From Mercurialis annua (taxonomy: Eukaryota > Streptophyta > Magnoliopsida > Malpighiales > Euphorbiaceae): 64,000 nucleotides of DNA. The position numbers were made by a program, and so were the translations under genes. Shown here in pieces: positions 1 to 64,000 of the stretch. Numbering within the stretch: position 1 is the stretch's first letter; the number at the start of each line of letters is the position of its first letter. Location: assembly GCF_937616625.2 (NCBI RefSeq), contig NC_065571.1:15378501-15442500 (forward strand), given 5' to 3'. The notes under the pieces are model-generated. The model ran no database searches. It had not been told where the DNA came from and saw nothing but the letters and a program-made list of their open reading frames with translations.

Positions 1-328
1 GAAGTGGGCCTCAAGTCTTCATTGCTTCAAAATCAATTCTCTAGCATTTTAGAGTATGTCTCGATCGAGACATAGTACTTCTCGATCGAAACCTACATTA
101 CTCTTGCTCTTCTTGGTTAGCTCCGAAGATCATCTCGATCAAGACCTGCATTACTTCTACATTGTATTTAGGGGTGTGCAAAAACCGACCGAAACCAAAA
201 AACCGTACCAAATTGAACCGAAAATATAGGTTCGGTTCGGTTTTAAGGATTTTCGGTTCGGTTTCTGTTTCTGAAAACCGAAAAAGTCAAACCGACCGAA
301 TATATAATAAATATTTCAGTAATTTTTC

Positions 329-403
329 AGAGTTTCAAAGTAGTCAAGTGGTAAATGCCTTATGCTTCTTTTCAAAGACCTAGGTTCAAATCCTGGCGCT
401 CTC
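329..403 (+). other. tRNA-like segment inside the hAT MITE
   Basis: An A-box-like stretch (TAGTCAAGTGG, 341-351) and a B-box match (GGTTCAAATCC, 383-393) lie at tRNA spacing. The T arm around the B box can pair with one G-T. I could not fold a convincing full cloverleaf, so this is a tRNA-derived relic or SINE head, not a functional tRNA gene. Confidence 0.45.
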
Positions 404-442
404 ATCATTTTTCTCTTTAATTTTAAAAAAATAATAACATGC

Positions 443-506
443 AAGCCTTTGGATTGAACCTGGGACACTAAAAGCTAATAATATGCGTTGTTCCACTGAA
501 CTAAAT
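443..506 (-). other. Second tRNA-like segment, convergent to the first
   Basis: On the minus strand an A-box-like TAGTTCAGTGG (493-503) is followed by a B-box-like AGGTTCAATCC (451-461). It faces the plus-strand tRNA-like segment about 40 bp away, within the same hAT element. It is probably another tRNA-derived relic. No complete cloverleaf was found. Confidence 0.4.
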
Positions 507-777
507 TGAATTTATGCTATACATTTATATATTCGGTTACCGACTGAACCGAACCAAAATATTCTCTTTATTTCGGTTCGGTTCGGTTTTATATTTTTTA
601 TAAAATCAATTGGTTTTGATTTTTTGGTTGGTTCGGAAAATGAATCGACCGATGCACAGCTCTAATTGTATTGATGATTTGAATGTATGATAATAAGATT
701 AACATGATTCAAATCCATACTTTACATTGTTAACTAATTAAAGGCTTATTATGACTTAATTCAATATCAGACTAATT

Positions 778-1006
778 CTTTTTTTGGTACAGGGTCCATG
801 GGGTTTCCTGAACGAGTCTCAACTATGAGACGGCACCTTTAAGCCTTCCACATTCAGACTAATCCCCACTCGAGCCGTGTAGGTTCCTTGCGGGAGGCAA
901 ACTCTGGCCCCAAATTTTAAACGGCTGCATACATGAGTACGGTTCGAACCCGCGACATCACTTAAGCTAGAAGAGCGCCTTACCAACTCATCTACGCCTT
1001 GGGGTT
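778..1006 (-). mobile_element. tRNA-derived SINE, copy 1
   Basis: The 15-bp direct repeat AATATCAGACTAATT at 763-777 and 1007-1021 brackets the element. Read on the minus strand it begins with a tRNA-like head (A box near TGGTAAGGCG, B box GGTTCGAACC) and ends in a short A-rich tail at 778-785. The body matches the copy at 4720-4945 on the opposite strand, including the shared block GGGATTAGTCTGAATGTG. Head, tail and long target duplication are the SINE signature. Confidence 0.85.
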
Positions 1007-1021
1007 AATATCAGACTAATT

Positions 1022-2983
1022 AATGATGTAGAAATTAGGATTGCTATAAAAAAGAGTAAGTGTGTATTAAATCATTCAAAATGGTAAACTAAAATCAATT
1101 TTTTTTATAATTAGAAGAGTTTGTGGAAAAAATTGAACTCATAGCCTAACAGTTTGCTACAACACTTATAACATTTGAATAATAATTTATTGGTAATCAG
1201 TTTTACTTATACACGTGGTTTAGATTTGTGCATGTAAATTCAATAAAATCTACATTATTTATTATGTGTTAAAAAATAAGGATTAGATGCTTGTTTTTAT
1301 GGCTACATGTTTCTTACTTTTCATGATCAATTAAATGCAAGTTATATACCAATATTTATTTTATTAATGCATATTTTTAAATGTAACTGTTTTTTCTAGT
1401 AATTTCTATTTTTTATCTGATTTGAGAGTTCAATACATTATTGCGTGTATAACATGATGCTGATAACTTTATAGTTTTTTTTATAAATTAATAAATTTAA
1501 TAATGACAAATTCTTGTGAGTTGAACCAATTTGAGTTATGTACAATATTTTATGCATATTTAACTAAATATACAAGATATTTTATAGCGGTATAAAAGAC
1601 ATGTCTAATATAGTTAGACAATGACTCTTACCTGATCTAAACAACTAGGTTGCCATAAATCTGAACAAATCGGTATAGTTTGAATTGTACGTTGCTGTGG
1701 GTGAAGGTGATTTCCGATTAATCGGAAATCACCTTCACCCCGCCCATGAATAATATATACTACATAGTTTATTCTTGTTTTCAATAAGACCTCTTCGATT
1801 TGAAGGCTATCGCTACGGTAAGGATCTTATCTTTTTTTTATAAGAATTTCTTTATATTTTATAGGATTTTGTGGCTTGATGTTTTAGATCGTTCAAGAAT
1901 TTTTAGCGATTGTTCGGGCTTTCGAGGCAATCTTTTGTAGATTTACGATTTTGAAAAACTATTGATCTATCTTCTTAGAATTCCATTGACAAAGATGATC
2001 GGAAATACAAACTTTCAAAGGAACAAGCGGGTCGTGTATGGCCGGTCTATCGGAGTAAAGGGCATATCCAAGTCCCGCTCCAACGGAAGTCTTATTTCTC
2101 GTTGCGTCAAAAATTTATGCGGAATCTATGGCTAGATTTGCCGCTCCTTCGATTTATTTAGCTTGTATGATAGTTTTGTTAGTTTTCTAGATCTACAAAT
2201 TGAAAGATCATATTTTAGTCTTGTGATATGACTTTCTTTATGTAATTTAATCTTGATTAATGGATTCTAACTATGGGGCCTAAAAACCCTTTGAAAAAAA
2301 AATTGTATGTTACTTTCAATTTGCATTGTATATTTTTTTTATTTTCTCTACAAATAAAAGAATAAAAAAATACCCATCACATCTTTTATTAATTTAATTT
2401 TATCCATAATTATTTTTAATACCTATCAATTTATTATAAAAATTATAGATAGATCCTAGTCTAAATTAAATTTAGAATAATGCAAAGACTAAAAAAATAA
2501 ACATGAAATGTATTTGCTCCATTTTTTGAAGCCATTCCTCCAAATGTTTCCACTACTAATGAAATTGGCCTATTTTGACCAACACAATCAAATAAACACA
2601 CAGGAAAAGCCAAAAATATGTAAAGAATTGTAAAATGGAACCAAAAGTATTGATCAGTAGGAAATATTATCATTTTGAATGTTGAAGTTAAAATGGAAGT
2701 AAATTATAAGCATAAAGTTTTTAACTTTTTACAATTTAAACTATCAACTGAAAATTCGATCACTTGATGCTTGTGAAACGCCTATTGATATGAAAAATTC
2801 GATCAATCGACATTCACATGAGGATCAAATTTTCGAACAATAATATAAATTACACATAAAAGAAAACTTTCTACATCAAATTGTATAAATTATAAATTAA
2901 TGTTAAAATTATAAAACATACTAAATTTCATAATTTTATTAGCATTAATCCAAATGTTATACAAAAATTATCAAAGGCTGTAG
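1022..2983. other. AT-rich spacer without recognised genes
   Basis: No coding signal is supportable here. It contains a perfect palindrome (annotated separately). The less AT-rich stretch at about 1780-2300 ends in an A-run at 2293-2301. That is compatible with the 3' end of an old retroposed sequence, but I recognise no coding motif in it. Confidence 0.5.
1699..1740. repeat. Perfect 42-bp palindrome with no spacer
   Basis: Bases 1699-1719 and 1720-1740 are exact reverse complements, each arm 21 bp, beginning GGGTGAAGGTGATTTCC. Pairing stops at once outside the arms (T at 1698, C at 1741). No target duplication or flanking element boundary was seen. Confidence 0.95.
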
Positions 2984-4504
2984 CTATCTGACATTAGATG
3001 CAACTGCTCTAGCCCAATACTTAAGCTGCATTTTCATATCTTCTGCAGAATTTTGAGAAGCAGCCCAAATTGGGATTGGAGGAGCACAACTTTGTTGTAC
3101 TTGTCTTGCCTCATAAACATGATAATAATAGCCCTTTTTGGCCTTATTTTTTGTATCTGCCTCATCTGTTTTTTTATTGTCCTGTAAATTTAAACCAGGT
3201 ACTAAGATTCCATCAGCACTTGGTTCCAAGTCTTGTTTTTTATCTGTGAATTTTGGCACTTCATTTAGGGTTTTGTTCTTCCAATTCCTTGGTGGCCTGT
3301 ATTTTGGCATGCTATAGCTTTGTGCCATCCCCTGCATTCACATAATGTTTACATTTATTAGTTGCAATGCCCAATTATTTCATTCATGGACCACTCTCTC
3401 TCTTCAAATCTAAGCAACTTATCTAATTCTTGAGCATTAAGCAACATTTAATTTAACTAACTGACTATAGCATTTATTTTAGATTCTTATCATGGTGTTA
3501 TCCAAAATTTAGTCCTTATCGCGGGTCGTTATTTGATGTCACGATCCGATAAAGCACTTATCCTTAGTATATATTGTCATTTCAATCGTCATTTTACGGA
3601 TTGTCTTAGTAACATTATATTCTTATAATATGGTGTCACCGATTGTTATATCGATTTATTTGATATGATAAAATTTAAAATACTTCATCGTGAGATCAAA
3701 TATTCAAACAAGCACCAAAAATCTCTCATCTCCAAATGATAATTTTCTCGATAGTTTATGAGTAAGGAGATGAAGAATTGAAATTACAAGCAATGTAACA
3801 AATCAAATTCTTGAAACCTAAGGAACATAACAACTAAACAAATTACGAATCAAATTAAAATGAATTGCTTAAATTAGAATAAAAGTTCATAAAAATAAAC
3901 ATAAATTATTTTAATTATATAAAAAATAAATAAGAAAACTTTGAGTTACCTTGGAAGTATGGCGGGGAGGCAAGATTTGAGTAGAATTAGGCATAGCTTG
4001 ACGAATTAACGTGCTCATTCTAGTATCCGAATCATCATTTTCGTCTCTTCCGATATTATGCGGTAGAGACGGGGTTCTTACCAGCTTATGCTTCGACATT
4101 TTCCCCGTCATCGTCTTCTCAGAATCATTTTTAGGTTGTTTAACCAAACATTGATCCGAAAATTGCCTCACCAGCTTGCTCACTCCATTCTTACTCCCCT
4201 CTCTCCCTACGAAACTCTCCGAATCCCGTCTTCTTCCTATACAAGGCGGTAAAGAAGGCGCCCGACTCAACCCGCCCCCCGCTTTTTTCGGGGAAGAAGA
4301 TAAAGATTTTTGGTCGAAATTTGGAGTGAGATCAGAATAGCATCTCAACATTTTTGATGATTTTCTTGATGCGAGTAGTTCCCCGAAGAACCAGCCTTCC
4401 TCTAAAAGATGATGAACATTTTCTTGTTTCTCATCACTTTTGCTCGAACATGAAGGAGAAGGAGAAGATAATGGTTCGAAAATGTCATCATCAAAAGAAT
4501 CCAT
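2984..4504 (-). CDS. Two-exon plant gene of unknown function, about 300 aa
   Basis: Exon 1 is 4504-3950 (555 nt) and exon 2 is 3331-2984 (348 nt including stop). The intron has a GTAACT donor (3949) and a GCAG acceptor (3332), and both exons are whole codons. The start is the Met of MDSFDDDIF; an upstream in-frame ATG at 4531 is possible. The N-terminus is acidic with a Ser-rich run, followed by EEGWFFGELL (residues about 37-46) and repeated basic/Ser patches including LSRAPSLPPCIGR and VRTPSLPHNIGR, a duplicated xPSLPxxIGR motif. The exon junction falls in LPPRHTSK/GMAQSYSMPKYRPPR, and the C-terminus has a KYWARAVASNVR tail. There is no signal peptide or membrane segment. The motif set resembles an uncharacterised plant-specific family of Ser-rich, probably nuclear or cytosolic proteins; I assign no function. 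A hAT-like element with a nested SINE sits just upstream of the start codon. Confidence 0.75.
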
Positions 4505-4567
4505 TTTTTGCACAATTTTTTCCTCAATCAATATCTATACAAGTGGAGAGATAGACCCACACATATA

Positions 4568-5282
4568 ATGGTGTAAATTCCATATATTGGTTCGGTTGGA
4601 TTGTAAATTTATAAAAACTGATCGGTTTTTTAAAAAAATCGAACCAAACTAAAGAAGTAAAATTTGATTTGGTTTGATTTGATTTTTAATTTTAGTAAAT
4701 ATAAAGTATTTTTTCTATGAACCTCAAGGCACAGGTGAATTGGTAAGGCGCTCTCCTGGATTAAGTGAGGTCGCGAGTTCGAACCGTACTCATGTATGGA
4801 GCCGTTTAAAACTTGGGGCAGAGCTTTTTCTTCCGCAAAGGATCTACCCGATTCGAGTGGGGATTAGTCTGAATGTGAAAAGTTTAAAGGTACCGTCTTA
4901 TAGTTAAAACCCACTCGAAACACCTCACTGAATTACCCAAAAAATAATAATTATGTATCTATGTCTGAATTATTTCAAATATGCTATTTTGGCATATAAT
5001 TTGATACCAGCGTTTAACTTTTTTAAAAATGTATCATACAAGTCCCATTTTTATACAAATCTGCAATTTCCGTGTAATTTTTTAATGATTTAAGATGTAT
5101 ATATACATATATATTAATATAGATATTTGAATCATAATAGTCTTTTATAATTTCAAATATTACACCACAAATATATAATTTGATATTTAAGGTTTTAAAA
5201 ATCACAATCGAACCGAGTTTTCTTATTCAACTCATATTTATTTGTTTAATCAATTTGGTTCGGTCCAAATCCTATTCATACC
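4568..5282. mobile_element. hAT-like non-autonomous element, interrupted by a SINE
   Basis: The ends are CGGTTCGG-rich imperfect inverted repeats (left ATGGTGTAAATTCC; right read inward GGTATGAATAGGAT). The flanks CACATATA (4560-4567) and CACATATG (5283-5290) match at 7 of 8 positions, fitting an old hAT duplication. A SINE lies inside at about 4720-4945. The element starts 63 bp upstream of the start codon of the minus-strand gene and so occupies its promoter region. Confidence 0.55.
4720..4945 (+). mobile_element. tRNA-derived SINE, copy 2
   Basis: The head shows A-box sequence TGGTAAGGCG and B-box GAGTTCGAACC at tRNA spacing. The body then follows copy 1 (778-1006, minus) to an A-rich tail near 4938-4947. 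I could not find a convincing target duplication. Divergence from copy 1 suggests independent insertions of one family. Confidence 0.75.
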
Positions 5283-5290
5283 CACATATG

Positions 5291-6811
5291 TGGGAGTTAA
5301 ATTATGTTTTGTTTTCATTCTTTAAATATTTTTGTGTTATGTGTGTGAAAGCTGTATATGGGGTTGATTGTAGGTTGGCTGGCAGTAAGCCATGTGCTTC
5401 CGATTCATATCAAACCTTATTTTATTTTAGAAATGGCAGTAATGAGCTGAGCATGGATCAGTTTATTATTAGAATATTTCATTAGATTGGTATTTTTGTT
5501 TTACATGATTGGAGAAGTTGGATTATTATAATTTTTTAATTTAAGTTACGCCTAACGATGATCAAATATAGCCATTTTTTTACTAATTTAATATCATATA
5601 GAATATGTTATTTCAGTTACAAACTAATTAGAGAGATTGAAATGAAATGTGTATCTTTCATTTATGTGACTGCTAATCATGTATTTTCTCTGTTTACGTG
5701 ATTGTTATTTTTTTAATAAATTAATAATATAGAAAAAAATTAAAAAATTATTATATAATCTTAAGGGTCAAATGCGATATAAGTAATAAAACTCCGCGTA
5801 TTTTACAATTACAACACAAATTTTAAATTTTGACAAATTAAAATATCCAATTATATTTCGATAAAGATTTTATAGACACTACGAAATACACGGTTTTTGC
5901 ATGTATATCAACATTATTTTTATCAAAAGATGTCTTGATGTTCCCTGTTATAAGAATTAATGGTTCATGTTTAAAATCCATAAATTTAATATTTTTACTT
6001 CAATTGTGCAATACGCTTAAATCCATAATGAGCATGAGACACATTTTGATATAAAATTAAATTTGTTAATTTGAAACACGGCACTAAACTAGGTGAATTT
6101 AAATTTGGTATAAACAAGTTGATGTCAATGTCATAAGCTGTATATTCCATTTATCTGATGACTAATCGCACATATAAATAAATAATTTTTTTTATTTGTT
6201 TAAGTACAATTAATTATGATTAAATTTAAATATATATTTATTTAACATACTTTAATTATAAGTATGAAATTTTATTGAACTGTTCATTATACTATATTTT
6301 TTTATACTATACATAATTTTAATATCATCTATTTTAAAAAATATTAATGATAAATCATAGAGTAATCGAGGGTGTTCTAGAGATTGAAATTCACCTAAAA
6401 ACACGAACAAATATGTAAAAAGAACCTTAAAAGAGAGTTTTGGTACGATAATGAAGTTAGTACAAGTAGGAAAAACAAAGAGTTATAAATTTAATCTTTG
6501 TCATGAGCTTTCAAACTTGTAATCAGTTTCAGTCGGCTATTCGTATTACGAGTATACCGTGTTAGCCGTGAACAACTGGATTCCGATAGACCGAGTTATA
6601 CATTGCTGACTTCATGAGATCTCAGGTGGCCTGAGGTTGTTCTACTAGTATTATACTATCGATTAATAATTTTATTTTTTGTTATATTAAATTAATTATT
6701 ATATTGTTTAAATAGTTTAATGAGTTTAAGCGTATTATATTGAATATATTGAGTCATTAAAACATTTAGTTTATACATTTCATATTACGTATAGTGTTTG
6801 AATTTTATATA
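5291..6811. other. AT-rich spacer without recognised genes
   Basis: Short open frames here (for example near 5180-5485) have no recognisable domain, no codon bias and no flanking gene signals. I see no RNA gene or element boundaries. Confidence 0.5.
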
Positions 6812-6820
6812 TTAAAAACA

Positions 6821-7124
6821 GGGCTAATTACATAAAAAATCACAAACTTTACACTGATTCACGGAAAAATATGATTTTTAAAATATGGCAATCGCAAGCA
6901 CAACCTTTAGTTTATTTTCAAATTCATCATTAGGGGCGTTTTTGTTGACGTGGCAGGACACGTAACAGACCCATCAGATGTCCATGTCAGTAAAATTTCA
7001 TCGAAAAATGTGCCAATCATGAATTTAAAAATAAACAAAAAGTTGAGTCTGCGATTACCACGTTTTAAAAGCCATGTTTTTTCGTGAATCATGTAAAGAT
7101 CGTGATTTTATATGTAATCAACTC
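6821..7124. mobile_element. Mutator-type fold-back MITE, copy 1
   Basis: Terminal inverted repeats of about 80-100 bp run inward from GGGCTAATTACAT (left) and GAGTTGATTACAT (right, minus strand). The flanks TTAAAAACA (6812-6820) and TTAAAAATA (7125-7133) match at 8 of 9 positions, the 9-bp duplication typical of Mutator-like elements. Internal phrases (ATCACGAYYTTTACAYGATTCACG) are shared with the element at 10325-10642, so they are one family. Confidence 0.75.
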
Positions 7125-7133
7125 TTAAAAATA

Positions 7134-8390
7134 TAACTCAAATGATATAGGTGTTGAACGTATAGTTTGCTAGACAATATTTTGTTAGGCCATGAGTTTG
7201 ATTCCTCTCACGAGCATTCTCTCTTCTTAATCATAAAAAAATAAAAAAAATTATCAATCATATTTTATTTATATTTTGATATTTGTATATTTTGAACTTA
7301 GAGCTTTATAATTTATTTGTGACCAGCATATCGATCGACATAATTTATCTTTTTCATACAAATTATCAATATTATAATATGATGTGAGGATTGGATTATA
7401 GTATTTAATTCCAAACTACCGAGGAAAATATATGAAACTATGGGTAGGATATAATTGGTTAGCCGCAAGACCATCTCATGCCAGCACATGACCCATGTGA
7501 TGCCCTATTTTCTTTATAAATCAACAAAAAAAGGATCTTATGCATTGCTCGTCTTCTTATGTGACAGCTAGGGTTAGCCACATTTTCATATAATTGACAA
7601 CATAATGCCAAAACACGATTTTCTTTTTATACATTTTCTTCAATCAATTTATTCAATTTAATTGAGAGATAATGCCAAAACCGTAATATATTGATAGATC
7701 ACTAGGTTCCTAAATTTTGATCTAGTTCTGAAAAAAAGACAAATGTCATGAACACCAACATAACTTGATAAGAGTGAAAAAGAGAATAGGAAAACAAGTA
7801 AATTAATAAAAATATTTATTGTGTATCCATAGGGAGTAAAGATTGAAATTATGTGACAATTTAGACTCCCTTTAAAATAATTTCAATTGTCAATTCTAAA
7901 TAAATTATATATAAAAATTATTTACAAATAAATTACACCATTTAGAATGAAAAAATTTAAAATTTAAAATTAAAATGAAATGAATTCTATATATTTATAT
8001 TTGGAATGAATTCTATATATTTATATTTGAAATGAATTCTAAAATTGAATTCTTTATAACCTAGTTCACATATTAACCTTATAGACATTTTATTAAAAAT
8101 ATTTTAAAAATAGAAATAATCATTAATTTTTTTATAATATTAGCTTATTAAATATAATTTTTTTTATAATATTAGCTTATTATTTTCTGGTGTGATATCC
8201 CACTGCTCTGATACCACTATTCTGATATATAATTATGTTAATGACCCATAATTATCCCACTGCTCTAAATTTAGTATATGTAATATTTGACCATATATTA
8301 AATAATGGGTCATTAACATAAGATTATATTAATAATAATCTTACAATAATCTGATATGATTATAGCATGTATACATATGGCGGAAAAGAA
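7134..8390. other. AT-rich spacer with possible LTR relic
   Basis: No genes are visible. At 8205-8216 the minus strand reads TGGTATCAGAGC, identical to the initiator-tRNA-Met primer-binding site of many plant retroelements. A 17-bp inverted repeat (8233-8249 and 8305-8321) lies beside it with a 55-bp spacer. This may be debris of a retroelement, but no LTR pair or coding remnant was found. Confidence 0.35.
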
Positions 8391-8394
8391 CAAT

Positions 8395-10142
8395 GTATTT
8401 TTTATGAAAAATTATGACTATCGCAAATTAAACACAATGAACCCTCCCCTCACCCTAAATCCCTCCAAAAACCCTAACCCTAATGGATCTGCAAGCAACG
8501 ACCATGCATGGAAATCAGACCCTTCAAACGTTCATACCTCTTACAGGGACTCGGACCTATCATCTTCAGATGGGAGATTGATTTATTTAAAGAACTTTCC
8601 GCGTACTTGGAGGTATTTTGATTTCGAAAAGGTTATCGCAAGATATAGAGTTTATGGTCGAGTTTCGTTAGCAACAAAATTCACCAAAAGAGAATTGTAG
8701 CTTTAGTTTTTTTAGGCCAGATTCTGCGAAGAACTTACAGTGGATTCTAAATCAATTGAAAATGATTGCTATTGGTAAATTCAAACTCAAGGCTTCTTGT
8801 TCTAGGTTTTCAGAGAAGAAGGCGAATAACCCTAAACCTATTGGCAAGTCTGCTGCTATTCAAACTCCCAATCGGTTGGTTTTATCGTTGGCGTTAAGGG
8901 ATAAACGGAGTTATAAGGATGCAACATCGGGTAACGAATTGATTGCTAAACATGCGGAAGCATATGTTCAGGCAACAAGTTTGAAACTAGCTATTACCGA
9001 TGAACATATCCATTTCGAAACAAGCGATTGGATGATGAGATCAATCATGGCAAGGGTAGTGTATATCAAATGAATTCTGAAGGCGAGGAACTTTCTTTGC
9101 AATTAAAGTATCGTTTTTGAAAGGATTAGTTTCATGGTTGCGAATCAAATCCTTATTATTTTTTAATCAATTTTGGATGGAGTTGAATTCATAGAGATTT
9201 CAGGGCCATCATTCTCGAACTTCTTCCAATCTTACTGTTGGGAAAAGGATTTCAAGCAATTTTTCTCGAGATTAGTTTGATTTCTATAGCAAATGTGTCG
9301 CTTTATCTATAGTTTGTGGACGTGTTTATGAAGTTAGTGAACCGTATCGGTGAGGCTATAGCAGTTGATATCAGTGATCGCCATGATGTGGGATTTGTTC
9401 TTATTTTTAGCACTTGTCGATACATAAATCACTCAGTGGAAGTGAGCATTGGGGATCTCTTACGTCCAATTTATGTTGTTGAAAGTGAGAGATCGATAGT
9501 CTTTGATTCGTGTATTGCGTGTGTAGTTAACCCAATAGAGAGTTTATAGTGGAAGATTTGAAGGATTGTATGGTGGAAAAGGATGTGACTTATGCTACTA
9601 TTCCTAAGAATCTCTATGCTGTAAAGCACTCTAGAACTGAGCGATTATGTGTTAGTGCCGAGGGACCAGCCAGCAAACGTTAATAGTGAGGGGAAGAAAT
9701 AGAGAGCATGTACTGGAGGTTTTGATTTACGAGACAATATTTTGGTTAATTTTCTACATGGCCATGCAAACCAACGTGCTTTAGTTAAGCAACAATCATT
9801 CTCTCAAAACCTGTAATAGAAGAGGAAATCATTTCTGAAATCTTTCCAATCAGAAACATATTAGAGGATTTACACAATGCAGTTGCAGATATGGTGGAAG
9901 TCGCTGGTCCTAGCTCAGCTTCAACTGCCCCAAGCTTAATCGTAGGTGAGAAGGATGGTTTGGATACGGTGGTTGCATAAACTGTCAAAGATGGTTTAGA
10001 TCAGGATGAAAATGTGACTGTATCACACTTGGATATCAACGTTCGTATTGATAAGATGGAAGAGAGGATTTCTCAGAGCAACATTATGAAATTATCTACT
10101 TTGGGCGATGTGGTTTCCTGTTCAAATAATCAGGAATAGTCG
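8395..10142 (+). mobile_element. L1-type LINE, 5' part (ORF1-like, decayed)
   Basis: Broken frames encode an RRM-like segment typical of plant LINE ORF1 proteins (LIYLKNFPRTWRYFDFEKV at about 8578-8635, then MIAIGKFKLKASCSRF at about 8759-8806) with a Pro/Asn-rich N-terminus. Several stops and frameshifts interrupt it (for example after 8697). The fragment is cut at 10142 by the LTR block. The reading frame (..NNQE, then a TAG) continues in phase at 16080. I place the 5' end only roughly, at the first in-frame Met residues. Confidence 0.65.
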
Positions 10143-12265
10143 CGTCACGACCCAATTTCATGGATAGAGACCGGCGCTAGGGTATGGGTATTGTAGTACC
10201 AAAACACGTAGCTGCCCTTACAGATAATATACAAACTCATAAACCTGCAAGAAAACCATTACTCGGGGGTAACCGAGACTCCAACCTAATTCTAGCAGTT
10301 CGTAATAGCAACAGTTAAATAATACGGTTAATTCCATAAAAATTCACGATCTTTTAACGAATTCTCATTTTAATCACGACTTTTAAAAATTGCCATATAA
10401 AACCATGACCTTTCATTTTTTTTCAAATCTATCACCGACTATTTTTCTAGTGAATTTTACCTTTCATTTTTTTTAAATCTGCCGGATTATGGTGGCCACG
10501 TCATCAAAAATACACCAAAATTTGACTTGGTGATAAATTTGAAAAAAAAAATAAAAAGTCGTGTTTTTATATGACAACTTTTAAAAGTCGTGATTAAAAT
10601 TAAAATTCGTGTAAAGATCGTGACTTTTTATGGAATTGACCCTAAATAATAAATGCTCGGCCAACTCCGAGTCTCCAAACATGACATAAATAACAAAACC
10701 AGAGTTAACAATATTATGCCAAAGCAATAATAAAACCAGTCGGACCAATCCGACAACAAACTAGAAAAATAAAGACTTCTAATTACTACTGTGGTCTAAA
10801 AATAAAAATCAGTTTGAAAGCTTTATTAAATAAAAAAAACTTCCGAGGAAAATAAAGAATCATAAATCAGCTGACTCGCTCAAAATCATAATCCTGAAAA
10901 ATGGAAAAAACAACAGGATCAGATATACTGAGACGAGCTCATACCACTATTTACATTTATTAAGTGGAAAACCTTTAAAACAGTTAAAACATTTTATATA
11001 GGCATTACGATTAATAGTTGGAACCCTAAACCACAAATATTCTAATATGTATACTTTAATCCAAAAGGTCTCGTCCCAAGAGATGAGTTACACCGAGTTA
11101 CCACCGACCGCATTTAATCCATACCCGGAGTCCTGGGAGTTGAGCTACACCGAGTTACTCTATTGGGTCCCGAGAGTTAGGCTACCACCGAGTTACCTCA
11201 GATCATAATATACCTTATCCAGATCAATACCGGTGCGAGCGCATTTCTAATGATGCCCATTAGGTAGCATGTTCCAACTAAGAGTCATAATGATAAAATA
11301 GTTCGAAACCTGTGTATACAATATACATATATAGCAAAATAACAATTTACTTAATAAAACAGTAAATAGTAAATATAAACTCACTGCTTGCTATCCCCGT
11401 TACAAATGGCAAGCAACTAATCCTGGTTCGTCTCCGAATCACGAAACAGTCGACAAGTCTAAACAAATATAAATAATTATTAAAACGGACCCTAACTCTA
11501 TAGAGTACCAGACACCACATAGGACTAGCACAAATAATAAGTCAGGGTAAAACCACACAGAGTAACACAACACTCAAATAATTAAATAAGTCACTGACAA
11601 GTCAAGTCTATTGAGTTCCCGCTTTAAAATCTATTCTGGAAAATATTATTTAAATAATTATTAAATAATAAATCAAAACAATTTCTAAATAGTGGACTAG
11701 CCGAATTACCGATAACTACCAAGTTAAACCTCACATGTCGGGCGATCCAAGTGTAACCCAACCCAATCAATTTATCAAAAATATAAACCACAGTTTACAA
11801 TTTCAAAATAATACCTTTAATAAAATAATAATTCATAATTTAAAACGGAACTCAATAGCTTAAAACACAGTAATCAATAGTTACCGACAGACTACTTAAC
11901 TAAAATAAGTTAAGAAAAATAATTTAAGAGTTAAATTGTAATTTATCCAATTTGGCACGCTCAGCCAAAATTCTCAAATTAATAATTACCCGAGTAATTA
12001 TTCGATTAAAAATATTATAAAACAATTATTATTTTCCGATTAAAATTATCAAAACACTTTAAATAATAATCGAATTAACAATTTAAATATCAAAATGATA
12101 ATAGAAAGTCCGGTTTTAAAATCAATAATAAAATCAATAAACCTTGTTTTAATAAAACGAAACTAAAAGAATTAAGTGGAAATTAGACATGACACTTATT
12201 TTTATAAAATAATTAGAAAATTATGTGACCAATTAATTAATTGCAACAAAAGATTGGGTCTTACA
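10143..12265 (+). repeat. LTR-like segment, TGTCACGACCC family (copy 1)
   Basis: It starts CGTCACGACCCAATTTCATGG and ends with GGGTCTTACA. The last 40 bases align with the end of the solo LTR at 52450 (GTGAYCCAATTA.. to ..GGGGTATTACA), and the first 150 bases mirror the 20150 end of the second copy. It carries a MITE at 10325-10642. No 5-bp duplication flanks this segment alone (AGTCG against AACAA). Confidence 0.6.
10325..10642. mobile_element. Mutator-type fold-back MITE, copy 2
   Basis: Perfect 9-bp target duplication TAAATAATA at 10316-10324 and 10643-10651. Inverted ends CGGTTAATTCCATAAAAA and (minus strand) GGGTCAATTCCATAAAAA extend about 100 bp inward. The family is the same as 6821-7124. 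It is nested in the LTR-like segment, so it is younger than that LTR. Confidence 0.85.
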
Positions 12266-13559
12266 AACAACACGTGGTGAGAAGTTTTAATTGCTAACAA
12301 TACTTACTGTTCCTTATTATTCTTTTTCATCTCTTTTTTCTTTCTTCTTTTTTTTACAACTTTCTTTCGTCATCTTCGCAGCTTACCGATTTTTTTCTTC
12401 CATCTCATCTCTTCTCCGTTTCCATCTCATCTCTTCTTCGTCTTCGCAGCTTAGATCGGGGACGACGATTGTTACATGAGAAGATGGAGTTGTTATTGCC
12501 GCAAAAGACGAAGACCCATCTGCTTATGCTTCAACGACCCAACTCTTCCATCTCATCTCAATAAATTTCACTTCTTTCAAGTAAAACGACTATCGTCGTC
12601 CCCGATCTAAGATCTAACGACCATTAGAGACTGCTGCTTATGCTCCAACAATTACACCAGCGGCGGCGGTGGTGTTCAATAATCAAGGATCCTATATCTT
12701 TATTTCGATCAGAAGAAAAATAGAAACAAAAATTAAAAGGAAGTGAAGACAAAAATTGATTATCGTATGCTCTGTTTTTTTATGTGTTTGTTGTGTTTCT
12801 ATGTGATTTAACAGTACAGAGAGAAGTTGTAGAGAGAAAAAAAGAGTGATGTGATTTTGATAAGTTAAAGTATACAGAAAGTGTACAGATATTATACTAT
12901 ATATATAAGATTGAATGATGTAATAATTATTGTGTTGAAACCTTTTAAGAATAATTTTTCTTGTTGGTTTTAGAATTTGATAGAAACTGTTTTACGATAA
13001 TGTTCTTATATTTTTTATATATATTCTTTCTACTTTTTGTATTCTTTGTTAGGTTATAATGTTTGCTTTTAAATTTCAAAAAAATTGTTTAAATGATTTC
13101 CTTCTGTTTATTGTATGTTTTATGTATACTTTTTGTATACTTTCAACACATGTATTTGGAATTTTTATTAACAATCATGTCACATTAATTATAAAAATTA
13201 AAAGAATTAAGATGTAAAGCATACATAAAGTATACTGAACACCGTGAGTAGTAATGATTATATTAATTATAAAAATTAAAAGAATTTAGATGGTATGTCC
13301 AAAGTTTTTTGATTGTTAATTGTATACATTGTTTATTACAAAGTGGCAAACATTGTGTCATTTTTATAGAATTATGAACAGTAAGTTATTGCGTCTTGGT
13401 ATATGTTACTCACTTATGCTATTGCATGCCAATATGGTATCTTATACATTTGAAACTTGTTGCATGTACATGTCCTCTTTTTTAAGTTTGCTATGAAAGT
13501 ATGTTTCCCATTCATCACATTAAATAGATGTGAATTTATGGCACTATTTGTATTGGATT

Positions 13560-14440
13560 GTATTAAAAAAATTTACACGTTAAAAATATATGGCCGACAT
13601 AAAGTATACAAAAACGTTGTAAATAAAAACTAGAAAGGTAAAAGGTGTAACAAGAATATACATAAAGCATACATAAGATATACCAGACATTATAATTATT
13701 TAAAAAATTTACAGATGATATACACAGAGTATACATACGGTATACGTAAAGTATACAAAACACATTGTAAACAAAAATTAGAAAAGTATTAGGTATAATA
13801 GGAATATACATAAAGTATATATAAGATATACCAAACACTGTAAAAATATATAAAAGATAACGCAAAACACTAATAATAACTGATGTTGCCATTTCTGAAA
13901 CATTAAAAGAATATAATAAGTATACTGATAATATACGTAAAGTATACATAATTTGATTAGCATAAATATTGTACTTATTTAAACAAATCAGTACATATAA
14001 CAAATCAATACATATAACAAATGTACAATATGTAGAAAACATTAAAAAGGTATAACTAACCACTGCAATCATTAAAAATAAAATAAACAATACATATAAT
14101 CATTAAATCGCGTTAACATATAAAAAGAAAATGAGATTAGTTTGAAATCATTATAAAATAAACACAAGGTATTACAACATTCAATAAGTATTATAATAAT
14201 ATATATAAAATATTATAATAATATATATAAAATATTATAATAATATATATAAAACATACAAAATTCGATTAGTATAAATATTATAATTATCTAAAATATA
14301 GTACATGTAACAAATCAATAAATATAACAAATATACAATATATATAAAACATTCAAAAGGTATATCAAACCGTTGTAATCATTAAAAATAAAATAACCAG
14401 TACATATAACAAACTGAGAAATATACGAACAATATTCTCG
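13560..14440. repeat. Degenerate tandem repeats (ATAAAGTATACATA-rich)
   Basis: Variants of a motif containing CATAAAGTATACATAAGATATACC recur at about 40-120-bp intervals. Within it, a 22-bp unit beginning TATTATAATAATATATATAAAA... is present as three exact head-to-tail copies at 14189-14254. The long open frame on the minus strand over this tract is a low-complexity artefact. Confidence 0.7.
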
Positions 14441-14579
14441 ATATAATATTAAAATTAATTAATTTGGATATAATTTGTCATTTTTATCTTTAAATTACAT
14501 TAACATATACAAAAGAGATAATATACTAAATTTATATGAGGGTATACTTAAAATAGACAACAAATATACAAAAAATATA

Positions 14580-14700
14580 TTAAGAAAACAACAACAACGG
14601 TAGCAGCAAAAAACAACAGCAGTAGCAGCAAAAAACAACAACAGTAGCAGCAGAAAATAACAGCAAATGCAGAAAACAACAACAACAGTAATAGTAACAG
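14580..14700 (+). repeat. CAA/CAG trinucleotide-rich tract
   Basis: Interspersed CAA, CAG and TAGCAG triplets run through this interval (AACAACAGCAGTAGCAGC and similar). The open frames seen on both strands are explained by this low complexity, and no protein domain accompanies them. Confidence 0.75.
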
Positions 14701-15042
14701 AGATAGAGGGTAAACCAATCTCAAAAAGTACAAACACCAAAATACAACGATCTTTTAAGCGGCAAAAATTCGCCGAAAACACACCTCCACCGCCGTCTCG
14801 GCTTACCCAAGAGCAAGAATATTCAATAATAATTATCGCGCTTAAAAACATCATCTTCGGCTCTATTGCAACTATCATGTCATCAGTTTTTTTTTCTCAA
14901 GAATTGTTTCATCTTCACATTCCTCCTCCGATCTGCTACCGCCTGGACTGTCTCCTCCGAGCTACTTCTGACCGGACCTCCTCATCTGATCCGCTGCCGG
15001 CTGAACCGTTTCCTCCGATCTTCTTTTTTTTTGGCGAGAATT

Positions 15043-15072
15043 CGTGATTTGTGATGAGAATCACAAATCACG
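15043..15072. repeat. Perfect 13-bp hairpin, 4-base loop
   Basis: The arms CGTGATTTGTGAT (15043-15055) and ATCACAAATCACG (15060-15072) are exact complements around GAGA. The hairpin lies at the right end of the CT-rich part of the compound insertion. Its role is unknown. No Helitron-type CTRR end follows directly. Confidence 0.85.
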
Positions 15073-16074
15073 TGTTATATGAAATTAACTTTCTAAACTA
15101 AGTGTTGGGTGAGAAAGGTTTCATTAATTAAGAGTTAAAAGAGTTTTAGGAAGTAAATCAAGTATTGGCCCCAATAAATTTGAGACATCTGCATATTTGG
15201 GATTATTTTTCACTTTTTAGATAGTTTTCAATTTTTCCCAAGAATTAAAAACCCAAATGGCCCAATGGCCAAAGCAAATTTGAAATTAAAACCGAGTCCA
15301 ATTTGAATTTATAAAGCCCATACCATTTAAACCCAAAATTGCCACCACTATTACCAGCCCATAACACATTTTAATTCAATTTTTGAAACAAATCAAGTGG
15401 GCCATCATTTTGAAAAATAAACCAATTACCGCCCATATAATCTTTATCAAGCAAGCCATCATTAATAACCTATAAAATTCAAAGTTGCAGAAACAATATC
15501 ATGAAACCAAAACCTACGCTAATCATTTAAGGACATAAAAAAGGTCAACATGAACAATCAATATGGCAGCCATAGCAAAAATCATCAGAAACCGAAACAA
15601 TGAAATCAACCAACAATGGCCATCGTAAATCAAGAACAGACAACACTTGGATATATCAACACAAGTAACATAACATATGAAGGGATCAAAAGCAATCAGT
15701 AATCAAACCGTTAAGGACAATCATACATCAGTTTAAACCCTAGGACAACATAAATCATATTAACAAAGAACCCAAAACCTTCGGCAGAAACATAAAGAAA
15801 TAACAATGAAGAACACAACTAAATATATTCAAAAACGGTGAAACGACGGCGCGTATAATGGAGGAATTAACGTACCGAATTATGATTTCCAAGCTTAGGA
15901 TTGAAGAGGATTATGTTAACTACGTCAGAAAACAAACGGAACACGATTTGGTGCTAAAACGAAAGAGAATGAATCAAGGAACGAAAGAGTCGATATTAAA
16001 ACTTAACTGAAATTAGATGAAACTTACCGATGTTTTTTTGACAACAAACGAGAGAGATTAGAGAGTATAATTTC

Positions 16075-17722
16075 AGTCGCAAGATGACTTTTCTGAACCG
16101 GATATTGCCAATATGAATCGTGTACACATCACGATTAGAAAAGGGAATGCCCTTTCCACTTCGGAGGAAGAAAATGATAAAACTTGGTAAATTGGCCATG
16201 ATCTTGGAGTTTTCAAGAGAGAAATGAGATCAGCTACTTTGAAGAAGTTAGCTGACAACTTGATGGCAAGTATAAAGCGCATGCAGGTTTGTGTACCTTT
16301 TGTCTCAAGGTTTATTTTAGTCTCCATGTCTTTTACGCTTTCTTTTGTTTTATGGAAGTACAGAGGTGGTATTTTGTTTTTGAGGAAACAAAATTTTATT
16401 CGCAATTTGTAACCTAGCATAATTTGTTGTTTATTGATTTTTTGGTGTATAAAAGGGAATTAATACACGACTTCCTTGCCAGAAAACTTTGGCCGAATCT
16501 GGATTTCAAGTTTGACTGGATTCCATCTGCGAGTGCTTCTAGTGGTATCCTTCTAATCTGGAACTTTGTGTTGTTGAATAATGTAGGTATTCATAAGGGT
16601 TCGAGATGGATTTCTATAGATTTCTTATTTCATGATGTGTTCTGCTCCCACATTCTTATTTACGCAAGTAATATGGCTGCGGATAGATTATTGTTGCGGC
16701 AGGAACTCGGGTCTATGTTAGATTTTTCAGGCAATATTATCATCAGTGGTGATTTCAGCAAAACTCTTCATCCTGAAGAGAGAATGAACAGTGTAGGGTA
16801 TTCCCCTTATATGTTGGCATTTGGCAAATTTGTGAATAATTCAAAGCTGTTAAAAGATCTTTTAATTGGAAAAAGTCCTATTATAGATCTCGTATCGATA
16901 AATGTCTAGTCTCAACTGTAGTAGACATCATTTGGCCTTTCATGTCTGTTACAGCTTTACTGAGGAATTTTTCAAATCATGTTTCGCTATATTTTTACTC
17001 TGCAAATGTCTTCAACTGTGGGCCAAAGCCATTTAGATATGTGGATGCATGGTGGGATCATGAGGGATTTGAGAAGTATGTTGCAAACAGTTGGGCATTG
17101 GTGTGTGAAAAGACGACGGGTTTAACTTCAAGGTTAAAAAAATTGCGGCAACTTATTAGAATTTGGAACCAGGACATCTTTGGCAATCAAAACAAGAAGA
17201 TAAAGGAGCTTACAACCGAGATTTTTATTAAAGAAGCTCAGGTTGATTCTAACCTGTGCATGGAAGAAGAAAGGGCTATGATTAGGAGACTTAAAGTTGA
17301 GTTATGGTCAGCTGAAAAAGGGTGGAATTAATATGGATTCATAAATTAAGATTGAGATGAAATACAGCAGGAGATAGAAATACAAAGTTCTTCCATAGTT
17401 TCTCATCTAAACATTATAGAAATAATCATATCTCTTCTATCCAAGTTGACAAGATGGTCTTCTCTGAACCTAGTGACGTTCAATTTTTCATAAGGGATTT
17501 TTTTAAATCTCTATATAGTCCTCAAGATGGTGTGAACTTTGACCTCTCAGGGTTATTTTTTGAAAAAATAACAGACATTCAGGCTAGTGGCTTGGTCCGG
17601 CCATTTAGTCATGATGAGATATTTAACTCCCTTTCTTCTTATAGGGAAAAGAATGCTCCGGGTCCATATGGATTCAATTTTTACTTTTACAAACGTGCAT
17701 GGCCATTTATGAAGAAGGAATT
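16075..17722 (+). mobile_element. L1-type LINE, middle part (ORF1 end, endonuclease, start of RT)
   Basis: Decayed frames encode the end of ORF1 (REMRSATLKKLADNLMASIKRM near 16222-16280) and an APE-type endonuclease with PSASASSGILLIWN (about 16520-16562) and IIISGDFSKTLHPEER (about 16737-16784, the SGDF catalytic block). The pre-RT linker follows, then the first RT block SYREKNAPGPYGFNFYFYKRAW (about 17636-17702). Stops at about 16906 and 17330 separate the pieces. It ends at the GAATT target site of the next LTR. Confidence 0.8.
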
Positions 17723-20150
17723 TATAATACCTCGTATTTTTTCAGCTTGTTCCGTTGAACTCTTCGATATGCCTTGGGTTTGTTTGAGGTTGTTTGACTA
17801 CTTGGAATCTTGGTTTGGCTTTGGGTTTGAGAGCGATTCCAGACTCAATTTCAAAAATTGAATTTTTTAAGTTACAGTAGGTTTTCGCGGGCACTACCAG
17901 ATCTGGTAGCGGGCGCGACTCGATGGCTGACAGCTTTCGTTTTTTTTCTATAAATAGCATCTTATCTCGACCTAAATCATTTTCCTTCACTTCTAAAACC
18001 CTAAAACCGGCTAGAGCTTATTCCTAAACCATTTCCTATCATTCCTAGTCCTATATTGATCATTTGTAAGTATATTAATCACTCTTTTCATTATATGATC
18101 ATTGGATTATTGCTCAATCGTATTCCTATTCATTTGTTCTTTCTCATATCTTGTTAAAGGCTGATTTGGATTGTATTATTTCTGGGTTTTCTTCTTTTGA
18201 TCATTCAAGATGTATGTAAATCCATTTATATTGGTTTTATGATAGGCTCTATGTGTTGTATTATTGGTTTGTTGAATTGGATTAATACTTTAGGTGATAT
18301 GACTTATAATTCTCTGTTTTGGCATGTTTGAAATCTGATATTTCATACCCTGGGTGTTTATATGGATTTATTATTGTTGTTAATATATGGAAATTGGATT
18401 CATTGTTTAGCTTAATGGTTATTACAAATGGTTGATATGGCATGATTTGTTATCGGTTTGTATATGATTACTGGGCTGAAAATCTTATACCTAGGCTATT
18501 TTATTATGTTAGAATTAATACCTTGGGTGCTAAATTGTTTGGTTGCTAAATGATTGATTTAAGGAATTGCTATGCCATTTTCTAGGCTGTATACATGGGT
18601 TACATATAAAACATGATTATGGCTGCCTAGGGATGTTTTAGGGCTGATATAGTATAGTTAAGTATGTTATCATTGTTTTGGTTTAATTGGTTATTGTTTG
18701 GCAAAGTGAATAAGCTATATTATTAGGTCTTGCTATGGTTTTATTGGCTAAGTAAATAGTTAATTTAAATCTCAGTTTAATTATTTAAAAGTATTTAAAA
18801 TCATTTTGATTTCATTTAAGGTGATGTATTTAAGTGGGATGTACTTTGGGTGAAATTTGCCAAGTGTTGGCAAATTGTTTGGCATGTGTTGCTAGTGGTT
18901 AACTGTGGTTCTGTTAAGCTTTAAGTTGAGTTCTTTGTTTTCAAATAAACATCAGTTTTGAATTTAAGGACATTGGTTTTACTTTGGATTATACCTTGGT
19001 ATACGTTTGGGTCAGGTTAGACTTGTGTCGCCCGACAAGATGTGTGGAGCTATAATGTGGTTAAGGCTAACACACTATTTTGGAAAACTCATTTGGTTTT
19101 AAAGAAATTATTTAAGTTATGTAAGAATTCCGGATTCATTTTAAAAGATAAGAACTCGTCTAAGATTAATTAATTTTTTGGTTTGTATGGATATTTACTT
19201 TACTTTGACTTGTACATTGGTTGTGTTTTGAGATGCTGGTCCTAAGTGATGTCTAGTACTCTTAGAGTTAGGAGTTGTATGGATTTTAACTTGTGCCTTG
19301 TTTTTAGACCCATCATCTGCTCGTGCTTCGGAGTCTGCACAGAGATAGTTTGCTTGCCAAGATTATCACGTGGGTGCTAAGTAACGTTTTATATTTTAAT
19401 ATTATAAATGTTTTCGAACTGTTTTAAGCGATTATGGATCTGGATTGAAACGAGCTACTCGATAGGCTTGTATCGAGACTGTGTGTAAGTTCTTGGAGAT
19501 TGACTGACTAATGTCTGGCCTACTTTAGGATTGGTGAGGATTTGTTCTCATCTACTTTGAATTATACTTTGCGTTTCATTTCAATACTGTATTTCCATAA
19601 TCGAATATATATTATTATGAAAGGATTTCAGGTTTTAAAGGTTTTTAACTTAATAAATATAAATAGTATTATGAACTCATCTCAGTATATCTCACCCCAT
19701 TGTTTTTCCAATTTTCCAGATTTATGATTTGAGAGCGTTGGTCGATCTCCGAGTTTCTTGATTTCCTCGGAGGTTCTTTTATTTTAAATAAAACTAGTCA
19801 ATTGTTTTATACTCATAGACCGTAGTAGAACTAGTTAGCCTTTTATAATTATTTATACTTTGGTTTTTCGAATTGGTCCGACTATTTACTTATGTTATTG
19901 GCATGTTATAATTTGGATTCGATTATTTATTTAAAGCATGTTGTTGGAGTCTCGGGTTTGAGTCGAACATTTTATTATATTAATGTTTATATAACTGTTA
20001 GACTTAGGTTGGAGTCTCGGTTGCCCCCAGTAGTGGTTTTCTTACAAGTTTAAATGTTTGTGTGGTTTTCCGCGAGGCTAGCTACGGGTTTCGGTACAAC
20101 CATACTCATACCCTAGCGCCGGTCGCGATCCGTGAAATTGGGTCGTGACA
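17723..20150 (-). mobile_element. Solo LTR, TGTCACGACCC family (copy 2)
   Basis: It is flanked by the 5-bp duplication GAATT (17718-17722 and 20151-20155). On the minus strand it begins TGTCACGACCCAATTTCACGG at 20150 and ends ..GAGGTATTATA at 17723, matching the termini of the LTR at 49931-52450. No internal retrotransposon sequence remains, so recombination between two LTRs probably removed it. The LINE frame resumes in phase, EFLDLFDDFFNKSTLPKG. A 16-bp palindrome CTACCAGATCTGGTAG lies at 17894-17909. Confidence 0.85.
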
Positions 20151-20567
20151 GAATTTCTAGATTTGTTTGATGATTTCTTCAATAAGAGTACTCTTCCTAA
20201 GGGTATGAATACATCTTTTATGGTTTTGGTGTCTAAAGTGACGGGATCGACAAACATTAAGGATTATAGACCTGTCAGTTAAATAAACAACTTCTTTAAG
20301 CTCCTCTCAAACACCTAAGGTTATCTCATGAAATCAACATTCTTTTATAAAGGGCATGAACATACTCGAGTGTTCAATGATTGCTAATGAACTTGTTCAC
20401 TTGGAAACAAGGAGAAAGGATAATTTGCTTGTTCTTCAGCTCGACTTCCACAAAACGTTTGATAGTATTGGTTGGGCTTACCTGATATCGGTTATGTCTT
20501 CCATGAACTTCCCGTAAAAATAGCTTGATTGGATGATGGTTTGCTTATCAACGGAAACCACGTTTGT
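20151..20567 (+). mobile_element. L1-type LINE, RT segment
   Basis: It encodes FFNKSTLPKGMNTSFMVLVSK and IKDYRPVS, followed by LVLQLDFHKTFDSIGWAYL-type residues, the classical RT palm and fingers blocks of plant LINEs. A TAA follows the PVS block at 20280. It is cut at the ACGTTTGT site by the hAT element. Confidence 0.8.
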
Positions 20568-20885
20568 CAGTGGCGGATCCAGGATTTTCATATAGTGGGG
20601 TCCAAATACGTATGGAAAATTTAAATTATAAAAATAAGTCTATTTTTAATTAATAATAATAACAAAATAAAATATTTTTTACAATTATTATCAATTAATT
20701 TTTATATTATGAAACTATGAAATATTTACATCGGTATTTATACTATGTAATATATTTATTTTAATTTATGCTATTAAACAATTTTTTAATTTTTTTAGGA
20801 TAACGTGTAAAAACACTAAAATCAACTTTTTTACTATACTTTGTTGAAAAATTTGTGCTGTATTAAAGTTTATTTTTTTGAATAG

Positions 20886-20923
<38 letters not shown>

Positions 20924-21454
20924 AATTCAGATATTAATAAATCATTTGTAGATAAAATTTACTTTTTTTATCCCAATTAATTTGGTTTACTATATATATA
21001 AAAACTAATTATAAATCATTAAATATGCCGTAATATTTAATTGAATAAATATCTATTTTTAAAATTTAATAATATAACAAATAAAAATATTTATATCTTA
21101 ATGAATTTATCATTTCAATTGTTTAAATTTTTCACTTCAAAATCAAAGTTACAATATGTTTAATGACTTTAATATTAACTTGAAGTTTGTAATATACTAT
21201 ATTTGTCATTAATTTTAATATTAAGTTTGCATTTTTAATTACATACTAACACGTGGTCCAATTAGCTAGTAAACACTGTGGTAATTTCAGATTTTGGTTA
21301 TTACTCGTGTAATTAATTAGGAATTAAAGACTTTAAAATTAGAGGTTTTTTGTTTTAATGTTAATTTTATAATATACATATATAGGCAAGAAATATTATT
21401 TTAAAAAGGGTGGGGTCTATGGACCCCACCCTTGTATACATGCATCTGCCCCTG
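20568..21454. mobile_element. Non-autonomous hAT element nested in the LINE
   Basis: The flanks ACGTTTGT (20560-20567) and ACATTTGT (21455-21462) differ at one base of eight. The inverted ends are CAGTGGCGGATCC and (minus strand) CAGGGGCAGATGC, followed by the inverted GTGGGGTC/GACCCCAC block. There is no coding capacity in 887 bp. A (TA)16 run lies at 20889-20920. Excision in silico rejoins the LINE frame at TTFVLVNGSP. Confidence 0.85.
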
Positions 21455-23660
21455 ACATTTGTGTTGGTAAATGGTAGCCCTGTGGAGCCGTTTTTTTTTT
21501 TTGCAAAGAGGGGTTAGATAGGGAGACCATGTCACTCTTATCTATTTTTAATTGCGGTGGAAGGGTTGAAATGCTTACTAGATAAATCAGCTTCTTTAGG
21601 TTTCATCATAGGCTTATGTTTTTCTACCGATCATCACTAGCTTTCATTACTCCAGTTTGCAAATGATATATTATTTTATATTCCATACGATATTGAGCAG
21701 CTGCAGAACCTGCCAAGTTCGCTATTATGAGTTAGTTTCGGGGTTAACTATAAATTTCCTTAAGAGCTTCATTTTGGAAATTAATGTTTTGGAGATTGAT
21801 TTGTTGCTGGCAGCAGAGACAGTGAGGTTTAAAGTTGACTCTTTTCCTGTCAGATATTTGGGCCTACCTCTATCAAACCGAAAGCTTCATGTGGGGACTT
21901 GGTATTATGTTGTTGAACGGTTTAGGGGCCATCTTGCTATTTGGAAAGGCAATCTTCTATCTCCGGTGAGAAGACTTATTCTAATCAAATTCGTTCTTTT
22001 TAACATCCCATTTTATTTTATGTTTGTTCATAGCATACCGAAACAGATTATGAAGACGTTGGAATCTTACACGAGCCGTTTCCTATGGAAGGGTAATATT
22101 TCCAATCGATTTCTTAGTAAGGTTCCCTGGACTAAAATTTGCAAGGATTATGAGAAAGGAGGCTTAGGGATTACTAATCTCCACATTAGAAATCAAAGCC
22201 TTCTTTTTAAGTGGGTGTGGAAGTTGCCGATTAACAGAGATTGTTCTCTATGGTTCAATGTTACTTCATTTTGTTCGGAGATTACTAGCTGGGACTGTCT
22301 GCTAAAGGGGAATGTCAAACAAATTCTTATGTTTGGAAGGGTATTAGGAAATGTTGTTATGTGGATATAACTGCTGAAATATTCTCATTGCCAATGTTAG
22401 TTATGATGTCTGTGTGGGAACATCTATTTTGCTTTGGAATGACAACTGGATGGTAACTGATCCTATCTCTATTTTATTTCCTCGGTTATTTAACCTCTCC
22501 AATCATAAACATGCTTCTATCAATGATATTTGGATATCGGGATGGCGTTGGAGGCGACGATTGCGTAATTCTGAGTCTGTTTGTCTATAATCCTTTCAAG
22601 AAATTTTCAACTGTCTTGATAGAACCTCAACCCATGTTGATAGAGTCCTTTGGAGTTCATCATCTAGAGTTTACTCTTCGAAGTCATTCTGCAAAGCCTA
22701 TTCTAACTTCCTAACTGTTGCTCCTAGTGAAATTATTAGCCAACCTGATGTTAATTCCTATAATTTGTATGGAGGAGTTGGAGCTTTGCATGGTGTGGAC
22801 GTGTTTGTCAACATACCTGTTTCTCACTGGGTTACTGCTGCTGGTAACAGTTATGCACATCGAGCCACCATTTTTTATGTCAGAATGTAGTTGCTCGTCG
22901 TTTTTCTCTCTTAACAGGTACGACTCAAGCGATCATTGATGCGGTAGTTGACAGACCTGCTGCTGGAAGCTTGAACCTTGACGAAAATGACAATTCTTAT
23001 TCTGGAAACGGGTATACTACTGCTGCATTTATTCCCACGGTTGTTTGCCTAGCTTCTGTGGGGGATGAACAACACGACAGTGACAAGTATGGTGAATTTA
23101 CCGTTCAAACAAATCTGAAAATCGATAGACTCAGGTCGAGTTAAATTCTTTACATGGCTTGCACTTCATAATAGTATTCTATCTCTTGATTTATTGGCAA
23201 GACGTTCTCTTGATTTATTGGCAAGACGTTCAATTATAATAGAGGATAATTCACTTTGCTCTATTTGTGGGGTTGTGGACACTCATGATCATATTTTTAT
23301 CCACTGTGATTTTTCTAGAAGTGTTTGGTGTGTTATCCTTGAAAAGGTGGGATAGTTTGGACTTTTCCAAGGAATTTTGTAAACTTTTTAATTTAGTGGG
23401 CATAATATCATTGACAGAGGTACGTATGAGATTTGATGGCAGATTTTATAGTTCTTGGTGGAGTGAAAAATTTGAAAGAATAGGAACAGGCGTATTTGCT
23501 CAAATACTTCAGCAAAAAAATATCTTTAATTGCTTTTCGAAGGCAGTTTTTCATTACAAAATTTGTAATAAGAATTTATTGTATTCGGGTTTGGATTTTT
23601 TTAAAAATCCACAATATATTTTAGACTCGGATTTGATTTTATTTTTTTTCTATTCTGTAG
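21455..23660 (+). mobile_element. L1-type LINE, 3' part (RT end and zf-RVT)
   Basis: The frame resumes at VLVNGSP. The catalytic FADD box reads FANDIL (about 21656-21673), so one catalytic Asp is replaced by Asn. The thumb and connection region follows (SGLTINFLKS, then FPVRYLGLPLSNRKL at about 21841-21885, then RRLILIKFVLFNIPFYFM). A zinc-binding RT domain is near 23245-23340 (CSICGVVDTHDHIFIHC). A 24-bp unit starting TCTCTTGATTTATTGGC is duplicated head to tail at 23182-23229, adding eight in-frame codons. The 3' end was not determined, and no clear poly-A tail was found. Confidence 0.75.
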
Positions 23661-23939
23661 TTTAGTATATAGAAAATGCTATTTAACCCACCATTTTGTA
23701 CCTCCTTCATTGTCCCTCCTTACATGGCAGCATTTAATTCGTCCAATTACCCTCCAAAAGTGTATATCTCAAAAAACAACTTTTAATGCATCCACTAATT
23801 TGTTGCCACGTTAAGTGGGTTAAAGAAGGTGGGTTAAAAAGGAGGATTATATAACACTACTCTTAGTATATATCAGTGTGCCACTTTTTGTGCGAAAGAA
23901 TAGTGATTTGTTTTTTTAACATTTTGTGGCTTTTTAATA

Positions 23940-24303
23940 CTCCCTCCGTCCCACAAAGATAGACCGTTTGGACAAATACGGGAATTAAGAAAAAAGTAAT
24001 TAGATTAGTTAAAATTAGTTTATTTATGTACTTTTCCATTTTTAGCCTTTAATAATTTTTTAAATAAATAAATAATATATTGATGACTAATTTTTGTATT
24101 GGTGTATTTTGCATTGGTATTAAAAAATGACATTTATTCCATATTGGAACATGGAGCAATTAATTAAGTTGAAAATAACAATGTACATTTATTAGGGGTA
24201 AGTAACATTTTTAGGTTTAAAATTATTAACCAAAAATAGAAGGTGGCCTATAATTTGGGACACCTAAATAAAAAGGTGGCCTATCTTTGTGGGACGGAGG
24301 GAG
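23940..24303. mobile_element. Stowaway-type (Tc1/mariner) MITE
   Basis: The inverted ends CTCCCTCCGTCCCACAAAGA (left) and the same sequence on the minus strand at the right (CTATCTTTGTGGGACGGAGG) extend about 28 bp, ending in GATAGACC and GATAGGCC. CTCCCTCCGT is the Stowaway terminus. A TA precedes the left end (23938-23939). The right flank reads TT, so the TA target site is degraded there. Confidence 0.9.
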
Positions 24304-24423
24304 TTTATTTTATTCATCCAAAAAAAGTAATGAGTATCGCACTGATTCAGTGTCATTTTAAGAACCAATGACTACACTTTTATATCATACTACTGGGCAT
24401 ATTATTCCTATAAATATAGCTAT

Positions 24424-24718
24424 CAGTGTTTTAAAAACCGGACCGGACCGGCCGGTTGAACCGCGAACCGGTCAGTGGTCCGATCTGAAAAGGTGAAAAA
24501 CCGGAGCTTTTGATTGGACCGGGTTGGACCGGGCTGAACCGGATTGAACCGGTAAAAAACCGGACGTTGGACCGGTTGAACCGGTAAAAAACCGGGTAAC
24601 CAGAATTTTTTTCAATTTTTTTTTAAAATTGATTAAACTGGTTGAACCGGTCATTGAACCGGTTAAACCGGTTGAACCGGAAACCGGTGGCCTCACCGGT
24701 TCGGTTTTTAAAACACTG
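24424..24718. mobile_element. hAT MITE with perfect 8-bp duplication
   Basis: ATAGCTAT at 24416-24423 and 24719-24726 flanks inverted ends CAGTGTTTTAAAAACCGG and (minus strand) CAGTGTTTTAAAAACCGAAC. The interior is made of GGTTGAACCGG-type repeats, which open several spurious frames on both strands. No transposase is present. Confidence 0.9.
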
Positions 24719-24726
24719 ATAGCTAT

Positions 24727-25732
24727 ACGTGTGGTCGAGATCATGGTCATGGACAAGGCCATACTTGTGGTCATAGTTATTGACACGTTTAAAAAGCTTA
24801 ATCAATTAAAAATATATATTTTTTGAATTTTATTTAATTTTTAAAAATTTTAAAATTTTAAAATTGTTAATTTTATACTTTAATTTTTAGTTTTATTAAT
24901 ATCCATTTTTTAAAACTATAATTTTTCTACTATAAAAAGTTCAAATATATCCTTTATATTTGACATGTAATTTAAATAAATTTTTAATATTTAAAAAAAT
25001 ATTAACAATTGAGACTATGTATCAAATATGAATATATTTGAATTTTGTTTCAAAATGAAAAAACTCCAATTTGTAACGATTGGTATAGATAATTAAAAAT
25101 TAAAAAATGGTAAAAAGGCAAATTTTAAAAATTTGGAATATGAATGGAAAAAGTAAGGGTTATTTTTGGATGATTAAACTCATTCAAAATACTTTCATAA
25201 TATTTTTTTAAAAAATTGACCAGATCATAAATAAAATACAAGGTGATAATAGATCATTTGTACAGAAAAATGTTGGTTATTTGGCAAATATACGAAATTC
25301 GCACAAATAATAAAGAATAATGAGTAAGAAAGATGTTGATCCCACGGTGAATAATCTAAAACCATATATTAATTATAATTACTAGTCAAACGTTATCAAA
25401 TCGAAGTCTGAATTAACTGATTTTAACAAAATATTTAAATGGCCTAAACAATAAACTAAATTAACTACGATTTAAACAATAATGATAAAAACAGATATTT
25501 AACATTCCTTCATACAATTGCAATTGTGGGTCAATGGATTATACTGGTTAAGATTATAACTATCCCAAAACATCAATTAACTTTTATCAAGCCTTAATTA
25601 ACTAAATTTAATTCAATTCAATTAAAGAATCAATTAATCACTTTCGTTCAAATAGTCAAATCTTACAATTAAATATAAATCAAATTGTTAAGTAAGCATC
25701 CAAACATTGAATCAATTATCAAAATGTCTCAT
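24727..25732. other. AT-rich spacer without recognised genes
   Basis: No coding, RNA or element boundaries can be supported. Homopolymeric A/T runs dominate. Confidence 0.5.
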
Positions 25733-25741
25733 TAACAATTA

Positions 25742-26093
25742 GGCTTAATGGCAAAAAAACCCAAACCTTTCCGCTTTGTTGCAATTTTATCCAAACCTTT
25801 TAATTTTTGCAATAATGTCCAAATTACATTATTTTGTTGCAATAATATCCAAATTGCACTTTTTATGTGGATTTTTTTGATTTTTTTGTCATTTCTTGGG
25901 ACTTTATTATATTATTATACATTAATTGAAAACAACAAGTTTAGCCATCCATTTGACTATTATTACTACAAAAAATGCAATTTTGATATTATTACAATAA
26001 AAAAATGCAATTTGGATATTATTGTAAAAATTAAAAGGTTTGGATAAAATTGTTACAAGTTGTAAAGGTTTGAGTTTTTTTTACCACTAGGCC
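25742..26093. mobile_element. Mutator-type MITE with 9-bp duplication
   Basis: TAACAATTA occurs at 25733-25741 and 26094-26102. The inverted ends GGCTTAATGGCAAAAAAACC and (minus strand) GGCCTAGTGGTAAAAAAAAC extend about 50 bp, and the centre carries shorter repeats of GCAATAATRTCCAAATT. A second, diverged copy of the family lies at 63354-63613. The 99-aa open frame inside is not a gene. Confidence 0.9.
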
Positions 26094-26102
26094 TAACAAT
26101 TA

Positions 26103-26700
26103 ATATCAATTGAATTTTATAGGTCTATTATATTATTATCTTTTAATTAATAACACAACAAAAATGATTAATTTAAATTGATCAAGTTCCAATTAATATA
26201 AAAATAATAGAATCCTCAAAACCATTCAATAATCGAAGACAAATAATCACATAGGTTCTACGAATTTGTTAAACTTTTAAAAGTGTTTAGCTACACGTAA
26301 ACATAACGAAAATCAAATTCAATAAAAAAAGCAGAAAAAAATAAAAAATAGAAAATAGTTATAAATTTCTTCACGTATTTTTTTAATTTTGAGCTTCTAC
26401 CTTTTTCGCGCTCTCGATTTCCTCTCTTTTTTACTTTATAGTGTATTATCGTATCTTATGCCTCTAGTGTGCATAATAGGCACAAGCAAAAATTGTTATT
26501 AGTGCAAAAAGCATGAGTCATTCTTAATTGGAGTCAAATATTATCCAACAATATCGGATCGGATCACAACATTCTATTCGCATTTCCTTAATTTCTTCAA
26601 AATCTCCAACAATATTTCTTGCACTACTCCTATTTTTTTATCCTAATTCTTCCCTTTTTAATATACTATTTCTGTTCTTCATCCTTGAATTGCAAAAACC
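26103..26700. other. Upstream region of the glycosyltransferase gene
   Basis: AT-rich with no other gene. It should hold the promoter of the gene at 26701. I see only weak TATA-like runs (for example TTAATATACTA near 26659), too close to the start codon to be called confidently. Confidence 0.4.
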
Positions 26701-28083
26701 ATGGCACCACTCAAAAGCTCCAATTTTCATATAGTGATGTTCCCATGGTTTGCTGTGGGTCACATGACACCATTTCTCCACCTTGCTAATAGACTAGCTC
26801 AGAGAGGTTGTAGTATTAGTTTCTTGCTGCCCAAGAAAGCCAAACAACAACTACAACATTTCAATCTTCATCCACATCTCATTTCTTTTCATTCCATCAC
26901 CGTCCCCCCCGTCGATGGGCTCCCCGTCGGAACGGAGACGGCCTCCGACATTCCGATTCACATGACACATTTCCTCTCTATTGCTCTAGACCGTACACGT
27001 GATCAAGTTGAAAAGGTCATTCTTGAAACCAAACCTAAATTGGTTCTTTTTGATGTTGCTCACTGGATACCAGAGATAACAAGACCTCTTGGCATTAAGA
27101 CTATAAATTACAATGTAGTTTCCGCTGCTTCGGTGGCGATAGCATTAGTTCCGGCGCGGAATGTCACGAAAGATCGACCGATTACGGAGGCGGAACTGTT
27201 AGAGCCACCCGTTGGTTATCCATCGGAGAATGTGGTTCTTCGTGGACACGAAGCTCGGTCATTGTTATTCGTGTCGTTTCCGTTTGGTGAAGGAATATCA
27301 TTTTACGAAAGAATCTATACAGCTATGAAAGGAAGTGACTCAATAGCCATTAGAACCTGTCAAGAACTTGAAGGAAAGTTTTGTGATTATATCTCAACTC
27401 AATACGACAAACCAGTCTTTCTAACCGGGCCCATCTTGCCCGATCCATCAACGACACCGCTAGAAGAACGGTGGGCGAACTGGCTTAGCGGGTTCGAAAA
27501 AGGTTCAGTCATCTTTTGTGCATTTGGAAGCCAAATTAGACTTGACAAAAACCAGTTCCAAGGATTGGTGTTAGGGCTCGAGTCCACCGGCTTACCATTT
27601 TTGGCCGCGTTAAAAGCGCCCAACGGAGCAAAAACTATCGAAGAAGCACTGCCCGAAGGGTTCGAAGAGAGGGTTAAAGGGAGAGGAGTGGTCTCCAGTG
27701 GATGGGTGCAACAGTTGATGATTCTTGACCATCCATCAGTTGGCTGTTTTCTAAACCATTGTGGGTTCGGGTCAATGTGGGAGTCACTAATGAGTGATTG
27801 TCAAATAGTTTTGGTGCCACATTTGGGTGACCAAATCTTGAACACGAGGTTCATGGCTAGTGAATTGAAGGTGGCAGTGGAGGTTGCTAGAGATGAGAAC
27901 GGTTGGTTTGCGAAGGAAACCCTAACCAAAGCTATTAAGTCTGTGATGGACAAAGATAGTGAATTGGGTTCTGTGGTGAAGGAGAATCATAAAAAGTGGA
28001 AGGAAATTTTGGGATGCAAGGATTACATGAGCGGTTATATTGATAAGTTTGTCAAGAATATGCATGATCTTGTGAATAAGTAA
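26701..28083 (+). CDS. UGT79B: UGT79B-like UDP-glycosyltransferase
   Basis: A 460-aa single-exon family 1 glycosyltransferase, full length for the group. It transfers a sugar from a UDP-sugar to a small acceptor in the cytosol. The likely catalytic His21 lies in FPWFAVGH and its activating Asp118 in LVLFDVAH. The C-terminal PSPG donor-binding box starts at GW (334-335) and contains HPSVGCFLNHCGFGSMWESL and ends LVPHLGDQ. The NHCGFGSMWESLMSDCQIVLVP signature and the FLTGPILPDP linker are those of clade UGT79, whose studied members add xylose, rhamnose or glucose to the sugar of flavonoid or anthocyanin glycosides. The acceptor and donor here cannot be read from sequence. The start lies in a good context (AAACCATGGCA). 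There are no stops, no signal peptide and no membrane segment. An AATAAA lies at 28152-28157, about 70 bp after the stop. Confidence 0.93.
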   Translation: MAPLKSSNFHIVMFPWFAVGHMTPFLHLANRLAQRGCSISFLLPKKAKQQLQHFNLHPHLISFHSITVPPVDGLPVGTETASDIPIHMTHFLSIALDRTRDQVEKVILETKPKLVLFDVAHWIPEITRPLGIKTINYNVVSAASVAIALVPARNVTKDRPITEAELLEPPVGYPSENVVLRGHEARSLLFVSFPFGEGISFYERIYTAMKGSDSIAIRTCQELEGKFCDYISTQYDKPVFLTGPILPDPSTTPLEERWANWLSGFEKGSVIFCAFGSQIRLDKNQFQGLVLGLESTGLPFLAALKAPNGAKTIEEALPEGFEERVKGRGVVSSGWVQQLMILDHPSVGCFLNHCGFGSMWESLMSDCQIVLVPHLGDQILNTRFMASELKVAVEVARDENGWFAKETLTKAIKSVMDKDSELGSVVKENHKKWKEILGCKDYMSGYIDKFVKNMHDLVNK

Positions 28084-29557
28084 TTCATTTATTAAGGTTA
28101 AATTAGTTGGTTCGTTTTAATTATCAAGTAACCTTGTAAGAGGAAACCTATAATAAAAAGAAAATTTCTCACCATTTATGTTGATAGCTTTTGCTTTAAA
28201 TTGTTTCTTCTATTTCTTATTTTTAAATAAAATATACTTATTGAGGACCCTCTTCTTTAGATGAGAACACACCAAATTTTCTCAATGTAAAAAACTTCTA
28301 CTCATAAAACTGATAAATAGATCAAAAAAACTTTTAATTTTTTTAAAAAATACTCTTTAAATCCAAAAATTTCAATTTCATCTAAAAATTGAAAAATTAG
28401 TTTTTATGCTTTTAAAAAAAAAAAACACATGCAGAATAATCAGATATCTCAAATATACATCATTAATAATAGACATTGTGCTCGTGTTCCAGAAAAAACG
28501 AGCAGACCTTATGCTCGTCTTCCATGAAAGACAAGTGTCTTCCACCATGGAAAATGAATCAGAACTCGTCTTCCTCTAGAAGGCGAACTATGGAAAACGA
28601 ATCAGAGATGGTTCGACTAGATTTGGTATGTCTTCCTCCACAAAAGACGAACCAGATGGTAGGTCTAAGGGCGGCGGCGGATCCGAGGAGGGCAACAGCA
28701 AAGTTGAAAGCGTTAACAAATGTCGATTTTTAATTTGTTCAATTTTTAATTAAATTTAAAAAATTTATGTCTAATTAAATTATCACTTATGACTTATTTA
28801 AATTTTTTAAAAGATAAAGAACTTGTTTGAAATTTTTTTCAAATAAAAAAATATATGATATTACTCGTCTTTAGTTATTTTAATAATTCCATCTTTATAG
28901 TAACAAAATCAGCCGAATTTTATAATTTAGGGTACAATTAAAAGTAAAAGATGCAAAACAGAATAAAATTGGCGATTTTACATCATGGTGCTATTAAAAA
29001 AAACGGTCAATAGTTTTTGGAACATTTTGCCAATTTTTATTAGTTGTACAACTATTTAAATCACCATTTAAGGTTTATAAGACAAATATTGACGTTTATA
29101 ATTGTAACATAGCTCTATTTCTTTTTTCAGATCATCAAATTTATCTCTAATCCTACTTATGCAACTAACTTTGTTCGTGAATGAACACAAAATTTTTATG
29201 TTATTTTAAGGAAAAAAAACACTTTACCACTATAACAAAGAAATACTAGTATCTCAGTTTAGTTTCATTTTTACTTATAATCAAAACTAAATAATGCAAT
29301 CCCTAAACCAAATGAAGCCAGTGAAAAATGCAAGTTTTTTTTTATCATATAATTTAGTAGTGGAATGGCATTTCCCTATCAGAAATAACTTTAAAATGGC
29401 ATCGCCATGGAGAAGCATGTGACCTTAATCTCAATTAAAATGCTATAATGAGCTGAAACATTCACATACAACGGCATATAAAATGTCCCAAAGCATGAAG
29501 AAAATATATTTACCAAATCAAAAGAATCACTGCTTTGAGAGAACAAAGAAAAATCAA
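28084..29557. other. Intergenic region between UGT and TAF1A-like genes
   Basis: 3' ends of two convergent genes. A GC-richer patch at 28480-28733 opens an 85-codon frame built from repeats of GTCTTCC and GGAAAACGAATCAGA-type phrases. No domain is recognised and I do not call a gene. The rest is AT-rich. Confidence 0.5.
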
Positions 29558-32500
29558 TCAGCAGGTTCTCAGTTCGAAGTGTAAATTAATACCTACTAAA
29601 TGATGCAAGTGCAGTTGCAACACCGTAAACAAATCCCTATTATCATCTTTCTCTAAGCAAGCGCGAGCTCTTACTACGTATTCCAACTGTGGCCCGTACA
29701 TATGCGCAGCGCATGCTGCTTTGTATGTCACTAGTTCCACATTACCTGTTGCAAATAAAAGTTGAGACGTAGCTTTAGCAATGCACAGAAATAAGGATAC
29801 AAACCTTACGATACCTGCAGCAATATCTTGTGCAAAACGGTTGTTGCTGAAATGACGGGTCAACCACCACCTCCATCGCAACTTCCAAGCCTTTCCGGAT
29901 CTCCCATGAATAAACAATTTGGGAATTCTGTTGTATCGAACAGAGTAACCTTGCACCTTTTCGCCTTCATTTTCATGCAAACATACTGACATATTGTCCT
30001 CTTCGTACCGAGCGACATTAAGGAAGCATAATGCAAACTCTTTCCATATCTTGTGTTCCCCACAGACAGCCTCCAGATGCAACGCAATCATTTCCAAAAG
30101 GGACTCGGGGCTATAATTCCCTGCAACACATGATATTGAAACTCTTCTTTTATTTTATTTTCGAAAAAAAATGACAAACCAAGAATTTAAACTTACTAAA
30201 GACGAGGATTTGGAAGAAAAAAAAAATGTTCTCTAAAGAACAGCTAAAAAATAAAGATTCCAGTCCTGTCAATAAATGAAAGAAAACAACCAATGTCTGC
30301 AAGTTTTACCTACTCCAGAAGAAAAAATATTTACATACAATATGAAGGAATGACATCTTAATAAGTTGGAATACAAAAATTAGAAGAAACTTTCGAGTAT
30401 AAATACTGAATAAATTAAATAAACTAAAAGAAAAGAAACTATCAAGATAGAAATAATGTTCCAATTCATTTGATAACACATCTTTCTTGCACTTAGGGCC
30501 TAATGGGATTGCAGTGGCAAGTGGATTTGTGTGTGCGTTGGATAAGAATATAACCACTTCTTCTTTGGAAAAAGCATAAAAACACATTTTGCTAAAAGAA
30601 CAAAAACAGTTTCCGACTCATGCTATGAAGCACCGATACGGTTACGGACACCAGTGCGGGTACGGGAACGGCAATTTTTTTTTAAAAAGGACACGGGTAC
30701 GGCGGGGACACGAAGATTTTTTTCTAAAAATATATATTTACTCATATAGAAGTGAGTAAAGCTTCTAATTTGAAATCAAGTAGAAAAATAGAATTAGGAG
30801 AAGTATATAGATGATGATTTGAAGAGCTTGTACATGTTCTTTTTTTTGTTTATTCTAATTAGAATTAGGGTAGTATAGCTTATTGTTTAATTGGGTTCAG
30901 ATCTTGGACCCATTTATATAAGGTTCTTATAAAAAAGATCCATTTTAAAATAAGATATCAAATTAACTAAAATACCCCCGAGGTGTCCCCGAAGTGTCCC
31001 CGCTGTGTCCCCTCTCTTTGAACAGTCAAAAGTGTCGGGACATGGTATTTTCCGTGTCGATACGTATCCCCACCGTGTCCCTGAAGTGTCCCCCTAGATA
31101 CAGCACTCCGGAGGAGTGTCGGTGCTTCATAGGTGTCATGTCTAATAATAAAAGAATTTTAACGCTTGCAACACAATAACAGACAGATTGTTAGCCATGT
31201 ATTTTTTTTGTGGTTCCGAACCATTTTTTTTTTTTCTTCAGAACTTCAATATAAAAAAATCCAATAAATAAGAATTCATGCACAGAAAGAATCATTGAAA
31301 GATGGAGACAGGCATAACAAACATTAATCACGTGTGTAATAAAATGTACCCTTCTGATGCAGGCTGATAAGCTTATCCAATGACTCGCTACATGTAGGAT
31401 CATTCTTTAAAGTGTCCTCAAAACAGGTTGACAGCATGTCACCATTGTTAGGATCAACACGCTCTAGAATGTGAGCCCTCAATCTATAGAAAAGACCAGT
31501 TGTAAGAGTTCTTGCCAAAGAAACAGCAAAGAGTGGAGCATATGAAAAGAGCACTAGAGCTTAGTAGGAAAGCTTACAACAATTTGGAACTCCATATAAC
31601 TTTTACAAAATGTGATAGATGATTGATGTAGAATCATCGATAACAAAACAAACATGCAAAGAAAAGCAAGCCCGGGAATTTTGATTTATCTTATAGATAA
31701 AATCATATGATAACATCCTAAAACACCTAGGTTGCACATGATTAGGAATTTACAGACTCCAGTGTAGTCTAAAGCCGACCGAGATAAGGAATTCTGAATT
31801 ACAAAAGCATTTAAGCTTTCATGTGCGTACAATGAATAAAGGGCCCACCAGGAGCACACCGTCTCCCTGGCTATTGCAAGGCAAGGAAGGGATAGACACA
31901 TTTGTATGCAGCCTTCTCCTTGCATTTTGCAAAAAGGCTATTTTTGCAGCTTGAACCCTTGACCCACAGGTTCCCAAAAGAGCAGCTTTAACACTGCCCC
32001 TTTGTTTGCCCTCATTCGCAACATAAATGTTAATCAAAAACCTAACGAACCAACCAAAAAAAATTTAACTATAAAATAAACTTAGAGCAGAGAACTGAGT
32101 CGTTATAGTTTTGAAATACATTGCAGCAACTTAAGAATCTGGTATTAGAGTATAACAAATTGATTGACATTATATTCAAGTGTTCTATGAGGAAGAAGGG
32201 TTATTAGGAGCTTTCAGCCTCAAACCAACAATACTCTCTTAATAATAGAAGTAAAAAACATCCTGCTTGAGGGTCAAGTAAGAGTAATATCTTTCGCCAC
32301 CAAGGATACAGCTCCAAACGTCTACTTCTAAAACCTCATTTTGACTGTGTCCCCGCACTAAGAGACGCTATCTAACTCAAATTCCTACTTGTCTTCTAGA
32401 GATGTGTTCATTTGGTCCTACAGTATCACGTTTGTAAGAGGAATAGAAATTATAATTATCATGTTTATTCTTGGATTGAGATGTGTCTGAAAGTTGCCTC

Positions 32501-35500
32501 ATCAAAGTGAAAAGTCCAAATGACATGGCATGGTTTTCAAAAATGAATAAGTACAGATACAAGATTTGAAAAGGACAATATCAGAAATAATGGAGGTCGA
32601 CAAATTTTACAGGAGCGCCCTCGACAGCTTATTGAAGACAGCTTAGCTCATTCGTTTTGTTTGTTAAGCTTCTAATTGTTTCATTTAATTTAATAGGAAA
32701 TATTTAAGGACATACATTTTCAAATTGCAGAATGATTGCATCCACTGTAAGACCACATTAAATAAGGTGTGGTGGCATCTTCTGAAGCAGCTATCTATTC
32801 ACAAATAAGACCATTGCCAAATTAAATATATCTATCTACGAACTTATAATTAGGTGATCTGGTTATGTTTTAATATCATAAAGAAAGCTAGAGCTGATTC
32901 CCTTTGTCCCTGTGTGTGAGAACTGAGACTGAGAGAGAGCTTCTGCAGAGAGCCCAAACACCCGCCTCTCCATTCTGTGAGGTTCGAGAGTGATTACTTC
33001 TTCTACCAGCCTCACCCTGCTGCTTTTGCGCAACAAGTTTCAACAACATGAATCTAGAACTCTCCAATAATAAAGGATCGAATGCCAAGGTTAAGGCACA
33101 GAATGGCGTTTAGATAAATAGGACTAATCCACACTCCTATGGCGACACTAGTATGCCTCATAAATGGAAATCTTATTTCCTACCACATTAACAATGCCAG
33201 AAAACACATCATTCTCACCAAATCGTCAAGCAGTATCCAAATGGATCCAATAAATAATATATTTCTCTTTACTTGAGCAATTTATTTAATTTTCCTTTCC
33301 CGGGAGTATATATCTTTCCATTTTCAACCACATTTGGCAACAAGAAACATTGATAACGTACAGAAAAGATAAGGCAATTACCTATTAGCAAGTGCTGAAT
33401 TTGAATTCTCACATAACTTCTTCAGTTCATCAAGGGCCTCGGCAAACTTGCCTCCAATCAATAATAACTGAAATAGAATGGAAATAGTTGAATTCAGTCA
33501 TAATTACACTAACTTGTAATAATGACACTCAAGCAACATTCAAAGTAATAGTTGCAATTACAGCAAGAGTATGAAATTGAGTTGCCAAATGAGAGAGTTC
33601 CTACCAATTCCTAACAGAAAAAGGGGAATAACTTGTTTCTACAAGTCTCTTTTCTAACCCAAGTATAGAGAGAACCGGGCAAAAGCACCTTGGATGGTCC
33701 GAAAAGGAAGGTGTTCAATGTCACAAAATAAAGAATCTATGCGCAGGTTTTCTTTCCTTTATTTATTTTACCATGTGTAGCTCCACCGTAATCCTTATAA
33801 CGTTGCGATAACATACAAAAGAATTTACATAAAAGGAACTAATATTGTATCCTTCTTCATCAAACTGACAGTTACAGGTTTAGATCTCCTTTGACAGATT
33901 AAGCAAGTCCTAAAATCAGATTCTTTTCTCCAACAGGACTAATTTTTGCTAACAAAATTATAGGATCTATCCCAATAAGAAAGTTAAAATTCCGCTGTGA
34001 TGCAAACAAAATTCTGAAAATAATGAGAAAACATCTTACTTACGTTGGCTCTACCTGTATAAAAGGAATTAGGGCCGCCAAAACTGGAGGCGTTGAATAA
34101 ATAGCTGCTTTTAAGTACCTCACTGCATGATTATATTCATCGTCTTGAATCGCGCAATCTGACCCACAATTCTCATCAGTTCGCAAAGGCAACAACCATG
34201 AATCCCAGTTCTCTTTGGCAAGAATAAACATTCCAAAATGAGTTCAAACACTTAGAAAAATACAGGATATCTTCAGCTGCCAAACACAAACTTTATTGGA
34301 AAGGAAATTAGGCTAGTCAATATATGAGAAATAAGCTAGAGATATGATAGCTGTAAATCTGGGTTAGATATGGTAGTAGTCAAACTGTACAGAATTTGAA
34401 ATAATCAACTTATTCCTAAATCTATGGCTGTATAGGGAACACCAGGTAAAGGGCTATAATTTAAAAAACATGGACATCTGCTGGTTGAAACCTACACTAA
34501 TGCAGATTGGGCTGGGAGAGCTACTGATTGGAAGCCTACATTTATTGTACTTAAGTTGGAGGAAATTTAGTCACTTGGAGAAGATAACAGCAGAATGCGG
34601 CTAGAAGTAGTGCTGAAGCTGACGTTAGAGCTGTTGCTCACGGGATTTGTGATAGCAAAGCTGCAATTGCAATTGATCATTCTGTTCTTCACGACAGAAT
34701 AAAACATGTAGAAGTTGATAAGCATTTTATTAAGGAAAACCTTGAGAAGGGATTGACTTGTATGCCATACATACCAACCACCGAGCAGATTGTAGATATA
34801 TTTACAAAGGGACTGCTCAAAAGTAATTGCATCACTTAACCGAGAAGCTGGTAACGGAAAACAATTTCAAGCCAACTTGACAGGGAGTGTTGAAAAGGAA
34901 ATTAGTTTATTCAAGATATGAGCAATATACATTAGAGACATGTTAGTGTAAATATAGTGCAAGTATGGTAGTAGTCAAACTATACAGAAAAGGAAATAAT
35001 CAATTTATTTCTAAATCTATGGCTGTATAACCTATATACATAGGTGAAGTACAATTACTGTAAAGCGTGCAGAGAAGAAGTATTGTTCTTTCTTTTCCTC
35101 TCTTCAACATATAAACCAAACCAAAGCATAAATGTAAATCCCCTTTAATAACAAGGATTGAGCTTCCAAAAACTGGGAGAGACCTGGTTCAGCTGCAGCC
35201 CTAATATTAATAGGGCTAGTAAATTTATGCTTCTTTGTCAAGTCAATTTGTGGTCATGGAAATTATCTTTCTATAATCCCTTAGATTAGTACTATACAGC
35301 AGAATATGGGTTCAGCAATAAAACAATATAAGGTTGCCCATGCAAAAATAGTTCCGATCTCTAATCTTGTTGTTTCACTGAAAATAAAAGGCGAACATGT
35401 GCATCCAAGCGCCGGGATGTGTATTCCCTAAGCTAAGTACTTGAAGTGATAAAAAAAATACAAATATAGCTTGAACAGGAAGACCGTTCTGTCTAATTTT

Positions 35501-37441
35501 ACTAATTACCGCACTTGTTCCTTTAACAAAAATATACTAACTTCAGTCTCAATAATCTTTCCTGGGTTTCAAAAACCCTAGAATTCTGGATTTCCTATTA
35601 AGCTCTTTGTTATGGGATTCCTAACTGTAAACATAAATGATGGCACAATTAACTAAGTGATGAACAGCAAAACATTTTCGAAGATAACTGGAATGCATAA
35701 ATGAGGAAAGTTGATTCACTCTAATAAGAGTGATATGGCTTAAAAACATACAAATTTGAAGGATAAAAAAAAGCTAAAGGGATTCGGAGCTCACTAAGGG
35801 CAGATAAATTGGGCTCAAAATGCATACGTCCACCATCATGATCGACAGACACTTCATTTTCAGCAGAACTAACATAGAATCCATGTTGCCGGAAGTCTTG
35901 TTGGACATTTTTTTGCAGGTTAACATCAACCTCCATAGCTACCACTTCTTTGTGACGATCATAATTTGCTTTCACTGGCATTTCTTTACCAATCATGACA
36001 GAAGTCTCGGAACCACAATGGCAAAAGGAATCAGCTTCGTTGTTGATGAGTGCATTATGGCCCTCTGACCCTCCAACTTCACAACTGAATAATGTAGCTG
36101 ACTTGTCTAATTGAGGAGTAACTGACATGTCTGTATACGTGGGGCTATAAATTTGGTCAGAATCCTTCCACTGCATTTGTTCTGGGATGCTAGAATACCA
36201 AAGTTGAAAAAATATCAAGCCCATGATCAAATTGAACATTGGATGACCCTCAAATTCAGATTCTTGCATGAGACTGCAAAAAATGATCAGAACTACCTTT
36301 CAGATCCAGTCATTTACAGAAGGCAGAAAAATTACATGAAAGCGCCAATCATATCATTGTTGATTTTAAGGAAAGAGCAAACTGCATTAAAAAACAATCA
36401 AACAAACTATAAATGTAAAACTATTCCCCAACCAGCCCTTCAGAGTTTTTAAAGATTAGTCAGCTTCTGATGCTTTACTTTTTACCTTTGCCTCCTCTCC
36501 CACCTATGTACAACATTCTATCCTACTATTAAACCGTAACGAAGAAGGATCCTATAACCCATATAATAACCCTGAAGTTCAATCATAAAAACATATATAT
36601 TTTAAACATGCTTCGTACATCTAGACAATTTCGTAGGCAAAGAAAAAGTTGAACCTTCTAGCATTCTGGCGTTCATCTACAATGTTTCCCTGCATCAGTC
36701 CGAAAAGTATGGACTCTAAACGAACAAGAAACCTGTCCTGCTCAACGATGAAAGTGGAAATGGAATTCGCATCAAATGGAGACAAAACTCGATGGTGAAA
36801 CAAGTGAGAGCAAAAAGATAGACCGATTGTTAGTAAAATACTACCTCCTTTGTAGAACTATTCTTCTTTTGTTTATTGGATATGTTGATTCCACTCCTCG
36901 TCATCCAAGTATCAAAAATATCATCGACAGCCATCAAATTTGAATTGGCACTTTCTAGATGCTTCATAATCTCCATTGAGACCTAAATTTTGTTTTATGG
37001 TAAGGGCCTTATAAGTTAATTGAACATCTAAAAACACATAAGTAAAACAAAATGGTGTACCAAGTATGAGAGGATCTATAAAAAAAATTGAAATACCGAA
37101 TACTTGAAGCGATTGATGGTAGGATCAATCTCTTTGTGAGTGCCTTTTAACAAAATGCTGAGGACACCACTTGCTTCAACCCAATTATGTTGCCCAACCA
37201 ACTTCTGCAAAATACGGCACAATCTAACACGATTTTCGGGTCGGATATTGTGGGAGCCAAGTCCAAGAAGGTAAGATGGCTTAGATGAACACAATAAACT
37301 TCTCTTATAATAATTTTGAAGATATTCCTCATCTATTATTGTATTGTTCAAATTCAAACTCCTTTGGCGTTTCTTCGATTTCTTAATACCACCATTACCT
37401 TCTGATTTTATTATGTCCAATTCTCCGGTCATTGGTACCAT
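29558..37441 (-). CDS. TAF1A: TAF1A-like RNA polymerase I transcription factor subunit, nine exons
   Basis: Exons (minus): 37441-37097, 36982-36845, 36737-36655, 36273-35795, 34212-34055, 33467-33382, 31483-31350, 30120-29815, 29745-29558. All introns are GT..AG, and the exons sum to 1,917 nt, exactly 638 codons plus stop. The N-terminus is basic (KKSKKRQRSLN, nuclear-type). The middle exon is long and acidic/variable. The C-terminal half is helical and repeat-like: YLKAAIYSTPPVLAALIPFIQ (about 380-401), GGKFAEALDELKKLCENSN, ILERVDPNNGDMLSTCFEDTL, then SPESLLEMIALHLEAVCG and WKEFALCFLN. That pattern of TPR-like helices followed by LLE-IALRLE..WK is what I know of TAF1A, a subunit of the SL1-type factor for rRNA gene transcription; an outright family search would be decisive. 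A leader exon appears to end at 37542 (GTGAGT donor). Introns carry a copia remnant, a SINE and a hAT MITE. Confidence 0.62.
30623..31132. mobile_element. hAT-like MITE in a TAF1A intron
   Basis: Inverted ends CTATGAAGCACCGATACGG and (minus strand) CTATGAAGCACCGACACTCC. The flanks GACTCATG and GTGTCATG agree at 6 of 8 positions. The subterminal regions are rich in GGGACACGG/CCGTGTCCC repeats. It lies between exons 7 and 8 of the minus-strand gene. The 61-codon frame inside is spurious. Confidence 0.7.
31825..32020 (-). mobile_element. tRNA-derived SINE in a TAF1A intron
   Basis: On the minus strand a B-box (GGGTTCAAGC, 31949-31958) is followed by GCAAGGAGAAGGCTGCATAC and a CCTGGTGGGCCCTTT end. 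This order is typical of widespread eudicot SINEs in which a tRNA head is followed by an AAGGCTGCGTACA block. The family differs from the SINEs at 778 and 4720. No target duplication was established. Confidence 0.55.
34294..35109 (+). mobile_element. Internally deleted Ty1/copia element in a TAF1A intron
   Basis: A complete 222-bp 3' LTR (34888-35109) runs TGTTGAAAAGG..CTCTTCAACA and is preceded by a purine-rich tract. A truncated 5' LTR lies at about 34294-34434. Between them the frame encodes the C-terminus of copia Pol (GTPGKGL, YTNADWAGRATDWK, SSAEADVRAVAHGICD, HVEVDKHFIKENL, DIFTKGLL), broken by stops. A deletion has joined the LTR directly to the end of the RT/RNase H region. It is antisense to the host gene, between exons 4 and 5. 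Confidence 0.8.
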
Positions 37442-37803
37442 ATCTATTCAAGGCCCAATAATCAAAATACTTATTATCATTTATATGGAGATAACAAGTA
37501 ACAGAGTTTTATAAAACAATAAATTAATGGACTCACCTGTCTTACAGACGCAACAGCAGCAAAATCTTTCTTATCTTTGGGTCAATAGCATTGATACTGA
37601 AAGAGACATCAGAAGAATCACAATCAAAATCTCAACAAAACAAAATAGTAACACAATTACATAATAGAAGTAATCATACCAACAAATCAACTCCTTTTTT
37701 CTACAGCAAATAATAAATAAACAAAGGCAAACTTTAAATAAACAGCAACAAAAACATTAAAAAAAAACAAGCCAAAAAAATAACACTTGACAATGACAGT
37801 AGA

Positions 37804-38089
37804 GGGAAAAGGTTCGAAAATGACCCTAATGTATAGCCCGCGTTTCATGTTGGCACTTCATGTATAACGGATCTCAAAAACGACCCTATCGTCTTGAAAA
37901 AGTATCGAAAATGACCCTTCCGTTAATATTTCTATTTAACGCCGTACACATTTCTATTTAACGCCGTCCATTTTTTGTGCTTTTTTGACACTTTTTCACA
38001 ACGTTAGGGTCATATTTGAGATTCGAAATACATGAGGTGCCAATAAGAGATACGGTGTATACATGAAGGTCATTTTTGCACCTTTTCCC
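37804..38089. mobile_element. MITE upstream of the TAF1A-like gene
   Basis: Inverted ends GGGAAAAGGTTCGAAAATGACC and (minus strand) GGGAAAAGGTGCAAAAATGACC. The flanks GACAGTAGA (37795-37803) and GACAGCAAA (38090-38098) match at 7 of 9, suggesting a Mutator-type 9-bp duplication. It lies about 200 bp upstream of the probable leader exon. Confidence 0.75.
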
Positions 38090-38098
38090 GACAGCAAA

Positions 38099-39590
38099 TA
38101 ATAGAAAATTCATATAACAAACGCTATATCAAGAAACATTCAACTCAGCAACACAAATAAATAAACATTGCAAACAACCAAATCAAAAAACAAAAATTAA
38201 ACACTAGAAATAAAAGGTAACCCAAAAACAAACCTTTTAAATTACTGAGTATATAAACTTGATACTTCCTAGATGCAAAGGCCATACTCGAACATTGATG
38301 ATAATAGATTATACAGTTGCTAGAGAGAAAGTAAAGGAAAAGAATTTTTTGTACTAAATTGCATATTGTATACAGCATTACAGAGTCCTGAGGGTGTGGA
38401 ATAAATACTATAAAACTAGAAGAAAATGATTTACAGTCCCAGAGCAATTTAGTGAAAAACACAGAATAAGACCATACGAAAAAAATATAGATTATACTAC
38501 TACTTAGTACAACAATGCTCCGCAATATCCTTATTCCAAATCAAAATTAGTCTGTAATGCTCTAAATCTGTTCAACGAAATCATACAAATTAAGTAAGAG
38601 AATACAAATTATAATACTACTTAGCAATTAGCAGCAGACCCAAAACTCCATAATCTGCTAATAAACCGGAACATATTATTATGAGTTTTTAGTGACTTAA
38701 CTTTAACAGCTACAAGAAAGAAGAAAAATGGCATAAATTCAACATATTATAGTAATTAAACAACAAAATTAAAGAAAGTAATTAATAAGCTAACAAGTTA
38801 ATTACAAAAACAGATATTAACAAATAAAGTAACAAAAATTAACCATTTGACTGTTCAGACAAAATTAACAAATGAATTATGAAAAAACAAAAATTAACAA
38901 ATAAATTATGAAAAATACATTACTATTACTAAGAAATATAATTAAGAAAAATCCACCAAGTAATTTCAATAAAGCAATTAAAAACACGCCTGTTATAAGA
39001 GCGAGCCGTGGCACCTACCAGAAAAAGGGAGCGGCAGCGGCGGAAAGGAACGGAGCAGGGGCAGCGGCGAGCGGTGGAACGGAGCGGCAGCGGCGAGCTC
39101 CCTCTGTCTTCCTTTCAGGTACTAGTGCCGTTGGTAGCTCGTAAACATACTGGTCAATATATACTTTACGCACTTGAGCAATATGACTTTATGTGCGTGT
39201 GTATTGGTTAAATATTTATTAATACAATCAATAATTTTAATAATTAATAAAATTTTAAAAAATCAAATTCAACATTATATATCTTATATAATATTCAATA
39301 AATTGATAATTCTAATATTTAATAAATTTTTAGTTACCATATTTATTAATTATTAGAGAGTTGACTATATATTAATTAACATTAACTATATTTATTTAAA
39401 ATTTATATTACAAATTAAATTTATTATAACTATATCAATATATTTTATAGGGTTTAATATAACTTAGGTGTGTGAACTTTTTTAAAAATAACAAAATAGT
39501 GTTTAAACAAAATTTTATTACAAGTTAGTGTATGAACTTGTTTAAAAGTTACGAATTGGTGTTTTTAGCAGGTCACCATCAGGTTACAGG
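38099..39590. other. Spacer without recognised genes
   Basis: AT-rich except for a GC-rich patch at about 39020-39110 made of GGAGCGGCAGCGGCG-type repeats, which opens two spurious frames. Its flanks (CGAGCCGTGGCACC and, inverted, CGAGCTACCAACGGCACTA) hint at a degenerate transposon of about 130 bp. I did not establish boundaries. Confidence 0.4.
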
Positions 39591-39795
39591 TTACCAACCA
39601 GAATTTTAACTATCAAAAAAAAGGCAGGTTTGGTTCCTATAGTTTTCAAGCAGCAGTACTGATAAGTACAAAAAGAAAAAATACTTTCAATTTAGTCCAT
39701 ATTTTCAACTAAGAAGAAAAATAAACTTCTGAAATAGTGTAATTAACACTATTTGAATAATAATTAATTAAATTAGGCTTAATTAAGCTAGTTTA

Positions 39796-41330
39796 ATGGG
39801 TAATCCAGCCGAGAGTTCAGACTCTAGTAATCCATCAGGATTGACTTCGCTACACAACGTGCAAAGTGAAGTGCACCAACTCCTTGAACATTTTCATGCA
39901 AAAGGAATTTTAGGTGATTCACCAGAAGAAAGATCTACTTTAGCAAATGAAGTAGGAAAACTGGTAAATGAAAGGTTAGATGCAATTGAAAGGGAAAAGG
40001 GTTTAAAAAGGACAAAAGGACCAATAACTGAAAAAGAAATTCTTCAATTAAGAAAAGAAAAAATTGTTCCTTTTATTGCAGATCCAACAACTAAAGCAGC
40101 CAACATGAATAATAATAATCTGGCACAAGACCTTAGAAAATCCTTAGGTTTGGTAGAAGAAGCTCCTCTACATATAGATGACAGAACCTTTAATGAGCTA
40201 GTCTCTACGAAGAGAACAATGTACAAACCTAATTATCCACATAGGACAAAAGAAGAATTTGTACCTAGGGATAACCCTTTGAGACCGGTAATTAACCCGG
40301 CGGCATTTCTCAACTTAGATTGTGAAAAACATGCGTCCGAAAAAATAGATGAGTGGATTACTATGATTAGATTTACAGTAAAATCAGGTGGTTACACTCC
40401 TGAAGGCGCCTACGAATTGTGCAAAGCCACCATGGTTGGTAATGCTCAAAAATACTGGGAATCATTAATAGCTCATACTCCAATAAAAGAAGAAATTGAT
40501 AAAGAAGTGTTTGCAGATGGAGTACTAGCTATAGTGGTAGACGCCTTGAAAAGAGAATTTTGTGGGTTTTCGTTGTCAACAGAGTCATTAGAAAAAGAGC
40601 AATCTTTAATGGCTTTAATGAAACTACAAATCTGTGACATGTGCTATTTTGATAACTTTGCCTGTGAATTTCAAAAATATTATTATAATTTAGACTTGGC
40701 GGCCCAAAATTACATGTCAGAATTATTTTTTGCTAAACTCCCGGATCCTTGGCCAGAAGTAGCAAAGACTGCATTTCAACTTCTCCTAAATGAAGACAAA
40801 GTAGTTGATGGTTTAGGAGGAAGGATACAAGCAGTGAGGTATGCTATGAGAAAAGCATGCACTGAACTCCAAGTAAGGCAAGATGCAAAACGTCTTCCTT
40901 ATTTAAACAAGAGTTATTGTTCTCAAATTGAGTATGTTCCATGAAGGTATGGATGTTCTTCTGGAACAGAAGAAAAATCTAGGACTGGATATTCTTCAAA
41001 AAAGAAAAGTTTCAAAGGATATAGAAAGAGAAGAATATCAAGAAGAGATAGAGAGGAAAGGAGGAAGTCCGATAGACCAGGAAGGTTTATTAGAAAAAGA
41101 AGTAACCTTAGAGACAAAGATAGGATAGATGCGTTTAAGAAAAAATATGGTAGAGAACCAAAATGTCCTAAGGGAAAACCTTTGAGTAACTGTTCTTGTT
41201 GCTGGGTATGTGGCTCTAAGAGTCATAAAGCCGATACTTGTCCTCAAAAGAATAAGCGAAAGGAAAATCTTAGGAGAGTATTCTTCGAAAATGAGAGTCT
41301 AGCATATGAGCCAGTAGATGAAGAAGAATT
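39796..41330 (+). pseudogene. Pararetroviral capsid protein region (one premature stop)
   Basis: The ATG at 39796 opens a frame whose central part (about 40260-40900) has the helical capsid pattern seen in caulimovirids and gag proteins: a long WITMIRFTVKSGGYTPE segment, then AQKYWESL and AYELCKA. A Lys/Arg-rich stretch follows, then a CX2CX4HX4C zinc knuckle (CWVCGSKSHKADTC, about 41206-41247), and then an acidic tail. A TGA at 40942-40944 interrupts the frame, but the same frame is open on both sides. The product would package viral nucleic acid. It is broken here. Confidence 0.8.
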
Positions 41331-42261
41331 TTCTGATATAGACTCTGAAGTAGATTCAATTTATGAAGTAGTTTCTGAATATGAAACTGATAATGATGAA
41401 TCTGATTTATGGACAGCTAAAATATTCATGATGAACACTTCAAGAGCTGATATGGATGATGAGTTAGTACCATTGGATACTACTCTGGTGCATGAAGAAT
41501 CATTTCAGTACGAGGATCCATCTAGAAACTGTCTAGAATGGAAACTGCCAAAGGTAGACATCAACTCTATTTATAGTAAGTCTAGATTTAGCTTCAAATC
41601 AATAGTCGATGTCTCCCAGTCTGAGTCCACAGCTCAGGTTTCTAGCACAGAATTAGAAACGTTGGATGTATCTCTAATTACACTTGCCAAAATTAGAGAA
41701 ATGATGAACAAGTCTAAAGGTGAATATAAATACATCCATATTGGTTTAGTGCAAGTAGGATTAGTCCCTTTGTTTAATCTCCCAATGGACAGTCCTGTGA
41801 TAGCAGCAGTCTTAGACAAAAGATGGAAAGAATTTAAAGACCAGCTAATATCAGGTGTTCAGACTAACCTAGCAAATGGTCCAGTCTGGTTTCAAGCCTA
41901 TCCAAATTATTTGATGGCTTTAAGCGATAAATGTTTGGGAAATTCTTTGACTCTTAGGATTAAATCCTCTAAGATGAATAGAATGAGTTCTCAGGCCAAG
42001 TATTTGGCGTATCACACTAGGATTGTCTTTAGACTTATTAACACAACTAATCCAGGAGTGAGGAACATTTCTAAAGTAACAGAATTATTCGAAGAAGGTT
42101 CAGATAACTATAAGCAATTCAATAGGAAAGAGATAAATCCTGTAGAACTAAGTTGGCCCAAGAGTTGGGTGCTTACAGAACAAGCTGAATCTTAAAGGCA
42201 AATAGGATCTTCTCAAATAACCCAAAGGGAAAAAGATATCATTCTGAATCTAGAAGAGCCT
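41331..42261 (+). pseudogene. Pararetroviral movement protein region
   Basis: In the same frame as the capsid part, about 41700-42060 shows the 30K-type movement-protein layout: a YIHIGLVQVGL strand, an LDKRW motif, a VQTNLANGPVWF strand, and a later VFRLINTTN strand. Such proteins carry virus through plasmodesmata. The order capsid then movement protein is a classification clue. A TAA at 42193-42195 interrupts the frame, which then continues open into the protease region, so capsid, movement protein and protease were probably once one long ORF. Confidence 0.75.
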
Positions 42262-43416
42262 ATGAGAGTTTTTAGAATCTCTGATCCTATTCTCAGGAGG
42301 TCATTATCCTCTAGGAACATGTTTAATGCTTCAACATTAGACCAACTACCTAGAAGATCAGTGTCTAGTGCAACTGAAAATAGGGTAGAAATTCCTAGAA
42401 CATCAATAAGAGAAGAAGATGGACAATCATCTGATAATAGGAGAATTATAGGCTACAAAGAAATAAGTCTACCTATTTATGCAGATGAAGAGGAAGGTCA
42501 GGAAAGTGTAAGATTAATGAGACAAGCAATAATACTTCCTGAGGTTGTTCGAAAAATTCAAACTATTTCGCAACAACGGTCAATGCCTTTTGAAGATATT
42601 TGGAATATGATATCACCTATTCCAATGGCATCACAAAAGATCTTTAGCCTGGAAAAAACCAATTTGAGCACTTATATTTCACTAACATTCAAATTTTCAG
42701 GTTATTATGATTATTGTTTAGATGCGTTAATAGACACAGGAGCAACAATCAGTAGTGCAAGACCTAATGCATTACCAGATGAATGGTGGAAGCCATTGGC
42801 CGAACCTATTGTTTTACGTATGGCAGGAGGTGAGGTAAATCTAGTAACACATTATGCTGAAAAAGTTCCCGTTATCATTAATGAAAAACAATTCATTATT
42901 GATAAGATTTTAGCCTTTCCTGAACTAGATGCAGATATTATTTTAGGAAATGCTTTCCTAAAAGGGAAAAAAGAAAATCGTCCTTTTGTGCAAGATGATG
43001 TATTTATCTCAATTGCAGGTGTCAAAATCACAACTCTTACGAGTCCACAATTAAAATTGAAATTCGGTTTTTATCCCGTAAAAGTTTCTGAACTTTGTGG
43101 ATCTATATCTTGTGAACCAGCTTACAGAGTGCGAGCACAGCGTGGTGAGTCATGGATAGATTGTTTGTTTGGATCGGAAATTCCAAATGATACCAATTGG
43201 TATGAAAATTTGTGTCAAACACAAGATGTAATAGAAAAACCTATTACAAGAAGCATACAACTTGCAGGAAACAAATGGGATAAGTTCATAAACAAGTTAG
43301 CTGATAACTTTAGTGAAGATCCATTAAAGTTATGGGTTCTAAATGGTATAAAAGCCAAACTAGAACTGAAAGATCCCGATACTATCATCAGATCAAAAAA
43401 ATATAACATATTCTGA
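42262..43416 (+). pseudogene. Pararetroviral aspartic protease region
   Basis: A retropepsin-like active site (ALIDTGATISS, about 42724-42756) is followed by DADIILGNAFL (about 42922-42954), the ILG motif that ends the retropepsin fold. The frame ends at a TGA (43414-43416), just after a run of seven A (43395-43401). The RT frame, shifted by one, is already open upstream of that run, so a small indel in or near it explains the break. A natural frameshift is possible but no slippery signal was seen. Confidence 0.75.
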
Positions 43417-44764
43417 AGAAATGATAGAAGAATTTGATAAACAAATTCCTGAATTGCTCGAAAAAGGTTTGATTAGAAATAGTGAAAGTCCACATTCTAG
43501 TCCAGCTTTTATGGTAATTAATCATGCAGAGCAGGTGCGTGGAAAAGCACGAATGGTTATAGACTATCGTCAGGTAAATCAAATGACCAAAGATGATGGC
43601 TATAAAATTCCTACAGCCGGAAATGTAATTGACAGGTTAAGTCTTAAACAACCATCCATTTTTTCTAAATTTGATTTAAAAAGCGGTTATTGGCAGGTAA
43701 AAATGGAGGAAGACTCTATACCATTAACAGCATTCAATGCTCCTCAAGGAATGTATGAATGGTTAGTAATGCCATTCGGTTTGAAAAATGCCCCTGGCAT
43801 ATTTCAACGAAAAATGGATAATGCTTTTAAAGCATTAAAGAAGTTTTGTGTGGTCTATATAGACGATGTGTTAGTTTTTAGCAATAATGAAGCTGAACAC
43901 GTGAGTCACCTTGAACAAGTGACCGATATCCTTCAAAAGGAAGGTATGATTCTATCTGAAAGAAAGATAGAATGGTTTAAGGAAAAGATAAAATTTCTAG
44001 GGATAGAAATAGCAAAAGGAAAAATATGGCTACAAAGTCATATCTCTGAAAAACTTATCAATTTTTCTGATGAATTGGAAGATAGGAAGCAAGTACAAAG
44101 ATTTTGTGGACTTGCTAACTATGCTAGACAATTCGTGAAAGATTTGTCCAAATACTTAGGAAGGATATCTAAGAAATCTTCTGATAAAACTCCCTGGTAT
44201 TGGGATGAAGAAGACACTCTAGCTGTACAACAGGTAAAAGAAAAAATAAAAAATTTGCCATGTTTAAATTTACCCTCTGATACAGATGAGTTAGTCTTAG
44301 AGACAGATGCTTCAGAAAAGAGTTGGGGTGCAGTCCTTAGAATCAAAGGACGGAAACCTGAACCTATTTGTAAGTATTGGTCTGGAACCTTTAAAGGTGC
44401 AGAATTAAATTATCCAATTCATGAAAAGGAAGTATTAGCGGCAAAAAACGGTATGAAAGCTTTTTATCTCTTCTTAGCACCAAAAAGGTTTATTCTTAGA
44501 ACAGATTCTACTTATGTTAAAAGGTTTAGGAATCTGAACTTCAAAGAAGCTAGACAAACTAGACTCTTGAGGTTGCAAGAATGGTTTAGTTATTACAGGT
44601 TTGATATTGAATATATTGCATCTGATAAAAATATAATAGCTGATTCTCTTTCTCGTGAACTTTCTGACATTGCAGATGGATCCTGCTGCCAAAAACAAGA
44701 TATGTTGGATTTGCAAGAAGGAAGGGCATACAAGAAAGAAGTGCCCTATGAAGCGAGGAAATGA
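43403..44764 (+). pseudogene. Pararetroviral reverse transcriptase and RNase H
   Basis: The RT blocks are intact: SPAFMVIN, KARMVIDYRQVN, FSKFDLKSGYWQV, MPFGLKNAPGIFQ and the catalytic YIDD box (about 43856-43867). The connection follows, then RNase H starting at LETDASEKSWGAVL with the distal IADSLSREL segment near 44634-44660. The frame runs uninterrupted to the TGA at 44762-44764. It overlaps the first 89 bp of the next ORF, a compact viral arrangement. It lacks an integrase, which separates it from LTR retrotransposons. Confidence 0.88.
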
Positions 44765-46514
44765 AGAGAACGAGAGCGTAGGCTCTGGTCCAAAAAGGAC
44801 GAACAAGAAAACAAAGGCTTCAAAAGATAGTCTTTGTTGGCGGTGCAAGCAACCTGGTCATTTTACTTCAGAATGCCCAAAGGGAAATGAAGCTGCGAGT
44901 TCAAAAGAACTGATAAACCCTAAAAAGGTTTATGAAAAGGTAAAAGAAAAACCTTTAGTTCCCCAAAAGGAACGAAAGGAAAAATCCTTGGTTCAACTGA
45001 ACGAGAATAAGAAGCCATTGGTGTCTCAAACGCCAAAGAGAGATCATCTAGCCGAAGGAGCTGCAAAATTTGGCTTGACTAAAGAAAGAGCTGAAAAACT
45101 GCGAGAAGAATGGTACAAAAAATGTAAAGAAGACTATGATAATCGGCTTTCTTCTCAAAAAGATAACGCTGAAATACTGCAAGGTGACATTTTAGGTCAC
45201 GAGGCTAGTAAAAGTGCGAATGAACCTACAAAGGTTCCAAATCAAACTCATAATAAGGAAGAATTTGTTATTAATTCTGGAGAAGAATACTCAGATAATG
45301 ATGATCTTCTCGATGATGGTCCTGAGTGGGATACGTTGGGCGAACCCTCTGGAAAATATGATTTTAAAGTCAAATATTCCATGGAAAAACCATCACATTC
45401 TCAGGAAGAAACAGATTCAAAAATTGAATCTGAAGATATTGATCTTGGAGGATTTCTTGCATCACTAGAAAATCCTGAGGTTGAACAAACCTGGAATTAT
45501 TATGAAGACGAAAGTCTTGGTCTTTCAAAAGACGGATCTAATCTGTGTGCAGGTCTAAAAGGAGGAATCCAAAATAAAAATTTCCAGCAAATATCACACT
45601 TTGCAGATGAAGTTGTTCAATATATTTTAAAATTGGAAAAACAACTTGGTTTCCGTTCAGCACGAGAAGAAGATTTCCTTGAACATATCTCTGAGAGGAA
45701 ACAACTTCTTGAAAGAATGAATCAATATTTACCTCCAGATGTAAGATACACTATCAAAAGGAAAATAGTTGATTCGATAGATCGTTCTCTCAAAGAATGT
45801 TCTATGTTACAACCTTACATTCATTGGCAGTCACATGGATGGCCTGGTTTGCAAATTGAAGCAGACGTGGCGGTGGAAAGTCTAAAATTCACAGAAGCAG
45901 GTCTAACTTCAATTTTAGAAGTGGATTTAGAAACTCCCCGGTCAGTATTTCCAGGAATTGTGCAGACAGCTTTAAGTTATGTTAAACAAACATCTAGGTT
46001 TGTTACATTTCAAATTATAAGTACAATGATGGAATATGAAGAGGATGGTAAGGTCCGATATCCTTATCAAATTTGGGATCTTCGTCCTATCACCAATAGA
46101 GAGCTTGTGGAACCCCAGAAAGTTAATAGTCAAAATCAAAAATTAAGATGGAAAATGTATGAAGAATCAAAACTCGCAAACAAAGCTCTTCATATTGAGT
46201 TCCTCAAGTCTGTTTTGGAGAATATAGTTAATAATTCTAACTACATCATTCTCGGAGATGGAAGAATGTTCATAACCATCTGGTCCAAAGATATTGAAGT
46301 TATCGATAATGCAAGATTTATCTCTGGACGAGAAGAGGAAAAAACATTACTCTTGAAGTTAGTTAACAAGGATGCTAGCTTAAATTTCAAATCAGAAACC
46401 TTTGAGATTTGGAAGAAAGTAGCTGAGTATAAAGAACAGCTCTTTGAGAAAGCAAGGCAGGAACTAGACGAAATGAATTGGGACTTGCCTGTCACTCACT
46501 CACAGGTGGCATGA
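44676..46514 (+). CDS. Second large pararetroviral ORF with twin zinc knuckles, about 612 aa
   Basis: Fully open from the ATG at 44676 (MDPAAKNK; an upstream GTG frame start is not used). It overlaps the RT-RNase H end. Two CX2CX4HX4C knuckles lie at residues 10-23 (CWICKKEGHTRKKC) and 54-67 (CWRCKQPGHFTSEC), separated by a basic linker. A charged Lys/Glu region and a strongly acidic stretch (EEYSDNDDLLDD) follow, then a globular C-terminal half (about 300-600). By position it corresponds to the transactivator/inclusion-body ORF of some caulimovirid genera, but that role is inference and I do not recognise the C-terminal domain. Intactness beside a broken polyprotein is notable. Confidence 0.7.
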   Translation: MDPAAKNKICWICKKEGHTRKKCPMKRGNEENESVGSGPKRTNKKTKASKDSLCWRCKQPGHFTSECPKGNEAASSKELINPKKVYEKVKEKPLVPQKERKEKSLVQLNENKKPLVSQTPKRDHLAEGAAKFGLTKERAEKLREEWYKKCKEDYDNRLSSQKDNAEILQGDILGHEASKSANEPTKVPNQTHNKEEFVINSGEEYSDNDDLLDDGPEWDTLGEPSGKYDFKVKYSMEKPSHSQEETDSKIESEDIDLGGFLASLENPEVEQTWNYYEDESLGLSKDGSNLCAGLKGGIQNKNFQQISHFADEVVQYILKLEKQLGFRSAREEDFLEHISERKQLLERMNQYLPPDVRYTIKRKIVDSIDRSLKECSMLQPYIHWQSHGWPGLQIEADVAVESLKFTEAGLTSILEVDLETPRSVFPGIVQTALSYVKQTSRFVTFQIISTMMEYEEDGKVRYPYQIWDLRPITNRELVEPQKVNSQNQKLRWKMYEESKLANKALHIEFLKSVLENIVNNSNYIILGDGRMFITIWSKDIEVIDNARFISGREEEKTLLLKLVNKDASLNFKSETFEIWKKVAEYKEQLFEKARQELDEMNWDLPVTHSQVA

Positions 46515-46840
46515 CAAAAACGTCATCCATGATGTCACCCTCAATATGTATAATTGAGGCAGCCACTATCCTACAAAGCACTACCCATAATATGACCCAT
46601 GTGTCTTAATATGCGTGTCATGTCTTTAGTGCTGTTGTAGGAACCTTATCTTTTATATTGTATTATTGAGAGTTATTGTACTACAGCTGGAAAATGGGAC
46701 CAGAGACACCAGCTGTCTAAAATTATTGCTTTCAATTATTGAGTCTTTTGAAGCTGGAAAACAGTACTAGAGGCACCAGCTAGTCGTTGTATTCCCTATA
46801 AATACCCTTAAGTTCTATGAACAAAGGGAGCAGAAATAAA
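46512..46840 (+). promoter_or_regulatory. Pararetroviral promoter with as-1-like motifs, TATA box and poly(A) signal
   Basis: As-1-like half-sites (ACGTCA and ATGTCA) cluster at 46512-46537. Two related 30-bp units, each starting AGCTGGAAAA and ending CACCAGCT, lie at 46685-46714 and 46752-46781. A TATAAATA box is at 46797-46804 and an AATAAA at 46835-46840, about 30 bp later. A TATA box closely followed by a poly(A) signal is the caulimovirid arrangement that yields a terminally redundant genomic RNA. Confidence 0.75.
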
Positions 46841-47116
46841 TCAGAGTGCTTTCATATAATTGTCTGAGAATTTTTGCTACTATATACCTTGTTTCATTTT
46901 ACAACGGTCTGTTTTAGTGAAGGAGTGTTTCATAAGTCCCATAATCAATTAAAGAGAAGCGGGCATTCATAACACAGAAGATCCTTCTAGCTGCTGGTGA
47001 CGAGCGTAGAGGAAGTGGACACAATTGCGGAAGCTTAGTGGACCCTGTTCATTGAAGGTATATATTTTTAGATGAATAAATTGTTTTATTTATCTGAAGT
47101 TTTTACTTAAAGCTTG

Positions 47117-47428
47117 ATGAATGGTAATTGCCCTTATCCTGATTATTTCCATTTAGATCACGGAGTAGGTAAGGAACCAGTAATAGGATTGTTAAATTCT
47201 ATTATCGATCGTCTTAATTCTCTAAGTGTGACTTTAGAAACTTTAAACAAATCTGTAGAAAGTTTTTCTAAGCATTTAGAAGAGTTGACTCTTAAACAGA
47301 GTGAATTTGAGAATTATTTTCTTAAGAACAGAGAACCATTAGGTTTTGTTGCTAGCTCTCGATACTTTCATGAGTATGAGAAGCTGAAGGAGTCTAGAAA
47401 TAATAGACAAAAAATTAAAGATCTTTGA
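47117..47428 (+). CDS. Small pararetroviral ORF in the RNA leader, 103 aa
   Basis: The ATG is at 47117; the frame extends three bases upstream only through a TTG. The protein is mostly a predicted coiled coil, with heptad-like leucines through LLNSIIDRLNSLSVTLETL and following, and a charged C-terminus (EYEKLKESRNNRQKIKDL). It lies between the promoter and the primer-binding site, so it would be the first ORF on the genomic RNA. It could resemble the small virion-associated proteins of other genera, but no homology can be claimed by eye. Confidence 0.55.
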   Translation: MNGNCPYPDYFHLDHGVGKEPVIGLLNSIIDRLNSLSVTLETLNKSVESFSKHLEELTLKQSEFENYFLKNREPLGFVASSRYFHEYEKLKESRNNRQKIKDL

Positions 47429-47472
47429 GTAACTCTTTAGTTCCGTCATTATAGGAGTAGGCTCACAATTGA

Positions 47473-47485
47473 TGGTATCAGAGCC
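47473..47485 (+). promoter_or_regulatory. Primer-binding site for initiator tRNA-Met
   Basis: TGGTATCAGAGCC matches the 3' end complement of plant initiator tRNA-Met, the primer for minus-strand synthesis in Caulimoviridae. It lies at the right edge of recognisable viral sequence. Confidence 0.85.
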
Positions 47486-47489
47486 TAGT

Positions 47490-48360
47490 AGATTTTTAAA
47501 AATTTCTGGACTGTTTTGAAAAGAAAAAAAAAAGTTTAAGGACTAAAACTGAAATAACAAAAAAATTTGAAAACTGGTTAAAGTCCGAAACTGGCAAACA
47601 CACCATATTGTAATTATTCAACAAGTTGCAACACCGTATTGTGATAAAATTAAGTTAAAACCCCATATTGTTATTTCGTAAAAAGTTGAAACACCAAAAG
47701 TATAGTAATTCCTATTTTATATATAATTAATATTAAATTATTTAGAAAGTTTTTATATGAATTTGATTAACATGATTAATTATATTAATATTTTAATAGT
47801 AGTAAGCAAGTGTATTTATAAATATTTTTTAAAATTAATATAATATAAAAAAAAATTGCCAAAGATAGAGTACGATTTTTAGAGTCTCAATTTGTTAGTA
47901 GTTAGTTACGGAAGTAGGAATCGAACCCATGACCTCTTGATGCATTTGGAGACGCCTTAACCATTTAGACTAGACTTACACCGACAATATAATATAATTA
48001 ACAACTGTCCTATTGTTTTAAGTGATTTTTTCAGTAAGTTATTTTTTATATGAATTAATTTTATAATTATAGTTAAATATGAAAAGCATTCTAGTTTAAA
48101 TAAATAGTTCTCTAATATTAATCTGTCAAATGGAAATAGTAAATAAATGAAATAAAAATAGTTTGCAGCAAGTAATAATTTTTAATGTTAATTTTTTTAA
48201 GTTTTAGTATTTGATTTGTTATAGATAATATAATTTTCAAATACATGTAAAATTCTTATTTTTTTATTTAAATCAAATATAATGTTTTCTTAGCTAGTGG
48301 ATTTTTACTTTGTAATATCAATTTTTCAGTATATTGTAGTACAAAAACTGAACCAAAATA
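47490..48360. other. AT-rich spacer with a SINE fragment
   Basis: Beyond the viral edge the sequence turns AT-rich. Phrases such as GTTGCAACACCGTATTGTG at about 47590-47700 repeat loosely. Apart from the tRNA-like segment at 47883-47985, nothing is recognised. Confidence 0.45.
47883..47985 (-). mobile_element. tRNA-like SINE fragment
   Basis: On the minus strand the A-box TGGTTAAGGCG (47953-47963) and B-box GGGTTCGATTCC (47917-47928) lie at tRNA spacing with GTCTAAATGGTT upstream, similar to tRNA-Leu/Ser. No tail or target duplication was found. A tRNA pseudogene is the alternative. Confidence 0.6.
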
Positions 48361-48361
48361 T

Positions 48362-49240
48362 TTATGTTTTGCCATATAAAACCCTCTTGTTATAAAATGA
48401 CCAAAATATCCCTAAAATTTACAAAAAATAATAAATAAACCAAACCAATTCAATCTAACCAAATTTAAATTTACCAACCCACTTAAACCAAACATAATCC
48501 AACCACATCAAACATAATCTAACCAAATCTAAATTCATTCAGAAATTAAATAAATAATTATTTTTCAATTTTAAAAAATTAAATAAATAATTATTTTTTA
48601 ATATTAAAATTTTAAATAAATAATTATTTTTTAATATTAAATTTTAAATAAATAATTATTTTTTAATATTTAAAATTTAAATAAAAATTAATTTTTTTAA
48701 AATTAATCCGGTGAACAGAACCGCCGTGGTGGATCTGTTCACCGGAGAACAAACCCATCGCCGGTATATCTGTTCACCGGCTTAATTTAAAAAAATTAAA
48801 AAAAATACTTATTTGAATTATTAAAATGAAAAATAATTATTTATTTAATATTTTAAAATTGAAATATATATATTTATTATTTAGATAAAAAAATCTGGCA
48901 TGGGTCAGTGGTGGCCAATAAAAACTGACGGCGGCGGGTGGCGGTTTCTGGTTGAGTGGTCATTAGATGGATTGGTGATTTAGGTATGATTGCGTTGGAT
49001 GGATGGATTATGTTTGATTTGTTTGGGTAGATGATTTTAGATTTGGTTAGATGGGGTTGGTTTGAGTTTTTTATTAATTTAGAGGTATTTTGGGCATATT
49101 TTAGAAAATAAGGGGCTTTGGGGTTTTTTTGGGGTTGGTTTGATTTTTTTATTGATTTAGGGGTATTTTTGGCATTTTTTAGAAAATAAGAGGCTTGAGG
49201 CGGTTTTTTGGGTGGTTTTGGGGAAAAAGGGCTTTAGTCG
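48362..49240. mobile_element. Long inverted-repeat element with internal tandem repeats
   Basis: The left arm (CCAAAATATCCCTAAAATTT.., AACCAAACCAATTCAATCTA.., AAACATAATCCAACCA) recurs inverted at the right (GGTTAGATGGGGTTGGTTTG.., TAGAGGTATTTTGGGCAT). The right terminus itself is partly duplicated (two GGGGTTGGTTTGA-type blocks), so I could not fix the ends. Inside, a unit of about 31 bp containing AAATAAATAATTATTTTTT is repeated four times at about 48545-48671. Inverted CCGGTGAACAGA / TCTGTTCACCGG boxes lie at 48708-48780. Confidence 0.55.
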
Positions 49241-49479
49241 ATCATTAAGTAAAGTTTAGGGAGTTTAGCGGGCCAAAAATTAATTTAGAGAATTTGATGG
49301 TTGGAGTGTCTAAATTGGAATGTCATCGGTAATTATTAGCCCACACTTACCATTAACTAACAGAATTTGCCGTTAAATATGTATGTACAGTATAATCTAT
49401 ATTTTTTTATTTATAGACATACATAGAAAAAAGCAAACAATAACAAAGTAATAATATTAGTTTGAAGCAATTATGGAAA

Positions 49480-49930
49480 TCTAAACACAGATGATTTTAC
49501 TTGTTGAGCTCAATTGTTTGCTTCCATGTTGAACTTGTGTGGGATATATTGGAGTTCCACTGAATCAAAGAATTGTTGAAGATGCCAAAGATCGTCGCAA
49601 ATATCCTGCCACAAAAAATTAATACAGTTGTGCAAATTAATTGTTGCAAACACTTGTAGAGCATCACCTTCGAAACAAAACATTTTTCACCCATTGGATC
49701 GAGCTCTATTCATAACTTCTCGTAAAGCTAATAATTCTAATATTCCAGAATCCCAAATATGCCGAAATACAGCTGAAAACTTAGAGGGTTTCGTATGTGG
49801 ATCGTATTTCCTTATAACTCCAATGACCCCAAATTTATGATTAATATCTATTGCGGCATCATATTGCAATGTACAAATATCGCCATTCATCCGCTAAAAG
49901 TGATTATGATCCACATTAGAAGAGCTAGGC
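49480..49930 (-). pseudogene. RNase H-like (RVT_3-type) pseudogene, 3' part
   Basis: Minus-strand translation gives GDICTLQYDAAIDINHKFGVIGVIRKYD, then FSAVFRHIWDSGILELLALREVMNRA, the N-terminal strands and ELLALREA helix of plant RNase H-like domains found alone or at LINE ends. The strand corresponding to the second catalytic Asp region is degraded and a frameshift follows. The solo LTR at 49931 separates it from its 5' part (52456 onward). Confidence 0.65.
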
Positions 49931-52450
49931 TGTCACGACCCAAATTATTGAGCCGCGACCGGCACTAGGGAATGGGAGTGCTAGCTCCGGAACCCGTGGC
50001 AAGCCTAAAACTACTGTAAATTTTTCGCGATTAAAACATATTATTATATATAATACATTATCAGAAATCTTCTTTAAATAATATAATTCAATTATTAATA
50101 TATCGTATTCCTTTTCTGAAAACATTCGCGAAACGATTCTTAGAAACCAGGGTCTTACTGAGCGATATCTCATATCCAGCACCGCCCCGTTTCTAATCAC
50201 AAACATCACCAATTCCACTCACGGCAATTGGTATCAAATTCAAACGGATAAACGCCATCCTTCTAAACAATTCATTTATAAAATTGATATCAGAGTTCAC
50301 ATTTTAAATACCGTTTGAAATCAAATCATAAATCTTATTTTGACACCTACTGACTATTGCAGTTCTAAAGACTCGTACTTTGTGCAAGTCAGAAGACTTC
50401 GAACACAAAGGAGATGGTCTGTCTGATCCGACTCCGATCGCCTGAAATAAAACACTTTGAGGGAGTCAGTATTTTGGGAAATACTGAGTGAGCTTGCAAG
50501 TTACTAACGGTATTAATATAAAAATATAACATCGCATCTCAAGAAAACAATAATATAAAACATATAAACATGTATTTGATCCGTACGAAACTAATATCCT
50601 AGCATGCGACACATTTCTCGAATAATCATTATCATTCAACCCAATCGTAAATATCAATCGCGAGTCCAACTCGCTGGTGGCCCAGCCACTAGATACGGGG
50701 ACTCCGGACTACACCGTAGCCGAGTACTCACTCGTATCAAATCATATACCCAATCGTAAATATCAATTGCGAGTCCAACTCGCTGGTGGCCCAGCCACGT
50801 AAATTTCATAATCATCATCAGCTCCCAGCTGTGTCAAGTCATTTCTCAAATGCAAACATACTAGACTGACTCAATACTGGTGATCACACGGCCTATTGAC
50901 ACCCAATAGGTAGCTAGTTTCTTCGGATCGCATACTAGTCCTCGTATATAGAAATTAATAAAAGGTATAACATTTTCATCAATTGTATAAATTGCGATGC
51001 GTGTAAACAGTATATATATACCTATATAAAATAACATTAATTATAATATACGAAAGTAAAGTGCAACTCGCAGTGACCGCTATCCCAAAATTGCATTATA
51101 ATAATCCCATAAACGTAAGCTCCATGCGTCGTTCTCGTAGCTATTCCAGCTCGTTGGCCTGGTAGTTCATCGGTACGTCACTCACCTATTCACGTTACCG
51201 AATTCTTGATTTATAAACGTAAACTTAGTACTTAAATCCTAAGTTATCAACTTAGATTAACACTATCGTATTCCAAATACGATTCTTAGCTTTGATCGTG
51301 TTCTGACACTTAGTCGAGATACTTGCTATATCTCTTTTTAATATATCAGGGTCCTTAATCGTTTTTAGGATCTAATATTGAAAATATCGAAATCCCATTT
51401 CTTTAAGGCTAAAAGTCCATTTTAGCTCCTCGGGCAAAAAGTCCATTTTAGTCCCTCGTGGACCCACTGCACGCCCGCACAGGGTGGTGTGCGTTCGCAC
51501 ACCCTGGGTGTGCGTCCGCACACCGGTGTGCGTTCGCACACCATCACTGGTGTGCGTCCGCACACCGCTCACTAGTGTGCGGTGTGCGTTCGCACACCAC
51601 GGGTGTGCGATCGCACACCACGTGCGATCCGCACGCAGCCCCCGGAAACGTCGTTTCCGGGCTTTCCGTCATGCTATCACTCGCCATACACGTATAAAAT
51701 CTCATTTCCGACACAACCCATATTTTGGTTTTTCCAAAAACGCTAAAAACGATCCAAAATCATTAAATTCTTAATTATAACTAAAACGGCCATATATTCG
51801 AATTTTAACTCAAATTCTCAGAATATTACCTTAAAATGATGTTTAGAACGGGTAGAGTTCTCGATTCTGAAGAAATCGTCGCTTGAATCACTTGAATCGG
51901 ACGTCGAACGGCGAAACGGCGGCGAAACGATCGATCGGCGATAATTCTCTCAATTTCTCTCGATGGTTCTTCTGCTCTCTAAATCAATTCTTCTTCTTCT
52001 TATATTTTGGCTAAAATGCCACTTTGGTCCTTGTTCTTTTTGTTTGTTATCATTTATCTTTTAAACTTTTCTTTCTTACGATTTAGTCCATAACTAAATC
52101 GATAAATTCTTAATTTATTACTTTTACGTATTATTTATATCCGATAAATAATACGAAACTCAATATTAACATTTTCCCGTCAAACCTACAAATTTCCATT
52201 TTCGACACAAAGTGGCTAAATTACCACTTTGGTCCCTGTACTTTATTTTGGAATTTTCTTGACGTTTTTTCTTTTAATTCCAATTCTAACTTTAGACTTG
52301 ACTTATAATATTAAATCCCACGCATATAATCCTTTCCAAAACCGACCTACTGAAATTTATTTATCGGAAAACTATTCGATTTTGTCACTCTGGCAAATCA
52401 AAACTGGACACGTGATCCAATTAGATAATTAAATATTTTGGGGTATTACA
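49931..52450 (+). mobile_element. Solo LTR, TGTCACGACCC family (copy 3), 2,520 bp
   Basis: TGTCACGACCCAAATT.. at the left and ..TTTTGGGGTATTACA at the right give the TG..CA ends of an LTR. TAGGC at 49926-49930 and 52451-52455 is a perfect 5-bp target duplication. No internal retrotransposon genes are present. It inserted into an RNase H-like pseudogene. It shares termini and the CGCGACCGGCACTAGGG block with the copies at 10143 and 17723. Confidence 0.9.
51486..51619. repeat. Six palindromic GGTGTGCGNNCGCACACC units inside the LTR
   Basis: The 18-bp palindrome GGTGTGCG-NN-CGCACACC occurs six times in 134 bp with different central dinucleotides (TT, CC, AT) and spacers of 0-10 bp or slightly more. 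The tract is much more GC-rich than its surroundings. Open frames on both strands over it are artefacts of the repeat. Confidence 0.9.
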
Positions 52451-52455
52451 TAGGC

Positions 52456-52760
52456 AGAGGTGATGGAAGACCCGAAGTAGACGAATGAACATGTTGGGAG
52501 AACTGAAATTCAGCACAAGCTGTAATACTAAAAGAAATTATCTCTGAGACTGAAGACATCTGGTGATTGAGTTGAAGATTATTTCTTGTTTTCATAAAAA
52601 CCAGAGGTGATAACAAAACAGTTCTGTTGAAGAATTTCCATTTAAAACCTGTAAATAGGAAATTGCATGTTTCCATATATTCACAAACATACAATTTCCA
52701 TCCCAAGAAGACCTGAAACTGAAAGGGGATGAAAACCAAACCAGTTGTGCACGCGGACAA
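52456..52760 (-). pseudogene. 5' part of the RNase H-like pseudogene
   Basis: This minus-strand frame ends in HVHSSTSGLPSPLP at the LTR boundary, where the sequence left of the LTR continues with PSSSNVDHN before the RNase H-like domain. Only a tentative link is possible, because the 104-codon frame has no recognisable domain. Its upstream limit is not known. Confidence 0.35.
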
Positions 52761-53563
52761 TAGAATAACAGAAATATAAACTTTTCACTTCAATTTTAGC
52801 CCAAAAGCTACAAAAATCTCCACAAACTAGCCAAACTAAACATAAAAATGTCAATCAAAATAGTTTGAAATGAAAAATTCATAACATCAACTTCAATATC
52901 TTTTTAACATACTTCAATAAATTTACTCTCAGGTTTCTTTGGTTTAAAAATATAACAGCTTTTGGTCCAACTTCTATAATTAATACATATGATATAGGGC
53001 CTTATCAAGAATCAGATTTTACAATTTCAAACATCGAGAATCGAAGAGACGGCGATTGATTGTTGATATTGTCGTACATTATGTTCACACGTGTAGGAGA
53101 TGTAGAGCATGCGAGCACGGTTAAGGACGTGAAACTTGATGTTGTTGATAATGCGAAACTAGAAGATGATGATGGTGACGGCGTCATTAACGACGACGAT
53201 AATGACGGCGGTCCGTACGATTTGTTTCTTGTAAAAGCCATTGATGTTGGGTAATAGTGAAGAACAAAGAAGTGTTTGGTAAATCTCTGTAAAAGGGCAA
53301 AACCACATTAAAAAATGGTATAAAATGCAATAATTTCGCGAGATAAGCTATTTAATGTGAAACATATTTTGATAGAAGAGAAAAGATTTCAATGTGTTGG
53401 CAGTTAAGAAAAGGTAAGTTAGCTAACCCTCTTTCTTAATTAATCTGTAATTTTCTCTATAAACTAATTAATTGTACTATTTTAGAGGTGGAAAGTACAA
53501 ACTAATTTAATAATAATTTAAAAAATGAACAACCATATCCTGATTCTGACTCATAAAAGAAAC
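52761..53563. other. Spacer left of the large hAT element
   Basis: No supported gene. A less AT-rich patch at 53040-53250 opens short acidic (plus) and Ser-rich (minus) frames. These could be an eroded exon, but no homology or splice signals support it. Confidence 0.4.
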
Positions 53564-53825
53564 GTGCTGGTTAGGGGTGAGCATAAACCGAACCAAACCG
53601 AGAAACCGGACCGGACCGAACCGAAATTGACTTTGGTGCTCGGTTGTTTGGTGATTCGGGACTGGTTTGGTTTGAAAATAAGGGAAGTATGGAGTTTGGT
53701 TTATGATTTGGTTTGAGGGTTTGTATAACCGAACCGACCGAAAAACCGATTAAACCGAGAAGCCAAAACTACGTCGTTTTAATTTCTCCCTAATCTGCCC
53801 TAAAACGACACCGCCTACCCCTGCA

Positions 53826-53833
53826 TATATAAA
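53826..53833 (+). promoter_or_regulatory. TATA box for the hAT transposase
   Basis: TATATAAA about 250 bp inside the left end, followed by a CT-rich leader (CCTCTCTCTCTCGAAC and AACCCTAACCCTAAA). It is placed as expected for the transposase promoter. The start codon lies 1.26 kb further on, implying a leader intron. Confidence 0.5.
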
Positions 53834-55094
53834 CCACCTTATAATTTTCCCTAACCCTAAAATCATTTACCCTCTCTTTTCAGATTCACTCGCAGCCTCT
53901 CTCTCTCGAACTTTCCTCTGAAAACCCTAACCCTAAATCATATTTTCTCTCTGATTCTCTCAGTTTCTCACTGATTCTATCAGTTTCTCACCCTGATACA
54001 GTCTTCGTTTAGCCATAATTTGTGTATTCATCAACTGTTCTGTGCTTTTAATCGAAGAAAATGAAAAGTTTGAACCTTCGATTCGATCCTAAACGAGATT
54101 AAACTAATCTCTGAAAGTCTCAGTATCTCACTGAGTTTGTTAAAGATTATGTGAGTATATGATCGATTATCCTCTGTCATAGAGGTTTAGTTTCAATATT
54201 TATGTTTTAGGTTTTGATTTCTGCCCTATTTGATTATTTTTTTTCCTTTTCATGTGCAAAACGTGGGATTCATGCAATTATCAGGTAATACATCTCTATT
54301 TTTCAGTTTGTTCTTGTTCTTATATGGTTGTTTGTTCTGATTTTGTGATTATCTCTGTAACTGATATGATTTATTTCTTTCCTCCATGTTCTGAACTGGG
54401 GATTTCTGGAAACTCCTTCGGATTTGGCTTTGATTTTATAAGAACAGGTAATTATATTTTAGGGTTTTTATTTGTGAACTAGTTACTAGTTACTTATTTC
54501 TTTGTCTTGATTTAATCTAATGAATTTTGTCTTTTGCTTTGTCTTCATGGCATGTCTGGCTGTCTGCAAAAAATGAAAAGATTCACTCACTAAGTGAATG
54601 AGTGAATCTTTTGTGGTGGAAGCCCTTCACTGTTGGATTCGTGGCCCCAAATCTGAGACTCAGTGACTTGAATCACTTGATCTAATACCTAATTTGCTTA
54701 CCTATTGCTTGGATTGCATCTGCTGCTGGGTATGTGCATTCCTTCTAATGTATTTAATTAGTAGTTATAATTGTATGGTGGATTGGTTTAATGGTTTGTA
54801 TTCTATGATTTTCTGTGTGTTTGTTGGTTTGTACTTTGTATGATCTTAGCCTGTCATGTTTAAAACATACAAAATGAAAGTGGTTTGGAAGCTATTAAGT
54901 GATGCCTCATGCCTCTGTATTGGTTCAATGTTATATTTTGGTCAATTGTTGTCTTCTGTGCCTAAATAAAAGTGATTTTTCAAGAATGAAATGTTTAAAA
55001 CTTAAAATGAAAAAGTGGTTTGCTATTTATCTAAGTGAATAAGTGGTTGCTTGATGCCTCTGTATTGATTGAATGTGGTTCTTTGCTCACACAG

Positions 55095-57320
55095 ATGTCA
55101 AACCTTGACCAACAGCAAGTTGCTCTTGTTGATGTTGAGGGGGTTGATGGCTCATCTCCTGAGTTACCCCCTTCAACTCAGCAGGAGCAACCTGTTGCTG
55201 CTGCTGAGGGCTCATCTGAGCCTTCTCAGCAGCAAAAAGAAGATGCTAATCCTGCTGCTACTGGAGGTAAACCAGTTGATAAAAAACGTAAGCAAATTCC
55301 TGTTAGATCTAAAGTTTGGGAGCATTTTGAGCGCATAGTTGATGAATATGGCAAATTACTTATGGCTAAATGCTTGTATTGTGCAAAAATATATAATTCT
55401 GACACTAAAGTGAATGGGACTTCCACACTTAGAGCCCACATTCTTGCATGTCTTAAGAACCCTCATAGTAAAGATACCAGACAGACCTTGTTAACTCTAC
55501 AACCTGTTTCTGCTAGTCATGATGAAACTGAGGGGAAGGGAAATTTGGGGGTTTGGAAATTTAATCAAGATGACATTAGGAAAGCATTGTCTTATATGCT
55601 CATTGTAGATGAGTTGCCTTTTAAGCATGTAGAAGGTATGGGGTTTAAGAGATTTATGAGTGTTGCATGCCCAAGGTTTCACATTCCTTCTAGATGGACT
55701 GTTAATAGGGACTGCTACCAAATGTTTCTTGATGAAAGGTTGAAGTTGAAAAATATTTTGAAAAATGGGAGTCAAAGAGTTAGTATCACAGCAGACACAT
55801 GGACTAGTATTCAACGTATTAATTATATGTGTGTTACCTGCCATTGGATAGATAATGATTGGATTCTTCATAAAAGAATCATTAATCTTGTACCTGTTTG
55901 TGGGCATAAAGGGGACTACATAAGTAAAACACTTGAAAATTGCTTGCTTGGTTGGGGTCTTAAGAATGTTTTCACAGTAACTATGGATAATGCTGGTAAT
56001 AATAACACTGCTATTGCTGCATTTAAGAAAAAAATGATTTCTTGGGGCACTGATGTTTGTAAATGTGAATATTTGCATATGAGGTGTATAGCACATGTGA
56101 TCAATTTGGTTGTGTCTGATGGTCTGAAAGAAATGCATGATTCTGTTAAAAAAGTTAGAGATTGTATACGTTACATTAGGAACAGTCCATCTAGACTTAA
56201 GAAATTTAAAGACCTTGCTGCTGCTGATGATAAAATTGGCACCAAAAAGTCCTTGTGTCTTGATGTTGCAACTAGGTGGAACTCCACTTATCTTATGCTT
56301 GACACTGCTTGCTTGTTTCAATCTGTTTTTGAGAGTTATGAAGAATCTGATGAGAGTTTTAGGTCTGATATGGCTGAATGCATTCCTACTTTTGTTGATT
56401 GGGAAAATGTGAAGAAGTTTGCTACTTGCTTGTCATATTTCTATGTCACAACTTTGAGAATATCTGGGTCTTTGTATGTCACATCTAACATGCATTTTCA
56501 AGAGATTGTTGACCTTTCTATCATGTTAGATGAAATGCTTAATAGTGAGGACCATCAGATTATTCTAATGAGCAGAAAAATGAGGGAGAAATTTAACAAA
56601 TATTGGGGTGATCCCCAGAAGATGAATAATCTGATTTTTTTTGCACATGTTTTTGATCCTACCAGTAAAATGAAACATTTGTTGTTTGCTTTGAAAGCTC
56701 TATTTGGTCCTGAGCAAGGTCTTAAGTTATTTGACACTGTGAATGATAAGCTGACAATCCTGTTTGCTGAGTATGAAAAGGCTTATGTACATGGTGGTTC
56801 ATCTGCTTATGTTAGTCTTAGTCAGTCTTCAGAGGCTGTTTCTGCTCAAACACCAATCCTGCCACCACCTGCAAAAAGACATATGTCCCTTATGAAGGCC
56901 AAATTTGATGAGCAGAACAAGGGTAGTGATTCTGGTAGTAGGAAATCTGAGCTGGAATTGTACCTGAGTGAGGCTACGGTTGAGAATGATGATGATTTCA
57001 ATATTTTGAAGTGGTGGAAGCTAAACTCAGGGAGATTTCCAATCCTTTCAAGGATGGCTCGAGATATTCTTGCTGTCCCTATCTCTACTGTTGCATCTGA
57101 ATCAGCATTTAGTACTTATGGAAGAGTACTAGACTGCTTTAGGAGTTCTTTAACTCCAAGATTGGTGGAAGCATTGGTGTGCACTCAGGATTGGCTTAGA
57201 GCAGAAGCTTGCCCTTTGGTGATTGAAGAGTGCCTCGAAGAATTGGAACCCTTTGAGCAAGGTTATGTCCTTAAACTAACTTTTATTTATTATTTGATTT
57301 GTAATTTCTTTTATATTTAG
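55095..57320 (+). CDS. hAT transposase (BED zinc finger, RICESLEEPER-like)
   Basis: The first ATG (MSNLDQQQ) follows CTCACACAG directly, a likely 3' splice site, so I start here, not at the upstream GTG. A Gln/Ser-rich N-terminus leads to a BED finger (KCLYCAKIY..STLRAHILAC, about residues 92-120). The catalytic hAT core follows with TADTWTS, TMDNAGNNN and CIAHVINLVV. The C-terminal dimerisation domain is ELELYLSEA..LKWWK..FPILSRMARDILAVPISTVASESAFS. All conserved blocks are present and there are no internal stops. The last codons may be intronic: a donor at 57262 and an acceptor CAG at 57364-57366 would give an alternative C-terminus ending at 57380 (725-726 aa). It should cut and paste elements with TAGGGG-type ends. 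Confidence 0.9.
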   Translation: MSNLDQQQVALVDVEGVDGSSPELPPSTQQEQPVAAAEGSSEPSQQQKEDANPAATGGKPVDKKRKQIPVRSKVWEHFERIVDEYGKLLMAKCLYCAKIYNSDTKVNGTSTLRAHILACLKNPHSKDTRQTLLTLQPVSASHDETEGKGNLGVWKFNQDDIRKALSYMLIVDELPFKHVEGMGFKRFMSVACPRFHIPSRWTVNRDCYQMFLDERLKLKNILKNGSQRVSITADTWTSIQRINYMCVTCHWIDNDWILHKRIINLVPVCGHKGDYISKTLENCLLGWGLKNVFTVTMDNAGNNNTAIAAFKKKMISWGTDVCKCEYLHMRCIAHVINLVVSDGLKEMHDSVKKVRDCIRYIRNSPSRLKKFKDLAAADDKIGTKKSLCLDVATRWNSTYLMLDTACLFQSVFESYEESDESFRSDMAECIPTFVDWENVKKFATCLSYFYVTTLRISGSLYVTSNMHFQEIVDLSIMLDEMLNSEDHQIILMSRKMREKFNKYWGDPQKMNNLIFFAHVFDPTSKMKHLLFALKALFGPEQGLKLFDTVNDKLTILFAEYEKAYVHGGSSAYVSLSQSSEAVSAQTPILPPPAKRHMSLMKAKFDEQNKGSDSGSRKSELELYLSEATVENDDDFNILKWWKLNSGRFPILSRMARDILAVPISTVASESAFSTYGRVLDCFRSSLTPRLVEALVCTQDWLRAEACPLVIEECLEELEPFEQGYVLKLTFIYYLICNFFYI

Positions 57321-57611
57321 AACTATCTAATAGTTTATGTTCTTGTGTTGTTGGTTCCTAATGCAGGGTTGCCCAACTAAGAAGTTGGACTCTTGCTCAT
57401 TTTTGCTTTTGTGGCAACTTGGTGTGGAAGCCAATTTTGTTGTTGTTGCCTAATGCTGCCTGTTGCCTAAAGCCTGATGCTGCTTGTTGCCTTGGTTGTC
57501 CCTGTCCCTATACAGAAAAGTGGTGGAAGCACTTAACAAGGTTTTGAAAATTGCTTTACTGTTTTGCTTTACTGTCTATTTTAAACTTGTCTATTTGAAA
57601 GAGTTTCTCTC

Positions 57612-57867
57612 AAATTGCTTCATAAGCTTTCTGTTTTGGTTATAACTTATAACCTATGAATCTTCTATTACTTTTAAATTGCTTCAAAGCTTTCTGTTTT
57701 GGTTATAACTTATAACCTATGAATCTTCTCTTACTTTCAAATTGCTTCAAAGCTTTCTGTTTTGGTTATAAGTTATAACCTATGATTCTTTTATTGCTTT
57801 CAGATTGCTTCTTAAACTTTCTATTTTGGTTATAACTTATAACCTATGAATCTTTTATTGCTTTGAA
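57612..57867. repeat. Four-copy minisatellite (about 63-bp unit) in the hAT 3' region
   Basis: The unit AAATTGCTTCAAAGCTTTCT followed by GTTTTGGTTATAACTTATAACCTATGAATC-type sequence is repeated four times with few changes. Each unit contains the near-perfect palindrome GGTTATAASTTATAACC. It lies between the transposase stop and the nested Mutator-like element. Confidence 0.85.
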
Positions 57868-58306
57868 ATTGCTTTACTGTTTGGTTTTGGGCTATGATGA
57901 AGCTTCCACCACTTCAAAAATCTGATAGTATATAAGGCCTTGACATATTTGCATGATGAGGCTTTAATTTAGCCACCATGTGGATTACATCGCCTTATAA
58001 AGATGTGAAAACCTTATTCTGAGCCCCTGTTTTTAAAAAAAATTTCATTTTTCTCTGATTTTAAAGTGTAAATACTTCTTTTTCAGTATAAAATATACTC
58101 TTTTCAAGTTTTTCAATTAGTTTTAATTGCCTCAATTCAGGAAATGTTCTTCTTCTGAATTCTGTGATTCTTCATTCCTGAGCTCCTGTTCTGCTTGGGT
58201 GCTGGAAATGGCTATTTTTGAATGCTATAGGCCGGCAGTGTGCATAATATACTGCATAGTTCAGTTATATTTTTTGATAACTTTCACATATAATTTAATT
58301 TTTGGA

Positions 58307-59625
58307 GGCAAAAGGTTTTGATTAGCCCCTGTGATTGGAGGCAAAAAATATTTAAGCCCTTGTAGTCGATGCCGGCTCAATTAAATCCTTGTGGTCATAA
58401 AAAATGGTACAAAATAATCCTTTCCGTTAACTTTATTAGTCAACTGTTAGTCAAACTGTTATTATATAGACCACAAAAATTTTAACCAATTAAAATTTAA
58501 CACATGTCTTAAGTTCAGTTAATTAATTAATTAAAATGATTAACTATTTAATTATTAAAAATATTAATTAATCATTTTTTAGATTCTCATTTTTTTCTTA
58601 ACCATCGTCTTCTTCCACAGCTAACATCCACTTTTAATCCCAGAATCAAAAAACTCCAACAACCCATGTCCATGAAGCTTATGTCCCACATCCATGGCGG
58701 AAACACTAACACAAACAACAACCCTCATAAGTCATAACCATTCTACCGACTCCAGGGATCAGTTAGCGACGACGACGAGACTCGTTTGTCATTTGTTATT
58801 CTTATTTTCACCATCAGATCCGCACTTTATTTTCTCCAAGGTTTTCAAAAAATTACTAGTGGATTTAATTATGGCCCCTATTTCATGCTTCATTCTCTTT
58901 TAAGCCATTGATTTCTTCTCTTCTATTCAACTCTCGTCTACCCATTTCCCTCGCCTTTTATTCTCACCGATTTGAACAAGATTTAGATCGAGAAAATCGA
59001 GGAAAAAAATAAGGATGAAATCTGGGACATTTTGTATAATGTATTAATGTGTATTACTTAGTAGCAGTTGACCCATGAAAGCTGAAAAGACGATGAAACT
59101 AAGAAGGGATCCAGATGCCTGAGACTGAGAGGTTTCAGGTGAGATTGGTTCGATTCAAGCTAAACCCACTACTGGGTTTTCTGTTTTTGTTTCAATCGAA
59201 TAAAAGAAATCAATAGTGGCTATTTGTATTTTTGAGGAAGATGATGTACAGTGATGAGAGTAAGGTGTTTGCAGTGATGAGATTAACAAAAACTAGAGTT
59301 TTGTTGTTATTTGATTAAAAAATTCATTAATTAAATAAAATTATAACTAATTAATTAATAAAAATAAAATTGCAGTTAATTTAAATTTTAAAATATAATT
59401 ATCAAAATTTATATATTCACTTAGACATATGTCGTTTTTTTATTGGCTTATAATTTAAGAAGGCTCCACAATAACAGATTGACTAACTGTTGACTTTTTA
59501 AGTTAACGGAAGGGTTAATATGTACCATTTTTGGAAACCATAAGGGTCTAAGTGAGCCAATTTCGACCACAAGGGCTAAAATATTCCTGGATTTCGACCA
59601 CAGGGGCCAATCAGAGCCTTTTGCC
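58307..59625. mobile_element. Mutator-like non-autonomous element, 1,319 bp, nested in the hAT
   Basis: ATTTTTGGA at 58298-58306 and 59626-59634 is a perfect 9-bp duplication. Inverted ends starting GGCAAAAGGTTTTGATTAGC and (minus strand) GGCAAAAGGCTCTGATTGGC stay similar for about 170 bp. The interior (58580-59050) is less AT-rich and includes a short frame MAETLTQTTTLISHNHST at 58694. It could be captured host sequence (Pack-MULE) but I recognise no gene. No MULE transposase is present. Confidence 0.88.
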
Positions 59626-60349
59626 ATTTTTGGATGAATGTAATCTATATAGTTCATTAGTTTTTGCTACTTAAGTTATTTTTGGATGAATGTAATATTT
59701 AGCTGTTCATTATTATTTTTGCTACTTCAGTAGTTAATTGGATGAATGTAATATTTAGCTGCTTAGTTTTTACCTTTTGCTAATTCAGTTAAGAGTAGAC
59801 TTATGAATTTGTGAATTGTGATGTTATTTTTCATTATTCAATTTTGAACTATTGTTAATTATGTTTCATTATTCAATGTAAATGAATTTTTTTGAAATGA
59901 ATGAATAATTCCTTGTATTTTTTAAGGCTTTATTGAATGTGGCCCAAAAAATAAATGGGCTTTTTAAATGGCCCAAACCGTTTTAAATAACCGATACCGA
60001 ACCGAACCGACCGACATTTTCGGTTAAAAAATATTTCGGTGTCTGGTGAAAAAACAAACGGTCCGGTGTCTAAATTAACTAACTTCGGTATGACCGGTTT
60101 TGAAGATTCTGGAACCGAACCGGACCGAACCGACCGATGCTCACCCCTAGTGCTGGTTGTCAAAATCGGATGGCCAGGTTCACTTTTTAAAGACGTTAGG
60201 ATTATATTTGAACATTTACGGACGTTAAAGCTTATTTGATTCTTGAGTCAAATTTTAAGGACATAAATGACACTTTTCTCTTTAAGTAATTATTAGAAAC
60301 AAACAGTGAAATTGTATAGAGAAAAAATATCCATAGAAAATCCCGAATC

Positions 60350-60357
60350 TATAAAAG
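60350..60357 (+). promoter_or_regulatory. TATA box of the RABA1 gene
   Basis: TATAAAAG lies 56 bp upstream of the start codon, implying a short leader of about 25 bases. The right end of the hAT transposon is 200 bp further upstream. Confidence 0.6.
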
Positions 60358-60405
60358 GCAATTTTCAAATCTGTCTCCGCTTCTTCGAGCGGATCCGAGA
60401 ACAAA

Positions 60406-62566
60406 ATGGCGTACAGAGCAGAGGAAGATTACGATTATCTGTTCAAGGTGGTTTTAATTGGGGACTCAGGAGTCGGAAAATCCAATTTACTGTCGAGATT
60501 CACCAGAAATGAATTCAGCCTTGAATCCAAATCCACTATCGGAGTCGAATTCGCCACCCGTAGTATTCGTGTCGATGATAAGATCGTCAAAGCCCAGATT
60601 TGGGATACTGCTGGCCAAGAAAGGTATATAGATCGGTGTTTTTTGTTTAATTTGTGTTCAAATCTTGTTTGGAGTAAATCATGTGCTACAAATTAATTTG
60701 ATGTTGGTTATACTTAATTTAGCTGAACTGTTTGGTTTTAGGTTAGGGTTAAGGTTTAGTTTTGGTTCATTTATTGAGTTTTGTGTAAATGTGTGACTGA
60801 GAAGTAATGGTTTAGTTTAAGATAATAACTAAAGTAAAAACTACTGGTTAAACTTAACTGATTATGCCTCGGTGGGTCTTTGGCGAGTGATTTTCCGCTT
60901 TGTAGTTGTATGTGAGATATGTGTTACTTGATTGAATGGTTGTTGATCTTGTTTGGTACTTTCAACTTAGAAATGGTTACCTGTGTTTTGCTAAGAGAGC
61001 GAGAAAGAGTTATCGACTGCTTGCTTGGTTTATTGTCGAATAGCTCTATCCTAAGTAGCATGGACACGGTGTTATTTTAAAGTTTCCTACGTAAAAAAAT
61101 GAAGTTGCCTGTCCGAAATGTCAAGTGTAAACAGGACACGATGAGTGGATGAAGTGTCTGTGCTACTATCCTGAACTTTGAAACTGCCTAATAATGGTCA
61201 TTTTGTTGAGATAATCATACCAACTATTTTGACTGTGTCTGGTTTCGCATCTGTCTGGCATGTAGCTGAAGGCCTAGACCAGATCAAATAAAGATTTTTT
61301 TATTTCTTTTATCTTTCTTTAAATGTTTTTGAATTTAGCTTGCGTTGTTGGGCCCACTGGATTCATTAGCTTGATAAACTGGAGAGGTTTATGTTTTATC
61401 AACTATCTGTGAATTGTATCATCTATGATAATTGCTGAATGATTTGATTTCTTGCCATTTATGTGCTAAATGCATGTAATAGACTTCTAGCCAAAAGAAC
61501 CAGCTGGGCTGAATGGGAGAACAAGGTTGTATAGTCATGGCTGGCAGAAAAGAAAAAAAGGGAAAAGTATAGCAAAAGACCCTATTCGCTTGTCGTGTTA
61601 GGCCTTATGAAAGAGCTTAGCAGTAGAGCATATTACTGGCTATCTTGCCTAGATCACATAGGAAAACAAATAATTAAATCACTAAAGAATGGTATTTGGT
61701 CTATTTCTTCACATTATAGAACAAAAGTACTTAAAACATGTCCATATATATCAATCTCTGCCAATCTTTTGTTTAGGCATTTAATATTTTATGTAGCAGT
61801 CAGCATGTGCATGGCTAATTTGCTTGCTGAATTGTGGAGGACTAACTTTTAGCATTAGGGGAAATAATTGTGCCATGCTTGGGCTTCTTTGAGTGAGTCG
61901 ATTCAGAAACTCCAAACAGTTCAAAAGTGTGAATAGTTTTAATCAGTTATTTTTCTTTTCTTTTTCTGTTACCTCCTTTATACCTGCCTCTCTTTTTTCA
62001 CTAAAGTGGTCATGCTTAATCTTCCATGTTAGCTGTTCCTTTGCAATAAAAATGTGTAGTTGCATTCATTTGTTTATACGTTTGGTACTTTGCATTATAA
62101 ACTTTGAGATTGATTTTATTTTTGTTTATTTGGCCAAAGATACCGTGCTATCACGAGTGCATACTACCGAGGAGCTGTTGGTGCATTGCTAGTTTATGAT
62201 GTCACAAGACATGTCACTTTCGAGAATGTTGAGAGATGGTTGAAGGAGCTACGGGGTCACACAGATGCTAATATTGTGATTATGCTTGTGGGGAACAAGG
62301 CAGATCTGCGTCATTTGCGTGCTGTTTCCACTGAAGATGCCAAGGCCTTTGCTGAGAGAGAGAATTTATTCTTCATGGAAACATCTGCCCTTGAGTCTTT
62401 GAATGTTGAGAATGCTTTTACCGAAGTGCTTACTCAAATATATCGTGTAGTCAGCCGGAAAGCACTTGAGGTAGGGGATGATCCCGGAGCCTTACCTAAA
62501 GGGCAAAGCATCAACGTTAAGGATGATGTTTCAGCTGTTAAGAAAGTTGGCTGCTGCTCTACTTAA
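60406..62566 (+). CDS. RABA1: RABA1-type small GTPase (Rab11 family)
   Basis: Exon 1 is 60406-60623 and exon 2 is 62140-62566. The GT donor at 60624 and AG acceptor at 62138-62139 split the Arg codon after WDTAGQE, the intron position usual for plant RABA genes. The product is 214 aa. All nucleotide-binding motifs are present: P-loop GDSGVGKS (19-26), switch I TIGVEF (44-49), WDTAGQE (66-72), NKAD (125-128) and ETSA (153-156). The C-terminus GCCST carries Cys211 and Cys212 for double geranylgeranylation. RABA1 proteins direct traffic between the trans-Golgi/recycling compartment and the plasma membrane and cell plate. The N-terminal [15 protein letters not shown] and the [11 protein letters not shown] stretch place it in subgroup A1. 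The 1.5-kb intron shows no further exons. Confidence 0.95.
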
Positions 62567-63353
62567 GCACATATCTGGGAATAGAGAAGGTTGAAACACT
62601 TTGAACCGGAGCAATCAGACTTCGAGACTTCCACTCAGTTAAAAATATTGACAAACCATTATAATCTTGTGCCAGAATGCTAAAGATTCTATGATCATTT
62701 TGTCTAGAGTCCAAAGAAAATGTCAGCATCTTTCATATTTGATTTTAATTTCGCATCAGATCTTTGATAGTTAGTTGAGGTTTTTATCCCCTTTGTGTAT
62801 TATTTTACTGCGTAGCCAACTATTGTTGTATTTGTTTGCTCTAGCATAGACTTTATCAGGAAAATTTCAATTTGTGGAGTGATTTTGATCTTACAAGTTT
62901 CCTCTTTTAATAGTACTTTATATTATATATATTCAGTATAGGTGACATTGCATTGGTTACCGTCAATTTTAATTTTTTAAACATTTGGTTAAATTATTTT
63001 GCATAATTGTATTTTAATTACTATTGTGATTGTCTTAATTTTAAAATTAAATTTTAGTCTTTTAACCTCTACAAAGTGAACAATAGCTACAATTAGATGA
63101 TGACGTGTATTACGACTTTATGCACTAAATATTTAACCTCTAAATTTTTACACATCCATTTATTCGGTCCTCAGACTATTAATTTAGACAATTGGGCCTA
63201 TGAACTTGTACTAGGTGTCAATTTAATCTCTATTTTTATATGTTCTGTAATTTATATAATTTTTTATGATAGTTAAAAAATATTAGTTTAGTGTCATTTT
63301 TTTCTTCCTTGATGAAAATTCAAAATTTTCATTATTCTCCACTATTATTATTA
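62567..63353. other. 3' region of RABA1 and AT-rich spacer
   Basis: The 3' untranslated region probably covers the first 200-350 bp. No canonical AATAAA is evident close to the stop. No other gene is seen. Confidence 0.45.
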
Positions 63354-63613
63354 GGTTTAATGGCGAAAAAAATTCAAACATTTACGACTTATTGCAATTT
63401 AAATCAAACTTTTTAATTTTTGTAATGATAGCAAAATTGTTTTTTTTTTCCAATAATAGCCAAAGTTGCATTTTTTTATTTGCAAATTTGGCCACCAATT
63501 TGGCTATTATTGCAACAACAAAAAATACAATTTGGTTATTATTGTAAAAATTAAACGTTCTAGTTTAAATTGTAATAAGCTGTAAAGGTTTGAATTTTTT
63601 CCACCATTAGACC
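63354..63613. mobile_element. Mutator-type MITE, diverged relative of 25742-26093
   Basis: Inverted ends GGTTTAATGGCGAAAAAAAT and (minus strand) GGTCTAATGGTGGAAAAAAT, with the same interior phrases (AATTTTTGTAATGATAGC, GTAATAAGCTGTAAAGG) as the element at 25742. No matching 9-bp flanks were found (TTATTATTA against AAATCATTT), so the insertion is older or rearranged. Confidence 0.7.
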
Positions 63614-64000
63614 AAATCATTTGATTTTCAAAAAAGGCGGACCAAAGTGTAAATTATGGAAAATGTGAGGGATTTTAAAATAATTTGCTTGTTTTTTTTA
63701 ATAAACAAGCGCTTTGTTCTAATTACATTAGAGATTAAATAAGCAAAAAAAATTAAAAAAATTCAATAGGTTAAATGAGAAGATGAAAGATTAAACAAGT
63801 AAAATTGTACTAGTCCAAGGGTTAAAACATGAGGTAAGCATAAAGAAATAATAACAAAAAATAACAAAAAGCCATAGAAGGTTTAAAATTCAGAATTTGA
63901 TTGACATAAATTGGAAGCTGAGTAATGAAGATGAAAATGAGAAAATCTGATTTGATAATACAGCAGCAAATGCACAAGGAACAAGTCTGTACAGGTTTGA
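63614..64000. other. AT-rich window end without recognised genes
   Basis: No supportable feature. The last 100 bases are slightly less AT-rich and could approach a neighbouring gene. Confidence 0.4.

What the first reader, a model, noticed from the sequence alone, without database searches (positions are those of the whole stretch)
39600..47490. Near-complete endogenous pararetrovirus with capsid-before-movement-protein order
All caulimovirid functions are on one strand in 7.9 kb with no integrase or LTR. Capsid, movement protein and protease share a single frame, so the ancestral polyprotein ran capsid, movement protein, protease and probably RT-RNase H. Capsid first is known in cavemovirus/solendovirus-like viruses, but those usually separate the RT ORF. 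This layout plus the downstream twin-knuckle ORF may mark an undescribed or little-described lineage.
Basis: partly seen in the sequence, partly recalled or inferred. Interest (0 to 1): 0.88.

Follow-up and report, generated by a model that had tools for sequence, protein, structure and literature searches.

The report
Whole plant virus inside a transposon
A complete plant virus genome sits between the ends of a cut-and-paste jumping gene and has been spread around its host's chromosomes by that route, which is not how such viruses are thought to settle in plant genomes.

Summary
In detail: one caulimovirid genome on one strand, ordered capsid, zinc knuckle, movement protein, protease, RT-RNase H, then a twin-knuckle ORF, promoter and tRNA-Met primer site. 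This copy is broken by two in-frame stops and a frameshift; three other copies hold capsid and RT in one unbroken 1654-codon frame. Its RT joins only a Melastoma protein (74%); other listed proteins reach 55% at most.

The main result lies outside the given coordinates. The element runs 39450-47712, ends in inverted repeats and has a perfect 9-bp target duplication. Of 24 copies with both ends, 21 have perfect 9- or 10-bp duplications; 0 of 552 wrong pairs match at 9 bp. Cargo-free elements share both ends. So a whole pararetrovirus genome is carried by a Mutator-type DNA transposon. Two copies of a second subfamily, with different ends, show the same.

Against that subfamily, capsid and RT show dN/dS 0.10-0.14, so the composite was probably not only dead cargo. 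Closest concept: Teratorn. My searches listed no such report for pararetroviruses.

The parts
39441..39449 (.). left target site duplication TATTTTATA
   Evidence: identical 9 bp on the right
39450..39566 (+). left terminal inverted repeat of the Mutator-type transposon
   Evidence: 113 nt ungapped 73% match to the reverse complement of the right end, E 1e-16; local score 141 against a maximum of 81 in 200 shuffles; same end in 17 of the 20 capsid loci fetched, the window's own included
39567..39720 (+). transposon-derived stretch between left repeat and viral cargo (inner border approximate, 39720-39770)
   Evidence: 81% match to cargo-free element L071 up to 39720, plus a 23-nt match at 39748-39770; shared by subfamily 2
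39796..40941 (+). capsid protein region, first part of the polyprotein frame; followed by an in-frame stop
   Evidence: PF22909 5e-11
41200..41241 (+). CCHC zinc knuckle after the capsid domain
   Evidence: C-x2-C-x4-H-x4-C read by eye in the translation
41584..42048 (+). 30K movement protein domain; frame stops at 42193-42195
   Evidence: PF01107 2.7e-18
42667..42996 (+). aspartic protease domain
   Evidence: PF02160 1.3e-11, PF00077 1e-4
43538..44011 (+). reverse transcriptase domain, in another frame in this copy
   Evidence: PF00078 2.1e-37
44201..44593 (+). RNase H domain
   Evidence: PF17919 5e-21, PF17917 7e-18
44676..46514 (+). ORF4, twin CCHC knuckles near the N end, function unknown
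   Evidence: PF00098 two stretches; 75 matches in the genome; dN/dS 0.21-0.30 against three copies
46797..46804 (+). TATA box TATAAATA of the presumed pregenomic promoter (by eye)
   Evidence: sequence read; inference
46835..46840 (+). AATAAA, presumed polyadenylation signal (by eye)
   Evidence: sequence read; inference
47117..47428 (+). short leader ORF upstream of the primer site
   Evidence: ORF list; no Pfam match over cut-off
47473..47490 (+). tRNA-Met primer binding site TGGTATCAGAGCC...
   Evidence: a site within two mismatches lies near the right end in all 20 of the 20 ORF4 loci scanned (L009-L028)
47504..47595 (+). transposon-derived stretch right of the viral cargo
   Evidence: 84-86% match to cargo-free elements from 47504 (L071), 47531 (L072, L074) or 47538 (L073)
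47596..47712 (+). right terminal inverted repeat
   Evidence: right ends
47713..47721 (.). right target site duplication TATTTTATA

Best explanation
The window holds a non-autonomous Mutator-like (MULE) DNA transposon of 8.26 kb whose cargo is a whole genome of a capsid-first caulimovirid. Shown: precise ends, inverted repeats, 9-10 bp target duplications in dispersed copies, cargo-free relatives with the same ends, and two copies of a second subfamily with other ends and 9-bp duplications. Inferred: the viral DNA entered a MULE once, opened at its primer site (as filler in repair of a MULE break, the Pack-MULE route), and host MULE transposase then moved the composite in trans. Because viral genes diverged under purifying selection between the subfamilies, the composite lineage probably kept passing through viral replication, or kept exchanging genes with a replicating relative. 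Pure dead cargo is unlikely over the whole history.
For: Same left end in 17 of 20 capsid loci and same right end in 18 of 20 ORF4 loci fetched, window included; L043, L046, L048, L027 and L028 differ. TSDs: 27 copies picked with both ends; 15 perfect at 9 bp, 6 others perfect at 10 bp, 1 with one mismatch at 9 bp, 2 without. Control at 9 bp: 0 of 552 wrong pairs perfect, 2 with one mismatch; no control was run at 10 bp. TIR 73% over 113 nt, E 1e-16. Cargo-free elements L071-L074 (696 to about 1245 bp) share left (81-85%) and right (84-86%) ends, and none matches 39771-47503 at E 1e-3; L072 has a perfect 9-bp TSD. Subfamily 2, ends placed by eye: L048/L070 TTTATATTG and L043/L069 TTTTAAAAT on both sides, TIR about 130 bp. 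One composite sits inside another's RT with its own TSD. MULE transposase: 150 PF10551 matches scored of 1157 candidates. dN/dS of the window against subfamily 2: CP 0.14 and 0.10, RT 0.13; against the diverged copies L046 (CP) 0.20 and L027 (ORF4) 0.30; against main-subfamily L017 and L025 (ORF4) 0.21 and 0.25. The same alignments in shifted frames gave 0.42-3.2.
Against: No transposase was found inside the element. Three sampled MULE transposase loci, searched about 4 kb to each side, did not match its main ends, so the autonomous partner is not identified. 2 of 24 copies lack a matching TSD, and L074 lacks a clean one. The virus/transposon junctions are approximate. L071 could be a composite that lost its virus rather than a progenitor. 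Outer TIRs of subfamily 2 did not align to the main ones, so independent captures are not strictly excluded, and the shared junction stretch is short. Close copies give scattered dN/dS (0.22-0.79, one 2.12) on few changes. The mosaic divergence, which could be gene conversion, also blurs the selection test.
Confidence: 0.88

Rival explanations
1. An ordinary endogenous pararetrovirus: many independent illegitimate integrations of viral DNA during break repair, as reviewed for caulimovirids.
For: No integrase, no sign of LTRs, tRNA-Met primer site, broken frames; many fragmented copies, whose ends were mostly not examined.
Against: Same two ends in dispersed copies, TIRs, 21 of 24 perfect TSDs, cargo-free relatives with the same ends.
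Confidence: 0.03
2. Passive Pack-MULE cargo: one capture of dead viral DNA, then only transposition of it.
For: TIR/TSD evidence as above; an internally deleted derivative (capsid start joined to ORF4 in one frame) also has a TSD; some close pairs show relaxed ratios (CP 0.53-0.79 and one 2.12, on 6-9 changes; L043 against L048 0.60).
Against: Against diverged copies dN/dS is 0.10-0.30 in the true frame and 0.42-3.2 in shifted frames; other close ORF4 pairs give 0.22-0.34; three copies keep the full frame from capsid to RNase H.
Confidence: 0.25
3. Repeated capture: a free virus evolved under selection, and different strains were captured by different MULEs at the same viral opening (the primer-site gap).
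For: Outer TIRs differ between subfamilies; purifying selection would have acted in the free virus.
Against: Stretches next to the junctions (47528-47582 on the right, about 39604-39720 on the left) are shared by both subfamilies; the right one is also shared with cargo-free L071-L074 and the left one with L071 (read by eye in the alignment). This points to one capture, but the stretches are short and AT-rich.
Confidence: 0.25

Closest known systems
Teratorn, the piggyBac-herpesvirus fusion of medaka (PMC5601938, PMC5822658, PMC10175614; only listing and abstract starts seen)
   Same: A virus genome fused with a cut-and-paste DNA transposon in a host genome.
   Different: Teratorn is 180 kb, a herpesvirus, of the piggyBac superfamily, and retains transposition activity (abstract start); here an 8.3-kb reverse-transcribing plant virus in a Mutator-type element in which no transposase was found.
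Pack-MULEs (abstract starts of PMC8277862 and PMC9168764 seen)
   Same: Mutator-type elements that capture other sequence between long TIRs.
   Different: Known cargo is host gene fragments (recalled beyond the abstract starts); here it is a near-complete viral genome, with signs of selection between subfamilies.
Wendovirus, tentative endogenous genus (PMC9794742, passages read)
   Same: Order CP zinc finger, MP, AP, RT-RH, then a conserved ORF4 of unknown function; about 7.7 kb; angiosperm genomes.
   Different: Four overlapping ORFs and two proteases there; one 1654-codon CP-to-RNase H frame and one detected protease here; no TIRs or TSDs in the passages read; direct sequence comparison not possible.
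Petuvirus and Florendovirus (PMC4241990 passages)
   Same: Core proteins in one polyprotein; florendoviruses also have a downstream ORF of unknown function.
   Different: MP precedes CP there.
Cavemovirus and Solendovirus
   Same: Capsid before movement protein (recalled).
   Different: RT in a separate ORF (recalled) and a TAV gene (PMC5902531 passages); no PF01693 match here at E 0.1.

Membership tests
Caulimoviridae | CP, 30K MP, aspartic protease, RT-RNase H, no integrase | tested here: met
   (six pieces, E 0.1)
Caulimoviridae | tRNA-Met primer binding site | tested here: met
   47473
Caulimoviridae | circular dsDNA genome in virions | not testable with these tools
   only integrated DNA seen; 0 matches to one exact head-to-tail end-junction pattern in the genome
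Wendovirus | order CP, MP, AP, RT-RH, ORF4 | tested here: met
   against PMC9794742
Wendovirus | four ORFs and two aspartic proteases (PF13975 and PF00077) | tested here: not met
   one 1654-codon frame in three copies; one protease region
Wendovirus | RT inside the Wendovirus clade | not testable with these tools
   reference sequences are in supplements that are not readable here
Petuvirus/Florendovirus | MP before CP in the polyprotein | tested here: not met
Cavemovirus/Solendovirus | TAV homologue (PF01693) | tested here: not met
   no match in ORF4 at E 0.1
Mutator-like transposon (MULE) | long terminal inverted repeats | tested here: met
   113 nt, 73%, E 1e-16
Mutator-like transposon (MULE) | target site duplication of about 9 bp | tested here: met
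   21 of 24 perfect at 9 or 10 bp; 0 of 552 wrong pairs perfect at 9 bp; the 9-bp rule is recalled
Mutator-like transposon (MULE) | MURA-type transposase in the element or in trans | tested here: inconclusive
   none found in the element; 150 PF10551 matches scored in the genome; three loci checked, none matches the main ends
Teratorn-like transposon-virus fusion | element-encoded transposase | tested here: not met
   no transposase domain in the six pieces at E 0.1; that Teratorn encodes its own is recalled

The most novel reading that the evidence does not exclude
A pararetrovirus lineage adopted MULE ends beside its primer site as part of its own genome and used host Mutator transposase as a substitute integrase. 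Inside the chromosome the pregenomic promoter lies downstream of the ORFs and reads outward, so one insertion cannot make a full pregenomic RNA. Excision and circle formation would put the joined TIRs into the RNA leader between primer site and capsid ORF and switch the genome on. It would be a virus-transposon hybrid alternating between a transposon-like and a viral state, with its genes kept under selection.
Probability: 0.35. Interest if true: 0.96.

Novelty: new variant of a known kind. Interest (0 to 1): 0.87.

Why it matters
The 2023 review of endogenous caulimovirids (PMC10377300, sections 3.1 and 3.2 read) calls the capture mechanism speculative. Among its proposals are break repair, homologous recombination, recombination with LTR retrotransposons, a hijacked transposon-derived integrase, segmental duplication and endogenous proliferation; spread as cargo of a cut-and-paste transposon is not in those two sections. 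Here that route is visible to the nucleotide. It offers a concrete answer, in this host, to why a genome can hold many near-identical copies of a virus not known outside it. If the selection signal means that the hybrid stayed viral, it is the reverse-transcribing, plant counterpart of Teratorn and shows an integrase-less virus borrowing a host transposase.

Tried and rejected
Ordinary independent integrations: rejected for the TIR-bounded copies by common ends and TSDs. LTR retroelement: direct-orientation similarity of the ends is no higher than shuffles, and 9-10 bp TSDs with TIRs do not fit. Relatives in viral contigs: two scans, 2 and 48 pattern matches, none a relative. ORF4 function by fold: AlphaFold mean pLDDT 42 for its C-terminal half, not used further. 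ORF4 homologues: one protein at E 1e-3 among the 7994 candidates scored, from Mercurialis annua itself. Head-to-tail TIR junctions, which would show circles or tandems: 0 for one exact pattern with a gap of up to 14 nt, weak evidence against the novel case. Autonomous partner: three MULE loci checked. No match to the main ends at E 0.01; one 25-nt match to the subfamily-2 left end and several matches to the L072 element are left unexplained; the ends of those MULEs were not located. Subfamily-2 ends in L066, L067, L046, L057 and L058: scores near the shuffled maximum, left open; L027 right end above it (59-67 against 36).
Full report
What is in the window. Six pieces were searched apart with Pfam. 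Order on the plus strand: capsid domain (PF22909), CCHC knuckle, 30K movement protein (PF01107), aspartic protease (PF02160), RT (PF00078), RNase H, then a 624-codon open frame with two CCHC knuckles (ORF4), a TATA box, a short leader ORF and a tRNA-Met primer site at 47473. This copy is broken: two in-frame stops divide capsid, MP and protease, and RT-RNase H is in another frame. I put nothing back. Other copies in the genome answer the question of the ancestral frame: three carry capsid and RT matches inside the same unbroken 1654-codon frame (3 of 119 capsid matches; 3 of 94 RT matches at E up to 1e-40). Two further RT matches lie in frames of 1654 and 1658 codons that contain one stop each.

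Host. The window lies in a 451-Mb genome with eight large contigs. Two proteins annotated in Mercurialis annua match the element (P0121, P0122) and sit on a 50,031,057-bp contig, nearly the length of contig C54 (50,028,627). I infer M. annua or a very close assembly; the chromosome number of eight is recalled.

Lineage. In a quick maximum-likelihood tree of 119 RT-RNase H rows the window groups only with a Melastoma candidum protein (SH-aLRT 100; no bootstrap). The rows were the 116 of 121 held database proteins whose match spans at least 280 residues, plus the window, that Melastoma protein and a Ty3-type outgroup from the same genome. Identity to Melastoma is 74% over 44% of the query. Other rows of the 120 listed (of 575 found) reach at most 55%, and that one over 56% of the query; in alignment A1 the best was 54%. 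Named viruses: Rudbeckia flower distortion virus 44%, Cestrum yellow leaf curling virus 43%, soybean chlorotic mottle virus 40%, chicory mosaic cavemovirus 39%. A second Melastoma protein carries the capsid (55%) followed by the knuckle region (54%) in one chain. This fits a separate genus-level group by the 62% rule of PMC13308828 (first of four parts of its Results read; passages). It cannot be settled, because endogenous reference sequences (Wendo-, Xendo-, Zendovirus) could not be fetched. The capsid-first order is already printed for Wendovirus (PMC9794742, passages), with a different ORF split.

The ends. Similarity stops at the same two points in most fetched copies: at 39450 in 17 of 20 capsid loci and at 47712 in 18 of 20 ORF4 loci, the window's own loci included. 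L043, L046 and L048 on the left and L027 and L028 on the right differ. The two ends are inverted repeats of each other: 113 nt at 73%, E 1e-16; local alignment score 141 against a maximum of 81 in 200 shuffles and 81 in direct orientation. I picked 27 copies from the matches and looked for both ends; most fragments were not examined. In 24 both ends were found: 15 show a perfect 9-bp duplication, 6 others a perfect 10-bp one, 1 has one mismatch at 9 bp, and 2 do not match (C3:71.5; C2:18.36, whose left end lacks 16 bp). Pairing the left flank of one copy with the right flank of another gave 0 perfect 9-bp matches in 552 pairs and 2 with one mismatch; no such control was run at 10 bp. The window copy itself is flanked by TATTTTATA on both sides. 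Of the remaining three copies, one had no main-type right end, one had neither end, and for one I tested no right locus. Inverted repeats with 9-10 bp duplications are the mark of the Mutator superfamily (recalled).

Cargo-free relatives. Searching the genome with each end gave 40 scored matches each, of 112 and 102 candidates. Three places with matches to both ends but none to capsid or ORF4 nearby, and one chosen from right-end matches alone, were fetched: L071 (about 1245 bp), L072 (705 bp), L073 (1012 bp), L074 (696 bp). All four have both ends (left 81-85%, right 84-86%) and are related to each other. They have no match to 39771-47503 at E 1e-3 and no stop-free stretch over 97 codons. TSDs read by eye: L072 perfect; L073 one mismatch; L071 one mismatch if its left end is placed at its GGG; L074 not clean. 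L071 matches the composite up to 39720 on the left, with a further 23-nt match at 39748-39770, and from 47504 on the right. The viral cargo is therefore about 39720/39770 to 47504: from just before the capsid start codon to 14 nt after the 18-nt primer-site stretch. The virus was opened at or near its primer site, a natural discontinuity of caulimovirid DNA (recalled).

A second subfamily. Two copies (L043/L069, L048/L070) carry related viral sequence (right junction region 86%) but different outer ends, with TIRs of about 130 bp for which no shuffle control was run. With ends placed by eye, both have perfect 9-bp TSDs. Main and second subfamilies, L027 and the cargo-free elements all share 47528-47582 next to the cargo (by eye). 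The stretch is short and AT-rich. I read this as one capture followed by divergence or replacement of the outer ends; independent captures remain possible.

Selection. Nei-Gojobori dN/dS between the window and subfamily 2: CP 0.14 (L043) and 0.10 (L048), RT 0.13 (L075, presumed the same copy as L048). Against two diverged copies whose TSDs were not shown: CP 0.20 (L046), ORF4 0.30 (L027). Against two main-subfamily copies: ORF4 0.21 (L017) and 0.25 (L025). The same alignments read in the two shifted frames gave 0.42-3.2. Close copies scatter on few changes: CP 0.53, 0.53, 0.53, 0.79 and 2.12 (6-9 changes each), ORF4 0.63, 0.22, 0.34 and 0.48 (7-24 changes), L043 against L048 0.60. So the genes diverged while still being used, with perhaps some relaxation after insertion. 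With dS of 0.065 to 0.33 and recalled plant rates of 7e-9 to 1.5e-8 this spans very roughly 2 to 24 million years; viral replication would make it shorter. Divergence along the element is uneven in five copies (0-3 differences per 400 nt around promoter and leader against 6-12 in ORF4), which suggests recombination and makes such dates loose.

How it most likely works. Shown: transposition of the composite with TSD formation. Inferred: a MULE transposase acts in trans (150 PF10551 matches scored of 1157 candidates; three loci checked do not match the main ends). Inferred: in a single insertion the promoter lies at the far end and reads outward, so a full pregenomic RNA needs a circle or a tandem. 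No exact head-to-tail junction with a gap of up to 14 nt was found in the assembly. Whether the composite ever replicated as a virus is open; selection favours it.

Literature. Searches for pararetrovirus with Mutator, TIR, TSD, Pack-MULE and DNA transposon terms listed no title or abstract start describing this; they listed 25 of 597, 16 of 16 and 15 of 62 papers, and most subscription papers are not in the library. Teratorn was seen only in the listing.

Noticed in passing
55035-57320: Long open frame of a hAT-type transposase (Dimer_Tnp_hAT 1e-32, zf-BED).
   Followed up: partly
26689-28083: 464-codon open frame that looks like a plant glycosyltransferase (by eye).
   Followed up: no
16418-23665: Several plus-strand frames that look like a decayed LINE-type retroelement (by eye).
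   Followed up: no
62114-62566: 150-codon open frame that looks like part of a Rab-type small GTPase (by eye).
   Followed up: no
L014, L015, L030, L031 (contig C2 near 43.04-43.06 Mb): One composite is inserted, with its own TSD, in the RT region of another composite.
   Followed up: partly
contig C54 near 37.12 Mb (L064, L065): Internally deleted derivative in which the capsid start and ORF4 share one 724-codon frame, with a 9-bp TSD: a shorter transposable form.
   Followed up: partly
contigs C1 at 39.67 Mb and C3 at 16.11 Mb: Two further RT matches at 46-47% identity, probably other endogenous caulimovirids of this genome.
   Followed up: no
47117-47428: A 103-codon leader ORF between promoter and primer site; the stretch 47181-47489 is about 93% identical in subfamily 2; function unknown.
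   Followed up: no
L046 and L066 left flanks: A possible third TIR type (CATCTCCA..TCCCT.CACTT) beside the same cargo (by eye).
   Followed up: no
P0121, P0122: Public Mercurialis annua gene models LOC126657247 and LOC126657031 contain ORF4 and capsid sequence of this element; the first also carries PF00856 and PF09273 (precomputed Pfam).
   Followed up: partly
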